In this document: piece after piece, positions 1-64,000 of the stretch | How positions within the stretch are numbered: the first letter of the stretch is position 1 | Layout: each line of letters opens with the position of its first letter | Source of the DNA: Protaetiibacter mangrovi | GTDB taxonomy: Bacteria; Actinomycetota; Actinomycetes; Actinomycetales; Microbacteriaceae | DNA length: 64,000 nt | Assembly: GCF_024752305.1 (NCBI RefSeq) | Contig: NZ_JANTHX010000007.1 | Span: 402,306-466,305, forward strand | Reading direction: 5' to 3' | The notes under the pieces: model-generated | What the model was told of the DNA's origin: nothing | Databases searched by the model: none | What the model saw: only the letters and a program-made list of their open reading frames with translations | Made by a program: the position numbers and the translations under genes

Positions 1-7
1 ACCCATG

Positions 8-364
8 TCAGCCCTCCGCTCGCTCGTGGTGGTGCCGCGGCACGCCGACCGTGTGCTCGGCCTGGAGCACGGCGTCGGTCACGAGCTGAAGCGCGTGCTC
101 GTCGGTGAGCGCGTAGAACACGGTGGTGCCCTGCCTCCGGGTCGTCACCATCCGCGCCAGCCGCAGCTTGGCGAGGTGCTGCGACACCGTCGCGGGATTG
201 CGGTCGACGATGTCCGCCAGGTGGTTCACGGAGAGCTCCCCTTCGCGCAGGGCGAGCACCAGGCGGATGCGCGTCGCGTCGGCGAGCATCGAGAACACCT
301 CGACCGCGAGCTCGACGAACTGACTGTCGACGTCGATCCCGTCGGTGCCCTTATCTATGTGCAT
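8..364 (-). CDS. ArsR-family HTH transcriptional regulator
   Basis: Small winged-helix repressor of 118 aa, the usual ArsR/SmtB length. The HTH core lies at about residues 25-90, with the recognition helix region NPATVSQHLAKLRLARMV. No Cys-rich metal site is visible (there is no ELCVC motif), so it may sense an organic ligand or none that I can predict. The tail is His-rich (HHH near the C-terminus), which could bind metal but is weak evidence. It is the last gene of the minus-strand run from 7530 and lies 33 bp after the F420-G6PDH gene. A 9-bp inverted repeat covers its start codon (363-389), which suggests autoregulation. Its targets beyond itself are unknown. Confidence 0.85.
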   Translation of the reverse strand: MHIDKGTDGIDVDSQFVELAVEVFSMLADATRIRLVLALREGELSVNHLADIVDRNPATVSQHLAKLRLARMVTTRRQGTTVFYALTDEHALQLVTDAVLQAEHTVGVPRHHHERAEG

Positions 365-389
365 ACGCAGATTCTAATGTTCTGCGCAT
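363..389. promoter_or_regulatory. Inverted repeat, putative ArsR operator
   Basis: ATACGCAGA (363-371), a 9-bp spacer and TCTGCGCAT (381-389) form an inverted repeat with one mismatch in nine. It overlaps the ArsR start codon and sits between that gene and the upstream fgd stop codon, as expected for an autoregulatory site. Inference from symmetry and position only. Confidence 0.45.
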
Positions 390-397
390 CGCCGCCG

Positions 398-1408
398 CTA
401 GAGGGCGCGCAGCCGCGGGGCGAGGTCGCGCTCGAACAGCTCCATGAAGCGCCGCTGGTCGTGGCCGGGGGCGTGGAAGACGAGGTGGTTCAGACCCCAG
501 TCGATGTACTGCTTGATGTCGGCGACCACCTGGTCGGGGTCGGATCCGACGATCCAGCGGGAGGCGATCTGCTCGATCGGCAGCGCATCCGCCGCCTTCT
601 CCATCTCGACCGGGTCGGTGATGTCGTGCTTCTGCTCCTTGGAGAGCGCGAGCGGCGCCCAGAAGCGGGTGTTCTCGAGCGCGGTGTCGTAGTCGGTGTC
701 GTAGGACAGCTTGATCTCGATCATCCGGTCGACGTCGTCGAGGGTCTTGCCCGCCTTGCCGGCCCCCTCCTCGACCGCCGGCATCAGCTCGTCGCGGTAC
801 AGCCCGGCACCCTTGCCCGAGGTGCAGATGAACCCGTCGCCGGCGCGACCCGCGTAGCGGGCCACCATCGGACCCCCCGCCGCGATGTACACCGGGATCG
901 GGGTGCCGGGTCGGTCGTAGATCGACGCGTCCACCGTCTGGTAGTACTCCCCCTCGAAGCTCACCCGGTCGCCGGTCCACAAAGCCCGCATCAGGTCGAC
1001 CGACTCCCGCAGCCGGGCGAACCGCTCCCTGAACTCCGGCCACTCCCCCGTCCACCCGGTCGCGATCTCGTTGAGCGCCTCACCGGAGCCGACCCCCAGG
1101 AAGATCCGCCCCGGATACAGCACCCCCATCGTCGCGAACGCCTGCGCGATCACCGCCGGGTTGTAGCGGAACGTCGGCGTCATCACACTCGTCCCGATGA
1201 GCACACTCGAGGTCCGCTCGCCCACCGCCGTCATCCAGGCGAGCGAGAACGGTGCGTGCCCGCCCTCGTGCCGCCACGGCTGGAAATGATCCGACGTCGT
1301 CACCGACTCGAACCCGTGCCCCTCCGCCGCCACCGCGAACTCCACCAGATCACGCGGCGCGAACTGCTCAGCCGACGCCTTGTACCCGAGACGAAGAGGA
1401 CGAGTCAC
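398..1408 (-). CDS. fgd: F420-dependent glucose-6-phosphate dehydrogenase
   Basis: Oxidises glucose-6-phosphate to 6-phosphogluconolactone while reducing cofactor F420, supplying F420H2 to F420-dependent reductases in the cytoplasm. The protein follows the mycobacterial Fgd1 pattern closely: [17 protein letters not shown] near the N-terminus, [15 protein letters not shown] with Asp40/His41/Trp45, GSGEALNE with Glu110, and a C-terminal [15 protein letters not shown]. From the GTG at 1408 the length is 336 aa, the same as Fgd1. That GTG overlaps the ubiX stop (GTGA), so the two genes are translationally coupled. Longer upstream frames are shadow coding. Its place beside ubiX/ubiD suggests a local need for F420H2, perhaps with the luciferase-like enzyme at 8732 (inference). 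Confidence 0.93.
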
Positions 1409-2004
1409 TCGTCGACCCCCTCGAGCGAGGGCGACGGGGCGAGGATCCCGTCCCAGCGGGGGGTGGTCTCCGAGCGCAGACCGAACTGGTCCAGCGCGCG
1501 CGTGACGATGTGATCGATCATGTCCTCGAGCGATTCGGGGTTGTTGTAGAAGGCGGGCATGGGCGGCATGATCGTGACCCCGAGCCGCGACAGGGTGAGC
1601 ATGTTCTCCAGGTGGATCGGGCTCAGCGGGCTCTCCCGCACCATGAGCACGAGCTGACGACGCTCCTTGATGACGACGTCGGCCGCGCGCGCGACCAGGT
1701 CGTCGGCGATCCCGTGCGCGACCTGCGCGAGGGTCTTCACCGAGCACGGCGCCACGATCATGCCCAGGGTCTCGAACGAACCGCTCGAGATCGTCGCGCC
1801 CTGGTCGCCCGGGCGGTGCACCACGTCGGCGATCGCCTTGAGATCCTTCGAGCTCAGTCGTGTCTCGTGCTGCAGGGTCTTGGCGCCCCACGGGCTGACG
1901 ATCAGATGCGTCTCGAGATCGAACTCCCGCGCGCGCTGCAGGGTGCGGACGCCGAACACCGCCCCGCTCGCCCCCGTGATCGCCACGATCAGCCGCTTCC
2001 TCAT
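1405..2004 (-). CDS. ubiX: UbiX-family flavin prenyltransferase
   Basis: Makes prenylated FMN from FMN and dimethylallyl (pyro)phosphate, the cofactor required by UbiD decarboxylases. The 199 aa match the family length. Visible signatures are the N-terminal flavodoxin-like [20 protein letters not shown], the SSGSF loop, [19 protein letters not shown], and [17 protein letters not shown] near the C-terminus. The start at 2004 is preceded by a strong AGGAGG and overlaps the 149-aa gene by ATGA. The next gene (fgd) also overlaps. Co-transcription with ubiD at 2447 makes maturation of that decarboxylase the likely job. It could also serve other UbiD proteins in the cell. Confidence 0.93.
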
Positions 2005-2450
2005 CGCAAGACCTCCTCGAGTACCTCGATCTGATGCTCCCACCGTTGCGCGACGCCCGCGGGATCGTCGAGCTCGAAGCGGATGCCGGAGGTGACCTCG
2101 GCGTAGCCCACGCGGTCGAGTTCGACCTCGACGATGTCGCCCGCGAAGGCGGCCCGGCCGGGCGGCAGCTCCACCCCGGTCGCCTCGGCGAGGGAGACCC
2201 GGATGCGGAGCAGCCCGCCGTCGGCGACCCCGAGCAGCAGGCAGCGTCCCGTGTCGCGCACGGCGGCCGTCGTCCGGCTGCCCGCGTAGAGGAGCACGCC
2301 CACGCGTTCCCCGAGCACGAGCACCTCGCCCGCGCTGAGCGCGGCCACCCGGGGCTCGGCCCCGGCGATGAGCAGCACCGTCTCGCCGACCTTCGAGGCG
2401 AGCCCGCGCCCGTCGAAGACGTCGGCCCACGCCGCGGGGACGCCCGTCAT
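2001..2450 (-). CDS. Unknown 149-aa protein between ubiD and ubiX
   Basis: Not confidently recognised. It has 149 aa, no signal peptide or membrane segment, and mostly alternating hydrophobic strands ([49 protein letters not shown]). This pattern recalls split-barrel FMN-binding (pyridoxamine-oxidase-like) folds, but no decisive motif is visible. It overlaps ubiD (ATGA at 2447-2450) and ubiX (ATGA at 2001-2004), so it should be made with both. Known hydroxyarylate decarboxylases of the BCD type have a small third subunit of about 80 aa; this protein is almost twice that and lacks an obvious Cys cluster. It may be an accessory subunit, flavin carrier or substrate-specificity factor (inference). 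Confidence 0.8.
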
Positions 2451-3949
2451 TCCATGACCCAGGACCACGTCTCCCGGGTGAAGTTCTTGACCTCGATCGA
2501 GGGCCCGATCGCCTGCGGGAAGCGATCGCGCCACGACCAGGGCCGACAGGCGTCGATGATGAGCCGGGAGTTGGTGCCCTTGTGATCCGGATGGATCGCG
2601 GGATCGAGCGCGCCGCTCAGCGCCCCGGTCAGGATCTTGGTGTCGCGTTCGGGGTCGGCGCGGGTCGTGACGGCCCAGATCACCTCGTGCAGGTCGGTGA
2701 TGTCGATGTCGTCGTCGACGACGATCACGATGCGTCCCAAGTAGTTGGCCTGGCGCACCTGGGCGGCGATGTTGCCGACCTGACGGGAGTGGCCCTCGTA
2801 CAGCTGGGTGATCGAGATGATGTTGAACAGGCGGCAGCCGCCGACGCTGTGCGTCCAGGCGTTCACGACCCCCGGGATCCCGGCCCCCTGGATCTCGCGC
2901 TTGAGGGCGGCGCTGCGGCCGTACTGCTGGAAGCGCTGCGCCTCGTACGGGGGCTTCTCGGGCGGGCAGCCGAGGATGATGGGGTTGTTCCGGTAGTAGA
3001 CGGCCTTCACCTCGAACACGGGCTCGGGACGCGCGGTCGAGGCGTAGTAGCCCGTCCACTCGCCGAACGGACCCTCGTCGCGGGTCACGTCGTGCCGCAG
3101 GAAGCCCTCGATCGCGATCTCGGCGTCGGCGGGGATGGGCAGACCGGTGAACTCGCCGGTGATGGTCTCGATCGCCTCGCCGAGCACGCCGCCGACCCAC
3201 TCCAGCTCGCTGACGTTGCGCGGGATCTCGAGACCGGATGCCATGAACTGCAGCGGGTGCAGGCCCGCGACGATGACGGCCGGCATGTCCTCGCCGGCGT
3301 TGAACCAGGTGTCGCGGTGGAGTCGTCCATCCTTGCCGGGCGAGATGTAGATGGCGGCGGTGGTCTCGTCGTAGACCTGGGCCCGGTAGGTGCCCATGTT
3401 GATCGTGCCGTCGTCGCGACTGCGGGTGATGATGCCGCATCCGGTGCCGATGAACGGCCCGCCGTCCTCCGGATGCCACAGCGGCGTGGGGAAGGCGAGC
3501 AGATCCACGTCGTGGCCCCGCATCACGTTCTCGGTGATGGGACCGGACTCGACCTGCTTCGTGGCGATCGGCACGACCGAGTCGAGGTGCGCCTGCCAGG
3601 CGTCGACCAGCTCGAAGGTGCCGATGTCGTGCGGCAGGCGCAGAGTGTTGGCGAGTCGCTTGCGGTTGCCGAGCGTGTTGACCGCGACGCGCCACCCCTT
3701 CGGATAGCCCGGGATCGCGTCGAACAGCACGGCCGGAGACTCCTCCGTGTGGTGCAGCATCTCCGACACCAGGCCGATGCTGGCCTCCGCATCGACGCCC
3801 TCGATCACGCGCAGCTCACCGAGCTCGTCGACCTCCCGCAACCAGCGGCGCAGCCCCGAGTCGTCGGTGCCGGGTGCTTCGGCGTAGGGCACGGTGGCCG
3901 CGTCGCCGCGTCCCTTCGCCCGGAGTTCGTCGGGGATCGTGTCGCTCAT
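2447..3949 (-). CDS. UbiD-family prenyl-FMN-dependent decarboxylase
   Basis: Reversible (de)carboxylase of aromatic or unsaturated acids using prenylated FMN. At 500 aa it is the normal UbiD/Fdc size. The metal/flavin region INMGTYRAQVYD holds Asn184 and Arg189, and DEGPFGEWTGYY holds Glu292 and Glu297. The spacing reproduces the Arg173/Glu277/Glu282 catalytic set of fungal Fdc1, so it looks active. It overlaps the 149-aa gene and is followed by ubiX. Upstream in the same operon is an ABC importer, so the substrate is probably an imported carboxylic acid. Subfamily (vanillate, 4-hydroxybenzoate, phthalate-type or cinnamate-type) cannot be fixed by eye. Confidence 0.92.
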   Translation of the reverse strand: MSDTIPDELRAKGRGDAATVPYAEAPGTDDSGLRRWLREVDELGELRVIEGVDAEASIGLVSEMLHHTEESPAVLFDAIPGYPKGWRVAVNTLGNRKRLANTLRLPHDIGTFELVDAWQAHLDSVVPIATKQVESGPITENVMRGHDVDLLAFPTPLWHPEDGGPFIGTGCGIITRSRDDGTINMGTYRAQVYDETTAAIYISPGKDGRLHRDTWFNAGEDMPAVIVAGLHPLQFMASGLEIPRNVSELEWVGGVLGEAIETITGEFTGLPIPADAEIAIEGFLRHDVTRDEGPFGEWTGYYASTARPEPVFEVKAVYYRNNPIILGCPPEKPPYEAQRFQQYGRSAALKREIQGAGIPGVVNAWTHSVGGCRLFNIISITQLYEGHSRQVGNIAAQVRQANYLGRIVIVVDDDIDITDLHEVIWAVTTRADPERDTKILTGALSGALDPAIHPDHKGTNSRLIIDACRPWSWRDRFPQAIGPSIEVKNFTRETWSWVME

Positions 3950-3986
3950 GCGCGCACCTTTCCGCGGCGGGTGCCGCTGTGTCGAA

Positions 3987-4820
3987 TCACCGGGAGACCC
4001 GGTTGACCTGCCACGGGGTCAGCTTCCGCTGCGCCCATGCGGCGAAGCCCTGGATCGCGACGGCGACGATCATGATCACGAAGATCGGGACGAACATGTC
4101 CGCCGTCAGGTAGTCGATCGCGAAGAGTTTGATCTGGCCGCCGACGCCGACGAGCGTCGACGTGATCTCCGACACGATGACGCCGGACCACGCGGCCGAG
4201 AACGCCTGGCGTCCCCCGGCGACCATGAAGGGCGACGCCGCCGGCAGGATGATCCCCCAGATGATCTGGCGTTCGTTGGCGGTGTATGCGACACCCGCGT
4301 CGATGAGGTCCTTGTCGACGGCCCGCACGCCCGCCATCGTGTTGATGATGACCGGCCAGACCGCCGACAGCACCACGTATCCGAGACGGAACGGGTAGTC
4401 GAATCCCAGCAGGATGATCATGAGCGGCACGAGCGCGACGTGCGGGAGGCAGTAGAGGAACGTCACGTACGGGTCGAGCGCGTAGGCGACCTTCTTCCAG
4501 CGCCCCATCGCCACGCCGATGGGAAGACCGATCACGAGGGCGGCGGCGAGACCGGTGACGAGAACGAACATGGAGTCGAAGAACGGCCCCCATACCGATC
4601 CGGTCACGAACAACTGGGTCCACGCGGCGGCGAAGATCTCCGACGGAGGGGCGATGAGCGCCCGGCTCACATCCTTCGCGCCGATCTCCCAGGCGCCCAG
4701 CAGCACCACGAGGGTGACGATGCGGATGGTCCAGCGGCCGAGCGGGGACTGGGCCCACTTGTTGCGCGACGCCGCGCTGTTCATCGTGCGGATGGCGCGG
4801 GTGGTCGTCGAGGCGGTCAT
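3987..4820 (-). CDS. ABC transporter permease, SsuC/TauC-like (second)
   Basis: Integral membrane subunit of a binding-protein-dependent importer, 277 aa with about six hydrophobic helices. The cytoplasmic EAA-type loop is around DAGVAYTANERQIIWGIILPAASPFM. The N-terminus is Thr/Ser-rich and cytosolic. The start at 4820 overlaps the stop of the other permease by one base (TGATG). It lies 37 bp before ubiD and probably forms a heterodimer with the 295-aa permease. The family carries sulfonates, nitrate, riboflavin precursors, and phthalate or other aromatic acids. The neighbours favour an aromatic or unsaturated carboxylate (inference). Confidence 0.9.
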   Translation of the reverse strand: MTASTTTRAIRTMNSAASRNKWAQSPLGRWTIRIVTLVVLLGAWEIGAKDVSRALIAPPSEIFAAAWTQLFVTGSVWGPFFDSMFVLVTGLAAALVIGLPIGVAMGRWKKVAYALDPYVTFLYCLPHVALVPLMIILLGFDYPFRLGYVVLSAVWPVIINTMAGVRAVDKDLIDAGVAYTANERQIIWGIILPAASPFMVAGGRQAFSAAWSGVIVSEITSTLVGVGGQIKLFAIDYLTADMFVPIFVIMIVAVAIQGFAAWAQRKLTPWQVNRVSR

Positions 4821-5707
4821 CACTCGGCCTGCGCATTCGTCGGGATGTCGCGTTCCACGACGCCTTCCTTCTTCCGCCTCCGGTTCCACGGCTCGTTGAG
4901 GGTCGTGTTGAACCGGGTGAGGAACTCGGCGATGAAGACCGCGAACAGGCCGAGCACGACCACCGCGACGAACATGGAGTCGATGCGGAAGTACTTGGCG
5001 TAGTAGGAGATCAGATTGCCGATGCCGCCGGCCGACGTCGCGATCTCCGCGACCACCACGCCCATCAGGCCGCGGCCGAGGCCGAGGTGCAGGCCGGCGA
5101 AGATGTAGGGCACGCTGCCGCGGAGGTAGATGCTGCGGTACACCTTGAATCCGGAGGCTTTGAACGCCTTCCCGACGTCGAGGAGACCCTGATCCACCTC
5201 CTTCCCGCCCAGGTAGGTGTTCAGCATGATCGGGAAGACGGCCGACAGGAACACGATGCCGATCCTCATCTCGAAGCTGATGCCGAGCCACAGCACGAGC
5301 ACCGGGATGAGGGTGATGCGCGGGGTGGCGTAGAGCGCCGAGAGGTAGGGCGACAGCGCGGTCTCGACGATCGGGCTGAACGACATGAGCAGACCCAGCG
5401 GCACCCCGACGAGGATGGCGAGGCCGAATCCGGCGCCGAGCCCGCGGAGGGTCTCGAGGAACGCGGGCCAGACCTCCGGCCAGAAGTGCTCCACCGCGGC
5501 CGCCCAGATGGCGGACGGCGAGGAGATGACGTACGGCAGATCCCGCCCGAAGTACTCCCAGACGCCGAGGAAGACGACGAGCGAGATGACGCGGATGGTC
5601 CACGGATTGCCGAGCACCCGTCGCCAGGCGGGGGTCGCGGCGGAGCGGGCGGCGGGGCCGGGGGCCCCTCCGGTGGGCGGGGCGTCGACGGTCGCCACCT
5701 GGGTCAT
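4820..5707 (-). CDS. ABC transporter permease, SsuC/TauC-like (first)
   Basis: Permease of 295 aa when started at ATG 5707, which overlaps the ATPase stop by ATGA. A longer open frame to 5758 exists but lies inside the ATPase gene. Six membrane spans are visible, along with the loop DVGKAFKASGFKVYRSIYLRGSVPYIFAG that docks on the ATPase. The C-terminus is charged (EPWNRRRKKEG). The sequence differs from the second permease, so the channel should be a heterodimer rather than the homodimer usual for Ssu/Tau systems. Confidence 0.9.
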   Translation of the reverse strand: MTQVATVDAPPTGGAPGPAARSAATPAWRRVLGNPWTIRVISLVVFLGVWEYFGRDLPYVISSPSAIWAAAVEHFWPEVWPAFLETLRGLGAGFGLAILVGVPLGLLMSFSPIVETALSPYLSALYATPRITLIPVLVLWLGISFEMRIGIVFLSAVFPIMLNTYLGGKEVDQGLLDVGKAFKASGFKVYRSIYLRGSVPYIFAGLHLGLGRGLMGVVVAEIATSAGGIGNLISYYAKYFRIDSMFVAVVVLGLFAVFIAEFLTRFNTTLNEPWNRRRKKEGVVERDIPTNAQAE

Positions 5708-6477
5708 TTCGCCGCCCCCGCAGCGATCTTGATCTGCGACTGGAGCAGGTTCCAGCATTCGTCGCGGAGCTCCGCATAGCGCTCGGTCGCGCGCCAGTTG
5801 GAGTCGGTGCGGGGCTTCTCGATGTCGACGGGGAGGTCGGCGATGACGCGGCCCGGGTTGACGCCCATCACGATGATGCGGTCGGACAGGTAGATCGCCT
5901 CGTCGATCGAGTGCGTGACGAAGAGCACCGAGAGCCCCTTCTCAGCCACGATCTTCAGCAGCAGCCCCTGCAGTTGCTCGCGGGTGAGCGCGTCGAGAGC
6001 GCCGAAGGGCTCGTCCATGAGCAGGAGCTTCGGCTCGATCGCGAGCGCACGGGCGAGACCGACGCGTTGCTGCTGCCCGCCGGACAGCTGGGAGGGGAAG
6101 TGGTCCTTGCGGGACCCGAGGCCCACGAGCTCGAGGTACTCGGCAGCACGCGCGAGGCGCTCCTTCTTGGGGACGCCTTGCACCTCGAGCCCGTAGGCCG
6201 CGTTCTGGAGTGCGGTCTTCCAGGGGAACAGGTTGAAGCTCTGGAAGACGATCGCCTTGTCGCGAGAAGGACCGTTGCTGGCCTCTCCGTTCACGAAGAC
6301 CTCACCGTCGGACTGCTCCAGGAGGCCGGTGACGATCCGCAGGGCGGTCGTCTTCCCGCATCCGGAGGGCCCGAGGAGCGAGACGAACTCGCCGGCCCCC
6401 ACCTCCAGGTTGAAGTCCACCAGGATCGGGGGCTTCGCCGGGTCGTAGCTCTTCGTGACGTTGATGACGCTCAACAT
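5704..6477 (-). CDS. ABC transporter ATP-binding protein, SsuB/TauB-like
   Basis: Energises import by the adjacent permeases. It is 257 aa with Walker [10 protein letters not shown] at about residues 37-45, Q-loop FQSFNLFPW, signature LSGGQQQR, Walker [13 protein letters not shown] and switch His in VTHSID. There is no TOBE domain, as expected for the nitrate/sulfonate/taurine class. It follows the binding-protein gene after about 36 bp and overlaps the next permease gene, so the order SBP-ATPase-permease-permease is a single transcript. Confidence 0.93.
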
Positions 6478-6513
6478 GTACTTCTCGACTCCTTCGTCGT
6501 GTCGGTCGGACCG

Positions 6514-7530
6514 TTACTGGAACGTGCCGTTCCGGGAGAGGTAGTCGTCGACGAACGTCGAGTTCAACCACTCGCTCTTGTCGGGGATGGTCGCCGCGTC
6601 GAAGTCGCCGGCGTCGATCGAGGTCTGGATCCAGCTGTCGATCAGGTCGTCGCTCAGGCCGCCGTCCACACCGAAGAAGTCGATGTCGACGAAGCCGTCG
6701 TAGGCGCTGTCGCGCAGCGCGTCCGAGCTCTCGGTGTCGACCGACTGCGACAGCTCGATGTAGCCGTCCTTGTCGCTCGCCGCCCAGCGCTCCGCGTCGA
6801 TGAGGGCGTCCACGGCCTTCTGCGCGACCTCGGTCTTCGCCGTGAAGTCCGTCGACGCGATGAGTCCGGTCTGCACGTACGGGCCGAGGGCCGGACCGCA
6901 GTACAGCAGGGCGTGGAACTGCCCGGTCTCGATGGCCGCTTCGGCGCTCACGAGGTGGGCGACGGTCGCCTGGACCTGGCCGGCCTGGAGGGCCGCGACG
7001 CGCGCCGAGGTGCCGCCGATGACGACGTAGTCGGGCGAGTCGATGTCGAAGCCCTCGGCGTCGAGGGCCAACTTCATGATCGTGTCGCCGGCAGAGCCGG
7101 GGGTGTTGACCGCGATGGTCTTGCCCTCGAGGTCGTCGATGCTTTCGATGTCGTTCTGGGCGAGCACCACGTAGTCGGTGGCCTGCGCGTTGACCGCGAC
7201 GAGCTCGACGGGCGCCTCGGTGTTCTGCACAGCGGTGATCATCGAGGGCAGCGAGCCGATGTAGACGTCGGCGGCACCGGCGACGACGGCGCGCAGTGCG
7301 GCGTCCTCCTCCTCGACCGACTTGAAGTCGACGGAGAAGCCGGCGTCTTCGAGGTTCTGCTTCCACTTCTCGACGTCCACGGCGCTGAAGTCCGGGGTGC
7401 CGATGCCGATGATGCGGATGGTGAGGTCGTCACCGTCGCCGCCGTCGCCGCTGTCGCCGGAGGTGCTGCATCCGGCGAGGACGAGGGCCATGGCGACGAC
7501 GGGGATTGCCAGGAACCGAGCTTTCATCAT
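6514..7530 (-). CDS. ABC substrate-binding lipoprotein, NMT1/SsuA-like
   Basis: Extracellular solute receptor of the importer, 338 aa. The signal peptide MMKARFLAIPVVAMALVLAG is followed by Cys21 in an LAGC lipobox, then an acidic, Gly/Asp-rich linker. The mature part has a type II periplasmic-binding fold with DLEGKTIAVNTPGSAGD typical of the sulfonate/thiamine-precursor-like group. Tandem ATGs occur; the upstream one (7530) follows AAGAAGG at good spacing, and a frame reaching further upstream adds an implausible N-terminus. As first gene of the run through ubiD, ubiX and fgd, its ligand is probably the UbiD substrate or a precursor (inference). Confidence 0.92.
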   Translation of the reverse strand: MMKARFLAIPVVAMALVLAGCSTSGDSGDGGDGDDLTIRIIGIGTPDFSAVDVEKWKQNLEDAGFSVDFKSVEEEDAALRAVVAGAADVYIGSLPSMITAVQNTEAPVELVAVNAQATDYVVLAQNDIESIDDLEGKTIAVNTPGSAGDTIMKLALDAEGFDIDSPDYVVIGGTSARVAALQAGQVQATVAHLVSAEAAIETGQFHALLYCGPALGPYVQTGLIASTDFTAKTEVAQKAVDALIDAERWAASDKDGYIELSQSVDTESSDALRDSAYDGFVDIDFFGVDGGLSDDLIDSWIQTSIDAGDFDAATIPDKSEWLNSTFVDDYLSRNGTFQ

Positions 7531-7544
7531 TGAAACCTTCTTTC

Positions 7545-7564
7545 TCCGCAGGCCATTCTGCGGA
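7545..7564. promoter_or_regulatory. 7-bp perfect inverted repeat in the SBP leader
   Basis: TCCGCAG, six bases (gccatt), then CTGCGGA. It lies just downstream of the proposed promoter (7581-7609) and upstream of the SBP Shine-Dalgarno. It could be an operator or an mRNA hairpin. Its half-sites share CGCAG/CTGCG with the ArsR-associated repeat at 363-389 but with a different spacing. Confidence 0.35.
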
Positions 7565-7580
7565 AGGGGCAAGTACCGCT

Positions 7581-7609
7581 ATCGCATCACCCCATGTTCC
7601 ATAAGTCAA
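7581..7609 (-). promoter_or_regulatory. Putative sigma-A promoter of the ABC/UbiD operon
   Basis: Read on the minus strand: -35 TTGACT (7604-7609), 17-bp spacer, -10 TGCGAT (7581-7586). It points to the SBP start at 7530. A CAAATTTG palindrome (7620-7627) lies just upstream of the -35, and GCAAATTT is repeated at 7619 and 7646, so an activator or repressor could bind there. Confidence 0.4.
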
Positions 7610-7658
7610 GCAATCATGGCAAATTTGTTTCCAAGAGGAGGTGAAGCAAATTTCGCTG

Positions 7659-8552
7659 TCATCGCTCCGGCTTGTCGGAATCCTCGCCGGAGAGCACGAA
7701 GAGCCCCCACCGATCCATCGACTTCATGAGCCGGTCGTAGCGCGTCATCGAGTCGCCGAGAGCCGCCATCGTCCCGTTCAGCAGCACGTTGAGCACCGCC
7801 ACCGGCGCCACGAGCGAATTCTGCGTGCCCATCCCGCTCACCCGCGTCGGCAGCACGACGTCGACCCGCTGGCCGACGGGCGAGATCGGCGTGTCCGTGA
7901 GCCCGACCAGCTTCATCTTGCGCTCGCGGGCGAGTTCGAGGATCTGGATGGTGTCCGCACTGTACGGCGCGAAGCCGATCACCAGCAGGGCGTCGTCCTC
8001 CGTGGCGGAGAAGAGCGCCGGCACCTGCCTGCCCCCGAGGTTCTCCAGCAGATAGGCCTGGCCCCGGATGCGCTCGAGGGTGAGCGCCGCGTAGGCGGCC
8101 AGCGCGCCCGACGCGTAGCCGCCCGCCACGAAGACGGAGCGCGCCGAGGCGAGGATCGCCACCGCCTCGTCGAGCCGCTCCGGCTCGAGCGCCGCGATCG
8201 TCTTGCGCAGGTTCTCGAGGTCGTGGAGCAGCGAGGCGGCGTGACCACCCGCTTCGAGATGCTCCGCCAGTCCCTCATCGCCGTCGGACCCCGTCGCCTT
8301 GCCCCGGATGTGGCCGCGCACGACCTGGCGCACCTGCTCCTGGAGATCCGGATAGCCGTTGAGCCCCAGCTTGTAGGCGAAGCGGACGACGGTCGAGGGC
8401 GCAACGGAGAGACGCTCCGAGAGCTTGTCGACCGTGGCGAAGGCCACGAACTCCGGGTCTTCGACGATCGCCTCGGCGATGCGCTTCTGCGAATGGGTGA
8501 GCTCATCGTACTTCTTGCGCACCGCGCTCAGGACGTCCTGCGAGGCATCCAT
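7659..8552 (-). CDS. MurR/RpiR-family transcriptional regulator
   Basis: Regulator of 297 aa from ATG 8552, which has GGAGG upstream. The N-terminal HTH_6 domain (about residues 1-80) contains LSERLSVAPSTVVRFAYKLGLNGYPDLQ. The C-terminal SIS domain (about 120-265) contains FVAGGYASGALAAYAALTL and ALLVIGFAPYSADT. The family usually senses phosphosugars, but several members control other catabolic operons. It is divergent from the luciferase-like gene at 8732 and just downstream of the ABC/ubiD promoter region. The repeat at 8642-8664 is a likely binding site; a related sequence lies at 20150-20173. Confidence 0.9.
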   Translation of the reverse strand: MDASQDVLSAVRKKYDELTHSQKRIAEAIVEDPEFVAFATVDKLSERLSVAPSTVVRFAYKLGLNGYPDLQEQVRQVVRGHIRGKATGSDGDEGLAEHLEAGGHAASLLHDLENLRKTIAALEPERLDEAVAILASARSVFVAGGYASGALAAYAALTLERIRGQAYLLENLGGRQVPALFSATEDDALLVIGFAPYSADTIQILELARERKMKLVGLTDTPISPVGQRVDVVLPTRVSGMGTQNSLVAPVAVLNVLLNGTMAALGDSMTRYDRLMKSMDRWGLFVLSGEDSDKPER

Positions 8553-8641
8553 GTCGACCTCCGGTTCCGGCGACCGTCGGGCCGCACCGCAGTTGAGAGT
8601 AGTGGAACACTCGCTCCCATCGTTCAACTGAAACGGTCATC

Positions 8642-8664
8642 TTGCAACAACAATGTTTGTTTCA
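8642..8664. promoter_or_regulatory. Imperfect palindrome in the RpiR/LLM divergent region
   Basis: The sequence begins TTGCAACAACAA and ends TTTGTTTCA, with partial dyad symmetry (AACAA/TTTGTT). An outlying TGAAAC at 8629-8634 mirrors GTTTCA at 8659-8664. It sits in the 179-bp gap between the divergent regulator and luciferase-like genes. A similar sequence (TTGCAGCAACAA...GTTGCTGTCA) is at 20150-20173, and TTTGTTTC recurs at 7624-7631. Confidence 0.35.
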
Positions 8665-8731
8665 TTCTCTGGCCACTCCTGCAGCGCCCTGCTAGGGTCG
8701 ACCCGATCGCATCGACGAGGAGCATCCATCC

Positions 8732-9661
8732 ATGGCACGTGAGCTGACGCGCGTAGGTGACATGACGTTCGGCGTCATTCTTCCCAACAAGGGGCGCGGA
8801 TCCGGACCCGAACATCTGGACGCGGTGGCCTCGGTCGCCACCGAGCTGGGCTGGCGCAGCGGATGGGTCACCGACCACCTCATGGTGCCGGACGGCCCCG
8901 AGGCTGACGAATACGGGTGGATGCTCGAGGCGCTCACGACCATCGCCTGGGTCGGGGGTCGCCACGAGGATCTCGTGCTGGGGACGAGCGTCGTCTCCCC
9001 GGCGATGCGCGACGCGCCGATGCTCGCCAAGGAGCTCGCAACCCTCGACGTGCTGCTGGGCGGGCGCCTCATCGTCGGCGTCGGCGTGAGCGACACCGAC
9101 GACCTGCCCGAGTACCGCAACATGGGCAAAGAGGACAGGTTCCGGGTGCGCGGGCGCTACGTCGACGAGTCGATGCGCCTGTGGCGGCACCTCTGGTCGG
9201 GCAGCACCGAGCCGTTCCACGGGGAGTTCCACACCCTCGAGGACTTCACCTTCGCCCCCCTGCCGACCCGAGACATCCCGATCTGGGCAGGCGGGCGCAG
9301 CGCCCGCGCCCTCCGCCGCACCGCGGAGTTCGGAGACGGCTACCACGCCGCCCAGACAGGTCCCGCCGATCTCGAGGAGCGGTTGCCGCAGCTGCGCGAG
9401 GCCATGGCCCTCACCGGCCGCGCCTTCCCGTTCGTGTCGACGCGGGCGCGCGTGAAGTTCCAGGCCGCGCCGAGCGCCACCTATTCCATCCACGGCGACC
9501 CGGAGGCCATGATCGGCGAGGTGCTGCGCTTCGCAGCCGTCGGCAACGACGAGCTGATCCTCGTGTTCGAGGGGCACGACCCCGATGAGTTCGCCGCGAA
9601 CGCACGCCGCTTCGACCGCGAGGTGATCCGGCCCGCGGCCGAGCGCGCCGCAGGCCGATGA
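8732..9661 (+). CDS. LLM-class flavin-dependent oxidoreductase
   Basis: Luciferase-like monooxygenase/F420-dependent oxidoreductase family, 309 aa, a single TIM-barrel domain. Markers are FGVILPNKGRG at the start, WVTDHLMVPDG, LVLGTSVVSPAMRDAPMLAKELATLDVLLGGR, VGVGVSDTDD and PIWAGGRS. Whether it uses FMN or F420 cannot be decided by eye; the fgd gene nearby makes F420 reasonable. The ATG at 8732 has GAGGAG about ten bases upstream; an internal ATG at 8762 is also possible. The stop overlaps the next gene (ATGA), so it works with the MmgE/PrpD-like protein. Confidence 0.85.
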   Translation: MARELTRVGDMTFGVILPNKGRGSGPEHLDAVASVATELGWRSGWVTDHLMVPDGPEADEYGWMLEALTTIAWVGGRHEDLVLGTSVVSPAMRDAPMLAKELATLDVLLGGRLIVGVGVSDTDDLPEYRNMGKEDRFRVRGRYVDESMRLWRHLWSGSTEPFHGEFHTLEDFTFAPLPTRDIPIWAGGRSARALRRTAEFGDGYHAAQTGPADLEERLPQLREAMALTGRAFPFVSTRARVKFQAAPSATYSIHGDPEAMIGEVLRFAAVGNDELILVFEGHDPDEFAANARRFDREVIRPAAERAAGR

Positions 9662-10938
9662 CGACCACCGCGACGCGTCTCGCGGAGTTCGCCGTCGGCA
9701 CCACGTGGTCCGGCATCCCCGTGGCCGCGCAGGACGCCGCGCGACATCTGCTCGTGGACGCGATCGCGTGCGCGATCGCGGGGCGCGACGCGCCCGCACG
9801 CGCGGACTTCGCGCAGGCGGCACGCGGCCTCGGTGCGGGACGCGCGCTCGTCGTCTCCGATCCGGAGGGCGCCGGACGTGCCGCCGCCGCCCTGCTCAAC
9901 GCCTGGCAGGCGACGGCGACCACCATGTGCGACGTCTTCCGCCCCCGCATGTGCCACGTCTCCCCGCCGCTGCTCGGCGCGGCGCTCGCGACGACCGCGG
10001 ACGACACCGCCGTCGAGGAGGTCCTCCGGGCGGTCGCGATCGGCGCCGAGGTCACGGTGCGGCTCTGCGAGGCGATGGACGAGGGCTGGTACCGGGGCGC
10101 CCGCTGGCACGCCCCGGGCGTCGTGGGCCCGTTCGGGGCCGCGACGACCGCCGGCCTGCTGTCCGGCCTCGACGCCGAGACGCTCGAGCGCACGTGGGGT
10201 CTCGCCCTGCTGCAGTCGGCGGGCACCTTCGCGGCGATCGGCTCCCCCGGGGTCAAGTTCACGCAGGCGCGCGCCGCCCTCGCGGGGGTCCTCGCGGTCG
10301 ACATGACGCGGGCGGGGCTGGGCGGCCAACTCGATCCTCTCGAACATCCGGACGGCGGCCTGCTGATCGCCTACGGCGGCGCGGATGCCGACGCCGTGCT
10401 GCGCGGAATCGGCGACGACTGGCGCCTGCACGGCATCGCGCTGCGCCGCTGGCCGGCGGCGAGCTCGCTGCAGTCGGTCATCGAGGCGGTGCTCGCGCTC
10501 CGCCGCTCCGGCTCACCCGAACGGATCGTCGTCGAGCTCCCCCCGCAGTCCTTCGCGCTGTGCGCCGACAAGGGCTGGCCCGATCAACTCACCGCGCTGC
10601 AGTCGGCGCGCTGGGTGGCGGCCACCGTCTGGCGGGTCGGCGACTGCCGACTGAGCGACTTCTCGCCGGAGTCGCTCCTCGACTCCGAGACGGCGGGGCT
10701 CGCTGGTCGAGTCGAGGTGCGGGAGGATGTGGCCCTCGGCGACGGCGCCGCGCGCGTGCTCGTCGACGGCGCCGCGCGCGAGGTGGCCGTCGCGCTCGGC
10801 ACCCCCGCCCGTCCACTCGACGCCGCGGCCGTCGAGGAGAAGCTCGTGCGCACAGCGGGCGACGCACGGGCCGCGCGGCTGCTCGCCGCGCTCGACGACG
10901 CGGATGCCCGCGCCCTGCGGGACGCGCTGCGCGGCTGA
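9658..10938 (+). CDS. MmgE/PrpD-family protein
   Basis: Family of dehydratases/isomerases acting on polycarboxylates (2-methylcitrate dehydratase PrpD, cis-aconitate decarboxylase, iminodisuccinate epimerase). It is 426 aa. The helical N-terminal domain contains LLVDAIACAIAGRD and LNAWQATATTMCDVFRPRMCHVSPP, and the smaller C-terminal domain starts near residue 250. The family length is normally 440-500, so this is slightly short but ends cleanly. It overlaps the luciferase-like gene by ATGA and converges on the MFS gene with only 7 bp between stops. The substrate is unknown. Confidence 0.85.
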   Translation: MTTTATRLAEFAVGTTWSGIPVAAQDAARHLLVDAIACAIAGRDAPARADFAQAARGLGAGRALVVSDPEGAGRAAAALLNAWQATATTMCDVFRPRMCHVSPPLLGAALATTADDTAVEEVLRAVAIGAEVTVRLCEAMDEGWYRGARWHAPGVVGPFGAATTAGLLSGLDAETLERTWGLALLQSAGTFAAIGSPGVKFTQARAALAGVLAVDMTRAGLGGQLDPLEHPDGGLLIAYGGADADAVLRGIGDDWRLHGIALRRWPAASSLQSVIEAVLALRRSGSPERIVVELPPQSFALCADKGWPDQLTALQSARWVAATVWRVGDCRLSDFSPESLLDSETAGLAGRVEVREDVALGDGAARVLVDGAAREVAVALGTPARPLDAAAVEEKLVRTAGDARAARLLAALDDADARALRDALRG

Positions 10939-10945
10939 ACGAGGC

Positions 10946-12193
10946 TCAGGGGCGGATGGCCTCGGGCGAGAGCCCATCCCGTGAGCGCGCGAGCCACAGG
11001 GCGAACGCCGCGGCGCCGAGCGCCAGGATCCCGGACATCACCAGGAACGCCGCCTGCGGCCCGAGGCGATCCGACACGGAGCCGTCGATGAGGGCGGCGA
11101 TCGGACGCCCCCCGATGAACCCCATCGTCCACAGGGCCATGACCCGCCCGCGGAGCCCGTCGTCGAGCAGCTCGAGCAGGCTCGTGGAGACATCCGAACT
11201 CGCCGCCAGGTAGCCCATGCCCGAGACCACGATGACGCCGAGCGCCACCCCCGCGACGGGCGCCGCAGCCACCCCGACGAACCCGACCACCACGAGCGCC
11301 AGGCCCGTGACGCACGTCCACCCCGGGCCGAGCCACCGGCGCATCCGACCCACGAACGGCGCCATCAGCAGGGACCCCATGCCGAACGCCGTCACGAGCA
11401 GTCCGGCGTTCTCGGATCCGAGCCCCAGATGCTCGGCGAGCGACGGGCCGAGGGTGATCGCCGGGTCGGTCGCCATCCCGACCACCAGCGCGAGCAGCAG
11501 GAGGCCAACGAGCCCGGGGTTGTGCATCACGTGCCGCACCCCGCCCAGGACACCGCCCTGGCCCGAGCTCCGGGCGCGCCCGACGGGACGGATCACGGCG
11601 AGCACGATCGCGTAGGCGGCGAAGCTCACGGCGTTCGCGCTGAAGGCGAGGCCGGGCCCGCCGAGCGCGACGAGTCCCGCGCCGAGCGCCGGACCGATCC
11701 CCCGGGCGAGGTTGAAGGTCAACGACTGGAACGCCGATGCCTGCGCGAGATCCGCCGGGGGGACGAGCGCGGGAAGCAGCGCCTGCATCGTCGGGGTGCT
11801 GAGCGCCCGGCCGACGCCCAGCACGAAGGTCACGGCGAGCAGCAGCGCGACATCCCGGGCGCCGAGCAGGACGGCGATCGCGAGCGAGCTCGCGGCGACC
11901 GCCATGACGGAGGAGATCACCAGCAGCAGCACGCGCCGGTCGAAGCGATCCGCAAGCTGACCGCCGAGCGGGGCGAGCACGATCGAGACGCCGAATCCGG
12001 CGACCGACACGAGCGCCACCATCGACGAGAGCCCGGTGATCTGGAACACGAACACCACCGCGGCGATGTCATGGCACCAGGTTCCGATGTTGGAGGCCAG
12101 GCTGCCGGCGAAGTACGGCCCGAAGCTCCGGTCGGCGAAGAGTCTCCACACCGAGCGCCGCTCCGGCCGCGGCGCGGGATCCTCCGCCGTCAT
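10946..12193 (-). CDS. MFS transporter, 12-TM (EntS/MFS_3-like)
   Basis: Major facilitator membrane transporter, 415 aa with about 12 hydrophobic helices. The inter-helix loop motif GGQLADRFDRRVLL follows TM2, and there is a second-half equivalent, PFVGRMRRWLG. The start at 12193 overlaps the DUF35 gene stop (ATGA). It is the final gene of the operon from 20111. The MFS_3-like subgroup is mostly exporters, so it may expel a toxic intermediate or take up the operon's substrate. The direction is not readable from sequence. Confidence 0.88.
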   Translation of the reverse strand: MTAEDPAPRPERRSVWRLFADRSFGPYFAGSLASNIGTWCHDIAAVVFVFQITGLSSMVALVSVAGFGVSIVLAPLGGQLADRFDRRVLLLVISSVMAVAASSLAIAVLLGARDVALLLAVTFVLGVGRALSTPTMQALLPALVPPADLAQASAFQSLTFNLARGIGPALGAGLVALGGPGLAFSANAVSFAAYAIVLAVIRPVGRARSSGQGGVLGGVRHVMHNPGLVGLLLLALVVGMATDPAITLGPSLAEHLGLGSENAGLLVTAFGMGSLLMAPFVGRMRRWLGPGWTCVTGLALVVVGFVGVAAAPVAGVALGVIVVSGMGYLAASSDVSTSLLELLDDGLRGRVMALWTMGFIGGRPIAALIDGSVSDRLGPQAAFLVMSGILALGAAAFALWLARSRDGLSPEAIRP

Positions 12194-12591
12194 CCGGCGA
12201 CGCGGAACCGCGGGATCGTGACCTCGCCCTCCGGATCGAACGCGACCTCCACCGCATCGCCCACCGCGAAGTCCTCGCCCGTGAGCGGGAGCACGTTGCT
12301 GATCATGCGCGGCCCCTCCTCGAGCTGGACGAGCACGACGTTGTAGGGCAGGCGGTCCTTCCAGGCCGGGTGGTAGCTCTGGTGGAACACCAGCTTGGAC
12401 AGCACCGTGCCGCGGCCGGACAACGCCTGCCACTCCCAGCGTTCGTCGAGGCACACGGGGCACCACGGCGCGAGCGGATAGCGGAGGTGATCGCAGGCGA
12501 GGCAGCGCTGCACACGCAGTTCGCCCGCCGCGGCGCCCTCCCAGAAGCCGCGGTTGTTGTCGGTGACGACGGGTCGGATGAGATCGGTCAT
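12190..12591 (-). CDS. DUF35 OB-fold zinc-ribbon acyl-CoA-associated protein
   Basis: Small partner of thiolase-fold enzymes, 133 aa. A rubredoxin-like zinc ribbon with Cys30, Cys33, Cys44 and Cys47 (CxxC-x10-CxxC) is followed by an OB fold (WQALSGRGTVLSKLVFHQ and the following residues). Proteins of this family bind CoA or acyl-CoA and pair with non-condensing thiolases. In steroid side-chain degradation the DUF35 domain of ChsH2 activates the aldolase Ltp2. The gene lies one base downstream of the thiolase-like gene, consistent with a stoichiometric complex. Confidence 0.9.
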   Translation of the reverse strand: MTDLIRPVVTDNNRGFWEGAAAGELRVQRCLACDHLRYPLAPWCPVCLDERWEWQALSGRGTVLSKLVFHQSYHPAWKDRLPYNVVLVQLEEGPRMISNVLPLTGEDFAVGDAVEVAFDPEGEVTIPRFRVAG

Positions 12592-12592
12592 G

Positions 12593-13732
12593 TCAGCGCC
12601 CCAGGACGAGTGCGGCGGAGGTGTTGAGGGTCATGCCGCGCCCGGTCACGAGGGTGACCTCCGCTCCCGGCACCTGCCGCGGCCCGCATTCACCGCGCAT
12701 CTGGCGCACGCCTTCGACGACGTGCAACCAGCCCTGCATGTACGACTCGGAGAGGTTGCCGCCGGCCGTGTTGACGGGCAGCTCCCCTCCGAGCGTGATC
12801 CGTTCGCCGCCCTCGACGAACGGACCGGCCTCGCCCGGCTTCACGAAGCCCGCGTGCTCCAACCAGAGCAGCACCGAGATGGTGAAGTTGTCGTAGAGCT
12901 GGGCGACGTCGATGTCCGTCGGGCCGACGCCGGCCATCCGGTAGGCGTCGAAGATCGCCTCCCGCTGGTGCGGCATGTACCACCAGTCCTCCTTCTCGAG
13001 CTTCTGCAACGAGTGGGCCTGGCCCATGCCCATGATCCGCACCGGATGGGTCGCGTTGTCGCGCGCGCGCTCGGGGCTCGTGACGATGATCGCGACGGCG
13101 CCGTCGCTGATGAGGCAGCAGTCGAGCAGGTGCAGGGGGTCGACGATCATCCGGGAGTTCTGATGGTCCTCGATCGTGAAGGGCTCGCGCATGATGGCGT
13201 TCGGGTTGAGCGCGGCGTGCTTGCGCATCGTCACCCCCACCCAGCCGAGCTGCTCGCTCGTGGTGCCGTAGACGGCCATGTGGCGGCTCGCGGCGATCGC
13301 GCTGTTCGCGGCGTTGCCGAACATGCCCCAGATCCCCCAGGAGTCGTCGTCGCCCGCGGCCGCACCGAAGCGGCTGCCTCCGGTCTTCGCCGCGTCGCCG
13401 AACACGACGGCGACCGTGGAGGCCATGCCCGCCTCGATCGCGAGCGCCGCCTGGGTGACGAGCGTGCCGACGGTCGCGCCGCCCATGCTGATGCTCCACG
13501 CGATCCGCGGATTGATCCCGAGCAGTTCGCCGAGCGCCAGATAGTGCTTCGCGCCCTCGGGCGAGGTGGTGCCGGGCATCGTGATGAGGCCGTCGATCTC
13601 GTCCTTCGGGATGCCCGCGTCGCCGAGGGCGTTCACGAACGCCTCCTTGGCGAGCTGATTGGAGGTCACACCGGGGAACTTGCCCATGCGGCTCGTCCCG
13701 ACCCCCGTGATGGCGGCCTTGTCCCAGCTCAT
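12593..13732 (-). CDS. Thiolase-fold protein lacking catalytic Cys, Ltp2-like aldolase candidate
   Basis: Thiolase superfamily (lipid-transfer/SCP2-like branch), 379 aa. The nucleophilic Cys region of true thiolases reads WSISMGGATVG (residues 79-89) with no Cys, and the usual GHP motif is replaced by GGNLSESYMQGW (325-336). It should therefore not act as a Claisen thiolase. Tyr280 (QLYDNFT) and Tyr331 (LSESYM) stand where, as I recall, Ltp2-type retro-aldolases carry their catalytic tyrosines. With its DUF35 neighbour and the enoyl-CoA hydratase upstream, a retro-aldol cleavage of a beta-hydroxyacyl-CoA to an acyl-CoA plus aldehyde or ketone is the best inference. Confidence 0.88.
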   Translation of the reverse strand: MSWDKAAITGVGTSRMGKFPGVTSNQLAKEAFVNALGDAGIPKDEIDGLITMPGTTSPEGAKHYLALGELLGINPRIAWSISMGGATVGTLVTQAALAIEAGMASTVAVVFGDAAKTGGSRFGAAAGDDDSWGIWGMFGNAANSAIAASRHMAVYGTTSEQLGWVGVTMRKHAALNPNAIMREPFTIEDHQNSRMIVDPLHLLDCCLISDGAVAIIVTSPERARDNATHPVRIMGMGQAHSLQKLEKEDWWYMPHQREAIFDAYRMAGVGPTDIDVAQLYDNFTISVLLWLEHAGFVKPGEAGPFVEGGERITLGGELPVNTAGGNLSESYMQGWLHVVEGVRQMRGECGPRQVPGAEVTLVTGRGMTLNTSAALVLGR

Positions 13733-13755
13733 CGATCGTCACCCATCCGTTCCGA

Positions 13756-14514
13756 CTACCTTCCTTCGAATCTCGGCGGGCGCTTCTCGCGGAACGCGGC
13801 GCGTCCCTCCGCCCGGTCGTAGGTCTCCGCGAGCTCCGCCCACAGCCGGCGTTCGAGCTCGATGCCCGGGCCGATCGCGTCGAGAGCGGCACGCGCCGCG
13901 CGCTTGGCCGCGACGAGCGAGAGGGGCGCGGCTTCCGCGATGCGCTCGGCGAGCTCGGCGACACGCTCGGCGAACTCGTCCTCGGCGAAGACGTCGCTCA
14001 CGAGTCCGTACCGGAGCGCCGTCTCGGCGTCGATCGGCGCGCCCGTGAAGAGGGCCTTCGCCGCCACGGCCGAGGGCAATGCGTGGAAGATGCGCTGGGT
14101 GCCGCCGCTCCCGGGGAGACTGCCGATCCTCACCTCCGGCAGGAGGAACTTCGCGCGCGGGGTCGCCACCCGCAGGTCCGCGGCGAGGGCGAATTCGAAG
14201 CCGCCGCCCGCCGCGCCGCCGTCGACCGCCGCGATGAGGGGCTTCGTGAAGTCGTCGAGCGGCTGCGCGAGGCGCTGCGGGTTCACGAGGAGCGGATGCG
14301 CCGGGTCCTGCGGACCGGTCAGGTCCGTTCCGGCGCAGAACACGCCACCCGCGCCGGTCAGCACGGCGACGCGCACCTCGGGATCCGCGTCGAGTGCCGC
14401 GAACGCCTGAGCGAGCTCGAGGCGTGCATCGAGGTCGAGGGCGTTGCGCTGCGCGGGACGGTCGAGCACCACCCATCCGACCTGACCGTGCACCGACCAC
14501 GTCACGCCGGCCAT
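13756..14514 (-). CDS. Enoyl-CoA hydratase/isomerase family protein
   Basis: Crotonase-fold enzyme of 252 aa. The oxyanion-hole segments are GAGGVFCAGTDL (about residue 55-65) and DGGAAGGGFEFALAADLRVA (about 98-117), followed by LPEVRIGSLPGSGGTQR. Glu residues at the usual hydratase positions are only partly conserved: the ALAADLRVA-FLLPEV region has Glu, so hydratase activity is plausible. The start at 14514 overlaps the CoA-transferase stop by one base (TGATG). In this operon it would hydrate an enoyl-CoA to the beta-hydroxyacyl-CoA used by the thiolase-fold aldolase. Confidence 0.9.
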   Translation of the reverse strand: MAGVTWSVHGQVGWVVLDRPAQRNALDLDARLELAQAFAALDADPEVRVAVLTGAGGVFCAGTDLTGPQDPAHPLLVNPQRLAQPLDDFTKPLIAAVDGGAAGGGFEFALAADLRVATPRAKFLLPEVRIGSLPGSGGTQRIFHALPSAVAAKALFTGAPIDAETALRYGLVSDVFAEDEFAERVAELAERIAEAAPLSLVAAKRAARAALDAIGPGIELERRLWAELAETYDRAEGRAAFREKRPPRFEGR

Positions 14515-15719
14515 CAGTAGAGCACCTTCTCGTCGACGAGACGTGCGATCTCGGCCGCGTCGAGCCCGAGTTCGGCGGCGAGCACCTCGGCCGTGTCCTC
14601 GCCGAGCAGCGGCGGGCGGGTGACCTGCGCCTCGGGCCCGTCGATCAGCCGGAACGGACTGCGGTTGATCGGGATCCGTCCGATCACCGGGTGCTCGACG
14701 TCGCGCCAGAACCCCCGCTCCCACAGCACCTTCTCCTCCACGATGTCGCGGGAGGAGTTGACGGGGGCGTGCGGCACGCCCGCGCGGGTGAGCAGGGCGA
14801 TCGCGGCGCCGCGGTCGTGGCGGGCAACCGCGGCGGCCACGAGGGCGTCGACCGCGCCCTCCTCCGACGCGCGCGCCGCGGCGACCGCGAAGCGCGCGGG
14901 GGCCGCGAATCCGAGGGCGTCGACGAGCGACGCCCAGTGGGCGTCGCGCCGGCAGGAGACGACGATCCACGCTCCGTCTCGGCAGACGTAGGCACCGTGG
15001 GGGGCCACCCCCGGCACGCGATTGCCGACCGGCTCCGGCTGCCGGCCGAGACCGGCCTCGACGAAGGCGGGTCCGAGCACGTTGACCGTCGACTCGAGCT
15101 GGGACAGCTCGATCTGCTGGCCCTCGCCGGTGCGCCGACGGTGGCGGATGGCCGCGAGCACCGCCACGAGGGCATGACCCGGGTTGGGCACGTGGTCGGG
15201 GAAATGGGTTCCGGTGCCGACCGGCGCGCGACCGGGCACCCCCGACAGCGCGACCAGCCCCGACAGGGCGGCGATCGTCGAGCCGAAGCCGATGTAGCTC
15301 GCGTGCGGCCCCTCGGCGCCCTGCATCGGCATCGTGAGCGAGATGAGCGCGGGGTTCGTCTCGCGCAGCTGCGCGTAGCCCATCCCCCAGCGCTCCATGA
15401 TCCCCGGGCGGAAGTTGCTGCTGACCATGTCGACGCCCTCGGCGAGGCGACGTGCGAGGGCACGTCCCTCCGCGGTCTGCATGTTGAGGGCCACGGACCG
15501 TTTGCTCGAGTTCCGGCTCGCGAAGTACCCCGAGGCCTCGATCCCCTCCGTGCCCGGACGGAACGGCGGCGAGAGCCGCAGGTTGTCGGGGTGGGTTCTG
15601 GATTCGACACGGTAGACGGACGCGCCGAGCTCGGCGAGCGTCTTCGTCACGAGCGCCCCGGCGCCGATCCAGCAGAAGTCGAGGATGCGGAACCCCTCGA
15701 GCGGCCGCCCCGCCGTCAT
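14514..15719 (-). CDS. Class III (CaiB/BaiF) CoA-transferase, catalytic subunit
   Basis: Transfers CoA between carboxylic acids through an aspartyl-CoA anhydride. It is 401 aa, typical of the family, with N-terminal RILDFCWIGAGALVTKTLAELGA, the SNFRPG motif near 101-106, and RRRTGEGQQIELSQLE. The candidate nucleophile is Asp175 in HFPDHVPNPGHA, 28 residues before the IELS strand as expected. The start overlaps the second CoA-transferase gene by ATGA. The two subunits probably form a heterodimer like the benzylsuccinate or phthalate CoA-transferases, activating the operon's substrate. Confidence 0.9.
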   Translation of the reverse strand: MTAGRPLEGFRILDFCWIGAGALVTKTLAELGASVYRVESRTHPDNLRLSPPFRPGTEGIEASGYFASRNSSKRSVALNMQTAEGRALARRLAEGVDMVSSNFRPGIMERWGMGYAQLRETNPALISLTMPMQGAEGPHASYIGFGSTIAALSGLVALSGVPGRAPVGTGTHFPDHVPNPGHALVAVLAAIRHRRRTGEGQQIELSQLESTVNVLGPAFVEAGLGRQPEPVGNRVPGVAPHGAYVCRDGAWIVVSCRRDAHWASLVDALGFAAPARFAVAAARASEEGAVDALVAAAVARHDRGAAIALLTRAGVPHAPVNSSRDIVEEKVLWERGFWRDVEHPVIGRIPINRSPFRLIDGPEAQVTRPPLLGEDTAEVLAAELGLDAAEIARLVDEKVLY

Positions 15720-16915
15720 CGCACGCCCTCCTCGACCCGCGCCCCGAAGAGCTCGGGGTCCGCTTCGCCGAGGGCCGGGGCCGGGCGCGGATCGGCGGCG
15801 GGCGTCGCCGAGAGCCGATACGGCGCGCGCGGGAAGCGGATGCTGCCCACGCGGGCGTCCGCGACGTCGACGAAGAAGTCGCGCGACGCGAGCTGCACGT
15901 CGGCGAGCACATCCCCGACGGTGGCGACCGGCGAGAGCGCGATCATCCGCGCCTGCGCGTCGCGATAGAGGTCCTGCTTGCCGCGCTGCGCGGTGAACGC
16001 GGCGAACAGCTGGCCGAAGCGATCGATGGCCTCGTCGCTCTGCCGGTATTCGAAGCTCGACCACCGCGGGTCGAGCAGTTCCGTCGCATCCGGGCTGCCG
16101 CACTCGACCATCCAGCCGACCAGATTCGACCAGGCACGCGCGGTGCCGAGGCGCCCGGCGATCATGGAGACGTAGCCGTCGCGGCAGGGGTAGACGCCGC
16201 TGCCCGCCTCCCGCGGCCGGTCGCCTTGACGTTCTCGTACCGTGCCGGTGAGCGCGTAGGTCACGGCACTGTCCTCGAGCGCCTGGGCGACGCACTCCTG
16301 TGCCGACACGTCGTAGCTGGATCCACCGCCGCCGCCCTCGGCGTCGAGCAGCGCGGCGAGCGCGGCGACGGCGCCGAAGATCGAGGCGGCGAAGCGGCTC
16401 AACCCACCGTAGGCGGCGACCGGCCCGAGGTCCGGATATCCGCCCAGGTGCAGCAGCCCCCCCGCGGCCATCAGGACGAGATCGTCGGTGTCGGTCCACG
16501 GGGCGGGGTGCTCGAGACCGAACGGCGTCACCACGACATGGCCGATTCCGGGATGGAGCCGCCGGAGCTCGACGTCGTCGATTCCCAGCTGAGCGAGCAC
16601 GGGGCCGGGACTCTCGATCACGAGATCCGCGGTCGCGAGCAGGTCCCGGAGCTCGTCGACGCCCTCGGGCTGGGCCGTGTCGATCACGAGGGAGCGCTTG
16701 CCGGCGCTGACGAACCGCTCGAAGGCGCTCACCCCGCCCTCCGGCCACCCGATCAGGGGTTCCGCAGTGCGCGTGGTGGCTCCGCCCGGCGGCTCCACGC
16801 GGATGACCTCCGCGCCGAGATCCGCGAGCAGGCGGCCCGCGTAGGCGGCCAGCTCGTCGCCGAGGTCGACGACGCGGACGCCGTCGAGAGCGGCGGGAGG
16901 GCGGACGGATCCCAT
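15716..16915 (-). CDS. Class III CoA-transferase family subunit, probably non-catalytic
   Basis: CaiB/BaiF-family protein of 399 aa from ATG 16915 (a GTG at 16921 is an alternative that would overlap the ALDH stop). N-terminal VRVVDLGDELAAYAGRLLADLGAEVIRVEPP is typical. Aligning its YDVS strand (201-204) with IELS of the partner places Ser173, not Asp, at the nucleophile position. The normally basic RxRTGxGQ segment has become a poly-Gly stretch (DAEGGGGGSS). It is therefore likely a structural or regulatory half of a heterodimer with the adjacent 401-aa subunit. It might instead have another function. Confidence 0.87.
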   Translation of the reverse strand: MGSVRPPAALDGVRVVDLGDELAAYAGRLLADLGAEVIRVEPPGGATTRTAEPLIGWPEGGVSAFERFVSAGKRSLVIDTAQPEGVDELRDLLATADLVIESPGPVLAQLGIDDVELRRLHPGIGHVVVTPFGLEHPAPWTDTDDLVLMAAGGLLHLGGYPDLGPVAAYGGLSRFAASIFGAVAALAALLDAEGGGGGSSYDVSAQECVAQALEDSAVTYALTGTVRERQGDRPREAGSGVYPCRDGYVSMIAGRLGTARAWSNLVGWMVECGSPDATELLDPRWSSFEYRQSDEAIDRFGQLFAAFTAQRGKQDLYRDAQARMIALSPVATVGDVLADVQLASRDFFVDVADARVGSIRFPRAPYRLSATPAADPRPAPALGEADPELFGARVEEGVR

Positions 16916-16917
16916 CG

Positions 16918-18345
16918 TCACGACCTCGGGGTGATGATGAGCGAGCGCAGCTCGGTCATGTGCTCGATGGCGTAGCGGATGCCCTCGCGCCCCATGCCGG
17001 AGTCCTTGACCCCGCCGTACGGCATGTGGTCGATCCGGTAGGTGGGCACGTCGCCGATGACGACACCGCCGACCTCGAGGTCGTCGAACGCCTCCCAGAG
17101 GGTCGCGAGGTCCGAGGTGAAGACGCCGGCCTGCAGGCCGTAGTCGCTCGCGTTGACGCGGGCGATCGCCTCCGACAGCTCGTCGAAGGGCTCCACCACC
17201 ACCACAGGCGCGAAGGCCTCCTCGCGGGCGAGGCGGACGCCGCCGGGGACGCCGGTGAGCACGGTCGGGCGGACGTACGCGCCGTCGCGGGTCCCCCCGG
17301 TGAGCAGCCGCGCCCCGGCGGCGACCGCCTCGTCGACGAGTTCGAGGGTGCGGGCCGCCGCCGCGTCGGAGATCATCGGGCCGAGGTCCACGCCCTGCTC
17401 GAGCGGGGGTCCCACCCGGAGCGCCTCGGCGCCCTCGACCAGGCGGCGCTGCAACTCGTCCGCGAGCGAGCGATGCGCGAAGACCCGCTGGACGCTGATG
17501 CAGATCTGCCCGGCGTACTTGAACGATCCGACGAGGAGGCGCGGTACCACGAGGTCGAGATCGGCGTCGGCCGCGACGATCACGGCGCCGTCGCCGCCGA
17601 GCTCCAGCACCACGTTCTTGGAGCCGGCGCGCGCGCGCATGTCCCACCCGACGCGTGCCGAGCCCGTGAACGACAGCAGCTTGAACCGGGGATCGGTGAC
17701 GAGAGAATCGCCGACCTCGATGTCCATCGGCAGCACGCTCACCGCCCCCTCGGGCAGACCCGCCTCGTCGATGAGACGCGCGAGGTGCAGCAGCGTGAGG
17801 GCGACGCGCGAGTCCGGCTTCAGCACGATGGTGTCGCCGGATGCGATGGCCGGCGCGAGCTTGTGCGCGGCGAGGCTGAGCGGCACGTTGAACGGGCTGA
17901 TGCCGGCGACCGGCCCGAGCGGCACGCGCCGGGTGATCGCGAACTTGCCGCGCGAGCTCGCGATCAGATCCAGGGGCACGAGCTCCCCGCGGATGCGCTC
18001 CGCCTCTTCCGCGGCGTGCCGGAAGAGGAAGGAGGTGCGGTCGACCTCGACGAGCGCGTCGGCGAGCGGCTTGCCCGCCTCCCGCGCGAGGGAGGTGCCG
18101 AGCTCCTCGCGCTCGCGCGCGATCCCCTCCGCGATGCGACGCAGGGCGGCGCTGCGCTCGAAGGACGCGAGCCGACGGGTGCTCTCGAACGCGGTCACCG
18201 CGGCCGCGGTGGCGCGCTCGAGCTGCTCGGCGGTGGCTCGGAAGGTCCGCCCGATCTCCTCGCCCGTGCCGGGGGCGATGGAGATCAGCTCGAGCGGCGA
18301 CTCCTCCCACCGACCCGCGACGTAGATCGGCTGGCTGTCGCTCAC
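16918..18345 (-). CDS. NAD(P)-dependent aldehyde dehydrogenase
   Basis: Oxidises an aldehyde to a carboxylic acid. It is 475 aa with Asn153 (SPFNVPL), Lys176 (LKPDS), Glu248 in VLELGGD, catalytic Cys282 in GQICISVQRV, and C-terminal PYGGVKDSG. It resembles the lactaldehyde/glyceraldehyde-3-phosphate non-phosphorylating branch rather than benzaldehyde dehydrogenases, but I cannot assign a substrate. GTG start 18345 overlaps the ThDP-enzyme stop (GTGA). It could take the aldehyde made by the ThDP enzyme (decarboxylation) or by the thiolase-fold aldolase (retro-aldol). Confidence 0.93.
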   Translation of the reverse strand: MSDSQPIYVAGRWEESPLELISIAPGTGEEIGRTFRATAEQLERATAAAVTAFESTRRLASFERSAALRRIAEGIAREREELGTSLAREAGKPLADALVEVDRTSFLFRHAAEEAERIRGELVPLDLIASSRGKFAITRRVPLGPVAGISPFNVPLSLAAHKLAPAIASGDTIVLKPDSRVALTLLHLARLIDEAGLPEGAVSVLPMDIEVGDSLVTDPRFKLLSFTGSARVGWDMRARAGSKNVVLELGGDGAVIVAADADLDLVVPRLLVGSFKYAGQICISVQRVFAHRSLADELQRRLVEGAEALRVGPPLEQGVDLGPMISDAAAARTLELVDEAVAAGARLLTGGTRDGAYVRPTVLTGVPGGVRLAREEAFAPVVVVEPFDELSEAIARVNASDYGLQAGVFTSDLATLWEAFDDLEVGGVVIGDVPTYRIDHMPYGGVKDSGMGREGIRYAIEHMTELRSLIITPRS

Positions 18346-20111
18346 GGCGTCTCCAGCTGCCCCTGTGCGCCGTAGCCCGCATACCAGTTGTCGGGGTACG
18401 CGCGGTCGAGTCCGGTGGTGAAGTAGGTCGGCACGTCGGGGTCGGTGTCGACGTCGATCACGTACGGCCGGCCGGAGGCGATGCCGCGGTCGAGTGCCGC
18501 CGCCAGATCCGACGCCTTCTCGACCCGCTCGCCGTCGGCGCCGAAGGCGCGGGCCAGCGCCACGAAGTCGGGGTTGTAGGGCTCGCCGTCGGGCGTGCGG
18601 AAGAAGATCCACGGGTGGTTGCGGCCGAACGCCCGCCCCGCGCCCTTCTTCTCGATGCCGAGCTCCTTGTTGTTGATGATGACCCAGACCGTGGGCAGGC
18701 CGTACTCGATCGCCGTCGCGAGCACCTGCGGACCCATGAGGAACGCGCCGTCGCCGGTGAGGGCGATGGGCACGAGACCCGGCTTGGCGACCGCGGCGCC
18801 CGGGGCACCCTCGCTCGCCCAGCCCATCTCGGCCATGCCCGAGCTGATGTGCCAACTGCCGGGTCGGGTGATCTGCAGATACGGCTCCGCGTACTGGTCG
18901 ATGTCGCCGATGTCGACGAACAGGTGGGTGTTCTCGTGGCGCTTGAGCGCCTCGCCCACCTCGTGGCTGAGGCGCCCGGGGTGGATCCGGTCGAAGTCGC
19001 CCGTGATCACCCGCTCGACCTCGCCCGCCCAGGTCTGCTTGAACTCGGCGACCTGCTGCCGCCATCCGTCGATCGCGAGCGCCTCCCCGCCGAGTGCCGC
19101 ACCGAGGTCGGTGAGGAAGCCGCCGGCGTCGGCCTGGAGCCCCAGGGTGACGTCGTAGTTGCGGCCGATCTCCTCGATGGCGAGGTCGACCTGGATGATC
19201 TTGGTCTCCTCGGTGTCGTAGATCGCGCCCTTGCGCCAGTTGCCGGCGTTGTTGTCGCTGAACCGCGCACCGAGGGCGACGATGAGGTCGGCGCCGCGAG
19301 TGGCATCCGCCGCGGCCCAGGTGCCGGAGCGTCCGACGGGGCCGACCGCGAGCTCGTGGGTCTCGTCGAGCATGCCCTTCGCGGGGACGGTCGTCGCGAC
19401 GGGCACCCGGTAGGTCTCGGTGAACGCGGCGAGCGCATCCGCGCCGCCCTTCGAGCGCACCAGCCCGCCGCCCGCGAGGATCACCGGGCGCTTCGCCGCG
19501 CGCACCAGCGCGGCCGCCTCGTCGAGCGCCGCGGCGTCGACGCGCGACCCGGTGCGCACCTCGCGCGACGAGGGCGGGATGATCGCGCCCTCGACGACGC
19601 TGTTCTGGATGTCGGTGGGCAGCTGCACGAACACGGGTCCGGGTCGCCCGCTGACCGCCAGCTTGTAGGCCTGGTTGAGCGTGTCGATCACCGTGTCGGG
19701 GCGGATGACCATCCAGGCGCCCTTGGTGAGCGGGCGCATCACGCTCACCGCGTCCTCGTGGCCGTGGTAGTACATCTCCTGCATGCCGGCCTTGCCCATG
19801 AAGTGGGTCGCCGTGCCGCCCGCGATGACGAGCAGCGGAACGGAGTCGTGCATGGCGCTCGCGACGCCGCCGACGGCGTTCATGAGGCCTGGGCCCTTGG
19901 TGACGATGACCGGGGCGATGCGACCGGTCTCGCGGAAGTAGATGTCGGCCTGGTGCACGGCGTGCGACTCGTGCTTGGCCTGGATCCCCTTGATCTCGGG
20001 GTGGTCGATCAGGCCGTCCATGATGGGCCAGATCGCACCGCCTGCGTATCCGAAATAGTGGGTGATCCCCGCGGCGGCGAACCAGTCCGCGAGCGCATCG
20101 ACTACGCGCAT
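18342..20111 (-). CDS. ThDP-dependent enzyme, acetolactate synthase-like
   Basis: Thiamine-diphosphate enzyme of 589 aa with three domains: Pyr (about 1-175), central (about 195-330) and PP (about 390-560). Catalytic Glu48 is in KHESHA, and the cofactor motif runs from GDGAFLMG to IINNKE. FGYAGGAIWPIMDGL and ALGARFSDNNAGN resemble acetolactate synthase large subunits, but there is no regulatory-subunit gene and the neighbours are catabolic. Decarboxylation of a 2-oxo acid, carboligation, or 2-hydroxyacyl-CoA lyase-type cleavage are all possible. A strong AAAGGAGG precedes the ATG at 20111. It is first in the operon that ends with the MFS gene. Confidence 0.9.
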   Translation of the reverse strand: MRVVDALADWFAAAGITHYFGYAGGAIWPIMDGLIDHPEIKGIQAKHESHAVHQADIYFRETGRIAPVIVTKGPGLMNAVGGVASAMHDSVPLLVIAGGTATHFMGKAGMQEMYYHGHEDAVSVMRPLTKGAWMVIRPDTVIDTLNQAYKLAVSGRPGPVFVQLPTDIQNSVVEGAIIPPSSREVRTGSRVDAAALDEAAALVRAAKRPVILAGGGLVRSKGGADALAAFTETYRVPVATTVPAKGMLDETHELAVGPVGRSGTWAAADATRGADLIVALGARFSDNNAGNWRKGAIYDTEETKIIQVDLAIEEIGRNYDVTLGLQADAGGFLTDLGAALGGEALAIDGWRQQVAEFKQTWAGEVERVITGDFDRIHPGRLSHEVGEALKRHENTHLFVDIGDIDQYAEPYLQITRPGSWHISSGMAEMGWASEGAPGAAVAKPGLVPIALTGDGAFLMGPQVLATAIEYGLPTVWVIINNKELGIEKKGAGRAFGRNHPWIFFRTPDGEPYNPDFVALARAFGADGERVEKASDLAAALDRGIASGRPYVIDVDTDPDVPTYFTTGLDRAYPDNWYAGYGAQGQLETP

Positions 20112-20149
20112 TCTCCGAGCCTCCTTTGGCCGAGTTCCTGTCGCCATCG

Positions 20150-20173
20150 TTGCAGCAACAAAAGTTGCTGTCA
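20150..20173. promoter_or_regulatory. Inverted repeat upstream of the ThDP operon
   Basis: CAGCAAC (20153-20159), four A residues, then GTTGCTG (20164-20170) form a perfect 7-bp dyad within TTGCAGCAACAAAAGTTGCTGTCA. It lies 40-60 bp upstream of the ThDP-enzyme start, in the 236-bp divergent region with the ABC operon at 20348. It resembles the site at 8642-8664 near the RpiR gene, so RpiR control is a reasonable guess. Confidence 0.45.
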
Positions 20174-20251
20174 ATACGGCTCGCGACAAGAACGGCTCGA
20201 CATCCCCCGATTGGCGAGCGTCGAGGCGTGCAACAACCGTGTCACCCACCA

Positions 20252-20280
20252 TTGACACCTCGAACAACTTGTGCTTGTGT
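20252..20280 (+). promoter_or_regulatory. Putative promoter of the 20348-27192 operon
   Basis: TTGACA (20252-20257), a 17-bp spacer and a weak -10 TTGTGT (20275-20280), about 68 bp upstream of the binding-protein start. The -35 matches consensus but the -10 is poor, so this is tentative. Confidence 0.3.
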
Positions 20281-20347
20281 GCAGGCAGCCGCGGGGCTCC
20301 CCCATCCACCACCCGCAGCACCCTCGCGGTCCGACAAGGAGGTCGAC

Positions 20348-21511
20348 ATGCAGGCAATCCATTCATCCACGTCATCCACCCCTCGGGTCCGTCGAAAGCG
20401 ACTCAGGGTCGCGGCGATCGCGACCGTCGGGGTGGTGGCAGCGGCGCTCGCCGGTTGCAGCACCACCGGCGACGGCGGCGACGGCGGCGGCTCTTCCGGC
20501 GGGTCGGCGCTCAGCACCTACGACAAGTTCGCCGCGATGAGCGGGCAGGAACGACACGACGCGCTCGTCGCCGCCGCGCAGGAGGAGGGCGTCGTGGTCT
20601 TCTACTCGACGGCACCCGGCTGGCAGCCCGTGCTCGACGCGTTCAGCGACGCCTACGACATCGACGTCGAGGTCTTCAACGGACGCTCCGAGACGATCCT
20701 GCAGCGCGTCGTGCAGGAGTACCAGGCGGGCCTCAACGCCGTCGACGTCTTCGAGGACGAGAACGCCGCGCTGCTGTCCAAGGAGGACGGCATCACCGCC
20801 CCCTACGTGAACGACGAGCTCACCTCGCAGATCCCCACCTTCAGCACCGACAACGACATGGTGCCGTTCCGGCTCTCCGTGCCGGTCGTCGCCTGGAACA
20901 CCGACCTGGTGTCGGATGACGAGGTCCCCGACACGATCGAGGGCCTCGCCGATCCGCAGTGGAAGGGCAAACTGACGATGGATGCCGGCGCATGGACCTG
21001 GTACATGGCGATCCACGACTACCTCGCCGACAAGGGCTGGGACGACGACCGCATCCAGGAGTTCTTCGAGACCCTGGTGTCGTACTCGAGCCCGCAGGCC
21101 TCGTCCATCGCGATGACCGAGTTGCTCTCGGCGGGCGAATACGCGGCAGGCACCTCGGTGCTGACGCAGGTGATCGACCGCACCGCGGCGAAGGGCGCCC
21201 CGATCGCCTGGCGCACCGCGGACGGCGACTACGTCAAGCCGCTCGTGGTGCAGCCCGAGGGCGGCGTGCTCATGGCCAACGCGCCGCACCCCGCCGCGGC
21301 GCTGCTGCTGGTCGACTTCATCCTCTCCGATGGCGCGCAGGTCCTGCACGACAACAAGACCTTCATCAACACCGCCATCCCGATCGAGGGCGGCCCGCTC
21401 ACCGGCGTCGCCGAGGACGACTTCATCTACCTCGACACCAACGCGCTCATGGATGAGGCCACCCGCTCGAAGTGGTCGGACGCGTACGACGCGCTGATCC
21501 GGGGGCAGTGA
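20348..21511 (+). CDS. ABC substrate-binding lipoprotein, AfuA/FbpA-like
   Basis: Solute receptor of 387 aa. A long basic N-terminus leads to the hydrophobic VAAIATVGVVAAALAGC with lipidated Cys37 and a Gly/Ser linker. The mature domain (EEGVVVFYSTAPGWQPVLDAF and on) is the iron(III)/spermidine/putrescine-type class. The iron-coordinating Tyr pair of FbpA is not clearly present, so the ligand may be an organic acid rather than Fe3+. The start is fixed by AAGGAGG five bases upstream of ATG 20348. It is first gene of the operon ending at 27192 and divergent from the ThDP operon. Confidence 0.9.
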   Translation: MQAIHSSTSSTPRVRRKRLRVAAIATVGVVAAALAGCSTTGDGGDGGGSSGGSALSTYDKFAAMSGQERHDALVAAAQEEGVVVFYSTAPGWQPVLDAFSDAYDIDVEVFNGRSETILQRVVQEYQAGLNAVDVFEDENAALLSKEDGITAPYVNDELTSQIPTFSTDNDMVPFRLSVPVVAWNTDLVSDDEVPDTIEGLADPQWKGKLTMDAGAWTWYMAIHDYLADKGWDDDRIQEFFETLVSYSSPQASSIAMTELLSAGEYAAGTSVLTQVIDRTAAKGAPIAWRTADGDYVKPLVVQPEGGVLMANAPHPAAALLLVDFILSDGAQVLHDNKTFINTAIPIEGGPLTGVAEDDFIYLDTNALMDEATRSKWSDAYDALIRGQ

Positions 21512-21591
21512 CCCACCGCGGCGCCGGGACGGCCCACCCGGTCCCGGCGCCGCACCCGTCATCCGAGCCGACCCCGTCCTGAGAGCGAGTC

Positions 21592-23313
21592 ATGCTGCAG
21601 CAGCGATACACCGAGGAGCGTTCCGCGGGCCAGCTGGTCCGCCGCGTCCTGTCCCCGAAGAACGTGATCGTCTTCCTGGCGATCCTCATCATCGGCTACC
21701 TCGTCCTGACGCCGGCGATCTACCTGTTCATCGCCACCTTCTTCTCGGGCGGCGCCTTCACCCTCGACGCGTTCCGTCGGGCCTACGGCACCTCCGGGCT
21801 CGACTCGATGGTGCTGAGCTCCATCGTCTTCACGGTCGGCGCCACGGTTCTCGCCCTCGCGCTCGGCACCGCGCTGGCCTACATCACGGTGCGCACGAAC
21901 GTGCCGTTCCGCTCGCTCATCGTCGCGACCTCGCTCGTGCCGCTCATCGTGCCCGGTCTGCTCTACACGATCGCCTGGGTGATGGTCGCGAGCCCCAACG
22001 TCGGCATCGCCAACCAGATCGGGAACGCCCTGACGGGCGGGCCCTGGTTCGACATCTTCTCCATGCCGGGGATGATCTGGGTCGAGGGCACCCACAACGT
22101 GCCGCTCGTCTACCTCTTCATGTTCGTCGCGTTCCGGGCGATGGACCCGTCGCTCGAGGAGTCGGCGCTCGTCAACGGCGCCACCCGGGCCACCATGCTC
22201 CGCCGCATCACCATCCCGCTCATGCGCCCAGCGCTCGCCGCGGCGGCCCTCGTGGTGGGCGTCAAGACCCTCGGTTCGTTCGAGGTCCCGACCCTGCTCG
22301 GCGTCCCCGGCGGCATCTTCGTCTTCGTCTCGCGGATCTACTACGTCATGTCCGACTTCCCCTACGACACCGCCGCCGCCGGCGCGCTCTCGATCGGTCT
22401 GGTCGTGCTCGCGATCCTCGGCACCTGGGCCCTCAACCGGATGCAGGGCGACGGCAAGCAGTACGCGACCGTGACCGGCAAGGGCTTCCGCCCGGCCGCG
22501 CTCGACCTCGGACGGTGGAAGTGGCCGGTGGCCATCGGGGTGCTCGTCTACTTCCTGGTGACGACGGCGCTCCCGCTGTTCGTGATGGCCTACAACTCGC
22601 TGCTCCCGCACTTCCAGGCGATCAGCATCCGCGCGATGTCCGAGTTCACCCTGCAGAACTACGTGGACCTGTTCGAGAACCCGATCTTCGCGCGGTCCGT
22701 CGGCAACTCCCTGCTCCTCGCCGTCGGTACGGCCACCGCGATCATGGTGCTCACCGCGGTCGCGGCCTGGGTGGTCGTCCGCGGCCGTCGGCGATCCCGC
22801 AAGCTGGTCGACCAGCTCACCTTCATCCCGATGGTGTTCCCGGGCCTCGTCATCGGTCTCGCCGTCTCGTTCGTGTACCTGCGCAACCCGCTGCCCATCG
22901 CGGTGTACGGCACCCTCCTCATCCTGCTGATCGCCTACATGACGAACTTCCTGCCCTACGGCATGCGGTACGCGATGTCGTCGCTGCAGCAGATCTCCGC
23001 CGAACTCGAGGAGTCGTCCGCCGTCGCCGGCGCGAGCTGGTGGCAGACCTGGACCCGGATCGTGCTGCCGCTCATGTTCCCGGGACTGATGGCGGGCTGG
23101 ATCTACCTGCTCATCGTGGCCGTCCGCGAGCTGGGGTCGTCGATCCTGCTCTACAGCCCCGGCAACGAGGTGATCGCGGTGCTCATCTTCCAGATGTACG
23201 AGGAGGGCGAGCTCGTCGACATCTCGGCGCTGGGCGTCGTGCTCGTCGTCTTCCTGTCCCTCATCGTCGCGCTCGTGCACAAGTTCGGCTCGCGCGTCGG
23301 CATCCGCCTGTGA
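21592..23313 (+). CDS. ABC transporter permease, two fused FbpB-type domains
   Basis: Membrane channel of 573 aa, two permease units fused in tandem with about 12 helices. Each half carries an EAA loop: LEESALVNGATRATMLRRITIPLMRPAL (about residues 185-212) and LEESSAVAGASWWQTWTRIVLPLMFPGL (about 475-502). Such fused permeases are usual in iron(III)- and 2-aminoethylphosphonate-type importers. It lies 80 bp after the binding-protein gene and 35 bp before the ATPase gene, within one operon. Confidence 0.92.
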   Translation: MLQQRYTEERSAGQLVRRVLSPKNVIVFLAILIIGYLVLTPAIYLFIATFFSGGAFTLDAFRRAYGTSGLDSMVLSSIVFTVGATVLALALGTALAYITVRTNVPFRSLIVATSLVPLIVPGLLYTIAWVMVASPNVGIANQIGNALTGGPWFDIFSMPGMIWVEGTHNVPLVYLFMFVAFRAMDPSLEESALVNGATRATMLRRITIPLMRPALAAAALVVGVKTLGSFEVPTLLGVPGGIFVFVSRIYYVMSDFPYDTAAAGALSIGLVVLAILGTWALNRMQGDGKQYATVTGKGFRPAALDLGRWKWPVAIGVLVYFLVTTALPLFVMAYNSLLPHFQAISIRAMSEFTLQNYVDLFENPIFARSVGNSLLLAVGTATAIMVLTAVAAWVVVRGRRRSRKLVDQLTFIPMVFPGLVIGLAVSFVYLRNPLPIAVYGTLLILLIAYMTNFLPYGMRYAMSSLQQISAELEESSAVAGASWWQTWTRIVLPLMFPGLMAGWIYLLIVAVRELGSSILLYSPGNEVIAVLIFQMYEEGELVDISALGVVLVVFLSLIVALVHKFGSRVGIRL

Positions 23314-23348
23314 CCCGCTCCCCCGACCTCACCTGGAAAGGCTGATAC

Positions 23349-24503
23349 GTGCTCCGCATCGACAACCTCCGGAAGACGTTCGACGTCCCCAGCGACCAGC
23401 GCGGCCGTGGACGCGCCACGGCGTCCGCGCAGCTCGCGGCGATCGACGACGTGTCCCTCGAGATCCACGAGGGGGAGATGTTCACCTTCCTCGGCCCCTC
23501 GGGCTGCGGGAAGACCACGACGCTGCGCTCCATCGCCGGACTCGAGCGTCCCGACTCCGGCGAGATCCGCCTCTCGGAGCGCGTCCTCTTCTCCCGGGGT
23601 CGCGGCCGCGACCGGGAGGTGCCCGTCAACCGGCGGGGCCTCGGCATGGTGTTCCAGTCGTACGCCATCTGGCCCCACCTGTCGGTTTTCGACAACGTGG
23701 CTTTCCCCCTCCAGGTGATGCCGCGGAGGGATCGCCCCAAGAAGAAGGTGATCGAGGAACGCGTGATGCGGGTGCTCGCCACCATGGAGCTGGACGCCTT
23801 CGCCGGCCGCTCGGCCACCAAGCTCTCCGGCGGCCAGCAGCAGCGGCTCGCCCTCGCCCGGGCGCTCGTGACGGAGCCGCCGCTGCTCCTGCTCGACGAG
23901 CCGCTGTCGAACCTCGACGCGAAGCTGCGCGAGTCGCTGCGCTTCGAGCTGAAGAGGTTGCAGCACGAGATCGGCATCACGAGCATCTACGTCACCCACG
24001 ATCAGGTCGAGGCGCTCGCGCTCTCGTCGCGGATCGCGGTCATGTCGAAGGGCCAGGTCGCCCAGGTCGGTGCTCCCCGCGACATCTACACGCACCCCGA
24101 GTCGAAGTTCGTGGCCGAGTTCATCGGCAACTCCAACTTCCTCCCGGCGACCGCCGTCGAGTCCGGCAACGGCACGGCGATCGTCGAGACCCCGCAGGGT
24201 CGGCTCGAGGTGGCGGTCGACCGACCGCTCGACGCGACGGCGTCGTACCTCATCGGCATCCGCCCGGAGTCGGTCGAGGTGCTCGCGGCGGAGACCGCCC
24301 CCGCCGCCGGCAACGGCTTCTCGGGCACGGTCGCCGCGCGGAGCTACCTCGGCGAGGCGGTCGACCACATCGTCGACATCGGAGGCTACGAGATGCGGGC
24401 CCGGGTGAACCCGTCCGTCTCGTTCCCGGCGGGAACCGCGGTGCGCCTGCGCATCGACCCGGCGACGATCTCCCTCATCCCGACCGAGGGGGCGAGCCGA
24501 TGA
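23349..24503 (+). CDS. ABC transporter ATP-binding protein, PotA/FbpC-like
   Basis: ATPase of 384 aa, started at GTG 23349. Walker A is GPSGCGKTT, the Q-loop region VFQSYAIWPHLSV, signature LSGGQQQR, Walker B LLLLDEPLSNLD and switch VTHDQ. The C-terminal third (about 260-384) is a TOBE-type regulatory domain with IGIRPESVEVL. The insertion after the first strand (PSDQRGRGRATASAQ) is unusual but minor. It overlaps the following hydrolase gene by ATGA, so transport and the two downstream enzymes are coordinately expressed. Confidence 0.93.
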   Translation: MLRIDNLRKTFDVPSDQRGRGRATASAQLAAIDDVSLEIHEGEMFTFLGPSGCGKTTTLRSIAGLERPDSGEIRLSERVLFSRGRGRDREVPVNRRGLGMVFQSYAIWPHLSVFDNVAFPLQVMPRRDRPKKKVIEERVMRVLATMELDAFAGRSATKLSGGQQQRLALARALVTEPPLLLLDEPLSNLDAKLRESLRFELKRLQHEIGITSIYVTHDQVEALALSSRIAVMSKGQVAQVGAPRDIYTHPESKFVAEFIGNSNFLPATAVESGNGTAIVETPQGRLEVAVDRPLDATASYLIGIRPESVEVLAAETAPAAGNGFSGTVAARSYLGEAVDHIVDIGGYEMRARVNPSVSFPAGTAVRLRIDPATISLIPTEGASR

Positions 24504-25249
24504 TCGACGACATCGTCGCGACGCGCGTCGAGTTCCCCGGCTGGCGCGGGGACGAGATCCCCGGCTACCTCGCCCGGCCGAGCGGTGACGGGTCGTATCC
24601 GATCGTCGTCGTGCTGCACCATCGCGACGGATGGGATCGCGAGTCGAAGGAGATCGCCCGACGCTTCGCGACCGAGGGCTACGCGTGCATCCTGCCCCAC
24701 CTGCACCACCGCTCGGCGCCCGGCGAGGCGCCCGAGGTGGCGGCGAAGATCTCGTGGGATGCGGGAGGCGTCCCCATGGAGCAGCTCATCGGCGACGTCG
24801 AGGGGGCGCTCGCCTACCTCGGCGCGCAACCGTTCGCGGCGGCGAAGCGCGGCATCATCGGCTACTGCTCGGGCGGACGGCAGTCGTTCCTCGCCTCGAC
24901 CCGCATTCCGTTCGACGCGACCGTGGTCTGCTACGGGCCCAAGATCGACACGCCCCCCGCGGACCTCACCGACGCCAATCCGGTGTCGCCCCTGTCGCTC
25001 GCCGGCGACCTCGTCGGCCCCGTCCTCGGCCTCTTCGGCGACGACGACCGCAATCCCACCCCGGAGGCCGTCGGCGCCGTCGACGCCGAACTCACGCGCC
25101 TCGGCAAGGAGCACCGCTTCGTGAGCTACCCCGGCGCCGGGCACGCCTTCTTCGCCGTCAACCTGCCCGCCTACCGCTGGGAGGCCGCCATGGCGGGCTG
25201 GGCCGAAGTCGACGGATGGTTCGACCGCCTGCTGCGGGACCCGCGATGA
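24500..25249 (+). CDS. Dienelactone hydrolase-family protein
   Basis: Alpha/beta hydrolase of 249 aa with a Cys nucleophile. The triad is Cys123 (GYCSGGRQ), an Asp in LFGDDDR (about 181-183) and His215 (GAGHAFF). Dienelactone hydrolases open lactone rings formed in chlorocatechol and related muconate routes, though many paralogs act on other esters or lactones. Overlaps on both sides (ATGA) tie it to the importer and the flavin reductase, which suggests that the imported compound, or a product of its reduction, carries a lactone or ester. Confidence 0.88.
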   Translation: MIDDIVATRVEFPGWRGDEIPGYLARPSGDGSYPIVVVLHHRDGWDRESKEIARRFATEGYACILPHLHHRSAPGEAPEVAAKISWDAGGVPMEQLIGDVEGALAYLGAQPFAAAKRGIIGYCSGGRQSFLASTRIPFDATVVCYGPKIDTPPADLTDANPVSPLSLAGDLVGPVLGLFGDDDRNPTPEAVGAVDAELTRLGKEHRFVSYPGAGHAFFAVNLPAYRWEAAMAGWAEVDGWFDRLLRDPR

Positions 25250-27192
25250 CGGCGAACCACCCGCGGCTGTTCGAGCCGCTCGACGTCGGCGCCCGTCGCG
25301 CGCGCAACCGCATCGTGCGCGCGGCGACCACGACGAACCTGTCCGAGGACAACGGGGTCAGCGACCGCCTCATCGCGCACTACGCGGGGATCGCGCGCGG
25401 AGGGACGGGCACGCTGGTCACCGAGGCGCTGCGCATCCATCCGAGCGTGCTGCACGGTCCGTTCGGCATCGCGGCGTTCCGCGAGGAAGCCCTCCCGGGG
25501 CTCGAGCGCTTCGCCGCGGCCATCCACGACGAGGGCGCGCTGCTGATCGGCCAGCTCAACCACAGCGGTCGGCAGCACACCTCGACGAGCGTGCCGCCGC
25601 GCCTCGTCGGCCCGTCCCCGGTGGCCTGCCCCCGCAGCGGCGGGGTCCCGCACGAGCTCACCGCCGCGGAGGTGTCGGAGCTCGCCGACGGCTACGTGCG
25701 CTCGGGACTCAACATCGCGCGCGCCGGCTTCGACGGCGTCGAACTCAACGGCGCGCAGGGGCACCTGCTGCAGCAGTTCCTCTCCCCGTTCAGCAACATC
25801 CGCGACGACCGGTACGGCGGGGATGCGGATCGTCGCGCCCGGCTCGCGCTCGACATCCTCGGGGCGCTCCGGGCGCAGGCCCCCGCCGACTTCGCCATCG
25901 GCTACCGGCTCGGCGTCGACGAGTTCACCGACGGCGGCCTCACCACGGAGCTCACCCGGGACTTCGCGCTGCGGCTGCAGGACGAGGGTCTGATCGACTA
26001 CGTCTCGTTCTCGCAGGGCAACTTCAACTCGATCGCGACCCACCTGCCCGACCGCCACCACCCGAGGACGCCGTTCGCCCACGTGCAGGAGCAGGTCGGG
26101 CGCGCGCTCGATCGTGTGGTGCGGATCGCGTGCACCGGGATCGTGATGCCGGAGGACGCCGACCGGATCCTCGCCGGAGGCTGGGCCGATGCGGTCGCGC
26201 TCGGTCGCGCGCTCACCGTCGACCCCCGATGGGCCGCGAAGGCGGAGGCGGGGCGCGACGACGACATCCGCCCCTGCATCCAGTGCAACCACTGCTGGTC
26301 GGGGCTGCACGAGGGTCTCGTGCCGCTGACCTGCGTGCAGAACGCGGAGGTCGGCCGCGAGTTGGAGCTGCGAACGCTGCCCCCCGCCGACCCCGCCCGG
26401 CACGTCGTCGTCGTCGGCGGCGGCCCGGCGGGCATGGAGACCGCGCGCGTCGCCGTCGAGCGCGGGCACAGCGTCACGCTGCTCGAGGCCGAGGCGGATC
26501 TCGGAGGCAAGGCGGGACCGGGCGTAGGCGATCTCGGCGGCGTCGGCGGCTTCGAGGCCGCCGCCCGGTGGCTCGCGCGCTCGATCGACCGCGCCGAGGT
26601 GCGCCTGGGCGTCGCGGCGGATGCGGAGACCGTGCTCGCGCTGGATCCCGACGTGGTCGTGGTCGCGACGGGTGCCGCTCCGGAGGCGCCGACGGTCCGC
26701 AGCGACGACAGCGTGCGACTGGTCGACGACGTCTCGGAGCTCCCGGAGCGGATCTCGGGCGGCGTTCTCGTGTTCGACGAGGACGGACACTACTGGGCGG
26801 CACAGGTCGCCGAAGAGGTCGCCCGACGCGGCGGCCGCGCCGTCGTCGTGACCCGCTTCTTCGAGCCGTTCCGCGAGCTTCCGAGCGTCTCGCGCATCGC
26901 CGCCCTGCGGAGCCTCGACCTCGCGGAGGCGGAGATCATCCCGATGCACGAGCTCGTGCGGTTCGAGGACGGAACCGCGGTGCTCTGCCACTACGACTCG
27001 CGGCGGGAACGGGTCGTCCCCGACGTGCACGCGGCAGTGTGGGTGGGCCCGCAGCACGCCCGCTCCGAACTCGTCGCGCGCGTGGGCGAGCTGCGTCCGG
27101 GTCTCCCCGTGCACCTCATCGGGGACGCCCGCGCGCCGCGCCGCATCCGCAACGCGATCCGGGAGGGCTACGAGCTCGGTCGCCGGGTGTGA
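25246..27192 (+). CDS. OYE-type FMN/[4Fe-4S]/FAD oxidoreductase (2,4-dienoyl-CoA reductase-like)
   Basis: Enoate reductase family, 648 aa. An N-terminal FMN TIM barrel (about 1-345) contains GQLNHSGRQ and DGVELNGAQGHLLQQFLSP. A 4Fe-4S cluster motif follows with Cys344, Cys347, Cys350 and Cys363. The C-terminal NAD(P)H/FAD part has HVVVVGGGPAGMETA near 386-400. The second nucleotide fold (about 510-560) is less canonical. It would reduce a C=C bond or a related unsaturated substrate. The ATG at 25246 overlaps the hydrolase stop; open frame upstream of it is shadow sequence. Confidence 0.92.
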   Translation: MTANHPRLFEPLDVGARRARNRIVRAATTTNLSEDNGVSDRLIAHYAGIARGGTGTLVTEALRIHPSVLHGPFGIAAFREEALPGLERFAAAIHDEGALLIGQLNHSGRQHTSTSVPPRLVGPSPVACPRSGGVPHELTAAEVSELADGYVRSGLNIARAGFDGVELNGAQGHLLQQFLSPFSNIRDDRYGGDADRRARLALDILGALRAQAPADFAIGYRLGVDEFTDGGLTTELTRDFALRLQDEGLIDYVSFSQGNFNSIATHLPDRHHPRTPFAHVQEQVGRALDRVVRIACTGIVMPEDADRILAGGWADAVALGRALTVDPRWAAKAEAGRDDDIRPCIQCNHCWSGLHEGLVPLTCVQNAEVGRELELRTLPPADPARHVVVVGGGPAGMETARVAVERGHSVTLLEAEADLGGKAGPGVGDLGGVGGFEAAARWLARSIDRAEVRLGVAADAETVLALDPDVVVVATGAAPEAPTVRSDDSVRLVDDVSELPERISGGVLVFDEDGHYWAAQVAEEVARRGGRAVVVTRFFEPFRELPSVSRIAALRSLDLAEAEIIPMHELVRFEDGTAVLCHYDSRRERVVPDVHAAVWVGPQHARSELVARVGELRPGLPVHLIGDARAPRRIRNAIREGYELGRRV

Positions 27193-27198
27193 GGCGAA

Positions 27199-27214
27199 CT
27201 GCTCGGCGGAGCAG
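27199..27214. terminator. Stem-loop between convergent operons
   Basis: CTGCTC-ggcg-GAGCAG, a perfect 6-bp GC-rich stem in the 33-bp gap between the convergent OYE and VOC-dioxygenase genes. There is no U-tract on either side. Possible bidirectional terminator. Confidence 0.35.
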
Positions 27215-27225
27215 GCACCGCCCCG

Positions 27226-28209
27226 CTAGTCGACCAGCGGGGTGCCGTGGGTGTGGAAGGTGTCGATCGTCTTGAGGCCCCAGGCCTGGCCCTTGGCCCG
27301 CTCGGCGGCGGTCCACGAGATCGTCTTCCAGTCGGGCGCCAGGATGAGGCGCGCGCCGGCGTTGCACAGCTCGATGCGGTTGCCGCCCGGCTCCCACACG
27401 TAGAGGAAGAAGGTCTGCTGGATCGCGTGCTTGTGCGGTCCGGTCTCGATGTGGATGCCCGCCTCGAGCATCACGTCGGCCGCGCGCAGGATGTCCTCGC
27501 GGGTGTCGGTCGCGAAGGCGATGTGGTGCAGGCGGCCGTTCGCGCCCGTCCAGTCGCGCGTGTAGACGAGGTCGTAGCTCTTCTGGCCGAGGTTGTACCA
27601 GATGGCGGCGTCCTCGCCGTCGTCGGTGACGATCCGCTCGGTGCAGCGCGCGCCCAGCACGTCGGCGAGGAACGCCGAGACGGCCGGCACGTCGTGGGTG
27701 AGGTAGTTCACGTGGTCGAGGCGGCGGATGTTGGCCCCGCGGCCCGGGAACGCGGCGGCCTGGTTCTTGAGCGAGGGCGTGTCGGTCGCGTCGGGCTCGT
27801 ACCAGTCGACGTCCCAGTAGACGCCCATCGGATGCCCGTCGGGGTCGTCGAAGCAGTACACCTCGCCGAGGCCGTGGAAGCCGTCGCGCCGCTCCCCGGC
27901 GAACGGCGTCTGCGCGATCGTCGCGATCAGCCGCTCCATCGCCTCCGGGCTCGCGGCACGCAGGAAGGTGCGGCCGATGCCGGCCTGCTCGCGCGCGATG
28001 AGCCGCAGCGTCCACGAGCTGTAGTCGTCCCAGGTGTGCAGATAGATCGACTCCGCGTCGCGGTGCACCTCGCGCAGCGCCATCTGGTTCACGAAGAAGT
28101 CACGGCTCGCCTGGAGGGTCGGCGTGTACAGCTCCACCGGGCCCACGTGGGCGAGTTCGCGGCGGCGTTCGGGGTCGTGGCGCAGTCGCGGCGCCGCGTG
28201 ATCGGTCAT
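27226..28209 (-). CDS. VOC-family (type I) extradiol dioxygenase, catechol 2,3-dioxygenase-like
   Basis: Two-domain vicinal-oxygen-chelate ring-cleavage enzyme, 327 aa. The Fe(II) triad is His166 (RLDHVNYLT), His229 (LHHIAFATD) and Glu280 (GNRIELCN), with Tyr270 in the signature FLYVWEPGGNR. The His-to-Glu spacing matches catechol 2,3-dioxygenase. The N-terminal domain is the degenerate half. The start overlaps the galD-like stop (ATGA). In a gal-type operon one would expect the class II LigAB/GalA enzyme; this type I protein may instead be the ring-cleavage step for a carboxylated catechol (inference). Confidence 0.92.
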   Translation of the reverse strand: MTDHAAPRLRHDPERRRELAHVGPVELYTPTLQASRDFFVNQMALREVHRDAESIYLHTWDDYSSWTLRLIAREQAGIGRTFLRAASPEAMERLIATIAQTPFAGERRDGFHGLGEVYCFDDPDGHPMGVYWDVDWYEPDATDTPSLKNQAAAFPGRGANIRRLDHVNYLTHDVPAVSAFLADVLGARCTERIVTDDGEDAAIWYNLGQKSYDLVYTRDWTGANGRLHHIAFATDTREDILRAADVMLEAGIHIETGPHKHAIQQTFFLYVWEPGGNRIELCNAGARLILAPDWKTISWTAAERAKGQAWGLKTIDTFHTHGTPLVD

Positions 28210-29282
28210 CGTCCGATCCTCTCGTCGTGGGCGGCCCGCGGCCACACCGTTCCATCCATGATCCTGCGCGCGGTGCGCACCAGCGTGCTCGAACGCACGC
28301 CCGTGGCTGCGCCGGAGCCCTGCAGCTCGAGCCCGACCTCGAACGCGCCCGTCGGGTGCTCGATCCGGTACGGCCCCTCCCCCGCGTCCGCGACGCTCCC
28401 GACCGTGCCGGGGGTGAGGCATCCGACCGCCACCGACACGGCACCGAGCACGCCGATCGCCTCGTGCACGCGGTGCGGGATGAAGGTGCGGGTGGTCGCG
28501 AGCCCCCCGTCGCGGGCGGGCGAGACGATGCTGAGCTTCGGGACGGTGGTGTCGGAGACGTCGCCGAGGCCCATCGCGTGGCCGGCGTCGAGCCGGATCC
28601 GTTCGAGGCGGGCACGCAGCGGCTCGTCCGCCTCGAGCTCGGCGGGGCTCTCGTCACCGCGCAGCCCGAGCGCCGCCGCCGGGATCAGCACGACCGGCAT
28701 CCCGGCGTCGACGCACGTGACGTCCTCGCCGCCGAGCCGGTCGACGAGATGGCCGGTCGGGAACGCCGGGGCGCCGTCGCCGAGGAAGTCGAGCGGGATC
28801 GCGGCGGCCGGGAACGGCACGCCCGACATGAGGGTGTCGCCGTCGTACTCGACCGCGCCGCCGGGTGTCGGCACGTGGGCGGTGACGAACGAGATCGTCG
28901 GGTTCAGCAGACGGATGCGCACGGGGGTCACGCCGTCGTGGGCGGCGACCAGACCGCGCTCGATCGCGAACGGTCCCACCCCCGCGAGGATGTTGCCGCA
29001 GGTCTGCCGATCGGTGACGAGGGGTTGGTCTGGCACCACCTGGAGGAAGAGGTAGTCGACGTCGGCCTCCGGCTCGGGCGAGGGCGAGACCACCCCGACC
29101 TTGCTGGTGAGCGGATGCGCGCCCCCCAGCCCGTCGATCTGCCGCACGTCGGGCGAGCCCATCACGCGCAGCAGCAGCTCGTCGCGCTCCGCGGGGTCGT
29201 CGGGCAGCTCGGAGGCGAGGAAGTACGCCCCCTTCGAGGTTCCGCCGCGCATGAGCATGCAGCGGATGCCGGCCGTCGTCAT
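28206..29282 (-). CDS. galD: PrpF-family isomerase, GalD-like 4-oxalomesaconate tautomerase
   Basis: Diaminopimelate-epimerase-like fold, 358 aa. N-terminal IRCMLMRGGTSKGAYF and later QTCGNILAGVGPFAIE, GHAMGLG and CLTPGT mark PrpF/GalD proteins. GalD interconverts keto and enol forms of 4-oxalomesaconate in gallate and protocatechuate 4,5-cleavage. PrpF isomerises 2-methylaconitate. The neighbours (GalB-like hydratase and GalC-like aldolase) favour GalD. It overlaps genes on both sides by ATGA. Confidence 0.87.
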   Translation of the reverse strand: MTTAGIRCMLMRGGTSKGAYFLASELPDDPAERDELLLRVMGSPDVRQIDGLGGAHPLTSKVGVVSPSPEPEADVDYLFLQVVPDQPLVTDRQTCGNILAGVGPFAIERGLVAAHDGVTPVRIRLLNPTISFVTAHVPTPGGAVEYDGDTLMSGVPFPAAAIPLDFLGDGAPAFPTGHLVDRLGGEDVTCVDAGMPVVLIPAAALGLRGDESPAELEADEPLRARLERIRLDAGHAMGLGDVSDTTVPKLSIVSPARDGGLATTRTFIPHRVHEAIGVLGAVSVAVGCLTPGTVGSVADAGEGPYRIEHPTGAFEVGLELQGSGAATGVRSSTLVRTARRIMDGTVWPRAAHDERIGR

Positions 29283-30064
29283 CCGAGCGCCTCCGGAACT
29301 CCCTCGCCGGCGACCGAGCGCAGCAGCTCGGCGACCGCGCGGGTGATGTCGGCGCGCCCGCCCGCGGTCTCCGCCATGGTGGCCGCGGCCTCCATCTCGT
29401 CGATGCGTCGCACGGCATGCACCGCGGTGCCGCCCACGAAACCGGCGAGCGTCTGCTCGTCGAGGTCGGTGAGGGTCGCGAGCAGGTGCGGCGCGAACCA
29501 GTCGACGAGACCCTCGCGCTCGGCCGCGCGCAGCGACTCGATCATGACCCCGGTGAGGCCCTTGACCAGCATGCTGCGCAGCAATTTGCGCGCGGCCGCG
29601 GTGCCGGCCTCACCCGGAACGATCTCGCTGGGGATGCCGGCGGGCGCGAGCAGTTCGGCGAGCGCCGTCGCGCCGTCGCCGCTGACGAGGATCGGGGTGT
29701 TCGCGGCCCCGCGGCGCACGGGAGCCATGATGGCGGCGTCGGCGAAGCGCATGCCGGCGGCGGTCGCGGTGCCGGCGAGCGCGCGCTTCAGCGCCGGGTC
29801 GGCGGTGGCGAAGTCGGCGTAGAGGGTCCCGGGTGAAACGACGCCGACGGCGGACGCGAGTGCCGAGGCCGCGCGGGCCGCGGGCGCGAAGGCGAGCACG
29901 GCATCCGCCCCGCGCACCGCGCCCTCCGCGGTGTCGACGCGCGCGACGCCGTCTACGGACGCGGTCGGGGCGGGATCCCATCCGCGCACCGCGACGTGAC
30001 CCACGAGGCCCGCCGCGAAGGTGCGTCCCGCCTCGCCGAGCCCGAGGACGGCGACGCGGGTCAT
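29279..30064 (-). CDS. NAD(P)-dependent 6PGDH-like dehydrogenase with DUF1932 domain
   Basis: Rossmann-fold beta-hydroxyacid dehydrogenase relative, 261 aa. The N-terminal VAVLGLGEAG nucleotide loop starts at residue 4, YADFATADPALKR follows, and the all-helical C-terminal half (about 160-261) matches the DUF1932 type, including KLLRSMLVKGLTGVMIES. It is shorter than classical 3-hydroxyisobutyrate dehydrogenases. It overlaps both neighbours by ATGA. Its step is unknown; it could reduce or oxidise an oxo/hydroxy intermediate of the meta-cleavage route. Standard gallate clusters have no such gene. Confidence 0.85.
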   Translation of the reverse strand: MTRVAVLGLGEAGRTFAAGLVGHVAVRGWDPAPTASVDGVARVDTAEGAVRGADAVLAFAPAARAASALASAVGVVSPGTLYADFATADPALKRALAGTATAAGMRFADAAIMAPVRRGAANTPILVSGDGATALAELLAPAGIPSEIVPGEAGTAAARKLLRSMLVKGLTGVMIESLRAAEREGLVDWFAPHLLATLTDLDEQTLAGFVGGTAVHAVRRIDEMEAAATMAETAGGRADITRAVAELLRSVAGEGVPEALG

Positions 30065-30759
30065 CCCGCGTCCCGCGGCAGCCGGTCGACGTACTGCACG
30101 CCGAGTTCGGCGAGCAGCGGGCGCAGGGAGTACAGGTCGACGCCGAGGGTCCCCGCGGCGAGCACCTCGCGCTTGGACTCCTCGTTCGCGAGCCGCGCCG
30201 CCGCAGCGGCGGCGACCTCCTCCCCCCGGGTGATGGGGAGCACGAGGACCCCGTCGTCGTCGGCCACGACGATGTCGCCGGGGTTCACGAGCTGCCCGGC
30301 GGCGACGACGGGGATGTTCACGGAGCCCGGGCTGGCTTTGACGGTGCCCTGCGCGTGCACGGCACGCGACCACACGGGGAAGCCCATCTCGCGCAGGGTC
30401 GCGATGTCGCGCACGCCGGCGTCGATCACGAGCCCGCGCACCCCGCGGGACAGGAGCGAGTTGGCGAGCAGGTCGCCGAACATGCCGTCGGTGGAATCCG
30501 ACGTCGTCGTGACGACGAGCACGTCGCCCGGGCGGCACACCTCGACCGCCGCGTGGATCATCAGGTTGTCACCCGGATGGCACGACACGGTGACCGCGGA
30601 GCCCGCGATCGCTGCGCCCTCGAGGCGCGCCCGGATGCGCGGGCCGAGCAGCCCGATCCGTCCGGCGGCCTCGTGGGCGGTCGCGACGCCGGCCTCGCCG
30701 AGAGCGGCGATCACCGCGTCCGGTGCGCGGTCGATCTCGCGGACGACGTAGTGCGCCAT
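30061..30759 (-). CDS. galC: 4-carboxy-4-hydroxy-2-oxoadipate aldolase/RraA-like (GalC/LigK-like)
   Basis: Class II pyruvate aldolase of the RraA fold, 232 aa. The signature D-x20-R-D is present as Asp96 and Arg117-Asp118 in GDLL-AGVRD, and the conserved VKASPGSVNIPVV follows. Family enzymes split 4-carboxy-4-hydroxy-2-oxoadipate to pyruvate plus oxaloacetate and also decarboxylate oxaloacetate. RraA proteins lack this context, and the galB and galD neighbours support the aldolase role. One base separates it from galB; it overlaps the dehydrogenase downstream. Confidence 0.88.
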   Translation of the reverse strand: MAHYVVREIDRAPDAVIAALGEAGVATAHEAAGRIGLLGPRIRARLEGAAIAGSAVTVSCHPGDNLMIHAAVEVCRPGDVLVVTTTSDSTDGMFGDLLANSLLSRGVRGLVIDAGVRDIATLREMGFPVWSRAVHAQGTVKASPGSVNIPVVAAGQLVNPGDIVVADDDGVLVLPITRGEEVAAAAAARLANEESKREVLAAGTLGVDLYSLRPLLAELGVQYVDRLPRDAG

Positions 30760-30760
30760 G

Positions 30761-31492
30761 TCAGTCGAGCTCCTGGGTGACCTGCGGGTAGAAGCGCTGG
30801 AAGGCCTCCGCCCGGGTGTCCTTCGGCAGGCCCAGGTTCGGTCCGCTGTTGCGCTCGGCCTGCACGCCGCGGCGCTTGCCGAGGTCGGTGTAATAGGGCA
30901 CGAGGTGGGCCTGCGCGACGAGCGCGTCCATGGCGGCGACCTTGGTGTCCCAGACGGACGTGATGTCGAGCAGCACGTCGGGGATGAAGCCGCAGACCTC
31001 GGGCTGATGCGGCTCGAAGGCGAAGACCGGGGGCGCGCCGATGACGTCACCCACGCCGACTACGCCCGGGGCCTGCGCGAGCACGCGCGCCGCGAGCGCG
31101 ATCTCGCCCGCCTTCGGGTGGTCCATGTTGTAGGGGTCCCGCTCGCCGTGGGTGAGCACGACCGCCGGCTGCACCTCACGGTAGAGCGCGATCAGACGCT
31201 CCATGAGCTCGTCGCTCTCGCGCAGCGGGTAGTCGCCCGCGTCGAAGAAGTGCACCTCGGCGCCGAGGGCGTCGGCGGCCGTCTGACCCTCGTCGCGACG
31301 GATCTGCTTGATCTCGTCGAGGCTCTTGCCCGCCCGCCAGGCGGCGGCCGACTCGCCGCGCTCGCCGAAGCTGAGGCAGGCGATGACGGCGCGCTGTCCG
31401 CGGGAGACCGCGAGGGCGATGGCCCCGCCCGCCCGCCAGACGAAGTCGCCGGGGTGTGCCGTCACGACGAGGAGCGGCGATTGATCCGACAT
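30761..31492 (-). CDS. galB: PIG-L-like 4-oxalomesaconate hydratase (GalB-like)
   Basis: Zn-dependent LmbE/PIG-L fold protein, 243 aa. The metal motif is AHPGDF (His13, Asp16), followed by the GalB-like FVWRAGGAIALAVSRGQ and CLSFGERGESAAAWR, and a later HGERDPYNMDHPKAG. GalB of pseudomonads, the reference for this subtype, hydrates 4-oxalomesaconate to 4-carboxy-4-hydroxy-2-oxoadipate. Order galB-galC-dehydrogenase-galD-dioxygenase fits a complete lower meta-cleavage branch. Its promoter overlaps the GntR operator at 31539. Confidence 0.9.
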   Translation of the reverse strand: MSDQSPLLVVTAHPGDFVWRAGGAIALAVSRGQRAVIACLSFGERGESAAAWRAGKSLDEIKQIRRDEGQTAADALGAEVHFFDAGDYPLRESDELMERLIALYREVQPAVVLTHGERDPYNMDHPKAGEIALAARVLAQAPGVVGVGDVIGAPPVFAFEPHQPEVCGFIPDVLLDITSVWDTKVAAMDALVAQAHLVPYYTDLGKRRGVQAERNSGPNLGLPKDTRAEAFQRFYPQVTQELD

Positions 31493-31518
31493 TGGACCTC
31501 CCAGAAGATGGTGCTGTC

Positions 31519-31546
31519 ACTATACATTCGGCGGCAATATTGTCAA
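31519..31546 (-). promoter_or_regulatory. Promoter of the galB operon
   Basis: On the minus strand, -35 TTGACA (31541-31546), 16-bp spacer, -10 TATAGT (31519-31524), about 27 bp before the galB start. It is a strong sigma-A-like promoter whose -35 lies inside the GntR-type operator, consistent with repression by steric block. Confidence 0.6.
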
Positions 31547-31560
31547 CAATCTTGCTGACG
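31539..31560. promoter_or_regulatory. GntR-type operator, copy 1
   Basis: ATTGT-CA-ACAAT (31539-31550) is a perfect 5-bp inverted repeat with a 2-bp centre, followed by a partly conserved flank ending TGACG. The same core recurs at 32297-32308 with a similar flank. It lies in the divergent region of galB and the GntR gene. Confidence 0.65.
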
Positions 31561-31647
31561 ACACAAGTCGGGTCCGGATGCGCTGCGCCGCGAGTGATCG
31601 CTGGTGCAGAATCGGACGACACCTCGGCGACACAGAACAGGCCCACC

Positions 31648-32295
31648 GTGAGCGATCTCGACGAGGTGCGCACCCAGCTGCGCACCGCCATTCTGCGGGG
31701 AAGCTATGCCCCGCGTCAGCGCCTCATCGAGACGGAGCTGGCCGAGCAGTACGGCGCGAGCCGCTTCGTGATCCGCAACGCCCTCATCCAGCTCGCGGCC
31801 GACGGGCTCGTCGAGCTGCAACCCAACCGCGGCGCCCGAGTGCGGGAGATCTCGGTGGCCGAGGCCGTGGAGATCACCGAGATCCGCCAAGCGGTCGAGG
31901 GCCTCGTCGCGCGACGTGCGGCCGAGCTCGTCACCGACCAGCAGATCGCGGAGCTGCGCGAACTCGGGGCGCGGATGGAGGCGGCCGTCGCCCAGGGCGA
32001 ACTGCTGCGCTACTCGGAGCTCAACGGCGTCCTCCACTCACGCGTGCGGGAGATCGCCGGTCACGCGACCGCGTCGCGGATCATCGAGCAGCTCAACGGC
32101 CAGATGGTGCGGCATCAGTTCCAGCTGTCGCTGCTGCCGGGTCGCCCCACGGTGTCGCTTCCGGAGCACCTCGCCATCGTCGACGCCGTGTGCGCGCGCG
32201 ATCCGGAGGGGGCGGAACGCGCGATGCGCGCCCACGTCGGCAGCGTCGTCGGCACGCTCGCCACCCTGGACACCTCCGGCCACCTGGCCAAATAA
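31648..32295 (+). CDS. GntR-family (FCD) transcriptional regulator
   Basis: FadR/FCD-class regulator of 215 aa. The winged helix spans about 3-70, with APRQRLIETELAEQYGASRFVIRNALIQLAADGLVELQPNRGARV. The all-helical ligand-binding FCD domain runs from about 85, with HSRVREIAGHATA and a late LPEHLAIVDAV. I chose GTG 31648 because a longer frame would run through the galB promoter and operator; its Shine-Dalgarno is weak. Identical operator cores flank the gene at 31539 and 32297, so it probably represses both galB and the ABC operon until an aromatic acid or ring-cleavage product binds. Confidence 0.9.
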   Translation: MSDLDEVRTQLRTAILRGSYAPRQRLIETELAEQYGASRFVIRNALIQLAADGLVELQPNRGARVREISVAEAVEITEIRQAVEGLVARRAAELVTDQQIAELRELGARMEAAVAQGELLRYSELNGVLHSRVREIAGHATASRIIEQLNGQMVRHQFQLSLLPGRPTVSLPEHLAIVDAVCARDPEGAERAMRAHVGSVVGTLATLDTSGHLAK

Positions 32296-32296
32296 G

Positions 32297-32318
32297 ATTG
32301 TCAACAATTTCGTTGACG
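32297..32318. promoter_or_regulatory. GntR-type operator, copy 2
   Basis: ATTGT-CA-ACAAT (32297-32308) plus flank TTCGTTGACG, repeating the site at 31539-31560 in the same orientation (12 of 12 core bases and 7 of 10 flank bases). It starts two bases after the GntR stop codon and 14 bp upstream of a TTGACA (32322-32327) that may be the -35 of the ABC operon. Confidence 0.65.
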
Positions 32319-32411
32319 GTATTGACAGCGAACCTGGCGACGACGTAGCGTCCCGGTCAACGCGGGGATCGCACCGACCCCGCGCGTCCGCCCTCATCAC
32401 AATGGAGTGAC

Positions 32412-33392
32412 ATGTCCACGAAGCGCATGTTCGGCGTCGCCGCGTTCGGCGCGGCCGCCATCCTGGCACTGACCGGCTGCACCGACTCGGGAGCTCCCGC
32501 TCCCGCCGAGTCCGGCGACGCCTCCGGGGAGCTCATCCCGATCACCGTCGGCGTCATCCCGATCGCCGACACCGCACCGCTCTACCTGGCCCAGTCGGAG
32601 GGCTTCTTCGCCGACGCCGGCCTCGACGTCACGATCGAGACCGCCGCCGGCGGTGCCGCGATCGTTCCCGCCGTCGTCGCGGGCGACTACCAGTTCGGCT
32701 TCAGCAACACGCTGAGTCTCATGGTCGCCCAGTCGAAGGACATCGACGTGAAGATGGTCTCCGCCGCCGTGGCCACCACGGGCGACACCTCGAGCGACTT
32801 CGGCGCCATCGTCGTGAAGGGCGACTCGCCCATCCAGACGGCAGCCGACCTCTCCGGCAAGACGGTGTCGAGCAACACGCTCGGCAACATCAACGACACG
32901 GTCACGCGATCCGTCGTCGACGCCGCGGGCGGAGACGGTGCGAGCGTAAACATCGTCGAGGTCGCCTTCCCGGACGCGGTCGCCGCGGTCGAGAACGGCC
33001 AGGTCGACGCCGCCTTCGTGGTCGAGCCCTTCGTGTCGGCAGCGCTCGCCGCGGGCGACCGCGTCGTGAGCTACGCCTACGCGGACTTCGACCCGTCGCT
33101 CGACATCGCGGCCTACTTCGCCCTCGGCAGCTACGTGAGCGACAACCCCGACATCGTGGAGAAGTTCCAGACCGCGATGTCGCAGGCCCTCGAGTTCGCC
33201 CAGAAGAACCCGGATGCCGTGCGCGACATCATCGGCACCTACACCAAGACGGACGACGCGACGCGCGCCAAGATCGTGCTCCCGATGTTCCCGGTGGAGA
33301 TCAACGAGGCGGCGCAGAAGAAGCTCGCCGAGGCCGCCGTGACATACGGCGCCCTGTCCGCCGAGCCGGACTGGGACAGCCTGCTGCCGTAA
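32412..33392 (+). CDS. ABC substrate-binding lipoprotein, NMT1/THI5-like
   Basis: Solute-binding protein of 326 aa. The signal peptide ends in LALTGC with lipidated Cys23; a Ser/Pro/Ala linker leads to ITVGVIPIADTAPLYLAQSEGFFADAGLDV, the hallmark of the NMT1 class, and PIQTAADLSGKTVSSNT. These proteins bind thiamine precursors, sulfonates or aromatic acids. Control by the same operator as galB suggests that the ligand is the aromatic acid degraded by the gal operon. Confidence 0.92.
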   Translation: MSTKRMFGVAAFGAAAILALTGCTDSGAPAPAESGDASGELIPITVGVIPIADTAPLYLAQSEGFFADAGLDVTIETAAGGAAIVPAVVAGDYQFGFSNTLSLMVAQSKDIDVKMVSAAVATTGDTSSDFGAIVVKGDSPIQTAADLSGKTVSSNTLGNINDTVTRSVVDAAGGDGASVNIVEVAFPDAVAAVENGQVDAAFVVEPFVSAALAAGDRVVSYAYADFDPSLDIAAYFALGSYVSDNPDIVEKFQTAMSQALEFAQKNPDAVRDIIGTYTKTDDATRAKIVLPMFPVEINEAAQKKLAEAAVTYGALSAEPDWDSLLP

Positions 33393-33443
33393 CCGGCATC
33401 CGCACCATCAGATCCACCTGAACCCGAGAAGGCAAGGAACGAC

Positions 33444-34259
33444 ATGACGACGACGGCGTTCGGACGGCGCAGATCGCATCGGCCGAACGCCGTCGTCAAC
33501 ATGGCTCTCGGACTCGCGGGCATCGCCGGGCTGTTGCTCGTCTGGGAGCTCGTGACCCGCACCGGGATCATCGACCCGCGGTTCCTCCCCCCGGCGAGCG
33601 AGGTGCTCGTGCGTTTCGCCTCGATGCTCCGCGACCTGCAGTTCTGGCGCGAGGTCGGCGAGACCATGACGAGCTGGGCGATCGGTCTCGCCATCGCGGT
33701 CGTCGCCGGCACCATCGCCGGGTTCGCGATCGGCTCGAGCCGATTCCTGGAACGAGCCACCCGCTCGACCATCGAGTTCCTCCGTCCCATCCCCTCGGTG
33801 GCGCTCATCCCGCTCGCGGTGCTGCTGTTCGGCACCAAGATGCAGTCGTCGCTGCTGCTCATCGTCTACGCGTCGTTCTGGCAGGTGCTCATCCAGGTGA
33901 TCTACGGCACCCTCGACGTCGATCCGGTCGCGAACGAGACCGCCCGCAGCTACCGCCTCGGACGGCTGCAGCGCATCCGCCACGTCGTCTGGCCGACCAC
34001 CCTCCCGTACCTCATCACGGGCATCCGGCTCGCCGCCTCGGTGGCCCTGATCCTCGCCATCACCGCGGAGCTCATCATCGGAACCCCCGGACTCGGCAAG
34101 GCGATCTCCGACTCGCAGTCCGGGGGCGACGTCGTCGGCGTCTACGCCTACATCCTCGCGACCGGCCTCATCGGGGTGCTCGTCAACCTGGTCGCCCGCC
34201 TCGTCGAGCGCCGCACCCTCGCCTGGCACACCTCGATCCGATCGGAGCTCGCGCTGTGA
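33444..34259 (+). CDS. ABC transporter permease, SsuC-like (first of pair)
   Basis: Permease of 271 aa, about six membrane spans, beginning after a basic N-terminus (FGRRRSHRPN). The ATPase-contact loop is ETARSYRLGRLQRIRHVVWPTTLPYLITG. AAGGAAC precedes the ATG. The stop overlaps the next permease start (GTGA). The paired permeases differ, implying a heterodimeric channel, as in the importer at 3987-7530. Confidence 0.9.
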   Translation: MTTTAFGRRRSHRPNAVVNMALGLAGIAGLLLVWELVTRTGIIDPRFLPPASEVLVRFASMLRDLQFWREVGETMTSWAIGLAIAVVAGTIAGFAIGSSRFLERATRSTIEFLRPIPSVALIPLAVLLFGTKMQSSLLLIVYASFWQVLIQVIYGTLDVDPVANETARSYRLGRLQRIRHVVWPTTLPYLITGIRLAASVALILAITAELIIGTPGLGKAISDSQSGGDVVGVYAYILATGLIGVLVNLVARLVERRTLAWHTSIRSELAL

Positions 34260-35029
34260 AGCTCCTCAAGGATGCCGCGTACACGCTCGGCCTGCCCGTC
34301 CTGCTGATCCTGCTGTGGTGGATCGGCACCCTCGGCGGCAGCAACTTCTACGTGCCGACCCCGGCGCAGCTTGCCCAGACCTTCGTCGACACCTGGTTCA
34401 GCCCCCGGCTCTGGGAGGACATCCTGCCGAGTCTCGGCCGGCTGTTCGCGGGGCTCGCGGCGGCGATCGTGTTCGGCGTCGGCATCGGCGTGTTCATCGG
34501 GTCGTTCCGCACCGTGCGCCGCGTGCTCGAACCGCTGCTCGAGTTCTTCCGCGCGGTGCCGCCGCCCGTGCTCGTGCCGCTGTTCATGCTGATCTTCGGC
34601 CTCAACGACCAGATGCGCGTCTTCGTGATCGCGTTCGGCTCGGTCTGGCCCATCCTGCTCAACACGATCGAGGGTGTGCGCGGCACCGACGAGGTGATGC
34701 GCGACACCGCGAGCAGCTACCGGATCACCCGGGTGCAGCGCCTCGCCTACCTGATCGTGCCCGCCGCGGGCCCCAAGATCCTCACCGGGGTGCGTCAGTC
34801 GCTCTCGATCGCGCTCATCCTCATGGTGATCTCCGAGATGTTCGGCTCGTCGTCGGGCCTCGGCTTCCTGATCTCCTACTTCCAGCGGAGCTTCGCGATC
34901 CCCGAGATGTGGAGCGGCATCCTGCTGCTCGGCCTCATCGGCTTCGCGCTCTCCGTCGTCTTCCGCCTCATCGAGCGGCGCATCCTGCGCTGGTACCACG
35001 GACTGAGAGAGGTTCAACGTGAAGGTTGA
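34256..35029 (+). CDS. ABC transporter permease, SsuC-like (second of pair)
   Basis: Permease of 257 aa with GTG start overlapping the previous stop. Helices are separated by the coupling loop DTASSYRITRVQRLAYLIVPAAGPKIL, and the C-terminus is basic (ERRILRWYHGLREVQREG). The last 11 bases overlap the start of the ATPase gene if GTG 35019 is used. Confidence 0.9.
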   Translation: MKLLKDAAYTLGLPVLLILLWWIGTLGGSNFYVPTPAQLAQTFVDTWFSPRLWEDILPSLGRLFAGLAAAIVFGVGIGVFIGSFRTVRRVLEPLLEFFRAVPPPVLVPLFMLIFGLNDQMRVFVIAFGSVWPILLNTIEGVRGTDEVMRDTASSYRITRVQRLAYLIVPAAGPKILTGVRQSLSIALILMVISEMFGSSSGLGFLISYFQRSFAIPEMWSGILLLGLIGFALSVVFRLIERRILRWYHGLREVQREG

Positions 35030-35882
35030 TCCCATGACCCCCGAACCCTCCGGCGCGGCGGCACGACCCCTGCTGGTCGTGGAGCACCTCAAGAAGGTGT
35101 ACCCGACGGCGACGGGCGGCGTCGAGGCCGTCCGCGACCTGCACTTCTCGGTTCCCGAAGGCCAGCTGGTGTGCATCGTCGGCCCCTCCGGCGCCGGCAA
35201 GACCACGCTGCTCAAGTGCATCGCCGGACTGCTGCCGATCACCTCGGGACGCATCGAGCTGCTCGGCGAGGCGATCACCGCGCCGCCGAAGGCGATGGCC
35301 GTCGTGTTCCAGGAGTACGGCCGCAGCCTCTTCCCGTGGATGAGCGTCGAGGCCAACGTCGAGCTGCCGCTCAAGAGCGCGGGCGTCTCGAAGCCCGAAC
35401 GGCGGGCGGCAGCGGCGGACGCGCTGCACGCGGTCGGCCTCGACGACGCCGGAGGCAAGTACCCGTGGCAGCTCTCCGGCGGGATGCAGCAGCGCGTCGC
35501 CATCGCACGAGCGCTCGCCTACAAGCCGAAGGTGCTCATCATGGACGAGCCCTTCGCCGCGGTCGACGCGCAGACCCGCGCCGACCTCGAGGACCTCATC
35601 CGCGTCATCTGGAAGCAGCTCGGCGTGACGATCCTGTTCGTCACGCACGACATCGACGAGTCGGTGTACCTGGGCGAGCGCGTCGTGGTGCTGTCGAACT
35701 CGCCGACCGTCGTGCAGGACGACGTGGTGATCGACCTGCCCGCCGAACGCGACCAGCTCACGACCCGTTCGCATCCGCAGTTCGCGGCGTTGCGCAGCCA
35801 CATCTACGAGCAGATCCAGCGCGCCAAGCACAACCGGGGCACCGAGACGGCGTCGACGCCGACGGTGCTGCGGCGACACTGA
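35019..35882 (+). CDS. ABC transporter ATP-binding protein, SsuB-like
   Basis: ATPase of 287 aa. Walker A GPSGAGKTT, Q-loop FQEYGRSLFPW, signature LSGGMQQR, Walker B LIMDEPFAAVD and VTHDID are all present. Two starts are plausible: GTG 35019 with AGAGG upstream, or ATG 35034 with GAAGG upstream. The C-terminal 25 residues are extra relative to short SsuB proteins. It completes the SBP-permease-permease-ATPase importer. Confidence 0.93.
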   Translation: MKVDPMTPEPSGAAARPLLVVEHLKKVYPTATGGVEAVRDLHFSVPEGQLVCIVGPSGAGKTTLLKCIAGLLPITSGRIELLGEAITAPPKAMAVVFQEYGRSLFPWMSVEANVELPLKSAGVSKPERRAAAADALHAVGLDDAGGKYPWQLSGGMQQRVAIARALAYKPKVLIMDEPFAAVDAQTRADLEDLIRVIWKQLGVTILFVTHDIDESVYLGERVVVLSNSPTVVQDDVVIDLPAERDQLTTRSHPQFAALRSHIYEQIQRAKHNRGTETASTPTVLRRH

Positions 35883-35892
35883 GCCGACGACC

Positions 35893-36936
35893 ATGCGCCA
35901 CCCGAAGCGCTTCCCGTTCGTCGCCGCAGCCGCCGTCGCCGCGTTCGCGCTGACCGGGTGCGCCGTCCAAGGCTCCGACGCCGGCGCGCGTTCCACACGC
36001 GCGTGCATCGTCCTGCCCGACACCACGTCGTCGCCGCGCTGGGAGGGGAGCGATCGTCCCGCGCTCGAACGGGCGGTGAAGGATGCCGGCTTCCAGGTGG
36101 TCTCGGACAACGCGGAGGGCGACTCCTCGGCGTTCCTCCGTATCGCGTCCGAGATGATCGACGGCGGATGCGGCGTGATGATCCTGGCCGACGTGGGCGG
36201 CGCCGCCGCACAGGTGGCGATCGACGCGCACGCGCGCGGGATCCCCGTGGTCGCCTACGACCGCCCGTTCACCGGCGCCGACTTCCTCGTCTCGTTCGAC
36301 TACGAGCGCATCGGCGCCCTGCAGGGGCAGTCGATCCTCGACGGCCTCTCGGCCGCCGGCGTCGACCCGGGTCTCGCCGTGGTGGACTTCGTCGGAGGCG
36401 ACGACGACGATCCGACCGCCGCCCTCACCCGGCAGGGCGCCGTCGGGGTGCTCGCGGCCGCCGGCGTCTCGCCGAGTGCGGACCTGCCTGCGGCCTGGGA
36501 TGCGGCGAAGGCCGCCGAGACCGTCGGTACCTCGCTCGACCTGCTCGGTCGGGTGGACGCGATCTGGGCGGCCAACGACACCAACGCTGCCGGTGCCATC
36601 CAGGCCCTCGATGCGCGCGGCATGCGCGCGATCGTCACCGGGCAGGACGCGACCCTCGCCGGTCTGCGCAGCGTGCTGCTCGGCACGCAGGCGTCGACCG
36701 TGCTGAAGCCCTACTCGGCCGAGGCGAAGACGGCCGCCCAGGTCGCGGTGACGATCCTCTTCGGGGAGACGCCCGAGTCCGACGGCGAGCTCGACGACGG
36801 AACGCCGTACGTCTACGTCCACGCGAGCCTCATCACCCCGGAGCGGGTGTCCGAGGCGATCGATGCGGGCGCCGCCTCCCTCGCCGACGTGTGCGCGGGC
36901 ATCGAGGACGCCTGCTCGCGCTACCACGTCGCGTAG
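35893..36936 (+). CDS. Orphan sugar-type (XylF-like) substrate-binding lipoprotein
   Basis: Type I periplasmic-binding-fold protein of 347 aa with lipobox LTGC (Cys23) and a mature part containing IPVVAYDRPFTGADFLVSFDYERIG and DAIWAANDTNAAGAIQALDARGM, which resembles xylose/rhizopine receptors. No cognate sugar permease or ATPase lies nearby. It starts 10 bp after the ATPase gene of a different transporter class, so it may be co-transcribed. It might be a sensor, a receptor sharing a distant translocator, or a passenger gene. Confidence 0.88.
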   Translation: MRHPKRFPFVAAAAVAAFALTGCAVQGSDAGARSTRACIVLPDTTSSPRWEGSDRPALERAVKDAGFQVVSDNAEGDSSAFLRIASEMIDGGCGVMILADVGGAAAQVAIDAHARGIPVVAYDRPFTGADFLVSFDYERIGALQGQSILDGLSAAGVDPGLAVVDFVGGDDDDPTAALTRQGAVGVLAAAGVSPSADLPAAWDAAKAAETVGTSLDLLGRVDAIWAANDTNAAGAIQALDARGMRAIVTGQDATLAGLRSVLLGTQASTVLKPYSAEAKTAAQVAVTILFGETPESDGELDDGTPYVYVHASLITPERVSEAIDAGAASLADVCAGIEDACSRYHVA

Positions 36937-36945
36937 CCGGATCGC

Positions 36946-37410
36946 TCAGCTCACGCGATAGGCCACGTAGCGCACCCGGTCTGCGTCGCGGGCCGCGGAG
37001 GCGACGAACACGGCGTGTTCGAGCGGCGCGAGCTCGGGCGCCGAGGTCTCGAGGGTGAGCACGGTGCGGAAGTAGTACGCGGACGCGTCGACCGGGTCGC
37101 CGCGCAGCAGCGTCTCGAGCACCTCCGGGCTGCCACTGCGCAACCCGCGGGAGTGCACGAGCACGAACGCCCCCGCGTCGGTGCGCACCGTGTAGCGCGC
37201 GTCGACGTCGACCGCACCGTCGGCGCGCAGCACCTGCCAGTCGGCACCGCCTGGCAGGATCCGGCCGGTGAGTTCTCCACGCACCTCGCCGCCCGTGATC
37301 GGGACCACCCGGCGATGGCCGACCCGGGTGAGGCCGTGATCCTCGAGCGGGCCGAGCTCGGCCACCACCTCGAAGGCGGGGGTGAGCTGCGGGACCGGTA
37401 GACCGCTCAT
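36946..37410 (-). CDS. DUF3237 family protein
   Basis: 154 aa beta-barrel-type protein. ILPGGADWQVLRADGAVDVDARYTVRTDAGAFVLVHSRGLR and the late YYFRTVLTLETSAPELAPLEHAVFVASAARD are characteristic of DUF3237. The function is unknown; the family often sits beside aromatic or CoA-ester degradation genes. It overlaps the CocE-type hydrolase stop (ATGA) and ends 10 bp from the convergent binding-protein gene. Confidence 0.88.
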   Translation of the reverse strand: MSGLPVPQLTPAFEVVAELGPLEDHGLTRVGHRRVVPITGGEVRGELTGRILPGGADWQVLRADGAVDVDARYTVRTDAGAFVLVHSRGLRSGSPEVLETLLRGDPVDASAYYFRTVLTLETSAPELAPLEHAVFVASAARDADRVRYVAYRVS

Positions 37411-39080
37411 CGCGACCAGACGGGCAGGGCGATGCGGCATCCGTCGGGGCCGTGGGCGAGCACCTGGTCGGCGACCACCGTGGTCGCGGCATCGAAGGCC
37501 GCCTCGCCGGTGCCCGGGTTGCGTGCGTAGCGCGGGTGGGCGCCCGAGCTGATCTGGATGCCCACGCGATGCCCCGGCAGGAAACGGTGGAAGGTGGGCC
37601 AGAGCGCCACCTCGACCTCGCGGGAGCCGTCGGCGTCGGGGGCGGGGTCGGTCGCGGCGGTGCCGACCGAGCCGATGCGGCGGATGCCGTCGCACACCGT
37701 CATGACGCGCCCGTCGGGGTGCACGTCGGTGATGCGCACGAACACGTCGAAGCTCGGGGCGCTGGAGCGGACCCGGATGCGCGCGACCGGCTCCCCCGCC
37801 ACGTCGAGCGGCGCGGCCAGCTCCTCGGAGCGGAACGCGACGACGTCGTCGCGCGTCTCGTGCGCGGCGTTGTCGGTCGGCAGCGTCTTCGGCTCGAGGC
37901 TCGGCCCGCCCACCGCGGGCGTCGGGTGCACGGGGTCGTAGGTGTAGCTCGTGGATCCGGATGCCGCGGTGTCGGTCGAGAGCGCGCCGTGCTCGTGCAG
38001 GAACCACTCGGTGGGCGCAGACCCCGCCGGCGGCCAGCTCGCCAGGTCGTGCCACTCCTCGGCGCCCGTCTGGAAGGCGCGGACGGGAGCGGGACGGTCC
38101 CACGCCCGTCCGAGGAACGTCTCGCGCAGGAAGGCGAGCGTGTCCCGATGCGCGGGCACGGCGCGACCGGGGCTCACGTGCCCCCACGGCCCGATCGTGA
38201 TGCGGGGCGGGTTGCCGGCCGCCGCCAGGCGCGCGTAGTTGCGCAGCTGCCACGGCAGGAAGATGTCGTACCAACCGGTGACCATGAGCACGGGCGCGGT
38301 CACGTCGGCGACCGACTCGGTGTGCGACTGCTGCGTCCAGTACTCGTCGGTGAGCTTCTCGTGGCGCACCCAGTCCTGGTACCAGTGCACGGTCTCGCCG
38401 GAGGCGGCGGCGTCGCCGGCGCTGAGCGGCAGCACGTCGAACGCCTTCGCCAGCTTCGGGTCGGGCAGCAGCATGCCGAGCAGCGCCGCCCCGCCCTGGC
38501 GCATCCGCACCATCATCCGCGTCCACCCGAGCGCGTTGCGCAGCGAGAACGCGCCGTTGTCCCAGGTGATCGCGCCGAAGTCCGGCATCGTGATCTGCAT
38601 GATGTAGGCCTCGGGTGCTTCGTCGGGGTGTTCCCGTTGCATGCGTCCCGCGATGGCCCACTGGGTGTAGCCCATGTAGCTCTCGCCGGTCATCGCGAGG
38701 TGCCCGGTGAACCACGGCTGGCTGCGCACCCAGCGCACGGTCGCGATCCCGTCGCGCTGCTCGTCGACCTGGGGCGTGAAGACCCCCTGCGACCCCCAGG
38801 TGCCGCGCGAGCTGACGAACAGCACGGGGAACCCCTCGTAGGCGAGCACCCGCGCCATGCCGCCGAGGGGGCCACTGCGTCCGTAGGGCCCGCGGATCAG
38901 GATGGTGGGAAGCGTCGGGTCGGCCCCGTCCGGCGCGTAGAGGTCGCCCAGCAACTCCACCCCGTCGTCCATGGGGATGCGGAGGTCTTTGTGGACCGTG
39001 AGCTCGTGGGGTCCGAGCGCGACGCCGCGGCGGGAGCGGCGGTCGAGGGCACGGGTGATGCGCTGGGACAGGGTGGGCAT
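37407..39080 (-). CDS. CocE/NonD-family serine hydrolase (X-Pro dipeptidyl-peptidase fold)
   Basis: Alpha/beta hydrolase of 557 aa. The nucleophile is Ser134 in TGESYMGY. The N-terminal hydrolase core includes RIPMDDGVELLGDLYAP, FVSSRGTWGSQG and WYDIFLPWQLRNYARL, and a C-terminal jelly-roll domain follows from about residue 390. Relatives include cocaine esterase, glutaryl-7-ACA acylase and alpha-amino-acid ester hydrolases. It may release an aromatic acid from an ester or amide. Its -10 (39121-39126) abuts a MarR-type operator, so it should be co-regulated with the SDR operon. Confidence 0.9.
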   Translation of the reverse strand: MPTLSQRITRALDRRSRRGVALGPHELTVHKDLRIPMDDGVELLGDLYAPDGADPTLPTILIRGPYGRSGPLGGMARVLAYEGFPVLFVSSRGTWGSQGVFTPQVDEQRDGIATVRWVRSQPWFTGHLAMTGESYMGYTQWAIAGRMQREHPDEAPEAYIMQITMPDFGAITWDNGAFSLRNALGWTRMMVRMRQGGAALLGMLLPDPKLAKAFDVLPLSAGDAAASGETVHWYQDWVRHEKLTDEYWTQQSHTESVADVTAPVLMVTGWYDIFLPWQLRNYARLAAAGNPPRITIGPWGHVSPGRAVPAHRDTLAFLRETFLGRAWDRPAPVRAFQTGAEEWHDLASWPPAGSAPTEWFLHEHGALSTDTAASGSTSYTYDPVHPTPAVGGPSLEPKTLPTDNAAHETRDDVVAFRSEELAAPLDVAGEPVARIRVRSSAPSFDVFVRITDVHPDGRVMTVCDGIRRIGSVGTAATDPAPDADGSREVEVALWPTFHRFLPGHRVGIQISSGAHPRYARNPGTGEAAFDAATTVVADQVLAHGPDGCRIALPVWSR

Positions 39081-39108
39081 GCGGTCTCCTCGTCGAGTCC
39101 GTTGATTG

Positions 39109-39121
39109 TCAGGTTTCCTGA
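39109..39121. promoter_or_regulatory. MarR-type operator, copy 1, beside a -10 element
   Basis: TCAGG-TTT-CCTGA is a perfect 5-bp inverted repeat. It overlaps the stop codon of the ligase gene and directly follows a minus-strand -10 TATAGT (39121-39126) for the CocE gene, which starts at 39080. The same core occurs at 43052-43064 next to the MarR gene. Confidence 0.6.
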
Positions 39122-40665
39122 CTATACAGCCGATAGCGCTCCCGCAAGACGTGCTTCTGAACCTTGCCGCTCGCGGTCCGCGGCAGCTCGTCGACGATCT
39201 CCAAAGTGCGCGGCGTCTTGTAGCGTGCGAGCCGCGTCGACAGCTGCGCGACGAGCTCCTCGGGGTCGAGGGTCGCCCCCGCGGCGAGCGTCACCACCGC
39301 GTGCGGCACCTCGCCCCAGCGCTCGTGCGGCACCCCGATGACGGCGACGCCGGTGACGCCGGGGATGGCGGCGATCGCGAGCTCCACCTCCGAGGAGTAG
39401 ATGTTCTCGCCCCCCGAGATGATCATGTCCTTCACGCGGTCCGAGATGGAGAGGAAGCCCGCCTCGTCGACGCTCCCGATGTCGCCCGTGCGCAGCCAAC
39501 CGTCGTCGGTGAACGCGTCGCGGGTCGAGGCGTCGTCGTCCCAGTAGCCGGCGAACACGTTCGGCCCGCGCACCTCGATCTCGCCGGGATCCCCCGGTCG
39601 CGCCGGCACCCCCTCCGTGCCCCGGATGCGGAACCGCGTGAAGAAGTGGGCGAGCCCCGCCGAACCCGCGCGCGACACCGAATGCTGCGGCGGCAGCATC
39701 GTCACCCCGGGCGCGCTCTCGGTCATGCCGTAGCCGCCCGAGAAGTGCAGCCCCCGCGCCTCGTAGGCCTCGCGCACCCGCGCCGGCACGGGCGACCCGC
39801 CGCACGTCATGAGCCGCAGCGAGGAGAGGTCGGCGGTCGCCCACTCGGGCGCCTCCACCATGAGCTGGAAGGTCGTGGGCACCCCGCTGATGCTCGTCGC
39901 GCGCTCGCGCTCGATCGTGCGCAGCGCATCCCCCGGCACGAAACGCTCCTCGAGCAGCAGGGTGGCGCCCTTCGCGAGCACGGGGAGGCACCCCATTCCG
40001 AGCGAGGCGACGTGGAACAGGGGGGACACCATGAGCGCGCGGTCGGTGCTCACCACGTCGTAGTCGGCGAGCACGTTGAGCGCGTTCCAGGTGAGATTGC
40101 CGTGGGTGAGCACCGCCCCCTTCGGGCGCCCCGTGGTGCCGGAGGTGTAGATGATCATCGCCGGGTCGTCGAGCACGACCTCCGGGCGGGCGCGTGCATC
40201 CGGGGCGCCCGCGAGCAGCGCGTCGAAGCGCTCGACGGCGGCGTCGATCGTGACCGGGTCGTCGGGGTGGTTCTCGACGACCACGATGCGCGGGATGCCG
40301 AGCTCGGCGGCGGCCGCCGCGGCCTCCGGCTCGAGGGGCGAGGTGTTGACGAGCAGCCGCGACCCGGACTGGCCGAGCATGTAGGCGAGCTCGCGCACCG
40401 CGAGGCGCGTGTTGAGCGGCACGAAGATCGCGCCGAGCAGCGCGGACGCGAACAGCAGCTCGACGAACGACGGGTGATTGTTGCCGAGGTAGGCGACGCG
40501 GTCGCCCGCACGGATGCCGCGGGCGGCGAGCGCATCCGCGATCCGATCCACGCGGTCCGCGAGCTCGCGATAGCTCGTGCCCTCACCCCGGAACACGATC
40601 GCGGGGTGGTCGGCCGACGTCCGGGCGCGCCGACGCAGCCATCCGCCGATGCCGTCCGGGATCAT
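39109..40665 (-). CDS. AMP-dependent acyl-CoA synthetase/ligase
   Basis: Activates a carboxylic acid to its CoA thioester via the acyl-adenylate. It is 518 aa with the P-loop YTSGTTGRPKGA, GYGMTES, hinge region DRVKDMIISGGENIYSSEVE and catalytic Lys in PRTASGKVQKHVLRERY. It resembles medium/long-chain or feruloyl-CoA-type ligases; the substrate is not readable by eye. It lies 37 bp after the MaoC gene and ends in the MarR operator that precedes the CocE gene. Confidence 0.92.
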   Translation of the reverse strand: MIPDGIGGWLRRRARTSADHPAIVFRGEGTSYRELADRVDRIADALAARGIRAGDRVAYLGNNHPSFVELLFASALLGAIFVPLNTRLAVRELAYMLGQSGSRLLVNTSPLEPEAAAAAAELGIPRIVVVENHPDDPVTIDAAVERFDALLAGAPDARARPEVVLDDPAMIIYTSGTTGRPKGAVLTHGNLTWNALNVLADYDVVSTDRALMVSPLFHVASLGMGCLPVLAKGATLLLEERFVPGDALRTIERERATSISGVPTTFQLMVEAPEWATADLSSLRLMTCGGSPVPARVREAYEARGLHFSGGYGMTESAPGVTMLPPQHSVSRAGSAGLAHFFTRFRIRGTEGVPARPGDPGEIEVRGPNVFAGYWDDDASTRDAFTDDGWLRTGDIGSVDEAGFLSISDRVKDMIISGGENIYSSEVELAIAAIPGVTGVAVIGVPHERWGEVPHAVVTLAAGATLDPEELVAQLSTRLARYKTPRTLEIVDELPRTASGKVQKHVLRERYRLYSQET

Positions 40666-40702
40666 CCTCGACTCCCTCCGCCCCTCCGGGCCCGTTCGCA
40701 GG

Positions 40703-41161
40703 CTACTTCGCGAGGTAGTCGCGCTCGATGAACTCGATCACGACGGCCGGGCGCTCGGCGCCCTCGATCTCGATGATGCCGCTCACGTGCAACTGCACAC
40801 CGCCGGCGATCTGCTCCACCCGGGCGAGCGTCGCGACGAGCCGCACCCGCGCGCCGACCTTCACCGGCGAGGTGAAGCGCACCTTGTCGAGGCCGTAGTT
40901 GACCTTGGTCTCGACGCCGTCGAGCGCGAAGATCTCACCCCACAGCGGGATGAACAGCGACAGCGTGAGGAAGCCGTGGGCGATGGGCGCGCCGAACGGG
41001 CCGGTGGCGGCGCGCTCGGGGTCGACGTGGATCCACTGGTGGTCGTCGGTCGCGTCGGCGAAGGTGTCGATGCGCTCCTGGGTGACCTCGCGCCATCCGG
41101 AGGCTCCCAACTCGGTTCCGACGAGCGCGTCGAGGTCGGCGAGGGTCGCGGTGCGGGTCAT
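40703..41161 (-). CDS. MaoC-family (R)-specific enoyl-CoA hydratase
   Basis: Single hot-dog domain of 152 aa. The hydratase-2 motif is WREVTQERIDTFADATDDHQWIHVDPERA, with catalytic Asp and His in DATDDHQWIH, followed by APIAHGFLTLSL. It would hydrate an enoyl-CoA (or dehydrate the reverse). It overlaps the amidohydrolase stop (ATGA). The combination ligase, MaoC and SDR makes a beta-oxidation-like CoA route. Confidence 0.92.
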   Translation of the reverse strand: MTRTATLADLDALVGTELGASGWREVTQERIDTFADATDDHQWIHVDPERAATGPFGAPIAHGFLTLSLFIPLWGEIFALDGVETKVNYGLDKVRFTSPVKVGARVRLVATLARVEQIAGGVQLHVSGIIEIEGAERPAVVIEFIERDYLAK

Positions 41162-42057
41162 GAGGGGTCCTTGGGGGTCAGGCCGAGCACGCGCACGGCG
41201 TTGGCGAGGAGGATGCGGGGGCGCACCTCGTCGGGGATGTCGAGGGCCGCGAAGTCGGCGAGCCAGCGCTCTGGGGTCAGCAGCGGGAAGTCGGAGCCGA
41301 ACAGCACCTTGCTCTTCAGGAAGGTGGCGGCGGCGCGCACCAGCTGCGGCGGGAAGTACTTCGGGCTCCACCCCGAGAGGTCGATCGCGACGTTGGCCTT
41401 GTGGGTCGCGATCGAGATCGCCTCGTCCTGCCAGGGCACCGAGGGGTGAGCCATGATGACCTGCAGCCCGGGGTGGTCGGCGGCGATGTCGTCGAGCAGC
41501 ATCGGGTTCGAGTAGCGCAGCCGGAAGCCGCCCCCGCCCGGGGTGCCCGCGCCGATGCCGGTCTGGCCGGTGTGCACGATCGCCGGTACGCCGAGCTGCT
41601 CGACGGCCGCCCACAGCGGCCGGAACTCGTCGGCGCTCGGGTCGAAGCCCTGCACGGTCGGGTGCAGCTTCACCCCGCGGGCGCCGTGGTCGACCACGAG
41701 CTCGCGCAGCGCGTCGACCGCCCGCTCGCCGTCGCGGGGGTCGACCGAGGCGAACGGGATGAGCACGTCCGCGTGGTCGGCGGCCCCCCGGATGACGTCG
41801 AGGCTCGGAATGGGCGCGTGCCCGAGTTGGGTGTGCGCGTCGAGCGAGAACACCACCGCCGCCATCCGGCGTTCGCGGTAGTACGCGGCGATGCTGCCGA
41901 GGTCGGGGTTCACGCCGTCGGTCTTGAAGTACCGGCTCGCCGCCTCGGCGAGCGCGGGCGGCAACGAGGCGTGCCCGTCGTCGCCGACCTCGACGTGCAC
42001 GTGCACGTCGATCGCCTCGATCGCGTCGAGGTCGAGCGCGGGTTCGTAGCGGGTCAC
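41158..42057 (-). CDS. Amidohydrolase-2 (ACMSD/LigI-like) metal-dependent hydrolase
   Basis: TIM-barrel protein of 299 aa started at GTG 42057 (GTGA overlap with the SDR gene). Metal-ligand motifs are IDVHVHV (His19, His21), a VKLHPTVQGF strand, IVHTGQTG, VIMAHPSVPW, and a C-terminal GSDFPL Asp. The family contains decarboxylases (ACMSD, gamma-resorcylate), the pyrone hydrolase LigI and 4-oxalomesaconate hydratase LigJ. Which one cannot be fixed. It may decarboxylate an aromatic acid feeding the ligase. Confidence 0.88.
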   Translation of the reverse strand: MTRYEPALDLDAIEAIDVHVHVEVGDDGHASLPPALAEAASRYFKTDGVNPDLGSIAAYYRERRMAAVVFSLDAHTQLGHAPIPSLDVIRGAADHADVLIPFASVDPRDGERAVDALRELVVDHGARGVKLHPTVQGFDPSADEFRPLWAAVEQLGVPAIVHTGQTGIGAGTPGGGGFRLRYSNPMLLDDIAADHPGLQVIMAHPSVPWQDEAISIATHKANVAIDLSGWSPKYFPPQLVRAAATFLKSKVLFGSDFPLLTPERWLADFAALDIPDEVRPRILLANAVRVLGLTPKDPS

Positions 42058-42998
42058 GCCTGCTCCGGCTGGAATTCGGCGGGCAGCGGCGGGAAGTCCT
42101 CGCCGACCGACTGCGCGTTCTCGCGCAGCACCGGGGCGAGCTCGGATGCGATCGCCGCGGCGCTCCAGCCGCCGTCGCGGAACTCGCTCAGCACCGGCTC
42201 GGGGTGGGTCCACAGCTGGATCCGGTCGCCACCGGCTCCGATCACCTGGCCGGTGATGCCGGCCGCCTCGTCCGAGGCGAGGAAGGCCACCAGCCCGGCC
42301 ACGTCGTCCGCGGTGCCGAAGCCCAGGTCCTTGCGGTAGAAATCGGGCATCGGCTGCCCGGCGTCCTCGGCGGCGATCGCGGCGGCGAAGTACGGCACGG
42401 TGCGGGTCATGGCGGTCGCGGCGACCGGGATGACGGCGTTCACGCCGATGCCGGCGCGCGACATCTCGAGCGCCCACGTGCGCACCATGCCGACGATGCC
42501 GGCCTTGGCCGCGGCGTAGTTCGTCTGCCCGAAGTTGCCGCGTTGGCCGGTCGGCGAGCCGATCGCGATGATGCGACCGGCGACGCCGTGCTCCTTGAAG
42601 TGGGCGTAGGCCTCGCGCACGCACGTGAAGGTGCCGCGCAGGTGCACGCGCACGACGGCGTCGAAGTCGTCGTCGGTCATCTTGAGAAGGCTCTTGTCGC
42701 GCAGCAGGCCCGCGTTGGTGACCAGGATGTCGAGTCCGCCGAAGGTCTCCACCGCGGTGCGCACCAGCTGCTGAGCGGTCTCGGTCTCGCCGACCGGCGC
42801 GACGACGGCGACCGCGCGGCCACCGTCTGACTCGATCGCGGCGACGGCCTCGGCCGCGGCGTCCGGGTCGACGTCGTTGACGACGACGGCGGCACCGTGT
42901 CGGGCGAGTTCGCGGGCGTAGGAGAGCCCGAGACCCCGGCCGCTTCCGGTGACGATGGCTGTCTTGCCCGCGAGGGTCGGCTGCTCGGATGCGGTCAT
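42054..42998 (-). CDS. Short-chain dehydrogenase/reductase (3-hydroxyacyl-CoA dehydrogenase type)
   Basis: Classical SDR of 314 aa. The cofactor motif TGSGRGLG spans 17-24, NAG is at 95-97, Ser148 and Tyr161/Lys165 form the catalytic set (NYAAAKAG). The acidic residue after strand 2 (ND, 41-42) favours NAD(H). The C-terminal extension of about 60 aa beyond the Rossmann core resembles the dehydrogenase part of peroxisomal multifunctional enzymes. Start ATG 42998 has GGAGAG upstream. It is first gene of an operon divergent from marR. Confidence 0.92.
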   Translation of the reverse strand: MTASEQPTLAGKTAIVTGSGRGLGLSYARELARHGAAVVVNDVDPDAAAEAVAAIESDGGRAVAVVAPVGETETAQQLVRTAVETFGGLDILVTNAGLLRDKSLLKMTDDDFDAVVRVHLRGTFTCVREAYAHFKEHGVAGRIIAIGSPTGQRGNFGQTNYAAAKAGIVGMVRTWALEMSRAGIGVNAVIPVAATAMTRTVPYFAAAIAAEDAGQPMPDFYRKDLGFGTADDVAGLVAFLASDEAAGITGQVIGAGGDRIQLWTHPEPVLSEFRDGGWSAAAIASELAPVLRENAQSVGEDFPPLPAEFQPEQA

Positions 42999-43051
42999 CG
43001 ATCTCTCCTTCGGCTGCGCGGCGATGCGCACCGGCCCAGCTTGCCAGATCA

Positions 43052-43064
43052 TCAGGTTTCCTGT
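43052..43064. promoter_or_regulatory. MarR-type operator, copy 2
   Basis: TCAGG-TTT-CCTGT, differing by the last base from the perfect palindrome at 39109-39121. It lies in the 125-bp divergent region between the SDR operon and the MarR gene, 54 bp before the SDR start. Confidence 0.6.
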
Positions 43065-43123
43065 CCATTCCGCGGTAACCTGGTGACCCCTAGGCTGGGC
43101 TGACAGCCGCGGAAGGAGCCCGG

Positions 43124-43561
43124 GTGACGCAGGACGATCAGGCCACACTGCTGTATCTCGTCAAGCAGGTCGAGCTCGCGGTGCGCGCCCGACTCGACGG
43201 CGTCGTCGCCGCGGAAGGGCTCACCACCATCCAGTACACCGCGCTCACGGTGCTCGAGCGGCATCCCGACCTGACGAGCGCGGCACTCGCCCGGCATTCC
43301 TTCGTGCGGGCGCAGACGATGGGAGAGCTCGTCGCCGCGCTCGACGCCCGTGGCCTCATCGAGCGGCACCCCGACCCGCGCTCGCGGCGGCAGAACCTCA
43401 TCCGCCTCACGGCCGACGGGCGCCGCGTGCTCGAGGCACTGCGCGAACCGGTCGCACAGCTCGAGCAGCGGATGACGGCGCAGACCTCCGCCTCGCGCGT
43501 CGCGACCGCGCGCGCGGCGCTCGAGGCGTGGCGCGACGCGTTGAGCGCACCCGACGACTGA
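43124..43561 (+). CDS. MarR-family transcriptional regulator
   Basis: Winged-helix dimeric regulator of 145 aa, GTG start at 43124 with GGAAGGAG upstream. The HTH spans about 45-95: LTSAALARHSFVRAQTMGELVAALDARGLIERHPDPRSRRQNLI, with the wing in the DPRSRR segment. Relatives that control hydroxycinnamate and benzoate CoA pathways (CouR, FerC, BadR types) respond to aryl-CoA thioesters. Divergence from a CoA-ligase/SDR operon and two matching operators fit that model. It converges on pobA. Confidence 0.9.
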   Translation: MTQDDQATLLYLVKQVELAVRARLDGVVAAEGLTTIQYTALTVLERHPDLTSAALARHSFVRAQTMGELVAALDARGLIERHPDPRSRRQNLIRLTADGRRVLEALREPVAQLEQRMTAQTSASRVATARAALEAWRDALSAPDD

Positions 43562-43572
43562 CCCGCGGCTGC

Positions 43573-44766
43573 TCAATCCCCGTGGGAGGTGGGCAGCGGC
43601 CAGCCCGTGTAGGCCTCGGCGAGATAGGTGCGGCCCGCCGCCGAGTCGACGACGGTGCGCAGTTCGCCGAGCTGGCGCAGTCGGTCGAAATCGCTCGACT
43701 GGGGCGCGAGGTGCAGCATGCTCGTCATCCACCAGGAGAACTGCTGCGCCTTCCAGATGCGGTCGAGGGCCTGCGCGGCGTAGCCGTCGACGAGCCGCGC
43801 ATCACCCTCGAGCAGCAGCGCGCGCAGCGCGCGGGCGAGCAGCACGACGTCGGCGATCGCCAGGTTCATGCCCTTGGCTCCCGTCGGCGGCACGGTGTGT
43901 GCGGCGTCGCCGACGAGGGCGGCACGTCCGTTCCGCAGCTCGTGGGCCACGAAGCTGCGGAAGCGCAGCACGTCGCGCTGGAAGATCGGGCCCTCGTGGA
44001 GGGTGGTGCCCGGCACGCGGGACTGCAGGGTGTCCCAGATCTCGGCCTCCGACAGCGCGTCCGGGTCGGCCTCCGGGTCGCACTGGAAGTACATGCGCTG
44101 CACCTCGGGGCTCCGCTGGCTGACCAGCGCGAAGCCGTTCTCGGAGTTCGAGTAGATGAGCTCGTCGGCGCTCGGCGGCGCCTCGCAGAGGATGCCGAAC
44201 CAGGCGAACGGGTACTCGCGGAAGTAGCCGCCGGTCTGCGAACCGGTGACGGCGGCACGCACGACGCTGCGCGATCCGTCCGCGCCGACCACGAAGTCGG
44301 CGTCGACCACGAGCTGCTCGCCCCCGGCGTCGACCGCGACGACGCGCGGCCGGTCGGTGTCGACGCCCTCGACGTGGTCGGCGGTCGTCTCGAAGCGGAT
44401 GTCCTGCCCGGCACCGAGCCGCAGCGCCAGCAGGTCGATCAGCACCTCGTGCTGCGGGTACAGCCAGACGCTGCGGCCGACGAGCGCCGCGAAGTCGATG
44501 CGGTGCCCCTCCCCCGCGAACCGCAGCTCGACGCCGTCGTGGCGGTGCCCCACGGTGTCGACACGGGTGCCCGGGTCGAGGGCGCGCAGCAGCTCGACGG
44601 TGCCCTGCTCGAGGATGCCCGCGCGGATCGTGGTCTCGATCTGCTCGCGGGTGCGGGAGTCGAGGATCACCGAGTCGATGCCGGCGTCGGCCAGCAGCTG
44701 CGAGAGCACGAGGCCGGCGGGACCGGCGCCGACGATGGCGACGCGGGTGCGGAGGGTGTCGGACAT
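43573..44766 (-). CDS. pobA: 4-hydroxybenzoate 3-monooxygenase
   Basis: FAD-dependent para-hydroxylase turning 4-hydroxybenzoate into protocatechuate with NAD(P)H and O2. It is 397 aa, close to the 394 of pseudomonad PobA. Markers are VAIVGAGPAGLVLSQLLADAGI (GxGxxG at 13-18), RAGILEQGTVELL, DFVVGADGSRS and GDAAHTVPPTGAKGMNLAIAD. It lies alone on the minus strand, convergent with marR, and has a candidate IclR site at 44829-44849. Its product feeds pcaHG at 45745. Confidence 0.95.
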   Translation of the reverse strand: MSDTLRTRVAIVGAGPAGLVLSQLLADAGIDSVILDSRTREQIETTIRAGILEQGTVELLRALDPGTRVDTVGHRHDGVELRFAGEGHRIDFAALVGRSVWLYPQHEVLIDLLALRLGAGQDIRFETTADHVEGVDTDRPRVVAVDAGGEQLVVDADFVVGADGSRSVVRAAVTGSQTGGYFREYPFAWFGILCEAPPSADELIYSNSENGFALVSQRSPEVQRMYFQCDPEADPDALSEAEIWDTLQSRVPGTTLHEGPIFQRDVLRFRSFVAHELRNGRAALVGDAAHTVPPTGAKGMNLAIADVVLLARALRALLLEGDARLVDGYAAQALDRIWKAQQFSWWMTSMLHLAPQSSDFDRLRQLGELRTVVDSAAGRTYLAEAYTGWPLPTSHGD

Positions 44767-44828
44767 GGGCGTCTCCTTCGACGTCGGGACGCGACATTGT
44801 GCGCAGGGGAGACGGGGATGCGCGGGGC

Positions 44829-44849
44829 GATTCCCGATGAACGGGGATC
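44829..44849. promoter_or_regulatory. Putative IclR (PcaR/PobR-type) operator upstream of pobA
   Basis: GATTCCCG-atgaa-CGGGGATC, an inverted repeat with one mismatch in eight, 63 bp upstream of the pobA start. A related repeat lies at 45656-45679 in front of the IclR gene and pcaH. Confidence 0.5.
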
Positions 44850-44876
44850 TAGGTGGTCGAGGAGCGACGCCGGCGC

Positions 44877-45629
44877 TCAGTGGCGGTAGCCGAGGGAGCG
44901 CTCGATGTCGCGCGCAGCACGGTGCAGCTCGACGATCGCGAACTCCGGCTGGGCGTCGCGGGGCAGCACCACCGAGAGCGCCGCGATCACCCGCCCCGTC
45001 TCATCCCGGATCGGCACGGCGATCCCGGTCGCCACCTCCTCGATGAACCCCGGGGCGACCGCGTGGCCGAGCGTGCGGATCTCGGCGAGCTTGCGCCGAA
45101 CGGCGGCCGGGTCGGTGAGGGTCGCCGCGGTGAGCGGATGCAGCGGGGCCGCGAGCACGCGTTCCTGCAGTTCGCGGTCGCCGAAGGCGAGCAGCACCAG
45201 GCCCGAACTGGAGGCGTGCAGCGGCAGCCGGCCCGCGATCCGGGTGACGTTGGAGCCGCTGGCGGGGCTGCTGAGGCGTTCGAGGAAGAGCGCCTCGTCC
45301 TGTTCGAGGATGGCGAGCTGGGTGTGCTCGCGCACGCGCGACTGCACGCGCTCCATGAACGGCAGCGCCGCCTGCCGGAGACGCAGCGCCCGGGAGGAGC
45401 GGGTGGCCAGCTCCCACAGGCGCATGCCGATGCGCACCCGGCGGTCCTCGTCGCGCTCGAGCAGACCGGCCTCGACGAGCTCGCCGACGATGCGGTGCGC
45501 CGAGGAGCTCGGCAACCCCGCCCGTCGCCCGATCTCCGCCGTCGTCTGCACGGTGCGGGTGGGGGTGAAGGTCTCGAGCACGCGCACGAGCCGGTCGGTC
45601 ACCGAGTCGCCGGAGGTCGAGTTCGCCAC
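44877..45629 (-). CDS. IclR-family regulator of the pob/pca genes
   Basis: 250 aa. The N-terminal winged helix (about 8-70) contains TTAEIGRRAGLPSSSAHRIVGELVEAGLLERDED, and a GAF-like effector domain follows (about 80-250) with IGMRLWELATRSSRALRLRQAALPFMERV. The GTG at 45629 is a conservative choice; an upstream ATG would add about nine residues. Its position between pobA and pcaH is that of PcaR/PcaU/PobR-like regulators, which respond to 3-oxoadipate, protocatechuate or 4-hydroxybenzoate. Matching dyads precede pobA and this gene. Confidence 0.9.
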   Translation of the reverse strand: MANSTSGDSVTDRLVRVLETFTPTRTVQTTAEIGRRAGLPSSSAHRIVGELVEAGLLERDEDRRVRIGMRLWELATRSSRALRLRQAALPFMERVQSRVREHTQLAILEQDEALFLERLSSPASGSNVTRIAGRLPLHASSSGLVLLAFGDRELQERVLAAPLHPLTAATLTDPAAVRRKLAEIRTLGHAVAPGFIEEVATGIAVPIRDETGRVIAALSVVLPRDAQPEFAIVELHRAARDIERSLGYRH

Positions 45630-45655
45630 GGGCCCAGGATGCCACAGCGGCATCC

Positions 45656-45679
45656 GATTCCCATTCAGCGGGAACGATC
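45656..45679. promoter_or_regulatory. Putative IclR operator between the regulator and pcaH
   Basis: GATTCCC (45656-45662) and GGGAACGATC (45670-45679) form an imperfect dyad similar to the pobA-proximal site at 44829-44849. It lies between the divergent IclR gene and pcaH. Confidence 0.45.
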
Positions 45680-45744
45680 TCGCGGGGACGGAGGCCAGGG
45701 CCGACGATGGAGCGACCGCATCCGTGTGGCGTCGAAGGGGACCC

Positions 45745-46554
45745 ATGACCGACATCGCCGCAGCGCCCGAGAGCCTGCTCGCCGCGCCCGACCAGGCGTC
45801 GCAGCGCGAGATCACGCGGGAGATCACCGAGCTGCACGCCGCCTACCGCACGCGGGAAGGCGCGGGCGAGACGCTGCACGCCACGATGCACGACTTCCCG
45901 CCGTACCGCTCCAGCATCCTGCGCCACCCCACCAAGAATCCGAAGCTCGTCGACCCCGAGACGATCGAGCTGTTCTCGCCCGCCTTCGGCCAGCGCGACG
46001 TCGCGAAGATCGAGTCCGACCTGACGCTGCAGCACGCCGGCGAACCGCTCGGCGAGCGCATCACCGTGCGCGGGCGGCTGCTCGACTCCTGGGGTCGCCC
46101 GCTCGCGAATCAGCTCGTCGAGATCTGGCAGGCGAACTCGGCCGGCCGCTACATCCACCAACGCGACCAGCATCCGGCGCCCCTCGACCCCAACTTCACG
46201 GGCGCGGGCCGCACGGTCACCGACGACGCGGGCGAGTACCTCTTCACGACCATCAAGCCCGGGCCCTACCCGTGGAAGAACCACGTCAACGCCTGGCGGC
46301 CCGCCCACATCCACTTCTCGGTGTTCGGCACCTCGTTCACGCAGCGGCTCGTCACCCAGATGTACTTCCCCGGCGACCCGCTGTTCGCGCTCGATCCCAT
46401 CTACCAGTCGATCCACCGCCAGACGGACCGCGACAACCTGGTGAGCGCCTACGACCACGACCTGACGGTGCCCGAGTTCTCGATGGGCTACCGCTTCGAC
46501 ATCGTCGTCGACGGCCCGGATGCCACCTGGACCGAGGGCGAGGAGGAGCACTGA
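45745..46554 (+). CDS. pcaH: Protocatechuate 3,4-dioxygenase beta subunit
   Basis: Intradiol ring-cleavage subunit carrying the Fe(III). It is 269 aa. Ligands are Tyr136 (GRYIHQRDQ), Tyr175 (PGPYPWKNH), His188 and His190 (RPAHIHFSVFG), with spacings of 39, 13 and 2 exactly as in the reference enzyme. Start ATG 45745 follows AAGGGG. The stop overlaps pcaG by one base. It converts protocatechuate to 3-carboxy-cis,cis-muconate together with pcaG. Confidence 0.96.
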   Translation: MTDIAAAPESLLAAPDQASQREITREITELHAAYRTREGAGETLHATMHDFPPYRSSILRHPTKNPKLVDPETIELFSPAFGQRDVAKIESDLTLQHAGEPLGERITVRGRLLDSWGRPLANQLVEIWQANSAGRYIHQRDQHPAPLDPNFTGAGRTVTDDAGEYLFTTIKPGPYPWKNHVNAWRPAHIHFSVFGTSFTQRLVTQMYFPGDPLFALDPIYQSIHRQTDRDNLVSAYDHDLTVPEFSMGYRFDIVVDGPDATWTEGEEEH

Positions 46555-47117
46555 TGGGCGCGCCGCGGAAGACCCACGCCCCCTCGGCCGGCCAGACGGT
46601 CGGCCCGTTCTTCGCCTTCGGGCTCGCGTACCCGAAGATGCACGAGGTGGTGTTCCCGCACTCCGCAGGCGCCATCGTGCTCGGCGGCACGGTGTTCGAC
46701 GGGGCGGGAGCGCCGATCCCGGATGCGATCGTCGAGATCTGGGGTGCGGATGCCGACGGCTCGGTTGCCCGGGCACGCGGGGCGCGGCGCCGCGACGACC
46801 ACAGCTTCACCGGCTTCGGGCGCGCGATGACCGACGACGAGGGGCACTACGAGTTCTGGACCCGCGAACCCGGCCCGAGCGGGTCGGGTGCGGCGCCGTT
46901 CTTCGCCGCTGTCGTGTTCGCGCGCGGGCTGCCCGACAAGCTGCACACCCGCATCTACCTCCCCTCGGATGCGGCAGTGCTCGACGCGGACCCGCTGCTC
47001 GCGTCCCTCGACGCCGACGAGCGCGCTACCCTCGTCGCGACACGCACGCCCGATGGCGGACTGCACCACGACATCCGATTGCAGGGCGAGAAGGAGACGG
47101 TCTTCCTTGCCTTCTGA
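46554..47117 (+). CDS. pcaG: Protocatechuate 3,4-dioxygenase alpha subunit
   Basis: Non-catalytic partner of PcaH, 187 aa. SAGQTVGPFFAFGLAYP near the N-terminus, IPDAIVEIWGADADG and the late LHTRIYLP region are typical. Iron ligands are absent as expected for the alpha subunit. Its last 11 bases overlap the likely TTG start of pcaB. Confidence 0.95.
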   Translation: MGAPRKTHAPSAGQTVGPFFAFGLAYPKMHEVVFPHSAGAIVLGGTVFDGAGAPIPDAIVEIWGADADGSVARARGARRRDDHSFTGFGRAMTDDEGHYEFWTREPGPSGSGAAPFFAAVVFARGLPDKLHTRIYLPSDAAVLDADPLLASLDADERATLVATRTPDGGLHHDIRLQGEKETVFLAF

Positions 47118-48427
47118 CCCCTTCGACGTCGGGTTGCTGAGCCCCGTCACCGCGGGACACGACGCCGCCGTCTCGGACGACGCGGTCGTCGACGCGCTCG
47201 TCGTAGCCGAGGTCGCGCTCGTGCGCGCACTCGCCTCGCTCGGCGCGGTAGACGGCACCGTCGCCGACGCCGTCGCGGACGCCCTCCGCGGCTACGGCGT
47301 GGACGCAGCCGAGCTCGCGGCCGCCGCGCCGGGTGGCGGCAACCCCGTGATCCCGCTCGTCGGCCTGCTGCGGGCGCGGGTGCCCGCCGACGCGCGCGCG
47401 TGGGTGCACCGCGGCGCCACCAGCCAGGACGTGCTCGACACGGCGCTCATGCTCGGCGCTCATGCTCGTCGCCCGGGACGCCGCGGATGCCGTGCTCGGG
47501 CAGCTGCGCGCGACCGCCGAGGCACTGACGGTCGGCGCTCGGACGCATCGCGACGTGGTCGCCGCGGCCCGCACCCTCACCCAGCACGCGGTCCCCACCA
47601 CGGTGGGGGCGCGGCTCGCCGGCTGGGTGCGCGGCGTCGACCGCGCGGCCGTCCGGCTCGAGGCGGCACGCGACGCGCTGCCGGCCCAGCTCGGCGGTGC
47701 GGCGGGCACGCTCGCGGCATCCGTCGACGAGTTCGGCGTCGGGTTCGCGGCGGCGCTTCCCGCCGCCTACGCCGCCGAGCTCGGGCTGGCCGCCCCGGAT
47801 GCCCCCTGGCACACCGCACGCTGGCCGATCACCGAGCTCGGCGATGCGCTCGTGCAGGCGCTCGACGCGCTCGGCGTGATCGCCGCCGACGTCGCGACGC
47901 TGTCGCGGCCCGAGATCGGCGAGCTCGCCGAGGGCTCGGGGGGCGGGTCGTCGGCGATGCCGCAGAAGGCGAACCCCGCCGAGTCGGTGCTCATCCGCTC
48001 GGCCGCCCTGCGTGCTCCGCAGCTCGGCGCCACCCTGCACCTGGCGGCGGCGACCGCCGTCGACGAGCGCCCCGACGGCGCCTGGCACGCCGAGTGGCCG
48101 ACGCTGCGCGAACTGCTGCGGCTCGCGCTCGGTGCCTCCGCCCACGCCGCCCACCTGGCGGCCGAGCTGCGGCTCGACCCCGCGGCGGTGCGGCGCAACC
48201 TCGAGCTGTCGGGCGGGCGCATCCTCGCCGAGCGTCTCGCGCGCGTGCTGGTGCCCCGCATCGGCGCCGAGCGCTTCGCCGAGCTGCTGACCGGCGATGC
48301 ACCGCTCGCCGACCGCATCCGGGAGCTGCCCGAGGCGGCCGACCTCGACGTCGAGGGCCTGCTCGACCCCGCGGGCTACACGGGTCTGGCGCCCGGTTTC
48401 GTCGACGAGCTCGGGGGCGACTCGTGA
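47107..48427 (+). pseudogene. pcaB: Frameshifted 3-carboxy-cis,cis-muconate cycloisomerase
   Basis: Fumarase/aspartase-fold cycloisomerase expected to lactonise 3-carboxymuconate. Reading from TTG 47107 (AAGGAG upstream) gives LPSDPFDVGLLSPVTAG, PGGGNPVIPLVG and HRGATSQDVLDTALML. The frame is then lost at a 13-bp tandem duplication (47442-47467) and resumes one frame over as LMLVARDAADAVLGQL, continuing through the signature GSSAMPQKANPAE to a stop at 48427. Without one repeat copy the protein would be 435 aa, a normal PcaB. As sequenced the product is truncated at about 120 native residues. It could be a true mutation, a reversible slippage allele or a sequencing/assembly error. Flanking pca genes are intact. 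Confidence 0.88.
47442..47467. repeat. 13-bp perfect tandem duplication inside pcaB
   Basis: GGCGCTCATGCTC occurs twice in direct succession (47442-47454 and 47455-47467). Thirteen bases shift the frame by +1. Removal of one copy restores continuous coding (DTALMLVARD), which shows that one copy is an insertion. Confidence 0.95.
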
Positions 48428-49206
48428 CCGTGCCCGCGATCGCCCTCACCGCCCCGGCCGGGCCGGACGACGCCCCGCTGCTCGTGCTCGGCCCCTCGCT
48501 CGGCACCTCGACGATCCTCTGGGAGGACGCCGTACCGGCTCTCGCCGAGCGCTATCGCGTCGTGGCCTGGGATCTGCCCGGCCACGGCACCGCCCCCGCC
48601 GCCCGCGCTCCGTTCACGGTCGCCGAGCTCGCGGATGCGGTGGCCGCTGCCGTGCCGGACGCGCAGTTCCTCTACGCGGGCGTCTCGCTCGGCGGGGCCA
48701 CCGGTCTCGAGCTGCTGCTGCGGCATCCGGACCGGGTACGAGCCGCGGCGATCCTCGCCTCGGGGGCGCAGATCGGCGACCCGACCGCATGGCACGAGCG
48801 CGCCGCGCAGGTGCGCGCCCAGAGCACCTCGAGCGTCATCGTCGGCTCCGCCCAGCGCTGGTTCGCCGACGGCTCGATGGCCCGCCGACCCGAGCTGACC
48901 GGGCGCCTACTGCACGCCCTGCAGGACGCCGACGACGAGAGTTATGCACTGTGCTGCGAAGCGCTCGCCGGCTACGACGTGCGGCCGGCGCTCGGACGCA
49001 TCCACGCCCCGGTGCTCGCGCTCTGGGGCAGACACGACCGGGTCGCCCCCGAGGCGAAGGCCGAGGAGGTCGCGGCGGGCGTCGCCGACGGCCGCGCGGT
49101 CGTCGTGGAGGACGCCGCCCACCTGCCCCCGGCCGAGCAACCGGAGGCCACCGCCCGCGCGCTGCGCGACTTCTTCGATCCCCGCACGGAAGGAACGGCC
49201 CGATGA
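48424..49206 (+). CDS. pcaD: 3-oxoadipate enol-lactonase
   Basis: Alpha/beta hydrolase of 260 aa that hydrolyses 3-oxoadipate enol-lactone to 3-oxoadipate. Nucleophile Ser88 is in YAGVSLGGATG; Asp is in WGRHDRVAP and His in AAHLPPAEQ. GTG start 48424 overlaps the pcaB stop (GTGA), so its translation may suffer if ribosomes leave pcaB early. PcaD is separate from PcaC here, unlike the fused PcaL of many rhodococci and streptomycetes. Confidence 0.93.
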   Translation: MTVPAIALTAPAGPDDAPLLVLGPSLGTSTILWEDAVPALAERYRVVAWDLPGHGTAPAARAPFTVAELADAVAAAVPDAQFLYAGVSLGGATGLELLLRHPDRVRAAAILASGAQIGDPTAWHERAAQVRAQSTSSVIVGSAQRWFADGSMARRPELTGRLLHALQDADDESYALCCEALAGYDVRPALGRIHAPVLALWGRHDRVAPEAKAEEVAAGVADGRAVVVEDAAHLPPAEQPEATARALRDFFDPRTEGTAR

Positions 49207-49616
49207 CACGACCCGACGGCGAGGGGCTGAGCGACGCCGAGCGCTACGCGCAGGGCATGACGGTGCGTCGCGCCGTGCTGTCGGATGCGCACGTCGACCG
49301 CTCGATCGCGAACACCTCCGAGCTCACCGCCGACTGGCAGGACTTCATCACGCGCGTCGCCTGGGGCGACGTGTGGTCGCGGCCGGGGCTCGACCGGCGC
49401 TCGCGCTCAGTCGCCGTGCTCAGCTCGCTCATCGCCCACGGCCACCACGAGGAGCTCGCGATGCACCTGCGCGCGGCGATCCGCAACGGCCTCACCGTCG
49501 ATGAGATCCGCGAGGTGATCCTGCAGTCGGCCATCTACTCCGGCGTGCCCGCGGCGAACTCCGCGTTCCGGATCGCCTCCGAGGTGCTCGGCGAGACCCC
49601 CGAGGAGCCCGCGTGA
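49203..49616 (+). CDS. pcaC: 4-carboxymuconolactone decarboxylase
   Basis: Decarboxylates 4-carboxymuconolactone to the 3-oxoadipate enol-lactone. It is 137 aa, an all-helical AhpD-like fold, with RSRSVAVLSSLIAHGHHEELAMHLRAAIRNGLTVDEI and QSAIYSGVPAANSAFRIA, both diagnostic. It overlaps pcaD and pcaI by four bases at each end. Confidence 0.95.
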   Translation: MTRPDGEGLSDAERYAQGMTVRRAVLSDAHVDRSIANTSELTADWQDFITRVAWGDVWSRPGLDRRSRSVAVLSSLIAHGHHEELAMHLRAAIRNGLTVDEIREVILQSAIYSGVPAANSAFRIASEVLGETPEEPA

Positions 49617-50359
49617 TCGACAAGACCGTCGCGACCGTCGCGGATGCGGTGGCCGGCATCCCGGACGGCGCGACCGTCATGATCGGCGGCTTCGGCCGCG
49701 CAGGGCAGCCCGTCGAGCTCATCGACGCCCTCATCGCGGGCGGGGCCGGTGACCTCACGATCGTCAGCAACAACGCCGGCAACGGCGACACCGGGCTCGC
49801 CGCGCTGCTCGCCGCCCGGCGGGTGCGGCGCATCATCTGCTCGTTCCCGCGCCAGCACGACTCCTGGGTGTTCGACGGCCTCTACCGGGCGGGCGAGATC
49901 GAGCTCGAGCTCGTGCCGCAGGGCAACCTGGCCGAACGCATCCGGGCCGCCGGCGCCGGCATCGGCGCCTTCTTCTCGCCCACCGGGGTGGGCACCGAGC
50001 TCGCCGCAGGCAAGGAGGAGCGGGTGATCGAGGGGCGCCGCTACGTGCTCGAATACCCGATCCGCGCCGACGTGGCGCTCGTCTCGGCGCTCAGAGCCGA
50101 CCGCTGGGGCAACCTCGTCTACCGCGAGACGGCCCGCAACTTCGGCCCCGTCATGGCGTCCGCCGCGACGACGACGATCGTGCAGGTCGACGAGGTGGTG
50201 CCGCTCGGCGCGCTCGACCCGGAGACGGTCGTGACGCCCGGGCTCTACGTCGACCGCGTCGTCGCGGTCGGCTCGCGCCCGTGGCTCGACGGTGGGGAGT
50301 TCGTCGGCGGCGTGGACGTCGAGGGGCGCCCGCTCGAGACCCCGGAGGCCGCGCGATGA
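49613..50359 (+). CDS. pcaI: 3-oxoadipate CoA-transferase subunit A
   Basis: Alpha subunit of the class I transferase moving CoA from succinyl-CoA to 3-oxoadipate. It is 248 aa with GTG start 49613. The CoA-binding glycine loop is MIGGFGRAGQP, followed by NNAGNGDTGLAALL and FFSPTGVGTELAAGKEER. It overlaps pcaC and pcaJ. Confidence 0.93.
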   Translation: MIDKTVATVADAVAGIPDGATVMIGGFGRAGQPVELIDALIAGGAGDLTIVSNNAGNGDTGLAALLAARRVRRIICSFPRQHDSWVFDGLYRAGEIELELVPQGNLAERIRAAGAGIGAFFSPTGVGTELAAGKEERVIEGRRYVLEYPIRADVALVSALRADRWGNLVYRETARNFGPVMASAATTTIVQVDEVVPLGALDPETVVTPGLYVDRVVAVGSRPWLDGGEFVGGVDVEGRPLETPEAAR

Positions 50360-51009
50360 CCACCCGCATCGGGCGCGACGAGCTCGCGCGTCGGATCGCC
50401 GCCGACATCCCCGACGGCTCGTACGTCAACCTCGGCATCGGCGCGCCGACGCTCGTCGCCGAGTACCTGCCCGCGGACCAGGAGATCATCCTGCACACCG
50501 AGAACGGGCTGCTCGGGATGGGTCCGGCTCCGGCCGCCGGGTCGGTCGACCCCGACCTCATCAACGCGGGCAAGCAGGCAGTCACGGCGTTGCCAGGCGC
50601 CGCCTACTTCCACCACGCCGACTCGTTCGCGATGATGCGCGGCGGGCACCTCGACGTGTGCGTGCTCGGGGCGTTCCAGGTGAGCGAGACGGGCGACCTC
50701 GCCAACTGGTCGACGGGGGCGCCCGGCGCGATCCCCGCGGTCGGCGGCGCGATGGACCTCGCGATCGGCGCGAAGGCGGTCTACGTGATGACCGACCTGC
50801 TCACCAAGGAGGGCACCTCGAAGCTCGTGACGGCCTGCGACTACCCGCTCACCGGCGTGCGCTGCGTCTCGCGGGTCTACACCGACCACGCCGTGTTCGA
50901 CATCACCGACGACGGGTTCGCGGTGCGCGAGACCTTCGGCGACACCACCGTCGACGAACTCGAGCGGCTCACCGGGCTGCACCTCGTCGACGCGACCCGG
51001 GAGGGATGA
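50356..51009 (+). CDS. pcaJ: 3-oxoadipate CoA-transferase subunit B
   Basis: Beta subunit of 217 aa with catalytic Glu49 in LHTENGLLGMGP, preceded by YVNLGIGAPTL. It overlaps pcaI by four bases and ends one base before pcaF. It is the paralog of the ScoB-like protein at 53368. Confidence 0.93.
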   Translation: MTTRIGRDELARRIAADIPDGSYVNLGIGAPTLVAEYLPADQEIILHTENGLLGMGPAPAAGSVDPDLINAGKQAVTALPGAAYFHHADSFAMMRGGHLDVCVLGAFQVSETGDLANWSTGAPGAIPAVGGAMDLAIGAKAVYVMTDLLTKEGTSKLVTACDYPLTGVRCVSRVYTDHAVFDITDDGFAVRETFGDTTVDELERLTGLHLVDATREG

Positions 51010-51010
51010 C

Positions 51011-52180
51011 ATGGCCGCCACCGTGATCTACGACGCCGTGCGCACACCGTTCGGCCGCGCGGGCGGAGCGCTCGCCGGGGTGCGGCCCGACGACCTCGCC
51101 GCGGTCGTGATGCGGGCCACCGTCGACCGGACGGGCCTCGACCCCGCGCGCATCGACGACGTGATCTTCGGCGACGCCAACCAGGCGGGCGAGGACAACC
51201 GCGACGTCGCGCGCTTCGGCGCGCTGCTCGCGGGCTTCCCGACGAGCGTTCCGGGTGTCACGGTCAACCGGCTGTGCGGCTCGTCGGTCGAGGCGGTCAT
51301 CCAGGGCTCCCGCGCGATCGAGGCCGGCGACGCCGACCTCGTGCTCGCGGGCGGCGTGGAGTCGATGAGCCGAGGCCCGTTCATCGTCGAGAAGTCGCCG
51401 AAGCCGTTCCCGGCATCCGGCAACCCGACGATGTGGAACAGCTCCATCGGCTGGCGGATGGTCAACCCGGCGTTCCCGAAACCGTGGACGATCTCGAACG
51501 GCGAGTCGGCGCAGAAGCTCGCCGACATCTACGGGATCACGCGTGAGCAGCAGGACGCGTTCGCACTGCGCAGCCACCACCTGGCCGCCGCGGCGTGGGC
51601 CGAGGGGGTCTTCGCCGACGAGATCGTGCAGGTGCCGGGGGTCGAACTGCCCCGCGACGAGGGCATCCGCGACGACACCACCCTCGAGAAGCTCGGCAGT
51701 CTGAAGCCGCTGTTCGCCGCGGACGGCAGCGTCACGGCGGGCAACTCGTCCCCCATCAACGACGGCGCCTCGGCGGTGCTGCTCGGCCGGGAGGGGGCGC
51801 TCGACGCCGAGCCGCTCGCCCGAATCACAGGCCGCGGCGTTTTCGGGAACGACCCGGATGTGTTCGGCGTCGCGCCGGTCGAGGCGGCGAACCGCGCCCT
51901 CGCGCGCGCCGGCCGCAGCTGGGCCGATGTCGATGTGGTCGAGCTCAACGAGGCCTTCGCCTCGCAGAGCCTCGCCTGCCTGAGGCTCTGGACCGAACTC
52001 GACCCCGAGCGCGTCAACGTGCACGGCGGCGCGATCGCGATCGGCCACCCGCTCGGGGCCTCCGGCGGACGCATCATCGCCCGCGCCGCCTACGCGCTCG
52101 CCCGCCGCGGGGGCGGGGTCGCGGTCGCCGCCATCTGCATCGGCGTCGGACAGGGCCTCGCGGTCGTGCTCGAGCGCTGA
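51011..52180 (+). CDS. pcaF: 3-oxoadipyl-CoA thiolase
   Basis: Cleaves 3-oxoadipyl-CoA with CoA to succinyl-CoA and acetyl-CoA. It is 389 aa, slightly shorter than the usual 400. Catalytic Cys89 (NRLCGSS), His in GHPLGASG and the second Cys in AAICIGVGQG are present, and NEAFASQSL is conserved. It ends the pca operon at a stem-loop shared with the convergent thiolase gene. Confidence 0.94.
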   Translation: MAATVIYDAVRTPFGRAGGALAGVRPDDLAAVVMRATVDRTGLDPARIDDVIFGDANQAGEDNRDVARFGALLAGFPTSVPGVTVNRLCGSSVEAVIQGSRAIEAGDADLVLAGGVESMSRGPFIVEKSPKPFPASGNPTMWNSSIGWRMVNPAFPKPWTISNGESAQKLADIYGITREQQDAFALRSHHLAAAAWAEGVFADEIVQVPGVELPRDEGIRDDTTLEKLGSLKPLFAADGSVTAGNSSPINDGASAVLLGREGALDAEPLARITGRGVFGNDPDVFGVAPVEAANRALARAGRSWADVDVVELNEAFASQSLACLRLWTELDPERVNVHGGAIAIGHPLGASGGRIIARAAYALARRGGGVAVAAICIGVGQGLAVVLER

Positions 52181-52190
52181 GCCTCAGCGC
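52174..52190. terminator. Stem-loop at convergent pcaF/thiolase stops
   Basis: GCGCTGA-gcc-TCAGCGC, a perfect 7-bp inverted repeat whose arms contain the stop codons of both convergent genes. There is no U-tract. Likely bidirectional terminator or transcription-collision point. Confidence 0.5.
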
Positions 52191-53371
52191 GTGAGGAGGA
52201 GCGCCTCGCCCTGACCGCCCCCGCCGCACAGCGCGACGGCTGCGGTGCCGCCGCCACGGCGCACCAGCTCGTGCACCGCGTGCACGACGAGCCGGTTGCC
52301 GCTCGCGCCGACGGGGTGGCCGAGCGCGATCGCTCCGCCGTGGATGTTCACGACGTCGTCGGCGAGACCCAGCTCGGCCTGCGAGCGCACGACCACGGCG
52401 GCGAACGCCTCGTTGATCTCGACGAGGTCGAGGTCGGCCGGGGTGATGCCCGCTCGGGCGCAGGCCTGCTCGATGGCGCGCGCCGGCTGGGCGTGCAGAG
52501 AGTTGTCGGGGCCGGCGACCTGGCCGACGGCGCCGAGCGTCGCCAGCACGTCCCACCCCTCGGATGCCGCGCGGGCGCGCGTGGTGAGCACGACGGCGGA
52601 GGCGCCGTCCGAGATCTGCGAGGAGTTGCCCGCCGTGATGGTGCCGCCCTCGGCGAAGGCGGGCCGGAGTCCGGCCAGCCGCTCCTCGCTCGTGTCGGGA
52701 CGCACCCCCTCGTCGGCGGTGACGACGACCGGGTCGCCCGTGCGCTGCGGGATCTCGATCGACACGAGTTCGGCGTCGAAGACCCCGTCGCGCTGCGCCG
52801 CGGCCGCCCGGCGGTGCGAACGGGCGGCGACCGCGTCCTGCGCCTCGCGGGTGATGCCGAGCTCCGGATTGCGGCGCTCCGTCGAGGCGCCCATGCTCTC
52901 GTGGTCGTAGACGTCGGTCAGGCCGTCGTGGGCGAGATGGTCGAGCACCTCGACGCTGCCGTACGACCAGCCCGCGCGGGAGCCCATCAGCAGGTGCGGC
53001 GCGCGGGTCATCGACTCCATGCCCGCGGCGACGACGACCTCGGCATCGCCCGCGCGGATCATCCGCGCGCCGTCGATGACGGCGGTGAGCCCCGAGAGGC
53101 AGACCTTGTTGATCGAGCCGGCGTGCACGTGCCAGCCGAGACCGGCGCCGAGCGCCGCCTGGCGGGCGGGGTTCTGCCCGACGCCCGCGGCGAGCACCTG
53201 CCCGACGAGCACGGCATCGACCGTCGATGCGGCGACGCCGCCCTTCTCGAGGGCGCCGCGGATCGCCGCCGACCCGAGCTGCACGGAGCTGCGCGAGCCG
53301 AGCGCACCCGAGAGGCGCCCCTGCGGGGTGCGGGCCGCCGCGACGACGACCACGTCGGTGTCGGCGCTCAT
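52184..53371 (-). CDS. Acetyl-CoA acetyltransferase
   Basis: Thiolase II of 395 aa with Cys91 (NKVCLSG), [19 protein letters not shown] and the C-terminal [11 protein letters not shown]. The last motif is the biosynthetic/acetoacetyl-CoA thiolase pattern, unlike CIGVGQG in pcaF. It overlaps the scoB-like stop (ATGA) and would thiolyse acetoacetyl-CoA made by the adjacent transferase. Confidence 0.92.
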
Positions 53372-54024
53372 CGGACCGGCTCCACGAGCGCTGCCGACAC
53401 CGCGAGAGGAGGCTCGGTGGCCGCGATCACCTCGTCGACGCTCACCCCCGGCGCCGTCTCGACGAGCACGAGGCCGTCGGCGGTGACGTCGATGACGGCG
53501 AGGTCGGTGATGATCCGGTCGACGACGCCGCGGCCGGTCAGCGGCAGCGAGCAGGCGTCGACGATCTTCGCGCTGCCGTCCTTGGCGACGTGCTCCATGA
53601 GCACGATGACGCGTGCGGCACCGTGCACGAGGTCCATCGCGCCGCCCGGACCCTTCACCATCTTCCCGGGGATCATCCAGTTGGCGAGGTCGCCGGTGGC
53701 CGACACCTGCATGGCGCCGAGGATCGCGGCATCGATCTTGCCGCCGCGGATCATGCCGAAGCTCGTCGCCGAGTCGAAGAACGCCGAACCGGGCAGCACC
53801 GTGACGGTCTCCTTGCCGGCGTTGATGAGGTCGGGGTCGACCGCGTCCTCCGTGGGGTACGGGCCGACGCCGAGGATGCCGTTCTCCGACTGCAGCACGA
53901 CGGTCACGTCGTCGGGCACGAAGTTCGGCACCAGGGTCGGCAGGCCGATGCCGAGGTTCACGTAGGAGCCGTCGGCCAGCTCGCGCGCCGCGCGGGCGGC
54001 CATCTCGTCACGGGTGAGCGCCAT
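53368..54024 (-). CDS. scoB: Succinyl-CoA:3-ketoacid CoA-transferase subunit B
   Basis: 218 aa. Catalytic Glu47 is in [23 protein letters not shown] and the [20 protein letters not shown] segment are typical of ScoB rather than PcaJ. It begins three bases after scoA ends. With scoA and the thiolase it forms an acetoacetate utilisation unit, though 3-oxoadipate cannot be excluded as substrate. Confidence 0.92.
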
Positions 54025-54027
54025 CGC

Positions 54028-54804
54028 TCAGCTCCTCTCCGCCGCGGCGACCGTGCGTCGCTCGATGCGCTTCTCGATGTCGGTGCCCACCTCGACCACG
54101 CGGTGCACGAAGACGCCGGGCAGGTGGATGTCGTCGGGGTCGAGCTCGCCCGGTTCGACGAGCTGCTCGACCTGGGCGATGCAGACGCGCCCGGCCATGG
54201 CGGCGAGCGGGTTGAAGTTGCGCGCCGACTTGGTGAAGACGAGGTTGCCGTGACGGTCGCCGCGGGCGGCGTGTACGAGCGCGAAGTCGGTCGTGATGGC
54301 CTCCTCGAGCACGAACTCGCGCTCGACACCGCCCACCTCGAAGGTGCGCACGTCCTTCGCGGGCGACGCGACCGCGACGCCCCCCTGCCCGTCGTAGCGG
54401 CGCGGCAGGCCGCCCTCGGCCACCTGGGTGCCGACGCCGGTCTGCGTGTAGAAGGCCGCGATCCCGGAGCCCCCGGCGCGCAGCTTCTCGGCGAGGGTGC
54501 CCTGCGGGGTGAGTTCGAGCTCCAGCTCGCCGGAGAGGAACTGGCGCTCGAACTCCTTGTTCTCGCCAACGTACGACGAGGTCATCTTGCGGATGCGCTG
54601 GGCGCGCAGCAGGATCCCGAGCCCCCAGTCGTCGACGCCGCAGTTGTTCGACACGATCGAGAGGTCGCGGGTGCCCTGGGCGAGCAGCGCCTCGATGAGG
54701 GCGATCGGGTTGCCGGAGAGTCCGAAGCCCCCCACCGCGAGCGAGGCTCCGTCCGGGATGTCGGCCACGGCCTCCGCCGCGCTCGCGATCCGTTTGTCGA
54801 TCAT
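54028..54804 (-). CDS. scoA: Succinyl-CoA:3-ketoacid CoA-transferase subunit A
   Basis: 258 aa, started at ATG 54804. The glycine loop is AVGGFGLSGNPIALIEAL, followed by NNCGVDDWGLG, IAAFYTQTGVGTQVAEGG and GNLVFTKSARNFNPLAA, all ScoA-like. It is first gene of a three-gene operon divergent from the IclR gene at 54917. Confidence 0.93.
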   Translation of the reverse strand: MIDKRIASAAEAVADIPDGASLAVGGFGLSGNPIALIEALLAQGTRDLSIVSNNCGVDDWGLGILLRAQRIRKMTSSYVGENKEFERQFLSGELELELTPQGTLAEKLRAGGSGIAAFYTQTGVGTQVAEGGLPRRYDGQGGVAVASPAKDVRTFEVGGVEREFVLEEAITTDFALVHAARGDRHGNLVFTKSARNFNPLAAMAGRVCIAQVEQLVEPGELDPDDIHLPGVFVHRVVEVGTDIEKRIERRTVAAAERS

Positions 54805-54884
54805 CGTCGATCCTCCCCGTCGGCTCCGTCGCTGGTGCAGCCATCCTGCGCCGCGCGTCGTGCGGGGCGAAGCGGGGCCTTGCC

Positions 54885-54915
54885 ATGTGGAATCGGATGC
54901 GCGTAGCGTCCACAT
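54885..54915. promoter_or_regulatory. Inverted repeat, putative IclR operator (sco operon)
   Basis: ATGTGGA (54885-54891) and TCCACAT (54909-54915) are perfect 7-bp arms separated by 17 bp, immediately before the GTG of the IclR gene. They are positioned to control both divergent genes. Confidence 0.5.
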
Positions 54916-54916
54916 C

Positions 54917-55735
54917 GTGGACATTCAGCCCGACCCCGTGTCCACATCGACGACGCCCGGCGGCACCCAGTCGGTCGGCCGAGCCGCGACCCTGCTCAAG
55001 CTCGTGGCCCGCGCGGCGGAGCCGGGAGCTCGCGTCTCGGACCTCGCGGAACGCGCGGGGCTCACCCGCCCGACCGCGCATCGGCTGCTCACGGCGCTGC
55101 GCCGGGAGGGGCTCGTCGACCGCGACGAGGAGACCGGGCTGTGGGTGCCCGGCCCCGAGCTCTACCTCATGGGCACCGCCGCCGCCGCACGCTACGACGT
55201 CGCCGACCTCGCGCGCGACGTCGTGCGCTCGCTCGCCGCGGTCACCGAGGAGAGCGCCTTCCTCTCGGTGCGCCAGGGCGACGAGACCGTGTGCCTGGTG
55301 CGCGAGGACGGGAGCTTCCCCATCCGCTCGTTCGTGCTCTCGGAGGGCGTGCGCTTCCCGCTCGGCGTCGCGTCCGCGGGGCTCGCGATCCTCTCCTTTC
55401 TGCCGCCCGACGAGATCGACGCCTACCTGGCGCGCCATCCGGAGCTCCCCGCGCGCTGGGGCGAGCAGCACGGCGGGCGCCGCCTGCGCGCGCGCCTGGA
55501 TGAAACCCGCAAGCAGGGTTACGCCCTCAACCCGGGGCTCATCGTCGAGGGCAGCTTCGGGCTCGGGGCGGCCGTGTTCACCCGCGGCGGACACCCGCAG
55601 TGGGCGCTGAGCCTCACGGGCGTGCAGTTCCGCTTCACGCCCGAGCGCGTCGAGAAGCTCGGGCGCATCCTGCTCTCCCACGCCCACCAGCTGACCGCGC
55701 GCATCGCGGCGGGCGGGCGCGGCGCCTGGCGCTGA
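54917..55735 (+). CDS. IclR-family transcriptional regulator
   Basis: 272 aa from GTG 54917. The winged helix (about 20-80) has GARVSDLAERAGLTRPTAHRLLTALRREGLVDRDEETGLWV. The effector domain (about 95-262) has ESAFLSVRQGDETVCLVREDGSFPIRSFVL, FPLGVASAGLAILSFLP and ALSLTGVQFRF. It is divergent from the sco operon and probably its regulator. It is a distinct paralog from the pob/pca regulator at 44877. Confidence 0.92.
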   Translation: MDIQPDPVSTSTTPGGTQSVGRAATLLKLVARAAEPGARVSDLAERAGLTRPTAHRLLTALRREGLVDRDEETGLWVPGPELYLMGTAAAARYDVADLARDVVRSLAAVTEESAFLSVRQGDETVCLVREDGSFPIRSFVLSEGVRFPLGVASAGLAILSFLPPDEIDAYLARHPELPARWGEQHGGRRLRARLDETRKQGYALNPGLIVEGSFGLGAAVFTRGGHPQWALSLTGVQFRFTPERVEKLGRILLSHAHQLTARIAAGGRGAWR

Positions 55736-55758
55736 GCGCGACACGGCAGGATGGAGGT

Positions 55759-56541
55759 GTGACCTCGACCCCCGCCGCACGCCCCCGCATCCTGCTGCTC
55801 ATCGGGATCGGCGTGCTGACCGGCTTCGTGTCGGGGCTTTTCGGCGTCGGCGGCGGCATCGTGATCGTGCCCGCGCTGGTCACCGCATTCCGGATGGATC
55901 AGCGCCGCGCGGCGGCCACCTCGCTCATCGCCCTGCTGCCGATCTCGATCGCGGGCACCGTCACCTACGCCCTCAGCGGTCAGGTGCACCTGCTCGCGGC
56001 ACTGCTGCTCGCGGCCGGCAGCGTCATCGGCTCGCCGATCGGCGTGCGGCTGCTGCACCGCATCCCGGATCGGGTGCTGCCGTGGATCTTCGTCGGCTTC
56101 ATCGGCGTCGTGATCGTCTCGCTGCTGCTGTCGCCGCCGAGCCGCGAGGGCGCGATCGAGATCACCTGGCTGTCGGGGGCGGCGCTCGTCGGCATCGGAC
56201 TGCTCGCCGGCATCCTCTCCGGACTCGTCGGGGTCGGCGGGGGCGTCGTCGCCGTGCCCGGGCTCGAGGTCGTCGTGGGTGCGGGCGACCTGCTCGCGCG
56301 CGGCACCTCGCTCGCGATGATGATCCCGACGACGGTCGTCGGCATCCTCTCGCACCGCAAGCACCTCGACGTCGACCTGCGCTCCGGGTTCATCCTCGGC
56401 GGCGCGGCCGTCGTCGTGACCCCGCTCGGCTCGCTCGTGGCGCACCTGCTCGACGCGGTCGTCGGCTCGATCCTGTTCGCGGCGTTCCTCGTGGCGGTGA
56501 GCGTCGTGGTGGTGCTGCGGGGTCGCCCCCGCCGCGGCTGA
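55759..56541 (+). CDS. TauE/SafE-family membrane transporter
   Basis: 260 aa, GTG start 55759 with GGAGG immediately upstream, about eight hydrophobic helices in two repeats. Each repeat has the family signature: GFVSGLFGVGGGIVIVPAL and GILSGLVGVGGGVVAVPGL. Members export or import sulfite, sulfoacetate or other organic anions. There is no specific context here beyond the IclR gene 23 bp upstream, with which it may be co-transcribed. Confidence 0.9.
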   Translation: MTSTPAARPRILLLIGIGVLTGFVSGLFGVGGGIVIVPALVTAFRMDQRRAAATSLIALLPISIAGTVTYALSGQVHLLAALLLAAGSVIGSPIGVRLLHRIPDRVLPWIFVGFIGVVIVSLLLSPPSREGAIEITWLSGAALVGIGLLAGILSGLVGVGGGVVAVPGLEVVVGAGDLLARGTSLAMMIPTTVVGILSHRKHLDVDLRSGFILGGAAVVVTPLGSLVAHLLDAVVGSILFAAFLVAVSVVVVLRGRPRRG

Positions 56542-56555
56542 CGTACGCTCGCTGC

Positions 56556-56891
56556 ATGTCCCTCGCCGCCGCCGCGGAGCCCGCCTCCGGTTCGGCGATC
56601 GTGCCATTCATCGTCATCGCGCTGCTCGGCGTGATCGCGGTCGCGGGCATCCTCGTCTCGCGGTCGCGGCGCCGGCGCGCGGCGGCCGCCGACCCCGCGC
56701 GGCCCGCCGAACCCGAGGTGCTGTGGGGGCTGCACGTGCCCGGCACCCCGGTGCAGCGGATGGGGCGGTCGTTCGCGGTCGGCTTCGCGGCCCTCGACCC
56801 CGAGGAGACCTCGCGCGTCGTGCGGTCGACCGACGGCGGCGCGAACTGGTACGTCGTGCCCCGCGAGAAGTGGGCCTCCTCGGACGAATAG
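56556..56891 (+). CDS. Small single-pass membrane protein of unknown function
   Basis: 111 aa. One transmembrane helix (AIVPFIVIALLGVIAVAGILV, about residues 14-34) is followed by a basic stop-transfer (SRSRRRR) and a short cytosolic domain with EETSRVVRSTDGGANWYVVPREKW. Family not recognised. It lies 14 bp after the TauE/SafE gene and ends in a stem-loop. Confidence 0.7.
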   Translation: MSLAAAAEPASGSAIVPFIVIALLGVIAVAGILVSRSRRRRAAAADPARPAEPEVLWGLHVPGTPVQRMGRSFAVGFAALDPEETSRVVRSTDGGANWYVVPREKWASSDE

Positions 56892-56908
56892 CCCGCGATC
56901 AGGCGGGC
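56891..56908. terminator. Stem-loop between convergent genes
   Basis: GCCCGC-gatcag-GCGGGC, a perfect 6-bp GC stem spanning the stop codons of the small membrane protein and the DUF2255 gene. Possible bidirectional terminator without a U-tract. Confidence 0.5.
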
Positions 56909-57273
56909 AGGATCCGCACCGTCGTCGGCGCGGCCGACGCGCCGGTGATCGCCCCGACCGGCCCCGGCCCGTAGCGGTCGTACTTCGCGTGCATCGCCGC
57001 GTCGATCGCGACGTGGTCGGCATCCGGCGCAGGAACGAAGACGACCGCGAACTCCTCGCCGCCCACGCGGATGCGGCCGCGCCCGGTGGCGAGGGCGCGG
57101 CGGTACCAGCCGCCCTCGGGGCCGCGGGCGGAGCGCGCGACGAGCGCGCCCTCGACGGCGACCGCCCAGATGGTGACGAGCGGGCCGGGTGCGCCGTCCC
57201 TTCGGTCGGGCGCCACGCGGATCTCGTCGTGCCGGCCGAGGTCGGCGAGCTGCTGCGGGGTCCAGCTGGTCAT
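56899..57273 (-). CDS. DUF2255 family protein
   Basis: 124 aa. WTPQQLADLGRHDEIRVAPDRRDG at the N-terminus, VTIWAVAVEGALVARSARGPEGGWYRRAL and the late AAMHAKYDRYGPGPV match DUF2255, a small split-barrel-like family. The biochemical role is unknown. It follows the aldo/keto reductase gene with an 8-bp gap, so co-transcription is likely. Confidence 0.87.
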   Translation of the reverse strand: MTSWTPQQLADLGRHDEIRVAPDRRDGAPGPLVTIWAVAVEGALVARSARGPEGGWYRRALATGRGRIRVGGEEFAVVFVPAPDADHVAIDAAMHAKYDRYGPGPVGAITGASAAPTTVRILPA

Positions 57274-57281
57274 GATGCTCC

Positions 57282-58169
57282 TCAGGCTTCCGGGATGACG
57301 CGGTCGAAGAAGTCGTCTCGGGCCGCATCCGGGTCGGGTCCGCCGCGCACGCCCGTGTCGAGGGCGTCGATGCGGGCGAGCTCCTCGGCGCTCAACTCGA
57401 CGTCGAACACGTCGAAGTTCTCGGCGATGCGCACCGGGTTCACCGACTTCGGGATGGCGGAACGACCCTGCTGCAGGTGCCAACGCAACATCACCTGCGC
57501 GGGCGTCTTGCCGTGCGCCGCCGCGATCCCGGCGATCACCGGATCCTGCATGACGTTGCGGCGCTCGTCTCCCCACGGCCCCGGATAGAAGGTGATGCCG
57601 CCGATCGGCGACCACGCCTGGGTCAGGATGCCGTGGGCGGCATCCGCCGCCTGCACCGCCGGCTGCGTGAAGTACGGGTGCAGCTCGACCTGGTTCACCG
57701 CCGGCACCACCTCGGTCTCGGCGAGCAGCCGCTCGAGGTGGTCGGGCATGAAGTTGCTGACGCCGATCGCCCGCACCCGTCCGTCGCCGAGCAGCGCCTC
57801 GAGCGCCCGGTAGGCGCCGATCACCCGCTCGAACCGCGCGGGGGCCGGCTGGTGCAGGATCAGCAGGTCGAGCCGCTCGACCCCGAGCTTGCCGGTCGCC
57901 TTCGCGAAAGCGTGCAGCGTCTCGTCGTAGCCGTAGTCGCTCACCCACACCTTGGTCTCGATGAAGACCTCCTCGCGGTCGAGGCCTGCACGGCGGATGC
58001 CCTCCCCCACCTCGCGCTCGTTGCCGTAGGCGGCGGCCGTGTCGATGTGCCGGTACCCGAGCTCCAGCGCGGTCGCGACCGCATCCGTCGTCTCCTCGGG
58101 CGGGCTCTGGAACACCCCGAGCCCGAGGGCGGGCATCGTCACCCCGTTGTTCAGTGTCACGTCGATCAT
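57282..58169 (-). CDS. Aldo/keto reductase
   Basis: NADPH-dependent TIM-barrel reductase of 295 aa. It has GYRHIDTAAAYGNEREVG with catalytic Asp and Tyr, Lys in IETKVWVSDYG and His in LILHQPAPARF; IPKSVNPVRIAENFDVFD is the cofactor signature. It is close to 2,5-diketogluconate reductase/YvgN types. The start at 58169 overlaps the alcohol dehydrogenase stop by one base. Confidence 0.92.
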   Translation of the reverse strand: MIDVTLNNGVTMPALGLGVFQSPPEETTDAVATALELGYRHIDTAAAYGNEREVGEGIRRAGLDREEVFIETKVWVSDYGYDETLHAFAKATGKLGVERLDLLILHQPAPARFERVIGAYRALEALLGDGRVRAIGVSNFMPDHLERLLAETEVVPAVNQVELHPYFTQPAVQAADAAHGILTQAWSPIGGITFYPGPWGDERRNVMQDPVIAGIAAAHGKTPAQVMLRWHLQQGRSAIPKSVNPVRIAENFDVFDVELSAEELARIDALDTGVRGGPDPDAARDDFFDRVIPEA

Positions 58170-59218
58170 CAGACCGTCACCATCACCTTCAGCGCGGTAC
58201 GCGCATCCATCTCGGCGTACCCGGTCGGCACGTCGTCGAGCGCCACGGTGCGGTCGAAGACCCGGCCGGGCTCGATCGCTCCCGAGAGCACCTGCGGGAT
58301 CGCCGCCTCGAGGTAGGCGCGCACGGGCGCCGGCCCTCCGGCGAGGCGGGCATTCTTGCCGAACAGCGACCCGAACCCGATGGGAGCCTCCTCGTACTGC
58401 GGAACGCCGACCCGGCTGATGATGCCGCCGGGACGTACGACACCGTACGCCTGCTCGTAGGCGGGCAGGTGGCCGACGGCCTCGAGCACCACGTGGGAGC
58501 CCTCGCCGTCCGTGAGGTCGAGCACGCGCGTGATGCCCTCGCCGCCACGCTCGGCCACGACATCGGTGGCACCGAACTCGACGCCGAGATCCGTGCGCAC
58601 GCGGTGACGCCCCATCAGGATGATGCGCTCTGCTCCGAGTTGCCGCGAGGCGAGCACGGCGGAGAGCCCGACGGCGCCGTCGCCGATCACGGTGACGGTC
58701 TTCCCCGGTTCGACCCGCCCCATGAAGGCGGCGTGGTGTCCCGTGAGGTACACGTCCGAGAGGGTCAGCAGCGAGGCGAGGAGGCCCCCGTCGGCGGAGG
58801 CCGGGTCGAGGTCGGGCACCCTCACGAGGCTGCCGTCGGCGAGCGGGATGCGGGCGAGCTCCGCCTGCAGTCCGCCGACCTCGGCTGTGCCGTAGAAGCC
58901 GCCGTGGATGCACGCGGTCTGCATGCCCTCGCGGCAGAAGACGCAGCTGTTGTCCTGGTACGCGAACGGCACCACCACGAAGTCACCCGGCCGCACGGTC
59001 GTGACGGCCGCGCCGACCTCCTCGACGACGGCGATCAGTTCGTGGCCGACCGGGCGGCCCACCTCCGACGCGGGGGCCGAGTGAAAGGGGTGCAGGTCGG
59101 AGCCGCAGATGCAGCTCCGCACGGTGCGCACGATCGCGTCGGTCGGCTGCTGGATCACGGGATCCGGCACGGTCTCGACGCGCACGTCTCCCGCGCCGTA
59201 CATGAATGTGGCACGCAC
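58169..59218 (-). CDS. Zinc-dependent alcohol dehydrogenase (MDR family)
   Basis: 349 aa, GTG start 59218 after GAGGAGG. The catalytic zinc site is CICGSD plus GHE at about 60-61; a structural-zinc segment CVFCREGMQTAC is present but with fewer Cys than classical ADHs. The coenzyme motif VTVIGDGAVGLSAVL lies near residue 170. It pairs with the aldo/keto reductase, so a redox detoxification pair is plausible. It is divergent from an XRE regulator at 59339 that may control it. Confidence 0.9.
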   Translation of the reverse strand: MRATFMYGAGDVRVETVPDPVIQQPTDAIVRTVRSCICGSDLHPFHSAPASEVGRPVGHELIAVVEEVGAAVTTVRPGDFVVVPFAYQDNSCVFCREGMQTACIHGGFYGTAEVGGLQAELARIPLADGSLVRVPDLDPASADGGLLASLLTLSDVYLTGHHAAFMGRVEPGKTVTVIGDGAVGLSAVLASRQLGAERIILMGRHRVRTDLGVEFGATDVVAERGGEGITRVLDLTDGEGSHVVLEAVGHLPAYEQAYGVVRPGGIISRVGVPQYEEAPIGFGSLFGKNARLAGGPAPVRAYLEAAIPQVLSGAIEPGRVFDRTVALDDVPTGYAEMDARTALKVMVTV

Positions 59219-59338
59219 TGGTGTCCTCCTCGGGGTCGGTCTCCAGTGAACGCCTCCGATCGCATCCGCGGCAGGTGCTGCCGTACCGGGTACCGACGGA
59301 ACCTCCCTCGCGCCGCCGAGCGGGCGTAGCGTCGAGGC

Positions 59339-60217
59339 ATGTCCGACGTGCAGGCCGAGATCCGCGAGTTCCTGAGCTCGCGGCGCGCGCGCATCACCCC
59401 CGAGCGGGCGGGTCTGCCCGCCTACGGCGGCAACCGCCGGGTCGCGGGGCTGCGCCGCGAGGAGGTCGCGATGCTCGCCGGCGTCTCGGTCGACTACTAC
59501 GTGAGGCTCGAGCGCGGCAACCTGGCGGGAGCGTCGGATGCGGTGCTCGACGCCCTCGCGCGCACCCTGCAGCTCGACGAGGCGGAGCGGCAGTACCTGT
59601 TCGACCTGGCGAAGGCATCCGGTCCCGCACCGCGCCGCGCGAAGACCGCCGCCCCGACGGTGCGCGCCACCGTGCAGCAGGTGCTCGACGCCATCGAGAG
59701 CCCGGCGTGGGTGCGCAACGGACGCCACGACATCCTGGCCGCGAACCGCATGGGGCGGGCGCTCTACTCCCCCGTCTTCGATGACCCGGCACGCCCGGTG
59801 AACACCACGCGCTTCGCCTACCTGAACCCGGCGGCGCGCGAGTTCTGGCGCGACTACGACCGGATCGCCCGTGACGCCGCCGCGATGCTGCGGCTGGAGG
59901 CGGGTCGCAATCCGCACGACCCCGAGCTGATCCGCCTCATCGGGGAGCTGTCGACACGGAGCGAGCTGTTCCGCGAGCGCTGGGCGTCGCGGGATGTGAT
60001 GTTCCATCGCTCGGGGCGCAAGCGCCTGCACCACCCGGTGGTCGGCGACCTGGACCTCGACTACGAGTCGATGGAGCTGCCGAGCGAGCCCGGCCTCGTG
60101 CTCAACGTCTACACCGCACCCGCCGGCTCGCCCTCCGCCGACGGCCTGCGGCTGCTCGCGAGCTGGGCGGCCACCGAGCTCGCCGATGCGGCCGAACCCG
60201 CGAAGGAGACCACATGA
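59339..60217 (+). CDS. XRE-family HTH regulator with MmyB-like ligand domain
   Basis: 292 aa. The N-terminal HTH contains RVAGLRREEVAMLAGVSVDYYVRLERG (about 34-60). The C-terminal PAS-like MmyB domain (about 105-275) contains SPAWVRNGRHDILAANRMGRALYSP and HHPVVGDLDLDYESMELP. This architecture is very common in actinobacteria and typically represses a neighbouring oxidoreductase gene. It is divergent from the ADH/AKR operon and overlaps a cupin gene. Confidence 0.92.
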   Translation: MSDVQAEIREFLSSRRARITPERAGLPAYGGNRRVAGLRREEVAMLAGVSVDYYVRLERGNLAGASDAVLDALARTLQLDEAERQYLFDLAKASGPAPRRAKTAAPTVRATVQQVLDAIESPAWVRNGRHDILAANRMGRALYSPVFDDPARPVNTTRFAYLNPAAREFWRDYDRIARDAAAMLRLEAGRNPHDPELIRLIGELSTRSELFRERWASRDVMFHRSGRKRLHHPVVGDLDLDYESMELPSEPGLVLNVYTAPAGSPSADGLRLLASWAATELADAAEPAKETT

Positions 60218-60606
60218 ACCTCGAGCCGAAGCCCGCGACCGTCGCCGGGCCTGAGCAGACCTTCACCGGCCGCGTCTGGTTCGACGTGCTCTGCGGCGCC
60301 CACCCGGAATCCGCGATGCGCGTGAACCGGGTGCGGTTCGCCCCCGGCGCCCGCACGGCCTGGCACGCGCATCCGGGCGGGCAGACACTGCACGTGACCC
60401 AGGGCGTCGCGCTCATGGGCACCCGCGACGGCACGGTGCTCGTCGTGCACCCGGGCGAGACGGTCTACACCCCGCCCGGCGAGGAGCACTGGCACGGCGC
60501 GACGCCCGACGACTTCATGGAGCACCTCGCCATGTGGGAGGACCAGCCGGGGAACGGCGCCGTCTGGGCCGAGCACGTGTCGGATGCCGACTACGCGAGG
60601 CGCTGA
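60214..60606 (+). CDS. Cupin-domain protein
   Basis: Single cupin of 130 aa. Motif 1 is RTAWHAHPGGQTLHV, with His51, His53 and His60, and motif 2 is PGETVYTPPGEEHWHG. It probably binds a metal. The C-terminal EHLAMWEDQ segment is common in cupins annotated next to carboxymuconolactone decarboxylases and quinone-related enzymes. The function is not assignable. It overlaps the XRE gene by ATGA, so both are translated together. Confidence 0.88.
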   Translation: MNLEPKPATVAGPEQTFTGRVWFDVLCGAHPESAMRVNRVRFAPGARTAWHAHPGGQTLHVTQGVALMGTRDGTVLVVHPGETVYTPPGEEHWHGATPDDFMEHLAMWEDQPGNGAVWAEHVSDADYARR

Positions 60607-60631
60607 GCCCCTTGCTCTCTATGCTGGCGGC

Positions 60632-61807
60632 GTGAGCGACGGCATCCCGGCGCAGCCCGGGTCAGGCCGCCGGGTGCACTGGCTCGAGCTGTTCTTCGAC
60701 CTCGTGATGGTCGTCTACGTCGGCCAGGTGGCGCACGGCATGCACGGCGAGCCCGGCTGGCCCGAGCTGCTCGTCTTCACGCTGCTGCTCGCGGCCGCCT
60801 GGTGGGTGTGGATCAACGTCACCCTCACCCTCAACCTCTTCGGGTCGACGACGGCGTCGACGTGGATCAGCGTCACGGTCGTGATGGTCGCGGTGGGGGT
60901 CATGGCCGCCGCCGTGCCCGAGGCGGTCGGGGAGCGGGCGTGGGCGTTCGCGATCGCGAACGCGATCATCCGGCTGGTCTGGATGCTGCCGTGGCTGCTG
61001 AAGCACCGCACGATCGGCGTGCCGTGGTGGCGGCCCATCCTCTACAACGGGACCCCCGCCGCTCTGTGGCTGGCGTCCGTGCTGCTCCCCGAGCCGTGGA
61101 TCTACGTCGGCTGGGTCGTCGCGATCGGCGCCGAGATCGTGCTGCTCACCGCGACCACCGGACGCTCCGTGTGGCTGAGCCGCACCGTCGACGTCGAGCA
61201 CCTCGCCGAGCGGGTCACCCTGCTCGTGGTGATCGTGTTCGGCGAGTCGGTGCTCACCATCGTCGGCGAACTGGACGCGCATTGGGAGCCGCTCTCGACC
61301 GGCGCTGCGGTGCTCGCCTTCGCCTCCGTCTCGCTGCTCGCGTGGGTGTTCTTCCGGCATGCCGCGGCCTCCGCCGAGCGCGGGTGGCACGCGCTGCGCA
61401 GCCAGGGACGGCTCGGCGCCCTGCGCGACGTCGTCATGTACCTGCCGTTCCTGCTCGTCGCAGGCGTCACGCTCTTCGCCGCCGGCCTCGGCACGGCGGT
61501 GGCGCATCCGGATGAGCCCCTCCCCCTCGGCGCCGCGCTCTGCATCGCAGGCGGGGTGACGCTGTTCTACCTGTCGAGTGCGGCCGAGGCGCTGCGCTAC
61601 GGGCGTCCCCTGCGCACGGTGGCCGTGTGGACGGTCCCCGGACTGGTGCTGCCCTGGCTGCCGCTCGCGGTCACCGTCGCCGCGCCGGCGATCTGGTTCC
61701 TCGCGGTCACCTTCCTGGTGCTCGCGACGCTCACGGCGCTCAGCTGGTGGGGCGCGCGGCGTCAGCCCGCCTCGGCGGCGAATGCATCCCATTCGAGGAG
61801 CGCCTGA
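60632..61807 (+). CDS. LtrA-family (low-temperature requirement A) membrane protein
   Basis: 391 aa from GTG 60632, about 10-12 hydrophobic helices. N-terminal RRVHWLELFFDLVMVVYVGQVAH is the LtrA signature, followed later by HLAERVTLLVVIVFGESVLTIV. The biochemical function is unknown. Its 3' end overlaps the convergent gene at 61762 by 46 bases. Confidence 0.88.
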   Translation: MSDGIPAQPGSGRRVHWLELFFDLVMVVYVGQVAHGMHGEPGWPELLVFTLLLAAAWWVWINVTLTLNLFGSTTASTWISVTVVMVAVGVMAAAVPEAVGERAWAFAIANAIIRLVWMLPWLLKHRTIGVPWWRPILYNGTPAALWLASVLLPEPWIYVGWVVAIGAEIVLLTATTGRSVWLSRTVDVEHLAERVTLLVVIVFGESVLTIVGELDAHWEPLSTGAAVLAFASVSLLAWVFFRHAAASAERGWHALRSQGRLGALRDVVMYLPFLLVAGVTLFAAGLGTAVAHPDEPLPLGAALCIAGGVTLFYLSSAAEALRYGRPLRTVAVWTVPGLVLPWLPLAVTVAAPAIWFLAVTFLVLATLTALSWWGARRQPASAANASHSRSA

Positions 61808-62793
61808 CGGAACTCGTCCCGATCGAGCGGGCGCAGCGCGTGCGCGACCGATTCGATCTCCGCGGCGCTCGCGCCACGGTCGGCGTCGAGATCCGGCCAG
61901 TAGCTCTCGGTGAGCGACTGCACGATGGCGACCCATGCATCATCCCGCTGTGCGATCGCGCTGCCGTCGACCAGGCGCACGGTGACCGCGTCATCCACGG
62001 CGCAGATCCCGTCGTAGTCCGCCATGGTGACCTCGTCGTCGAACGCGCCGGAGATCGGGTCCATGAGCCAGCAGAGGTAGGCGTCATCGTCGAGATCCGC
62101 CGTCGCGGCGCGGGTGTCGATGCGAAGCGCCCCGGCGTCGTCGGTGCGGTAGAACGCGGTCGCCTGATCGAACGAGCTGGAGACGATCACGCGCGTGGCC
62201 CGGTCCCAGTCGGTGACGACCGGTCGTACCGCCTCGTCGAGGGTCCGTTCGAGCTGCTGCTCCGCGGCGATCCGCTGCGCCTCGGCCTCCGCGGCTCGGC
62301 GCTCGTTCTCTGCGACCACGGAAGGACCCGCGAATGCGGCGACCGAGAGGATCACGACGAGCGAACCGCCCAGGCGCGCCCACCATCGAGGCAGTGCAAC
62401 CGCCGCCGCTCCCACGGCGAAGACGGCGGCGGGCACGACGCCGACATCGACGCCGAGGGCGGGAATCCAGTGGACGGGTATCTCCCCGGCGCTCACCAGC
62501 AGCGCCACCGCCCCAACCGTGCCGGCGAGAGCCGCCGCGACGCCGGCGACGACCTGGCGCTTCCGGGTGACCACCCAGAGCGCACCGGCGGTGGCCCCAC
62601 CGATCGCTGCGGCGAAGACGAGCGCGAAGGCGAGGCCGACCGGCGGTACGAACAGCACCGCGGCGAGCACGGCGGGCGCCGACAGCATGATGATCGCATC
62701 TACGACCAGGGCGAGGCCCAGCCCGGCGAGCATCCGGCCCGCACCGGCGCGCGTGGGCCGCTGCGCCTGTTGACGGGCGGCGGTGTCGATCAT
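61762..62793 (-). CDS. Membrane protein with a C-terminal soluble domain, unknown function
   Basis: 343 aa. Several helices lie within residues 20-160 (MLAGLGLALVVDAIIMLSAPAVLAAVLFVPP, GALWVVTRKRQVVAGVAAALAG). A short coiled coil follows (ENERRAAEAEAQRIAAEQQLERTLDEA, about 163-190), then an extracellular or cytosolic acidic domain with CWLMDPISGAFDD and ICAVDD, where two Cys may pair. Family not recognised. It lies 49 bp downstream of the UbiB-like gene. Confidence 0.72.
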   Translation of the reverse strand: MIDTAARQQAQRPTRAGAGRMLAGLGLALVVDAIIMLSAPAVLAAVLFVPPVGLAFALVFAAAIGGATAGALWVVTRKRQVVAGVAAALAGTVGAVALLVSAGEIPVHWIPALGVDVGVVPAAVFAVGAAAVALPRWWARLGGSLVVILSVAAFAGPSVVAENERRAAEAEAQRIAAEQQLERTLDEAVRPVVTDWDRATRVIVSSSFDQATAFYRTDDAGALRIDTRAATADLDDDAYLCWLMDPISGAFDDEVTMADYDGICAVDDAVTVRLVDGSAIAQRDDAWVAIVQSLTESYWPDLDADRGASAAEIESVAHALRPLDRDEFRQALLEWDAFAAEAG

Positions 62794-62842
62794 CGGCCGG
62801 GCCCCGGACCCATGTGCGTCATGGGTCGATGCTAGGGATCCC

Positions 62843-64000
62843 TCAGCGCCGCCGCATCGTGAGGGCGACGTGGATGAGCGGCACCGCGGATGCCGCCATC
62901 AGCGCCCACCCCCAGGGTTCGTCTGCACGCACGAGCAGCACCCCGCTGAACAGCATCGCCGCGAACACGATCGCCGAGATGAGGCGGCTGAGCAGCCGCT
63001 CGAGCGAGGAGAGCCGATTCTCGACGCCGGGCGCACGAACGGCCAGCTGGCCCCGGTCGATGCGGGTGACGAGCTCGTCGACGCGCTGCGGCAGACGGCC
63101 GATCGTCGTCGCGTAGCCGACCGCCCGGCGGCCGAGCTCGCGCACGTCGCCCACCGAGTTGCTGAGCACCGAGCGCGCGAACGGGTCGACCGCATCCCAC
63201 ATGTTGAAGTCGCGGTTGAGGGCGCTCGTGACGCCCGAGATGAGTGAGATGGTGCGGATCAGCAGCAGGAAGTTCTCGGGCAGCTGGAACGGCAGCGACC
63301 GGATGGTGTCGCCGAACTGGCGCGCGAACGCCTCCAGCTCGCGGGGGTCGAGGTCGCGAAGCTCGGCCACCCCCATGCCGCCGAAGCGGTCGAACGACGC
63401 CGCCATGGCGCGCTCCAGCTCCTCGGTGTCGGCGCCCGGCAGCAGCACGCCGAGGCGCTCCAGCGAGGCGACGAGCGCCCGCCCGTCGCGCGCGACGACC
63501 GCCAGGATGAAGTCGCGCAGACCCGCCCGCAGCGCATCCGAGATCTCGCCCATCATCCCGAAGTCGACGAAGGTGAGCCGCCACGCATCCGTCGAGCCGC
63601 GCGGCCCCGGGGTGACGAAGATGTTGCCCGGATGCGGGTCGGCGTGGAAGAAGCCGGCCACGAAGATCTGCTGGAACGTCGCGCGCGCGAGCTCCTGCGC
63701 CACCGCGGCCGGGTCGATGCCGACCGCCTCGAGGGCCGCGACGTCCGTGATCTTGATGGCCGTGACATCCGACAGGGTCAGCACCCGCAGCGAGGTGCGG
63801 TCCCAGACGACGGCGGGGGTGCGGATGCGGGCGTCGCCCGCGAAGTCGGCGGCGAAGCGCTCGGCGTTGCCCGCCTCGTTCAGGTAGTCGATCTCGGCGA
63901 GGCTCGTGGTGGCGAACTCCTCGACGAGCCCGGGTGCGTCCACCCGCGACGAGACGAGCCGCACCCGCATGAGCCAGCGACCCACCCGGCGCAGCGCCGC
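62843..64000 (-). CDS. ABC1/AarF (UbiB-like) atypical kinase, 5' end beyond the window
   Basis: At least 385 aa are visible and the frame stays open to base 64000, so the N-terminus (including the KxGQ region) lies outside. The catalytic segments FVAGFFHADPHPGNIFV and LTFVDFGMMGEI carry the Asp/Asn and DFG-like residues of UbiB kinases, and two hydrophobic helices end the protein (about the last 55 residues visible). The family supports isoprenoid-lipid or quinone biosynthesis and membrane lipid homeostasis. The C-terminal half is intact. Confidence 0.9.
   Translation of the reverse strand, partial: AALRRVGRWLMRVRLVSSRVDAPGLVEEFATTSLAEIDYLNEAGNAERFAADFAGDARIRTPAVVWDRTSLRVLTLSDVTAIKITDVAALEAVGIDPAAVAQELARATFQQIFVAGFFHADPHPGNIFVTPGPRGSTDAWRLTFVDFGMMGEISDALRAGLRDFILAVVARDGRALVASLERLGVLLPGADTEELERAMAASFDRFGGMGVAELRDLDPRELEAFARQFGDTIRSLPFQLPENFLLLIRTISLISGVTSALNRDFNMWDAVDPFARSVLSNSVGDVRELGRRAVGYATTIGRLPQRVDELVTRIDRGQLAVRAPGVENRLSSLERLLSRLISAIVFAAMLFSGVLLVRADEPWGWALMAASAVPLIHVALTMRRR

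Follow-up and report, generated by a model that had tools for sequence, protein, structure and literature searches.

The β-oxidation of benzylsuccinate by anaerobic toluene degraders (the bbs pathway) uses BbsEF, BbsG, BbsH, BbsCD and BbsAB, which include a benzylsuccinate CoA-transferase (BbsEF), an acyl-CoA dehydrogenase (BbsG) and an SDR pair (BbsCD). Ibuprofen degradation involves ring dioxygenation and a CoA ligase, and we know of no BbsEF-type transferase or ThDP enzyme in that pathway. Its IpfDE, a thiolase-type pair that releases propionyl-CoA, likewise belongs to a catabolic operon and removes an acyl-CoA side chain (PMC9195938), a likeness to the locus described here that is drawn from the published description. 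The steroid aldolases Ltp2-ChsH2(DUF35) and Sal-Shy(DUF35) combine a Cys-less thiolase fold with a DUF35 partner; the catalytic residues of TcLtp2 include Tyr294 and Tyr344, Sal has Cys304 as its second catalytic residue, and CtSal has a glycine at the position of the thiolase nucleophile (catalytic residues of TcLtp2 and CtSal from PMC12329534). The locus compared with these systems lies in a window of 64,000 nucleotides from Protaetiibacter mangrovi.

A preliminary description had placed an operon at 10946-20111, and there are indeed eight minus-strand genes there, most of them overlapping, with each of the enzyme families that it named recovered by Pfam. The operon begins with a ThDP enzyme of the acetolactate-synthase superfamily (18342..20111, with the three TPP domains PF02776/PF00205/PF02775), followed by an aldehyde dehydrogenase (ALDH, 16918..18345, PF00171 at 467 bits) that has a GTG start and overlaps the ThDP gene. 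Two class III CoA-transferase subunits, CaiB1 (15716..16915) and CaiB2 (14514..15719, overlapping CaiB1), precede an enoyl-CoA hydratase (ECH, 13756..14514, PF00378 at 190 bits, overlapping CaiB2). A thiolase-fold retro-aldolase candidate (12593..13732), a DUF35/ChsH2-type OB-fold partner (12190..12591; zf-ChsH2 and OB_ChsH2_C, PF12172 and PF01796 both above cut-off) and an MFS transporter (10946..12193; MFS_3, efflux-like, overlapping the DUF35 gene) complete it. Although this interval is a real operon, it is too short to be the whole: the genes at 1405-10938 share one conserved neighborhood with it, which brings the unit to about double the length first described.

This additional part contains, on the minus strand, a UbiX-family flavin prenyltransferase (1405..2004; PRK06029 and TIGR00421 above cut-off), a UbiD-family prFMN decarboxylase (2447..3949; PF01977 at 202 bits, TIGR00148 above cut-off), an ABC importer of two permeases and an ATPase (3987..6477), an NMT1/SsuA-type substrate-binding lipoprotein (6514..7530) with relatives in L007, L010, L011 and L013, and an RpiR-type regulator (7659..8552; HTH_6 and SIS) with homologs in L008, L009, L012, L013, L014, L030 and L032. 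On the plus strand lie an LLM-class, F420-family-like oxidoreductase (8825..9661, PF00296) and an MmgE/PrpD family enzyme (9658..10938, PF03972), with a 4-base overlap between the two genes; they are neighbors in relatives too. The LLM protein scores 141.6 bits against TIGR03619, below the cut-off of 166.9, and its nearest solved relative is FGD1; the nearest solved relatives of the MmgE/PrpD protein are IRG1-type cis-aconitate decarboxylase and IDS-epimerase. In relatives a type-2 IPP isomerase adjoins UbiD, consistent with a supply of prFMN. An aromatic meta-cleavage lower pathway adjoins the cluster. Scanning the upstream region for promoters and inverted repeats returned nothing informative.

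Conserved synteny had been proposed as a check on the operon, and it bears the proposal out, as the ThDP, ALDH, both CoA-transferase and ECH genes recur together. Relatives of the ThDP gene at 58-78% identity were found at eight loci (several actinobacterial families, one chloroflexote and one further bacterium), and the five-gene core is present in every ThDP relative with enough flanking sequence to judge. Since this core recurs in relatives from both Actinomycetota and Chloroflexota, the arrangement is not due to chance. The ALDH gene accompanies the ThDP gene at all eight testable loci, that is, those with sequence on both sides. UbiD has a homolog in six of eight relative genomes and MmgE/PrpD in seven of nine; the two are found together in seven of nine, usually in the company of UbiX, the LLM oxidoreductase, the RpiR regulator and the ABC importer, and both are absent from the L007 genome. 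More distant ThDP relatives in Chloroflexota (36-38%) have none of the other core genes in the retrieved flanking stretches. The CoA-transferase pair, aldolase and DUF35 protein also occur as a quartet in Variovorax SRS16 and P. caribensis MBA4, in an operon without the ThDP gene. Neither the ThDP nor the PrpD protein had a match in a search of plasmids. No description of a matching cluster was found in the literature searched, which was mostly outside subscription journals, and to this extent the earlier statement that no such cluster has been described holds.

The two CoA-transferase subunits correspond one to one to both chains of BbsEF, with wide margins. CaiB1 is BbsE-like and matches 9fn0_A at 174 bits (next 109; 9fn0_B 51), and CaiB2 is BbsF-like and matches 9fn0_B at 286 bits (next 182; 9fn0_A 108). 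The catalytic Asp175 is kept in CaiB2, where FPD175HVP aligns with TDHV of 9fn0_B; CaiB1 is without it and has Arg174 at the aligned place. One Asp-bearing and one Asp-less subunit is the pairing of the BbsEF type. Both catalytic glutamates of the hydratase are present (GGFEFALAAD, LPEVRIG).

The thiolase-fold protein had been called Cys-less, which is true of the nucleophilic position, occupied by Gly85 as in CtSal, but not of the whole protein, which has Cys205, Cys206 and Cys349 elsewhere. Its solved relatives include 4u4e (244 bits) and TcLtp2 (6ok1, 209 bits), and its Tyr280 (in YDNF) and Tyr331 align with TcLtp2 Tyr294 and Tyr344. It lacks the hallmarks of SCP2-type and BbsB thiolases, having Gly85, YDNF and no GHP. 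The neighboring DUF35 protein has four zinc-ribbon cysteines (30, 33, 44 and 47). Gly85 and the two tyrosines are as expected of a CoA-dependent retro-aldolase, predicted to act on a 3-hydroxyacyl-CoA. Alternatively, the pair could be an acyltransferase or a non-catalytic scaffold, like the PhlC/PhlB-type Friedel-Crafts complexes, in which PhlC-type proteins have the same fold and a DUF35 partner. Two features that count against the aldolase reading would suit this alternative: Asn282 replaces the oxyanion His of Ltp2 (YDNF for YDHF), and Tyr331, kept in four of five aldolase-type sequences, is Phe in the Variovorax homolog. We nonetheless regard it as improbable, as both TcLtp2 tyrosines are present in all four aldolase-type cluster members, these relatives share 72-78% identity with the window protein, more than is seen for the other operon proteins, and the pair stands in for a catalytic thiolase module in other relatives. 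Tyr280 of the YDxF motif is invariant in the aldolase-type sequences, Variovorax included. An AlphaFold2 model of the thiolase-fold protein, built on an alignment of four sequences without the Variovorax protein, was too poor for use (pLDDT 35). The retro-aldolase candidate differs from the Ltp2/Sal systems, which have YDHF or YDCY and a hydratase of the MaoC rather than the crotonase type. A steroid pathway was rejected, there being no steroid genes among the window genes examined.

In four relatives (L007, L014 and the Acidimicrobiaceae L010/L030 and L011/L032) a true thiolase with Cys, HDAF and GHP motifs takes the place of the aldolase; in L014 this thiolase is closest to BbsB (7pxp, 278 bits). 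These thiolases come with an SDR partner, a degenerate BbsC-like SDR being present in L007 and L014, and L014 and the Acidimicrobiaceae have a DUF35 protein as well. The best aldolase match in genomes with the thiolase version is 39%, so none of them has a close one. Cutter type differs even between relatives that share 78% identity in the ThDP enzyme, and supported branches require at least two changes on the ThDP tree and at least four on the CoA-transferase tree; the cutting module has thus been exchanged repeatedly. A retro-aldolase and a thiolase would both fit the same 3-hydroxyacyl-CoA, which makes the cluster a natural experiment in which close relatives apply differing cleavage chemistry to what is presumably one intermediate. 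An itaconate/citramalyl-CoA-type route was rejected, as the SDR/thiolase version could not oxidize a tertiary alcohol.

The activate, hydrate and retro-aldol order of the preliminary description is thus supported by the catalytic residues found (BbsEF-type transferase, hydratase Glu pair, Ltp2-type Tyr/Tyr, Gly for Cys), whereas its likeness to steroid side-chain removal extends to the cutting enzyme only. By comparison of components, the nearest overall logic is that of bbs without BbsG, with which the locus shares the BbsEF-type transferase, an enoyl-CoA hydratase and a DUF35/thiolase-fold cutter; L007 and L014 also have BbsB-, BbsC- and BbsD-like proteins. In contrast to bbs, the window has the retro-aldolase in place of BbsCD and BbsAB, the SDR pair and BbsB-type thiolase being absent from its operon, and adds the ThDP enzyme, ALDH, UbiD, LLM and MmgE/PrpD, with no benzylsuccinate synthase. 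No acyl-CoA dehydrogenase (BbsG) gene is among those called in 398-31492.

The ThDP enzyme shares full-length three-domain homology, the catalytic Glu and the ThDP motif with the acetolactate-synthase superfamily (AHAS, glyoxylate carboligase, BbmA, CDH, benzaldehyde lyase), but forms a rare clade of its own in which Glu48 and GDG(453-455)...N481 are invariant in nine relatives. It scores 342 bits against the acetolactate synthase equivalog TIGR00118, below the cut-off of 538, and its best solved relative, BbmA (8x3x, titled 'ThDP-dependent HKA synthase'), is about 31% identical. Fold comparison of its AF2 model (pLDDT 74) gives near-equal scores, spanning about 2 Z units, for AHAS, oxalyl-CoA decarboxylase, glyoxylate carboligase, pyruvate oxidase, benzaldehyde lyase and CDH, among others, and so assigns no subclass among decarboxylases, carboligases, lyases and ring hydrolases. 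One specific possibility, which we consider unlikely, is that the enzyme resembles cyclohexane-1,2-dione hydrolase (CDH): UbiD and the LLM reductase would make a cyclic dione from an aromatic acid, and its opening would give a semialdehyde that ALDH oxidizes to a dicarboxylate for bbs-like shortening. In its favor, the solved relatives include CDH (164 bits, and a Z of about 36 that many other ThDP enzymes equal), dicarboxylates are substrates of BbsEF-type transferases, most clusters conserve UbiD and the LLM enzyme, and genes for CofD and an F420-dependent G6P dehydrogenase are present. By sequence, however, AHAS, glyoxylate carboligase and BbmA outscore CDH; CofH was looked for and not found, and L007 lacks UbiD and PrpD. 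Such ring opening would be a special case of the pathway proposed below.

The ALDH, whose catalytic motifs LELGG and GQICIS begin at residues 247 and 279, had been thought to oxidize the retro-aldol aldehyde, with CoA activation, hydration and retro-aldol cleavage coming first and the ThDP enzyme acting on another product. It shares the operon, retro-aldol cleavage in ferulate- and steroid-type pathways does yield aldehydes or ketones, and a single ALDH could act at both steps. This is not the simplest reading, and we doubt it: L007, L010 and L011 retain ALDH beside the ThDP gene, yet their thiolase gives an acyl-CoA and no aldehyde, and the L014 thiolase-type operon includes an aldehyde:ferredoxin oxidoreductase. 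Because the pairing of ALDH with the ThDP enzyme persists with either type of cutter, the first role of ALDH is probably in the ThDP step.

We lean towards a catabolic pathway that breaks down an organic acid after its import. The gene content, synteny, BbsEF-type pairing, catalytic residues and swap of cutting module are read from the sequence, and from these we infer the step order, ThDP reaction, CoA donor and substrate. UbiD/UbiX, the LLM oxidoreductase and MmgE/PrpD would prepare the substrate; as they are missing in one relative, they are taken as an upper module. The ThDP enzyme would then split a C-C bond, by decarboxylation of a 2-oxo acid or cleavage of a cyclic dione or ketol, releasing an aldehyde that ALDH would convert to an acid. 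The BbsEF-type transferase would place CoA on this acid, probably from succinyl-CoA, and because no acyl-CoA dehydrogenase is encoded, the acid should already be α,β-unsaturated. The hydratase would form a 3-hydroxyacyl-CoA, to be split by the Ltp2-type retro-aldolase and DUF35 into an aldehyde or ketone and a shorter acyl-CoA. With a succinate-derived substrate, as for BbsEF, the latter would be succinyl-CoA, re-supplying the CoA-transferase step. Counting against this scheme, the retro-aldol version would yield a second aldehyde, yet the operon has one ALDH. We know of no assayed activity for any enzyme of this clade.

The conserved gene set with its two cutter types suggests an undescribed degradation route, a complete catabolic unit whose CoA-transferase and cutting steps can be assigned to characterized enzyme types. 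More tentatively, this route may span Actinomycetota and Chloroflexota, with retro-aldol and thiolytic cleavage of the same 3-hydroxyacyl-CoA repeatedly exchanged and fed by a ring-opening or 2-oxo-acid-decarboxylating ThDP-ALDH pair. If the assignments made here are right, the known range of DUF35/thiolase-fold aldolases is no longer confined to steroids and ibuprofen, and it becomes possible to re-read pathways whose sole annotation is 'acetyl-CoA acetyltransferase + CoA-transferase'. That the cluster instead makes a secondary metabolite seems very improbable: an acetolactate-synthase-like ThDP enzyme with BbmA as its best solved relative, an MFS exporter-like protein and Phl-like fold relatives might point to biosynthesis, but the conserved core has no synthase, carrier protein or ligase, and the importers, regulator and adjoining meta-cleavage pathway favor catabolism. 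Conservation within the operon is lowest for the MFS gene, which is weakly kept in relatives.

The eight genes of the ThDP operon lie where the preliminary description placed them (window 10946-20111), all on the minus strand, and Pfam assigned each of the gene families it had named. Gene calls came from a simple in-house script, so start positions are approximate; of the seven junctions between adjacent genes, four are overlaps and the others short gaps. The source genome is 2.98 Mb and 99.7% complete. The enzyme kinds are known, and their combination was not found described in the literature searched, in keeping with the preliminary description, whose author knew of no described cluster with it.

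A scan of the ThDP protein against 84,980 species genomes revealed eight close loci (58-78% identical), found in MAGs of Microbacteriaceae (L007), Actinomycetota (L008, small), Acidimicrobiaceae (L010, L011) and Chloroflexi (L012), in Jiangella asiatica (L009) and Dactylosporangium (L013), and in a bacterium whose locus is cut by the contig end (L014). The closest relative in the survey, at 78%, belongs to a genome named as a Microbacteriaceae MAG. Relatives at this level occur in one of 150 sampled genomes of the window's family, its own genome aside, and among the matches listed for a phylum sample of 396 genomes there was none except the window's own. The synteny is conserved, as the core genes recur together: the ALDH adjoins the ThDP gene in all eight judgeable loci (window, L007-L013; L014 was left out because its contig ends there), and the CoA-transferase pair and hydratase are present in all loci except the truncated L008, the first Jiangella subunit lying farther along the same contig (L035).

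The conserved unit is larger than the interval first reported, as homologues of the window genes at 1405-10938 accompany the relatives. UbiD and MmgE/PrpD homologues are each found in 6/8 relative genomes, with neither present in the genome of L007 or in the small MAG of L008, and UbiX, an LLM oxidoreductase, an RpiR regulator and an NMT1-type ABC importer have homologues with most relatives. Four relative genomes have, close to UbiD, a homologue of type-2 IPP isomerase (one confirmed by model), which fits a supply of prenyl groups for prFMN. The LLM oxidoreductase match falls under its curated cut-off. With respect to possible use of F420 by this oxidoreductase, the genome encodes CofD and an F420-dependent glucose-6-phosphate dehydrogenase (window 398-1345; 606 bits against a cut-off of 420), and CofH was sought in the genome and not found. 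A divergent ABC importer adjoins the operon at window 20432-24503; it consists of a binding protein, a fused permease and an ATPase and is conserved in Jiangella (L009:3354-7515, 46-62%). A conserved family of ~330-aa proteins with a weak NMT1 match has several copies near the Jiangella and Chloroflexi clusters (L009:7613-8638; L012:20288-21277; L033:10825-11808 and 12936-13955; L035:4033-5013), and presumably resembles 4,5-dihydroxyphthalate decarboxylases.

The thiolase-fold protein can be aligned with TcLtp2 (6ok1, 209 bits). There the YDHF motif provides the base, Tyr294, and a His that contacts the oxyanion, and Tyr344 acts as the acid (PMC12329534). In the window protein, the counterparts of Tyr294, the His, Tyr344 and the thiolase Cys are Tyr280, Asn282, Tyr331 and Gly85; both catalytic tyrosines are thus kept, whereas the oxyanion His is replaced by Asn. 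Gly likewise replaces the thiolase Cys in Sal, which has a YDCY motif (PMC12329534). The same enzyme (67%) accompanies a CoA-transferase pair, hydratase and DUF35 protein on plasmid 3 of Variovorax sp. SRS16, where Phe occupies the position of Tyr331, indicating that the acid role of this residue is not strictly fixed. P. caribensis MBA4 has a run of CoA-transferase pair, thiolase-fold and DUF35 genes.

This thiolase-fold protein, the candidate aldolase, is missing from L007, L014 and the two Acidimicrobiaceae (best genome match ≤39%), which carry a thiolase with the nucleophilic Cys and the HDAF and GHP motifs. The L014 thiolase is closest to BbsB (7pxp, 278 bits), and in both L007 and L014 a degenerate SDR precedes a full one, a pair that can be likened to BbsC and BbsD. 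A DUF35 partner was identified in L014, by reading the translation, and in the Acidimicrobiaceae locus L030; in the Acidimicrobiaceae, thiolase and ThDP gene share one contig, almost 20 kb apart. Cutter type, meaning aldolase or thiolase as the C-C cleaving enzyme, changes at supported branches at least twice on the ThDP tree and at least four times on the CoA-transferase tree, and the window and L007 are nearest neighbours, yet have opposite types. Both cutters suit one 3-hydroxyacyl-CoA with a secondary alcohol, and the retro-aldol reading draws its strongest argument from this swapping of enzymes that fit the same substrate. That part of the earlier interpretation is supported; its assignment of the ALDH to the released aldehyde is less likely, since swapping of the cutters also ties the ALDH to the ThDP enzyme. 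The thiolase-type operon of L014 also includes an aldehyde:ferredoxin oxidoreductase (L014:5485-7302).

The best solved relative of both CoA-transferase subunits is benzylsuccinate CoA-transferase 9fn0 (CaiB1 with chain A at 174 bits, its second-best match scoring 109; CaiB2 with chain B at 286 bits, its second-best scoring 182). The catalytic Asp is retained in CaiB2 and is Arg at the aligned position in CaiB1. Judged by sequence, the pair is a BbsEF-type enzyme. In the toluene pathway, BbsEF takes succinyl-CoA, which final thiolysis regenerates (PMC10818641); by analogy, a release of succinyl-CoA in the retro-aldol step would close the cycle here as well. Plasmid pLPS8 of Rhodococcus opacus bears a Bbs-like set (L019:11932-17058, 21753-22952) of both CoA-transferase subunits, hydratase, DUF35, BbsB-type thiolase and two SDRs, with an ALDH and SLC13 permease nearby; the annotation of this stretch shows no acyl-CoA dehydrogenase.

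The best order would run from an upper module (UbiD/UbiX, LLM, MmgE/PrpD) through the ThDP enzyme and the ALDH to putative BbsEF-type activation, hydration and the retro-aldol cut. As no acyl-CoA dehydrogenase is among the genes called in window 398-31492, the acid should already be unsaturated, unless an enzyme encoded elsewhere does this step. The ThDP model (pLDDT 74) gives near-equal fold matches to decarboxylases, carboligases, lyases and CDH.

Genes of a protocatechuate/gallate-type lower pathway adjoin the ThDP cluster in the window (27226-31492) and in Dactylosporangium (L028:2476-6234). The VOC gene of this pathway is missing from seven other cluster genomes. Both sets comprise an extradiol (VOC) dioxygenase, 77% identical between the two, a PIG-L protein, a 4-oxalomesaconate tautomerase (over cut-off) and a CHA aldolase (over one curated cut-off), and the L028 set includes an amidohydrolase.

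What the first reader, a model, noticed from the sequence alone, without database searches (positions are those of the whole stretch)
47442..47467. 13-bp tandem duplication knocks pcaB out of frame within an otherwise complete pca operon
GGCGCTCATGCTC is present twice in direct succession. Deleting one copy restores a 435-aa PcaB with all its signatures, so one copy is an insertion. The strain would be blocked at 3-carboxymuconate in the protocatechuate 3,4 route, yet pobA, pcaHG, pcaD, C, I, J and F are intact. The tandem repeat could revert by slippage or RecA-independent recombination, acting as a metabolic on/off switch. The alternatives are laboratory passage damage or an assembly error.
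Basis: seen in the sequence. Interest (0 to 1): 0.72.

Follow-up and report, generated by a model that had tools for sequence, protein, structure and literature searches.

The report
Tandem duplication breaks a pcaB gene
One bacterial genome carries a fresh 13-base stutter that puts a single gene of an otherwise open aromatic-acid breakdown operon out of frame; this looks like an ordinary recent mutation, and nothing seen here shows it to be a built-in switch.

Summary
GGCGCTCATGCTC stands twice, head to tail, at 47442-47467, the only perfect tandem duplication with a unit of 10-60 bases in the window. It lies inside pcaB, whose halves are read in different frames. In 108 of 108 relatives' loci where both halves could be placed, they share one open frame; four of these, one from the same genus, hold the same 13-mer once at this spot. 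A codon-usage map that uses no homology switches frame at 47455/47456; of 69 segments tested, this is the only internal one running off without a stop. The break looks fresh: 0 of 68 highly conserved positions are altered. The C half finds no second PcaB in the genome. Best reading: a recent replication-slippage duplication that nulls pcaB in the sequenced genome. It could revert in principle, but nothing supports an evolved switch: two copies only, and no relative's pcaB has a perfect tandem unit of 10 or more. Assembly error cannot be excluded without reads. The shifted frame stays open and runs in frame into pcaD, so translation is not cut early.

The parts
47441..47468 (+). 13-bp tandem duplication (two exact copies at 47442-47454 and 47455-47467; period-13 identity spans 47441-47468)
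   Evidence: 1 place in the own genome, 0 in the 8 other genomes held for the genus at up to 3 mismatches
47107..47454 (+). pcaB 5' part, TTG start, frame of 47107
   Evidence: (TIGR02426, residues 18-117 of P0001)
47456..48427 (+). pcaB 3' part, shifted by one base; open to TGA 48425-48427; ATG 47462 lies in the second repeat copy
47107..49206 (+). predicted read-through frame: PcaB N part, about 320 out-of-frame residues, then PcaD in frame (699 aa)
   Evidence: Abhydrolase_1 at residues 457-675
48424..49206 (+). pcaD (3-oxoadipate enol-lactonase), GTG start overlapping the pcaB stop
   Evidence: TIGR02427 E 4e-64, below its curated cut-off
49203..49616 (+). pcaC (4-carboxymuconolactone decarboxylase), ATGA overlap with pcaD
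45865..46554 (+). [quoted passage not shown] start codon approximate
   Evidence: TIGR02422 E 7e-102
46554..47117 (+). pcaG (alpha subunit)
   Evidence: TIGR02423 E 3e-50
49613..50359 (+). pcaI
   Evidence: TIGR02429
50281..51009 (+). pcaJ (ORF; the coding segment begins near 50352)
   Evidence: TIGR02428
51011..52180 (+). pcaF-like 3-oxoadipyl-CoA thiolase (below the curated PcaF cut-off)
43573..44766 (-). pobA, 4-hydroxybenzoate 3-monooxygenase
   Evidence: NF006091 E 7e-148 above its cut-off; TIGR02360 E 5e-114 below its cut-off
44877..45827 (-). IclR-type regulator of the PcaR/PcaU/PobR kind (below the curated cut-off); coding segment 44884-45627

Best explanation
A recent, private 13-bp tandem duplication, most likely made by replication slippage at a CG/CG micro-repeat, shifts pcaB by one base after about residue 117 and abolishes 3-carboxymuconate cycloisomerase in the sequenced genome. 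Shown: the duplication, the frame change, pcaB in one frame in all relatives' loci tested, open neighbouring genes, no second PcaB found with the C half, no sign of decay. Inferred: the slippage origin, loss of enzyme activity, a block at 3-carboxymuconate, and low-frequency revertibility. It is an ordinary loss-of-function mutation, not an evolved switch.
For: Two exact copies, the only perfect tandem duplication of unit 10-60 in 64 kb. 108 of 108 relatives' loci with both halves placed have them in one ORF; the loci were found with the C half alone, so a broken frame upstream would not have hidden them. Four relatives (L009 of the same genus, L042, L044, L058) hold the identical 13-mer once at this site. 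The codon map switches frame at 47455/47456 without using homology, and this is the only internal segment of the 69 tested that runs off without a stop. 0 of 68 columns conserved in at least 95% of relatives are changed, 31 of 31 invariant ones kept. One PcaB match in the own genome; four other lyase-superfamily genes are too distant to be reported by that search.
Against: No reads, so an assembly or consensus error cannot be excluded. No second genome of the same species was available. Zero changes at conserved columns is also what an intact gene shows (59 of 108 relatives), so the lack of decay does not tell a fresh mutation from an error. Loss of activity is predicted, not measured.
Confidence: 0.78

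Rival explanations
1. Assembly or consensus error: the true genome has one copy and pcaB is intact.
For: Draft assembly in 16 contigs. All 108 relatives' loci are in one frame and the own pcaB shows no decay. Indels in repetitive sequence can be assembly errors (PMC8339072, passage).
Against: A clean 13-base unit is not a usual base-calling error (general knowledge). No other frame break was detected in the window (2 of 69 segments without a stop, the other being 35 bases at the window edge). The genome is 99.69% complete with 0.04% contamination and holds a full-length 16S match, as an isolate assembly would (inference). No one-copy version of the site exists elsewhere in the assembly at up to 2 mismatches.
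Confidence: 0.14
2. Reversible switch: slippage between the copies turns pcaB on and off in the population and this is selected.
For: Tandem duplications inside pneumococcal capsule genes are reported as phase variation in titles cited by PMC4022640, which puts the expected reversion at 1e-5 or less for insertions of up to 9 bp (passages).
Against: 108 of 108 relatives' loci are in one frame, none of these pcaB genes has a perfect tandem unit of 10 or more, and the 44 units of 7-9 bases found in them (21 not divisible by three) sit in open frames. Two copies only; repeat-based phase-variable loci are recognised by hypermutable repeat numbers (PMC11868660, passage). In Xenorhabdus, lrp mutants included tandem duplications of 26-116 bp; of eight mutants tested none reverted genetically and the authors rejected phase variation; I did not see whether the duplications were among the eight (PMC6786866, passages).
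Confidence: 0.05
3. PcaB is still made by ribosomal frameshifting, hopping, or as two polypeptides with re-initiation at ATG 47462.
For: No decay in the C part; ATG 47462 in the second copy opens a 321-aa frame.
Against: No homopolymer run at the site and no stable folding: 195 of 200 shuffles fold at least as well as the DNA strand, z +1.76 (RNA not folded). The N frame has no stop before 49206, so re-initiation coupled to termination is not available. A fresh mutation explains the lack of decay as well.
Confidence: 0.03

Closest known systems
Spontaneous short sequence duplications in pneumococcal capsule genes (type 3 locus, cap8E, tts; Waite et al. 2001, 2003, seen only as citations and titles in PMC4022640)
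   Same: A short duplication inside a coding gene that knocks out function and can in principle revert
   Different: Those titles report phase variation; here there is one assembly, a catabolic gene and no reversion data
Reversible gene silencing by frameshift indels (M. tuberculosis, PMC8339072; abstract and passages)
   Same: A frame-shifting indel in a gene, restorable by a second indel
   Different: That study rests on 5977 genomes with restored scars; here one genome and no scar
pcaB null mutants (R. ruber Chol-4 with pcaG and pcaB deleted does not grow on protocatechuate, PMC6498646; passage)
   Same: Loss of the same enzyme in an actinobacterial pca cluster
   Different: Engineered deletion of pcaG and pcaB, as described in the passage, against a spontaneous duplication in pcaB alone

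Membership tests
Slippage-type tandem duplication frameshift mutation | Two adjacent exact copies whose unit is not a multiple of three, inside a coding gene | tested here: met
Slippage-type tandem duplication frameshift mutation | Ancestral state has one copy | tested here: met
   108 of 108 relatives' loci in one frame; same 13-mer once in L009, L042, L044, L058
Phase-variable contingency locus | Repeat kept at the same site in relatives, with variable copy number | tested here: not met
   genus search with up to 3 mismatches: 1 of 9 genomes, the own one
Phase-variable contingency locus | Measured high-frequency switching or mixed states | not testable with these tools
   needs reads or cultures
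[quoted passage not shown]
   both halves match TIGR02426, each below the full-length cut-off as expected for a part (the C half scores slightly better with nitrosuccinate lyase NF052556, also far below that cut-off); 31 of 31 invariant columns kept
[quoted passage not shown]

The most novel reading that the evidence does not exclude
Natural populations of this bacterium keep a mixture of one- and two-copy pcaB cells, so that the beta-ketoadipate route flickers on and off by slippage, with the shifted frame fusing the PcaB N part to PcaD so that the downstream genes stay translated in the off state.
Probability: 0.03. Interest if true: 0.6.

Novelty: new member of a known kind. Interest (0 to 1): 0.2.

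Why it matters
Mainly for annotation and metabolic modelling: a genome-based call of growth on protocatechuate would be wrong for this strain if the duplication is real. The case shows how codon usage, relatives and conserved positions together mark a frameshift as fresh. It would matter more only if one- and two-copy cells were found to coexist.

Tried and rejected
Second frameshift in the operon: NCBIfam's fused PcaDC model spans pcaD and pcaC here, which raised the question whether a fused gene had been split by another frameshift. In one search, of 114 loci, 108 had both parts: 56 separate (the own locus L001 among them) and 52 fused; 6 lacked one part. All 31 named loci L031-L061 have separate genes, and pcaD and pcaC overlap by ATGA, so this is a real two-gene arrangement.

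Second PcaB in the genome: none at E 0.001 with the C half; PF00206 gives four other lyases besides the pcaB locus.

Structure at the site as a slippage aid: none better than shuffles (DNA parameters).

Base rate: 5 perfect tandem duplications with a unit of 13 or more not divisible by three in 1,004,493 bases of relatives' loci. By the codon map four of the five fall in non-coding stretches and one (L088) straddles a junction between two coding segments.

Literature, ten searches. Toxicity of accumulated carboxymuconate in pcaB-less Acinetobacter is recalled from the work of Ornston's group; searches listed no paper recognisable as dealing with it, and those listed were not opened. Of the searches on tandem duplication and switching, one search returned none, searches returned lists from which I read passages of four papers, and one paper seen in the listing only. 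One search (pcaB and pseudogene) gave six papers; I read passages of two, neither of which showed a pcaB pseudogene.

Weak or failed steps: one search compared distances at the site in 108 rows, the two own rows included: 86 at zero, the two own at +13, and 20 others. Eighteen of the 20 are large false offsets from loci held in reverse; the other two, L028 (-36) and L056 (-12), are multiples of three from gapped or short alignments. All 20 have both halves in one ORF in the oriented test, which replaces it. The gene map timed out and was rewritten. Seven coding segments of 73 bases or less, and the non-coding ones, were left out, and that test would miss breaks with a stop within 60 bases.

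Full report
What is there. The window holds GGCGCTCATGCTC twice in direct succession at 47442-47467; with one matching base on either side the period-13 array is 47441-47468. It is the only perfect tandem duplication with a unit of 10-60 bases in 64 kb. In 30 simulated sequences of the same length and dinucleotide usage none had a unit of 13 or more, and 11 with units of 10-12 were seen in all.

It lies in pcaB. The gene begins at TTG 47107, inside the end of pcaG (stop 47115-47117), and ends at TGA 48425-48427, inside the start of pcaD (GTG 48424). The part before the repeat matches TIGR02426 at E 2.1e-26 and the part after it at E 4.6e-72, in frames one base apart. Codon-position G+C shifts by one phase across the repeat. 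A codon-usage map made without homology changes frame between 47455 and 47456. Of 69 coding segments tested, 2 lack a stop near their end: this one and 35 bases at the left edge of the window (seven coding segments of 73 bases or less and the non-coding stretches were not tested).

Relatives. The scans used the C half alone, so a frame broken upstream would not have hidden a relative. In 110 both halves could be placed: two are the own locus fetched twice (L001, L124) and have the halves in different frames; the other 108 have both in one ORF. The four without a placed N half are L053, where the contig begins inside the gene, and L111, L112 and L114, at 28-34% identity to the C half and so probably other lyases. 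Some genomes may occur in both collections, so 108 counts loci, not independent species. Four loci (L009 of the same genus, L042, L044, L058) carry the same 13-mer once at this very site, so the two-copy state is the derived one. Of the nine genomes held for the genus, the own and three others have a PcaB match with E below 1e-50; the doubled unit occurs in 1 of 9, the own.

Age. Against the 108 relatives, 31 of 31 invariant columns and 68 of 68 columns conserved in at least 95% of rows are unchanged in the two halves; in leave-one-out controls 59 of 108 relatives also show zero changes, mean 1.27, maximum 7. At 90% conservation 102 of 103 are kept. By the rule of three, at most about 4% of these positions have changed, so the gene was lost recently or is not lost at all. 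This cannot separate a fresh mutation from an assembly error.

Consequence. The own genome has one match to the PcaB C half and four other members of the lyase superfamily (PF00206), none reported by the PcaB search. pobA, pcaH, pcaG, pcaD, pcaC, pcaI, pcaJ and a pcaF-like gene are open and match their families, PcaD and PcaF below the curated equivalog cut-offs. The predicted block is at 3-carboxymuconate. In R. ruber Chol-4, mutants with pcaG and pcaB deleted did not grow on protocatechuate (PMC6498646, passage seen). That accumulated carboxymuconate is toxic in Acinetobacter is recalled, not found in my searches. The shifted frame has no stop before 49206 and is the frame of pcaD, so a ribosome that starts at pcaB would make a 699-residue product ending in a PcaD domain. 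Translation is thus not cut off early, and strong polar effects on the downstream genes are less likely than with a stop codon; this is inference.

How it arose. The one-copy site, as seen in relative L058, reads CGGCGC...CGTCGC 13 bases apart, so slippage at the shared CG would give exactly this duplication (inference). The site has no unusual folding as DNA.

Switch or not. A two-copy 13-bp duplication can revert by the same route. PMC4022640 (passages) expects at most about 1e-5 for insertions of up to 9 bp in pneumococcal capsule genes, citing Waite et al. In Xenorhabdus, lrp mutants included tandem duplications of 26-116 bp; among eight mutants tested no genetic reversion was seen and the authors rejected phase variation (PMC6786866, passages; whether the duplications were among the eight I did not see). 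Nothing here points to a maintained switch: no relative's pcaB among the 108 has a perfect tandem unit of 10 or more, and the 44 units of 7-9 bases in them, 21 of these not divisible by three, lie in open frames.

Verdict. Real in the assembly, and most likely a real, recent and ordinary loss-of-function mutation; assembly error is the main rival and needs reads. Interest is low.

Noticed in passing
47107-49206: The frame left open by the duplication runs without a stop into pcaD in frame, predicting a PcaB(N)-out-of-frame-PcaD product of 699 aa; in this G+C-rich operon a frame shift need not end translation.
   Followed up: partly
48424-49616: pcaD and pcaC are separate, overlapping genes here and in the 31 named loci L031-L061, but fused in 52 of the 108 loci (own included) that hold both.
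   Followed up: yes
pcaB of L062, L069, L070, L073, L079, L087, L088, L095, L106: Eight Streptomyces loci and one Nonomuraea locus share an 8-base perfect tandem repeat (CACCGCGA, in L095 CACCGTGA) inside pcaB, at another place than the window's duplication and in an open frame; probably a by-product of conserved protein sequence and codon usage.
   Followed up: no
L099, L114, L046, L083, L088: Five other perfect tandem duplications with a unit of 13-20 not divisible by three in about 1 Mb of relatives' DNA; four in non-coding stretches and one at a junction of two coding segments.
   Followed up: partly
52184-53371 (-) and 51011-52180 (+): Two thiolase genes end to end at the end of the pca operon; the first on the + strand is PcaF-like, the other closer to acetyl-CoA acetyltransferases.
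   Followed up: no
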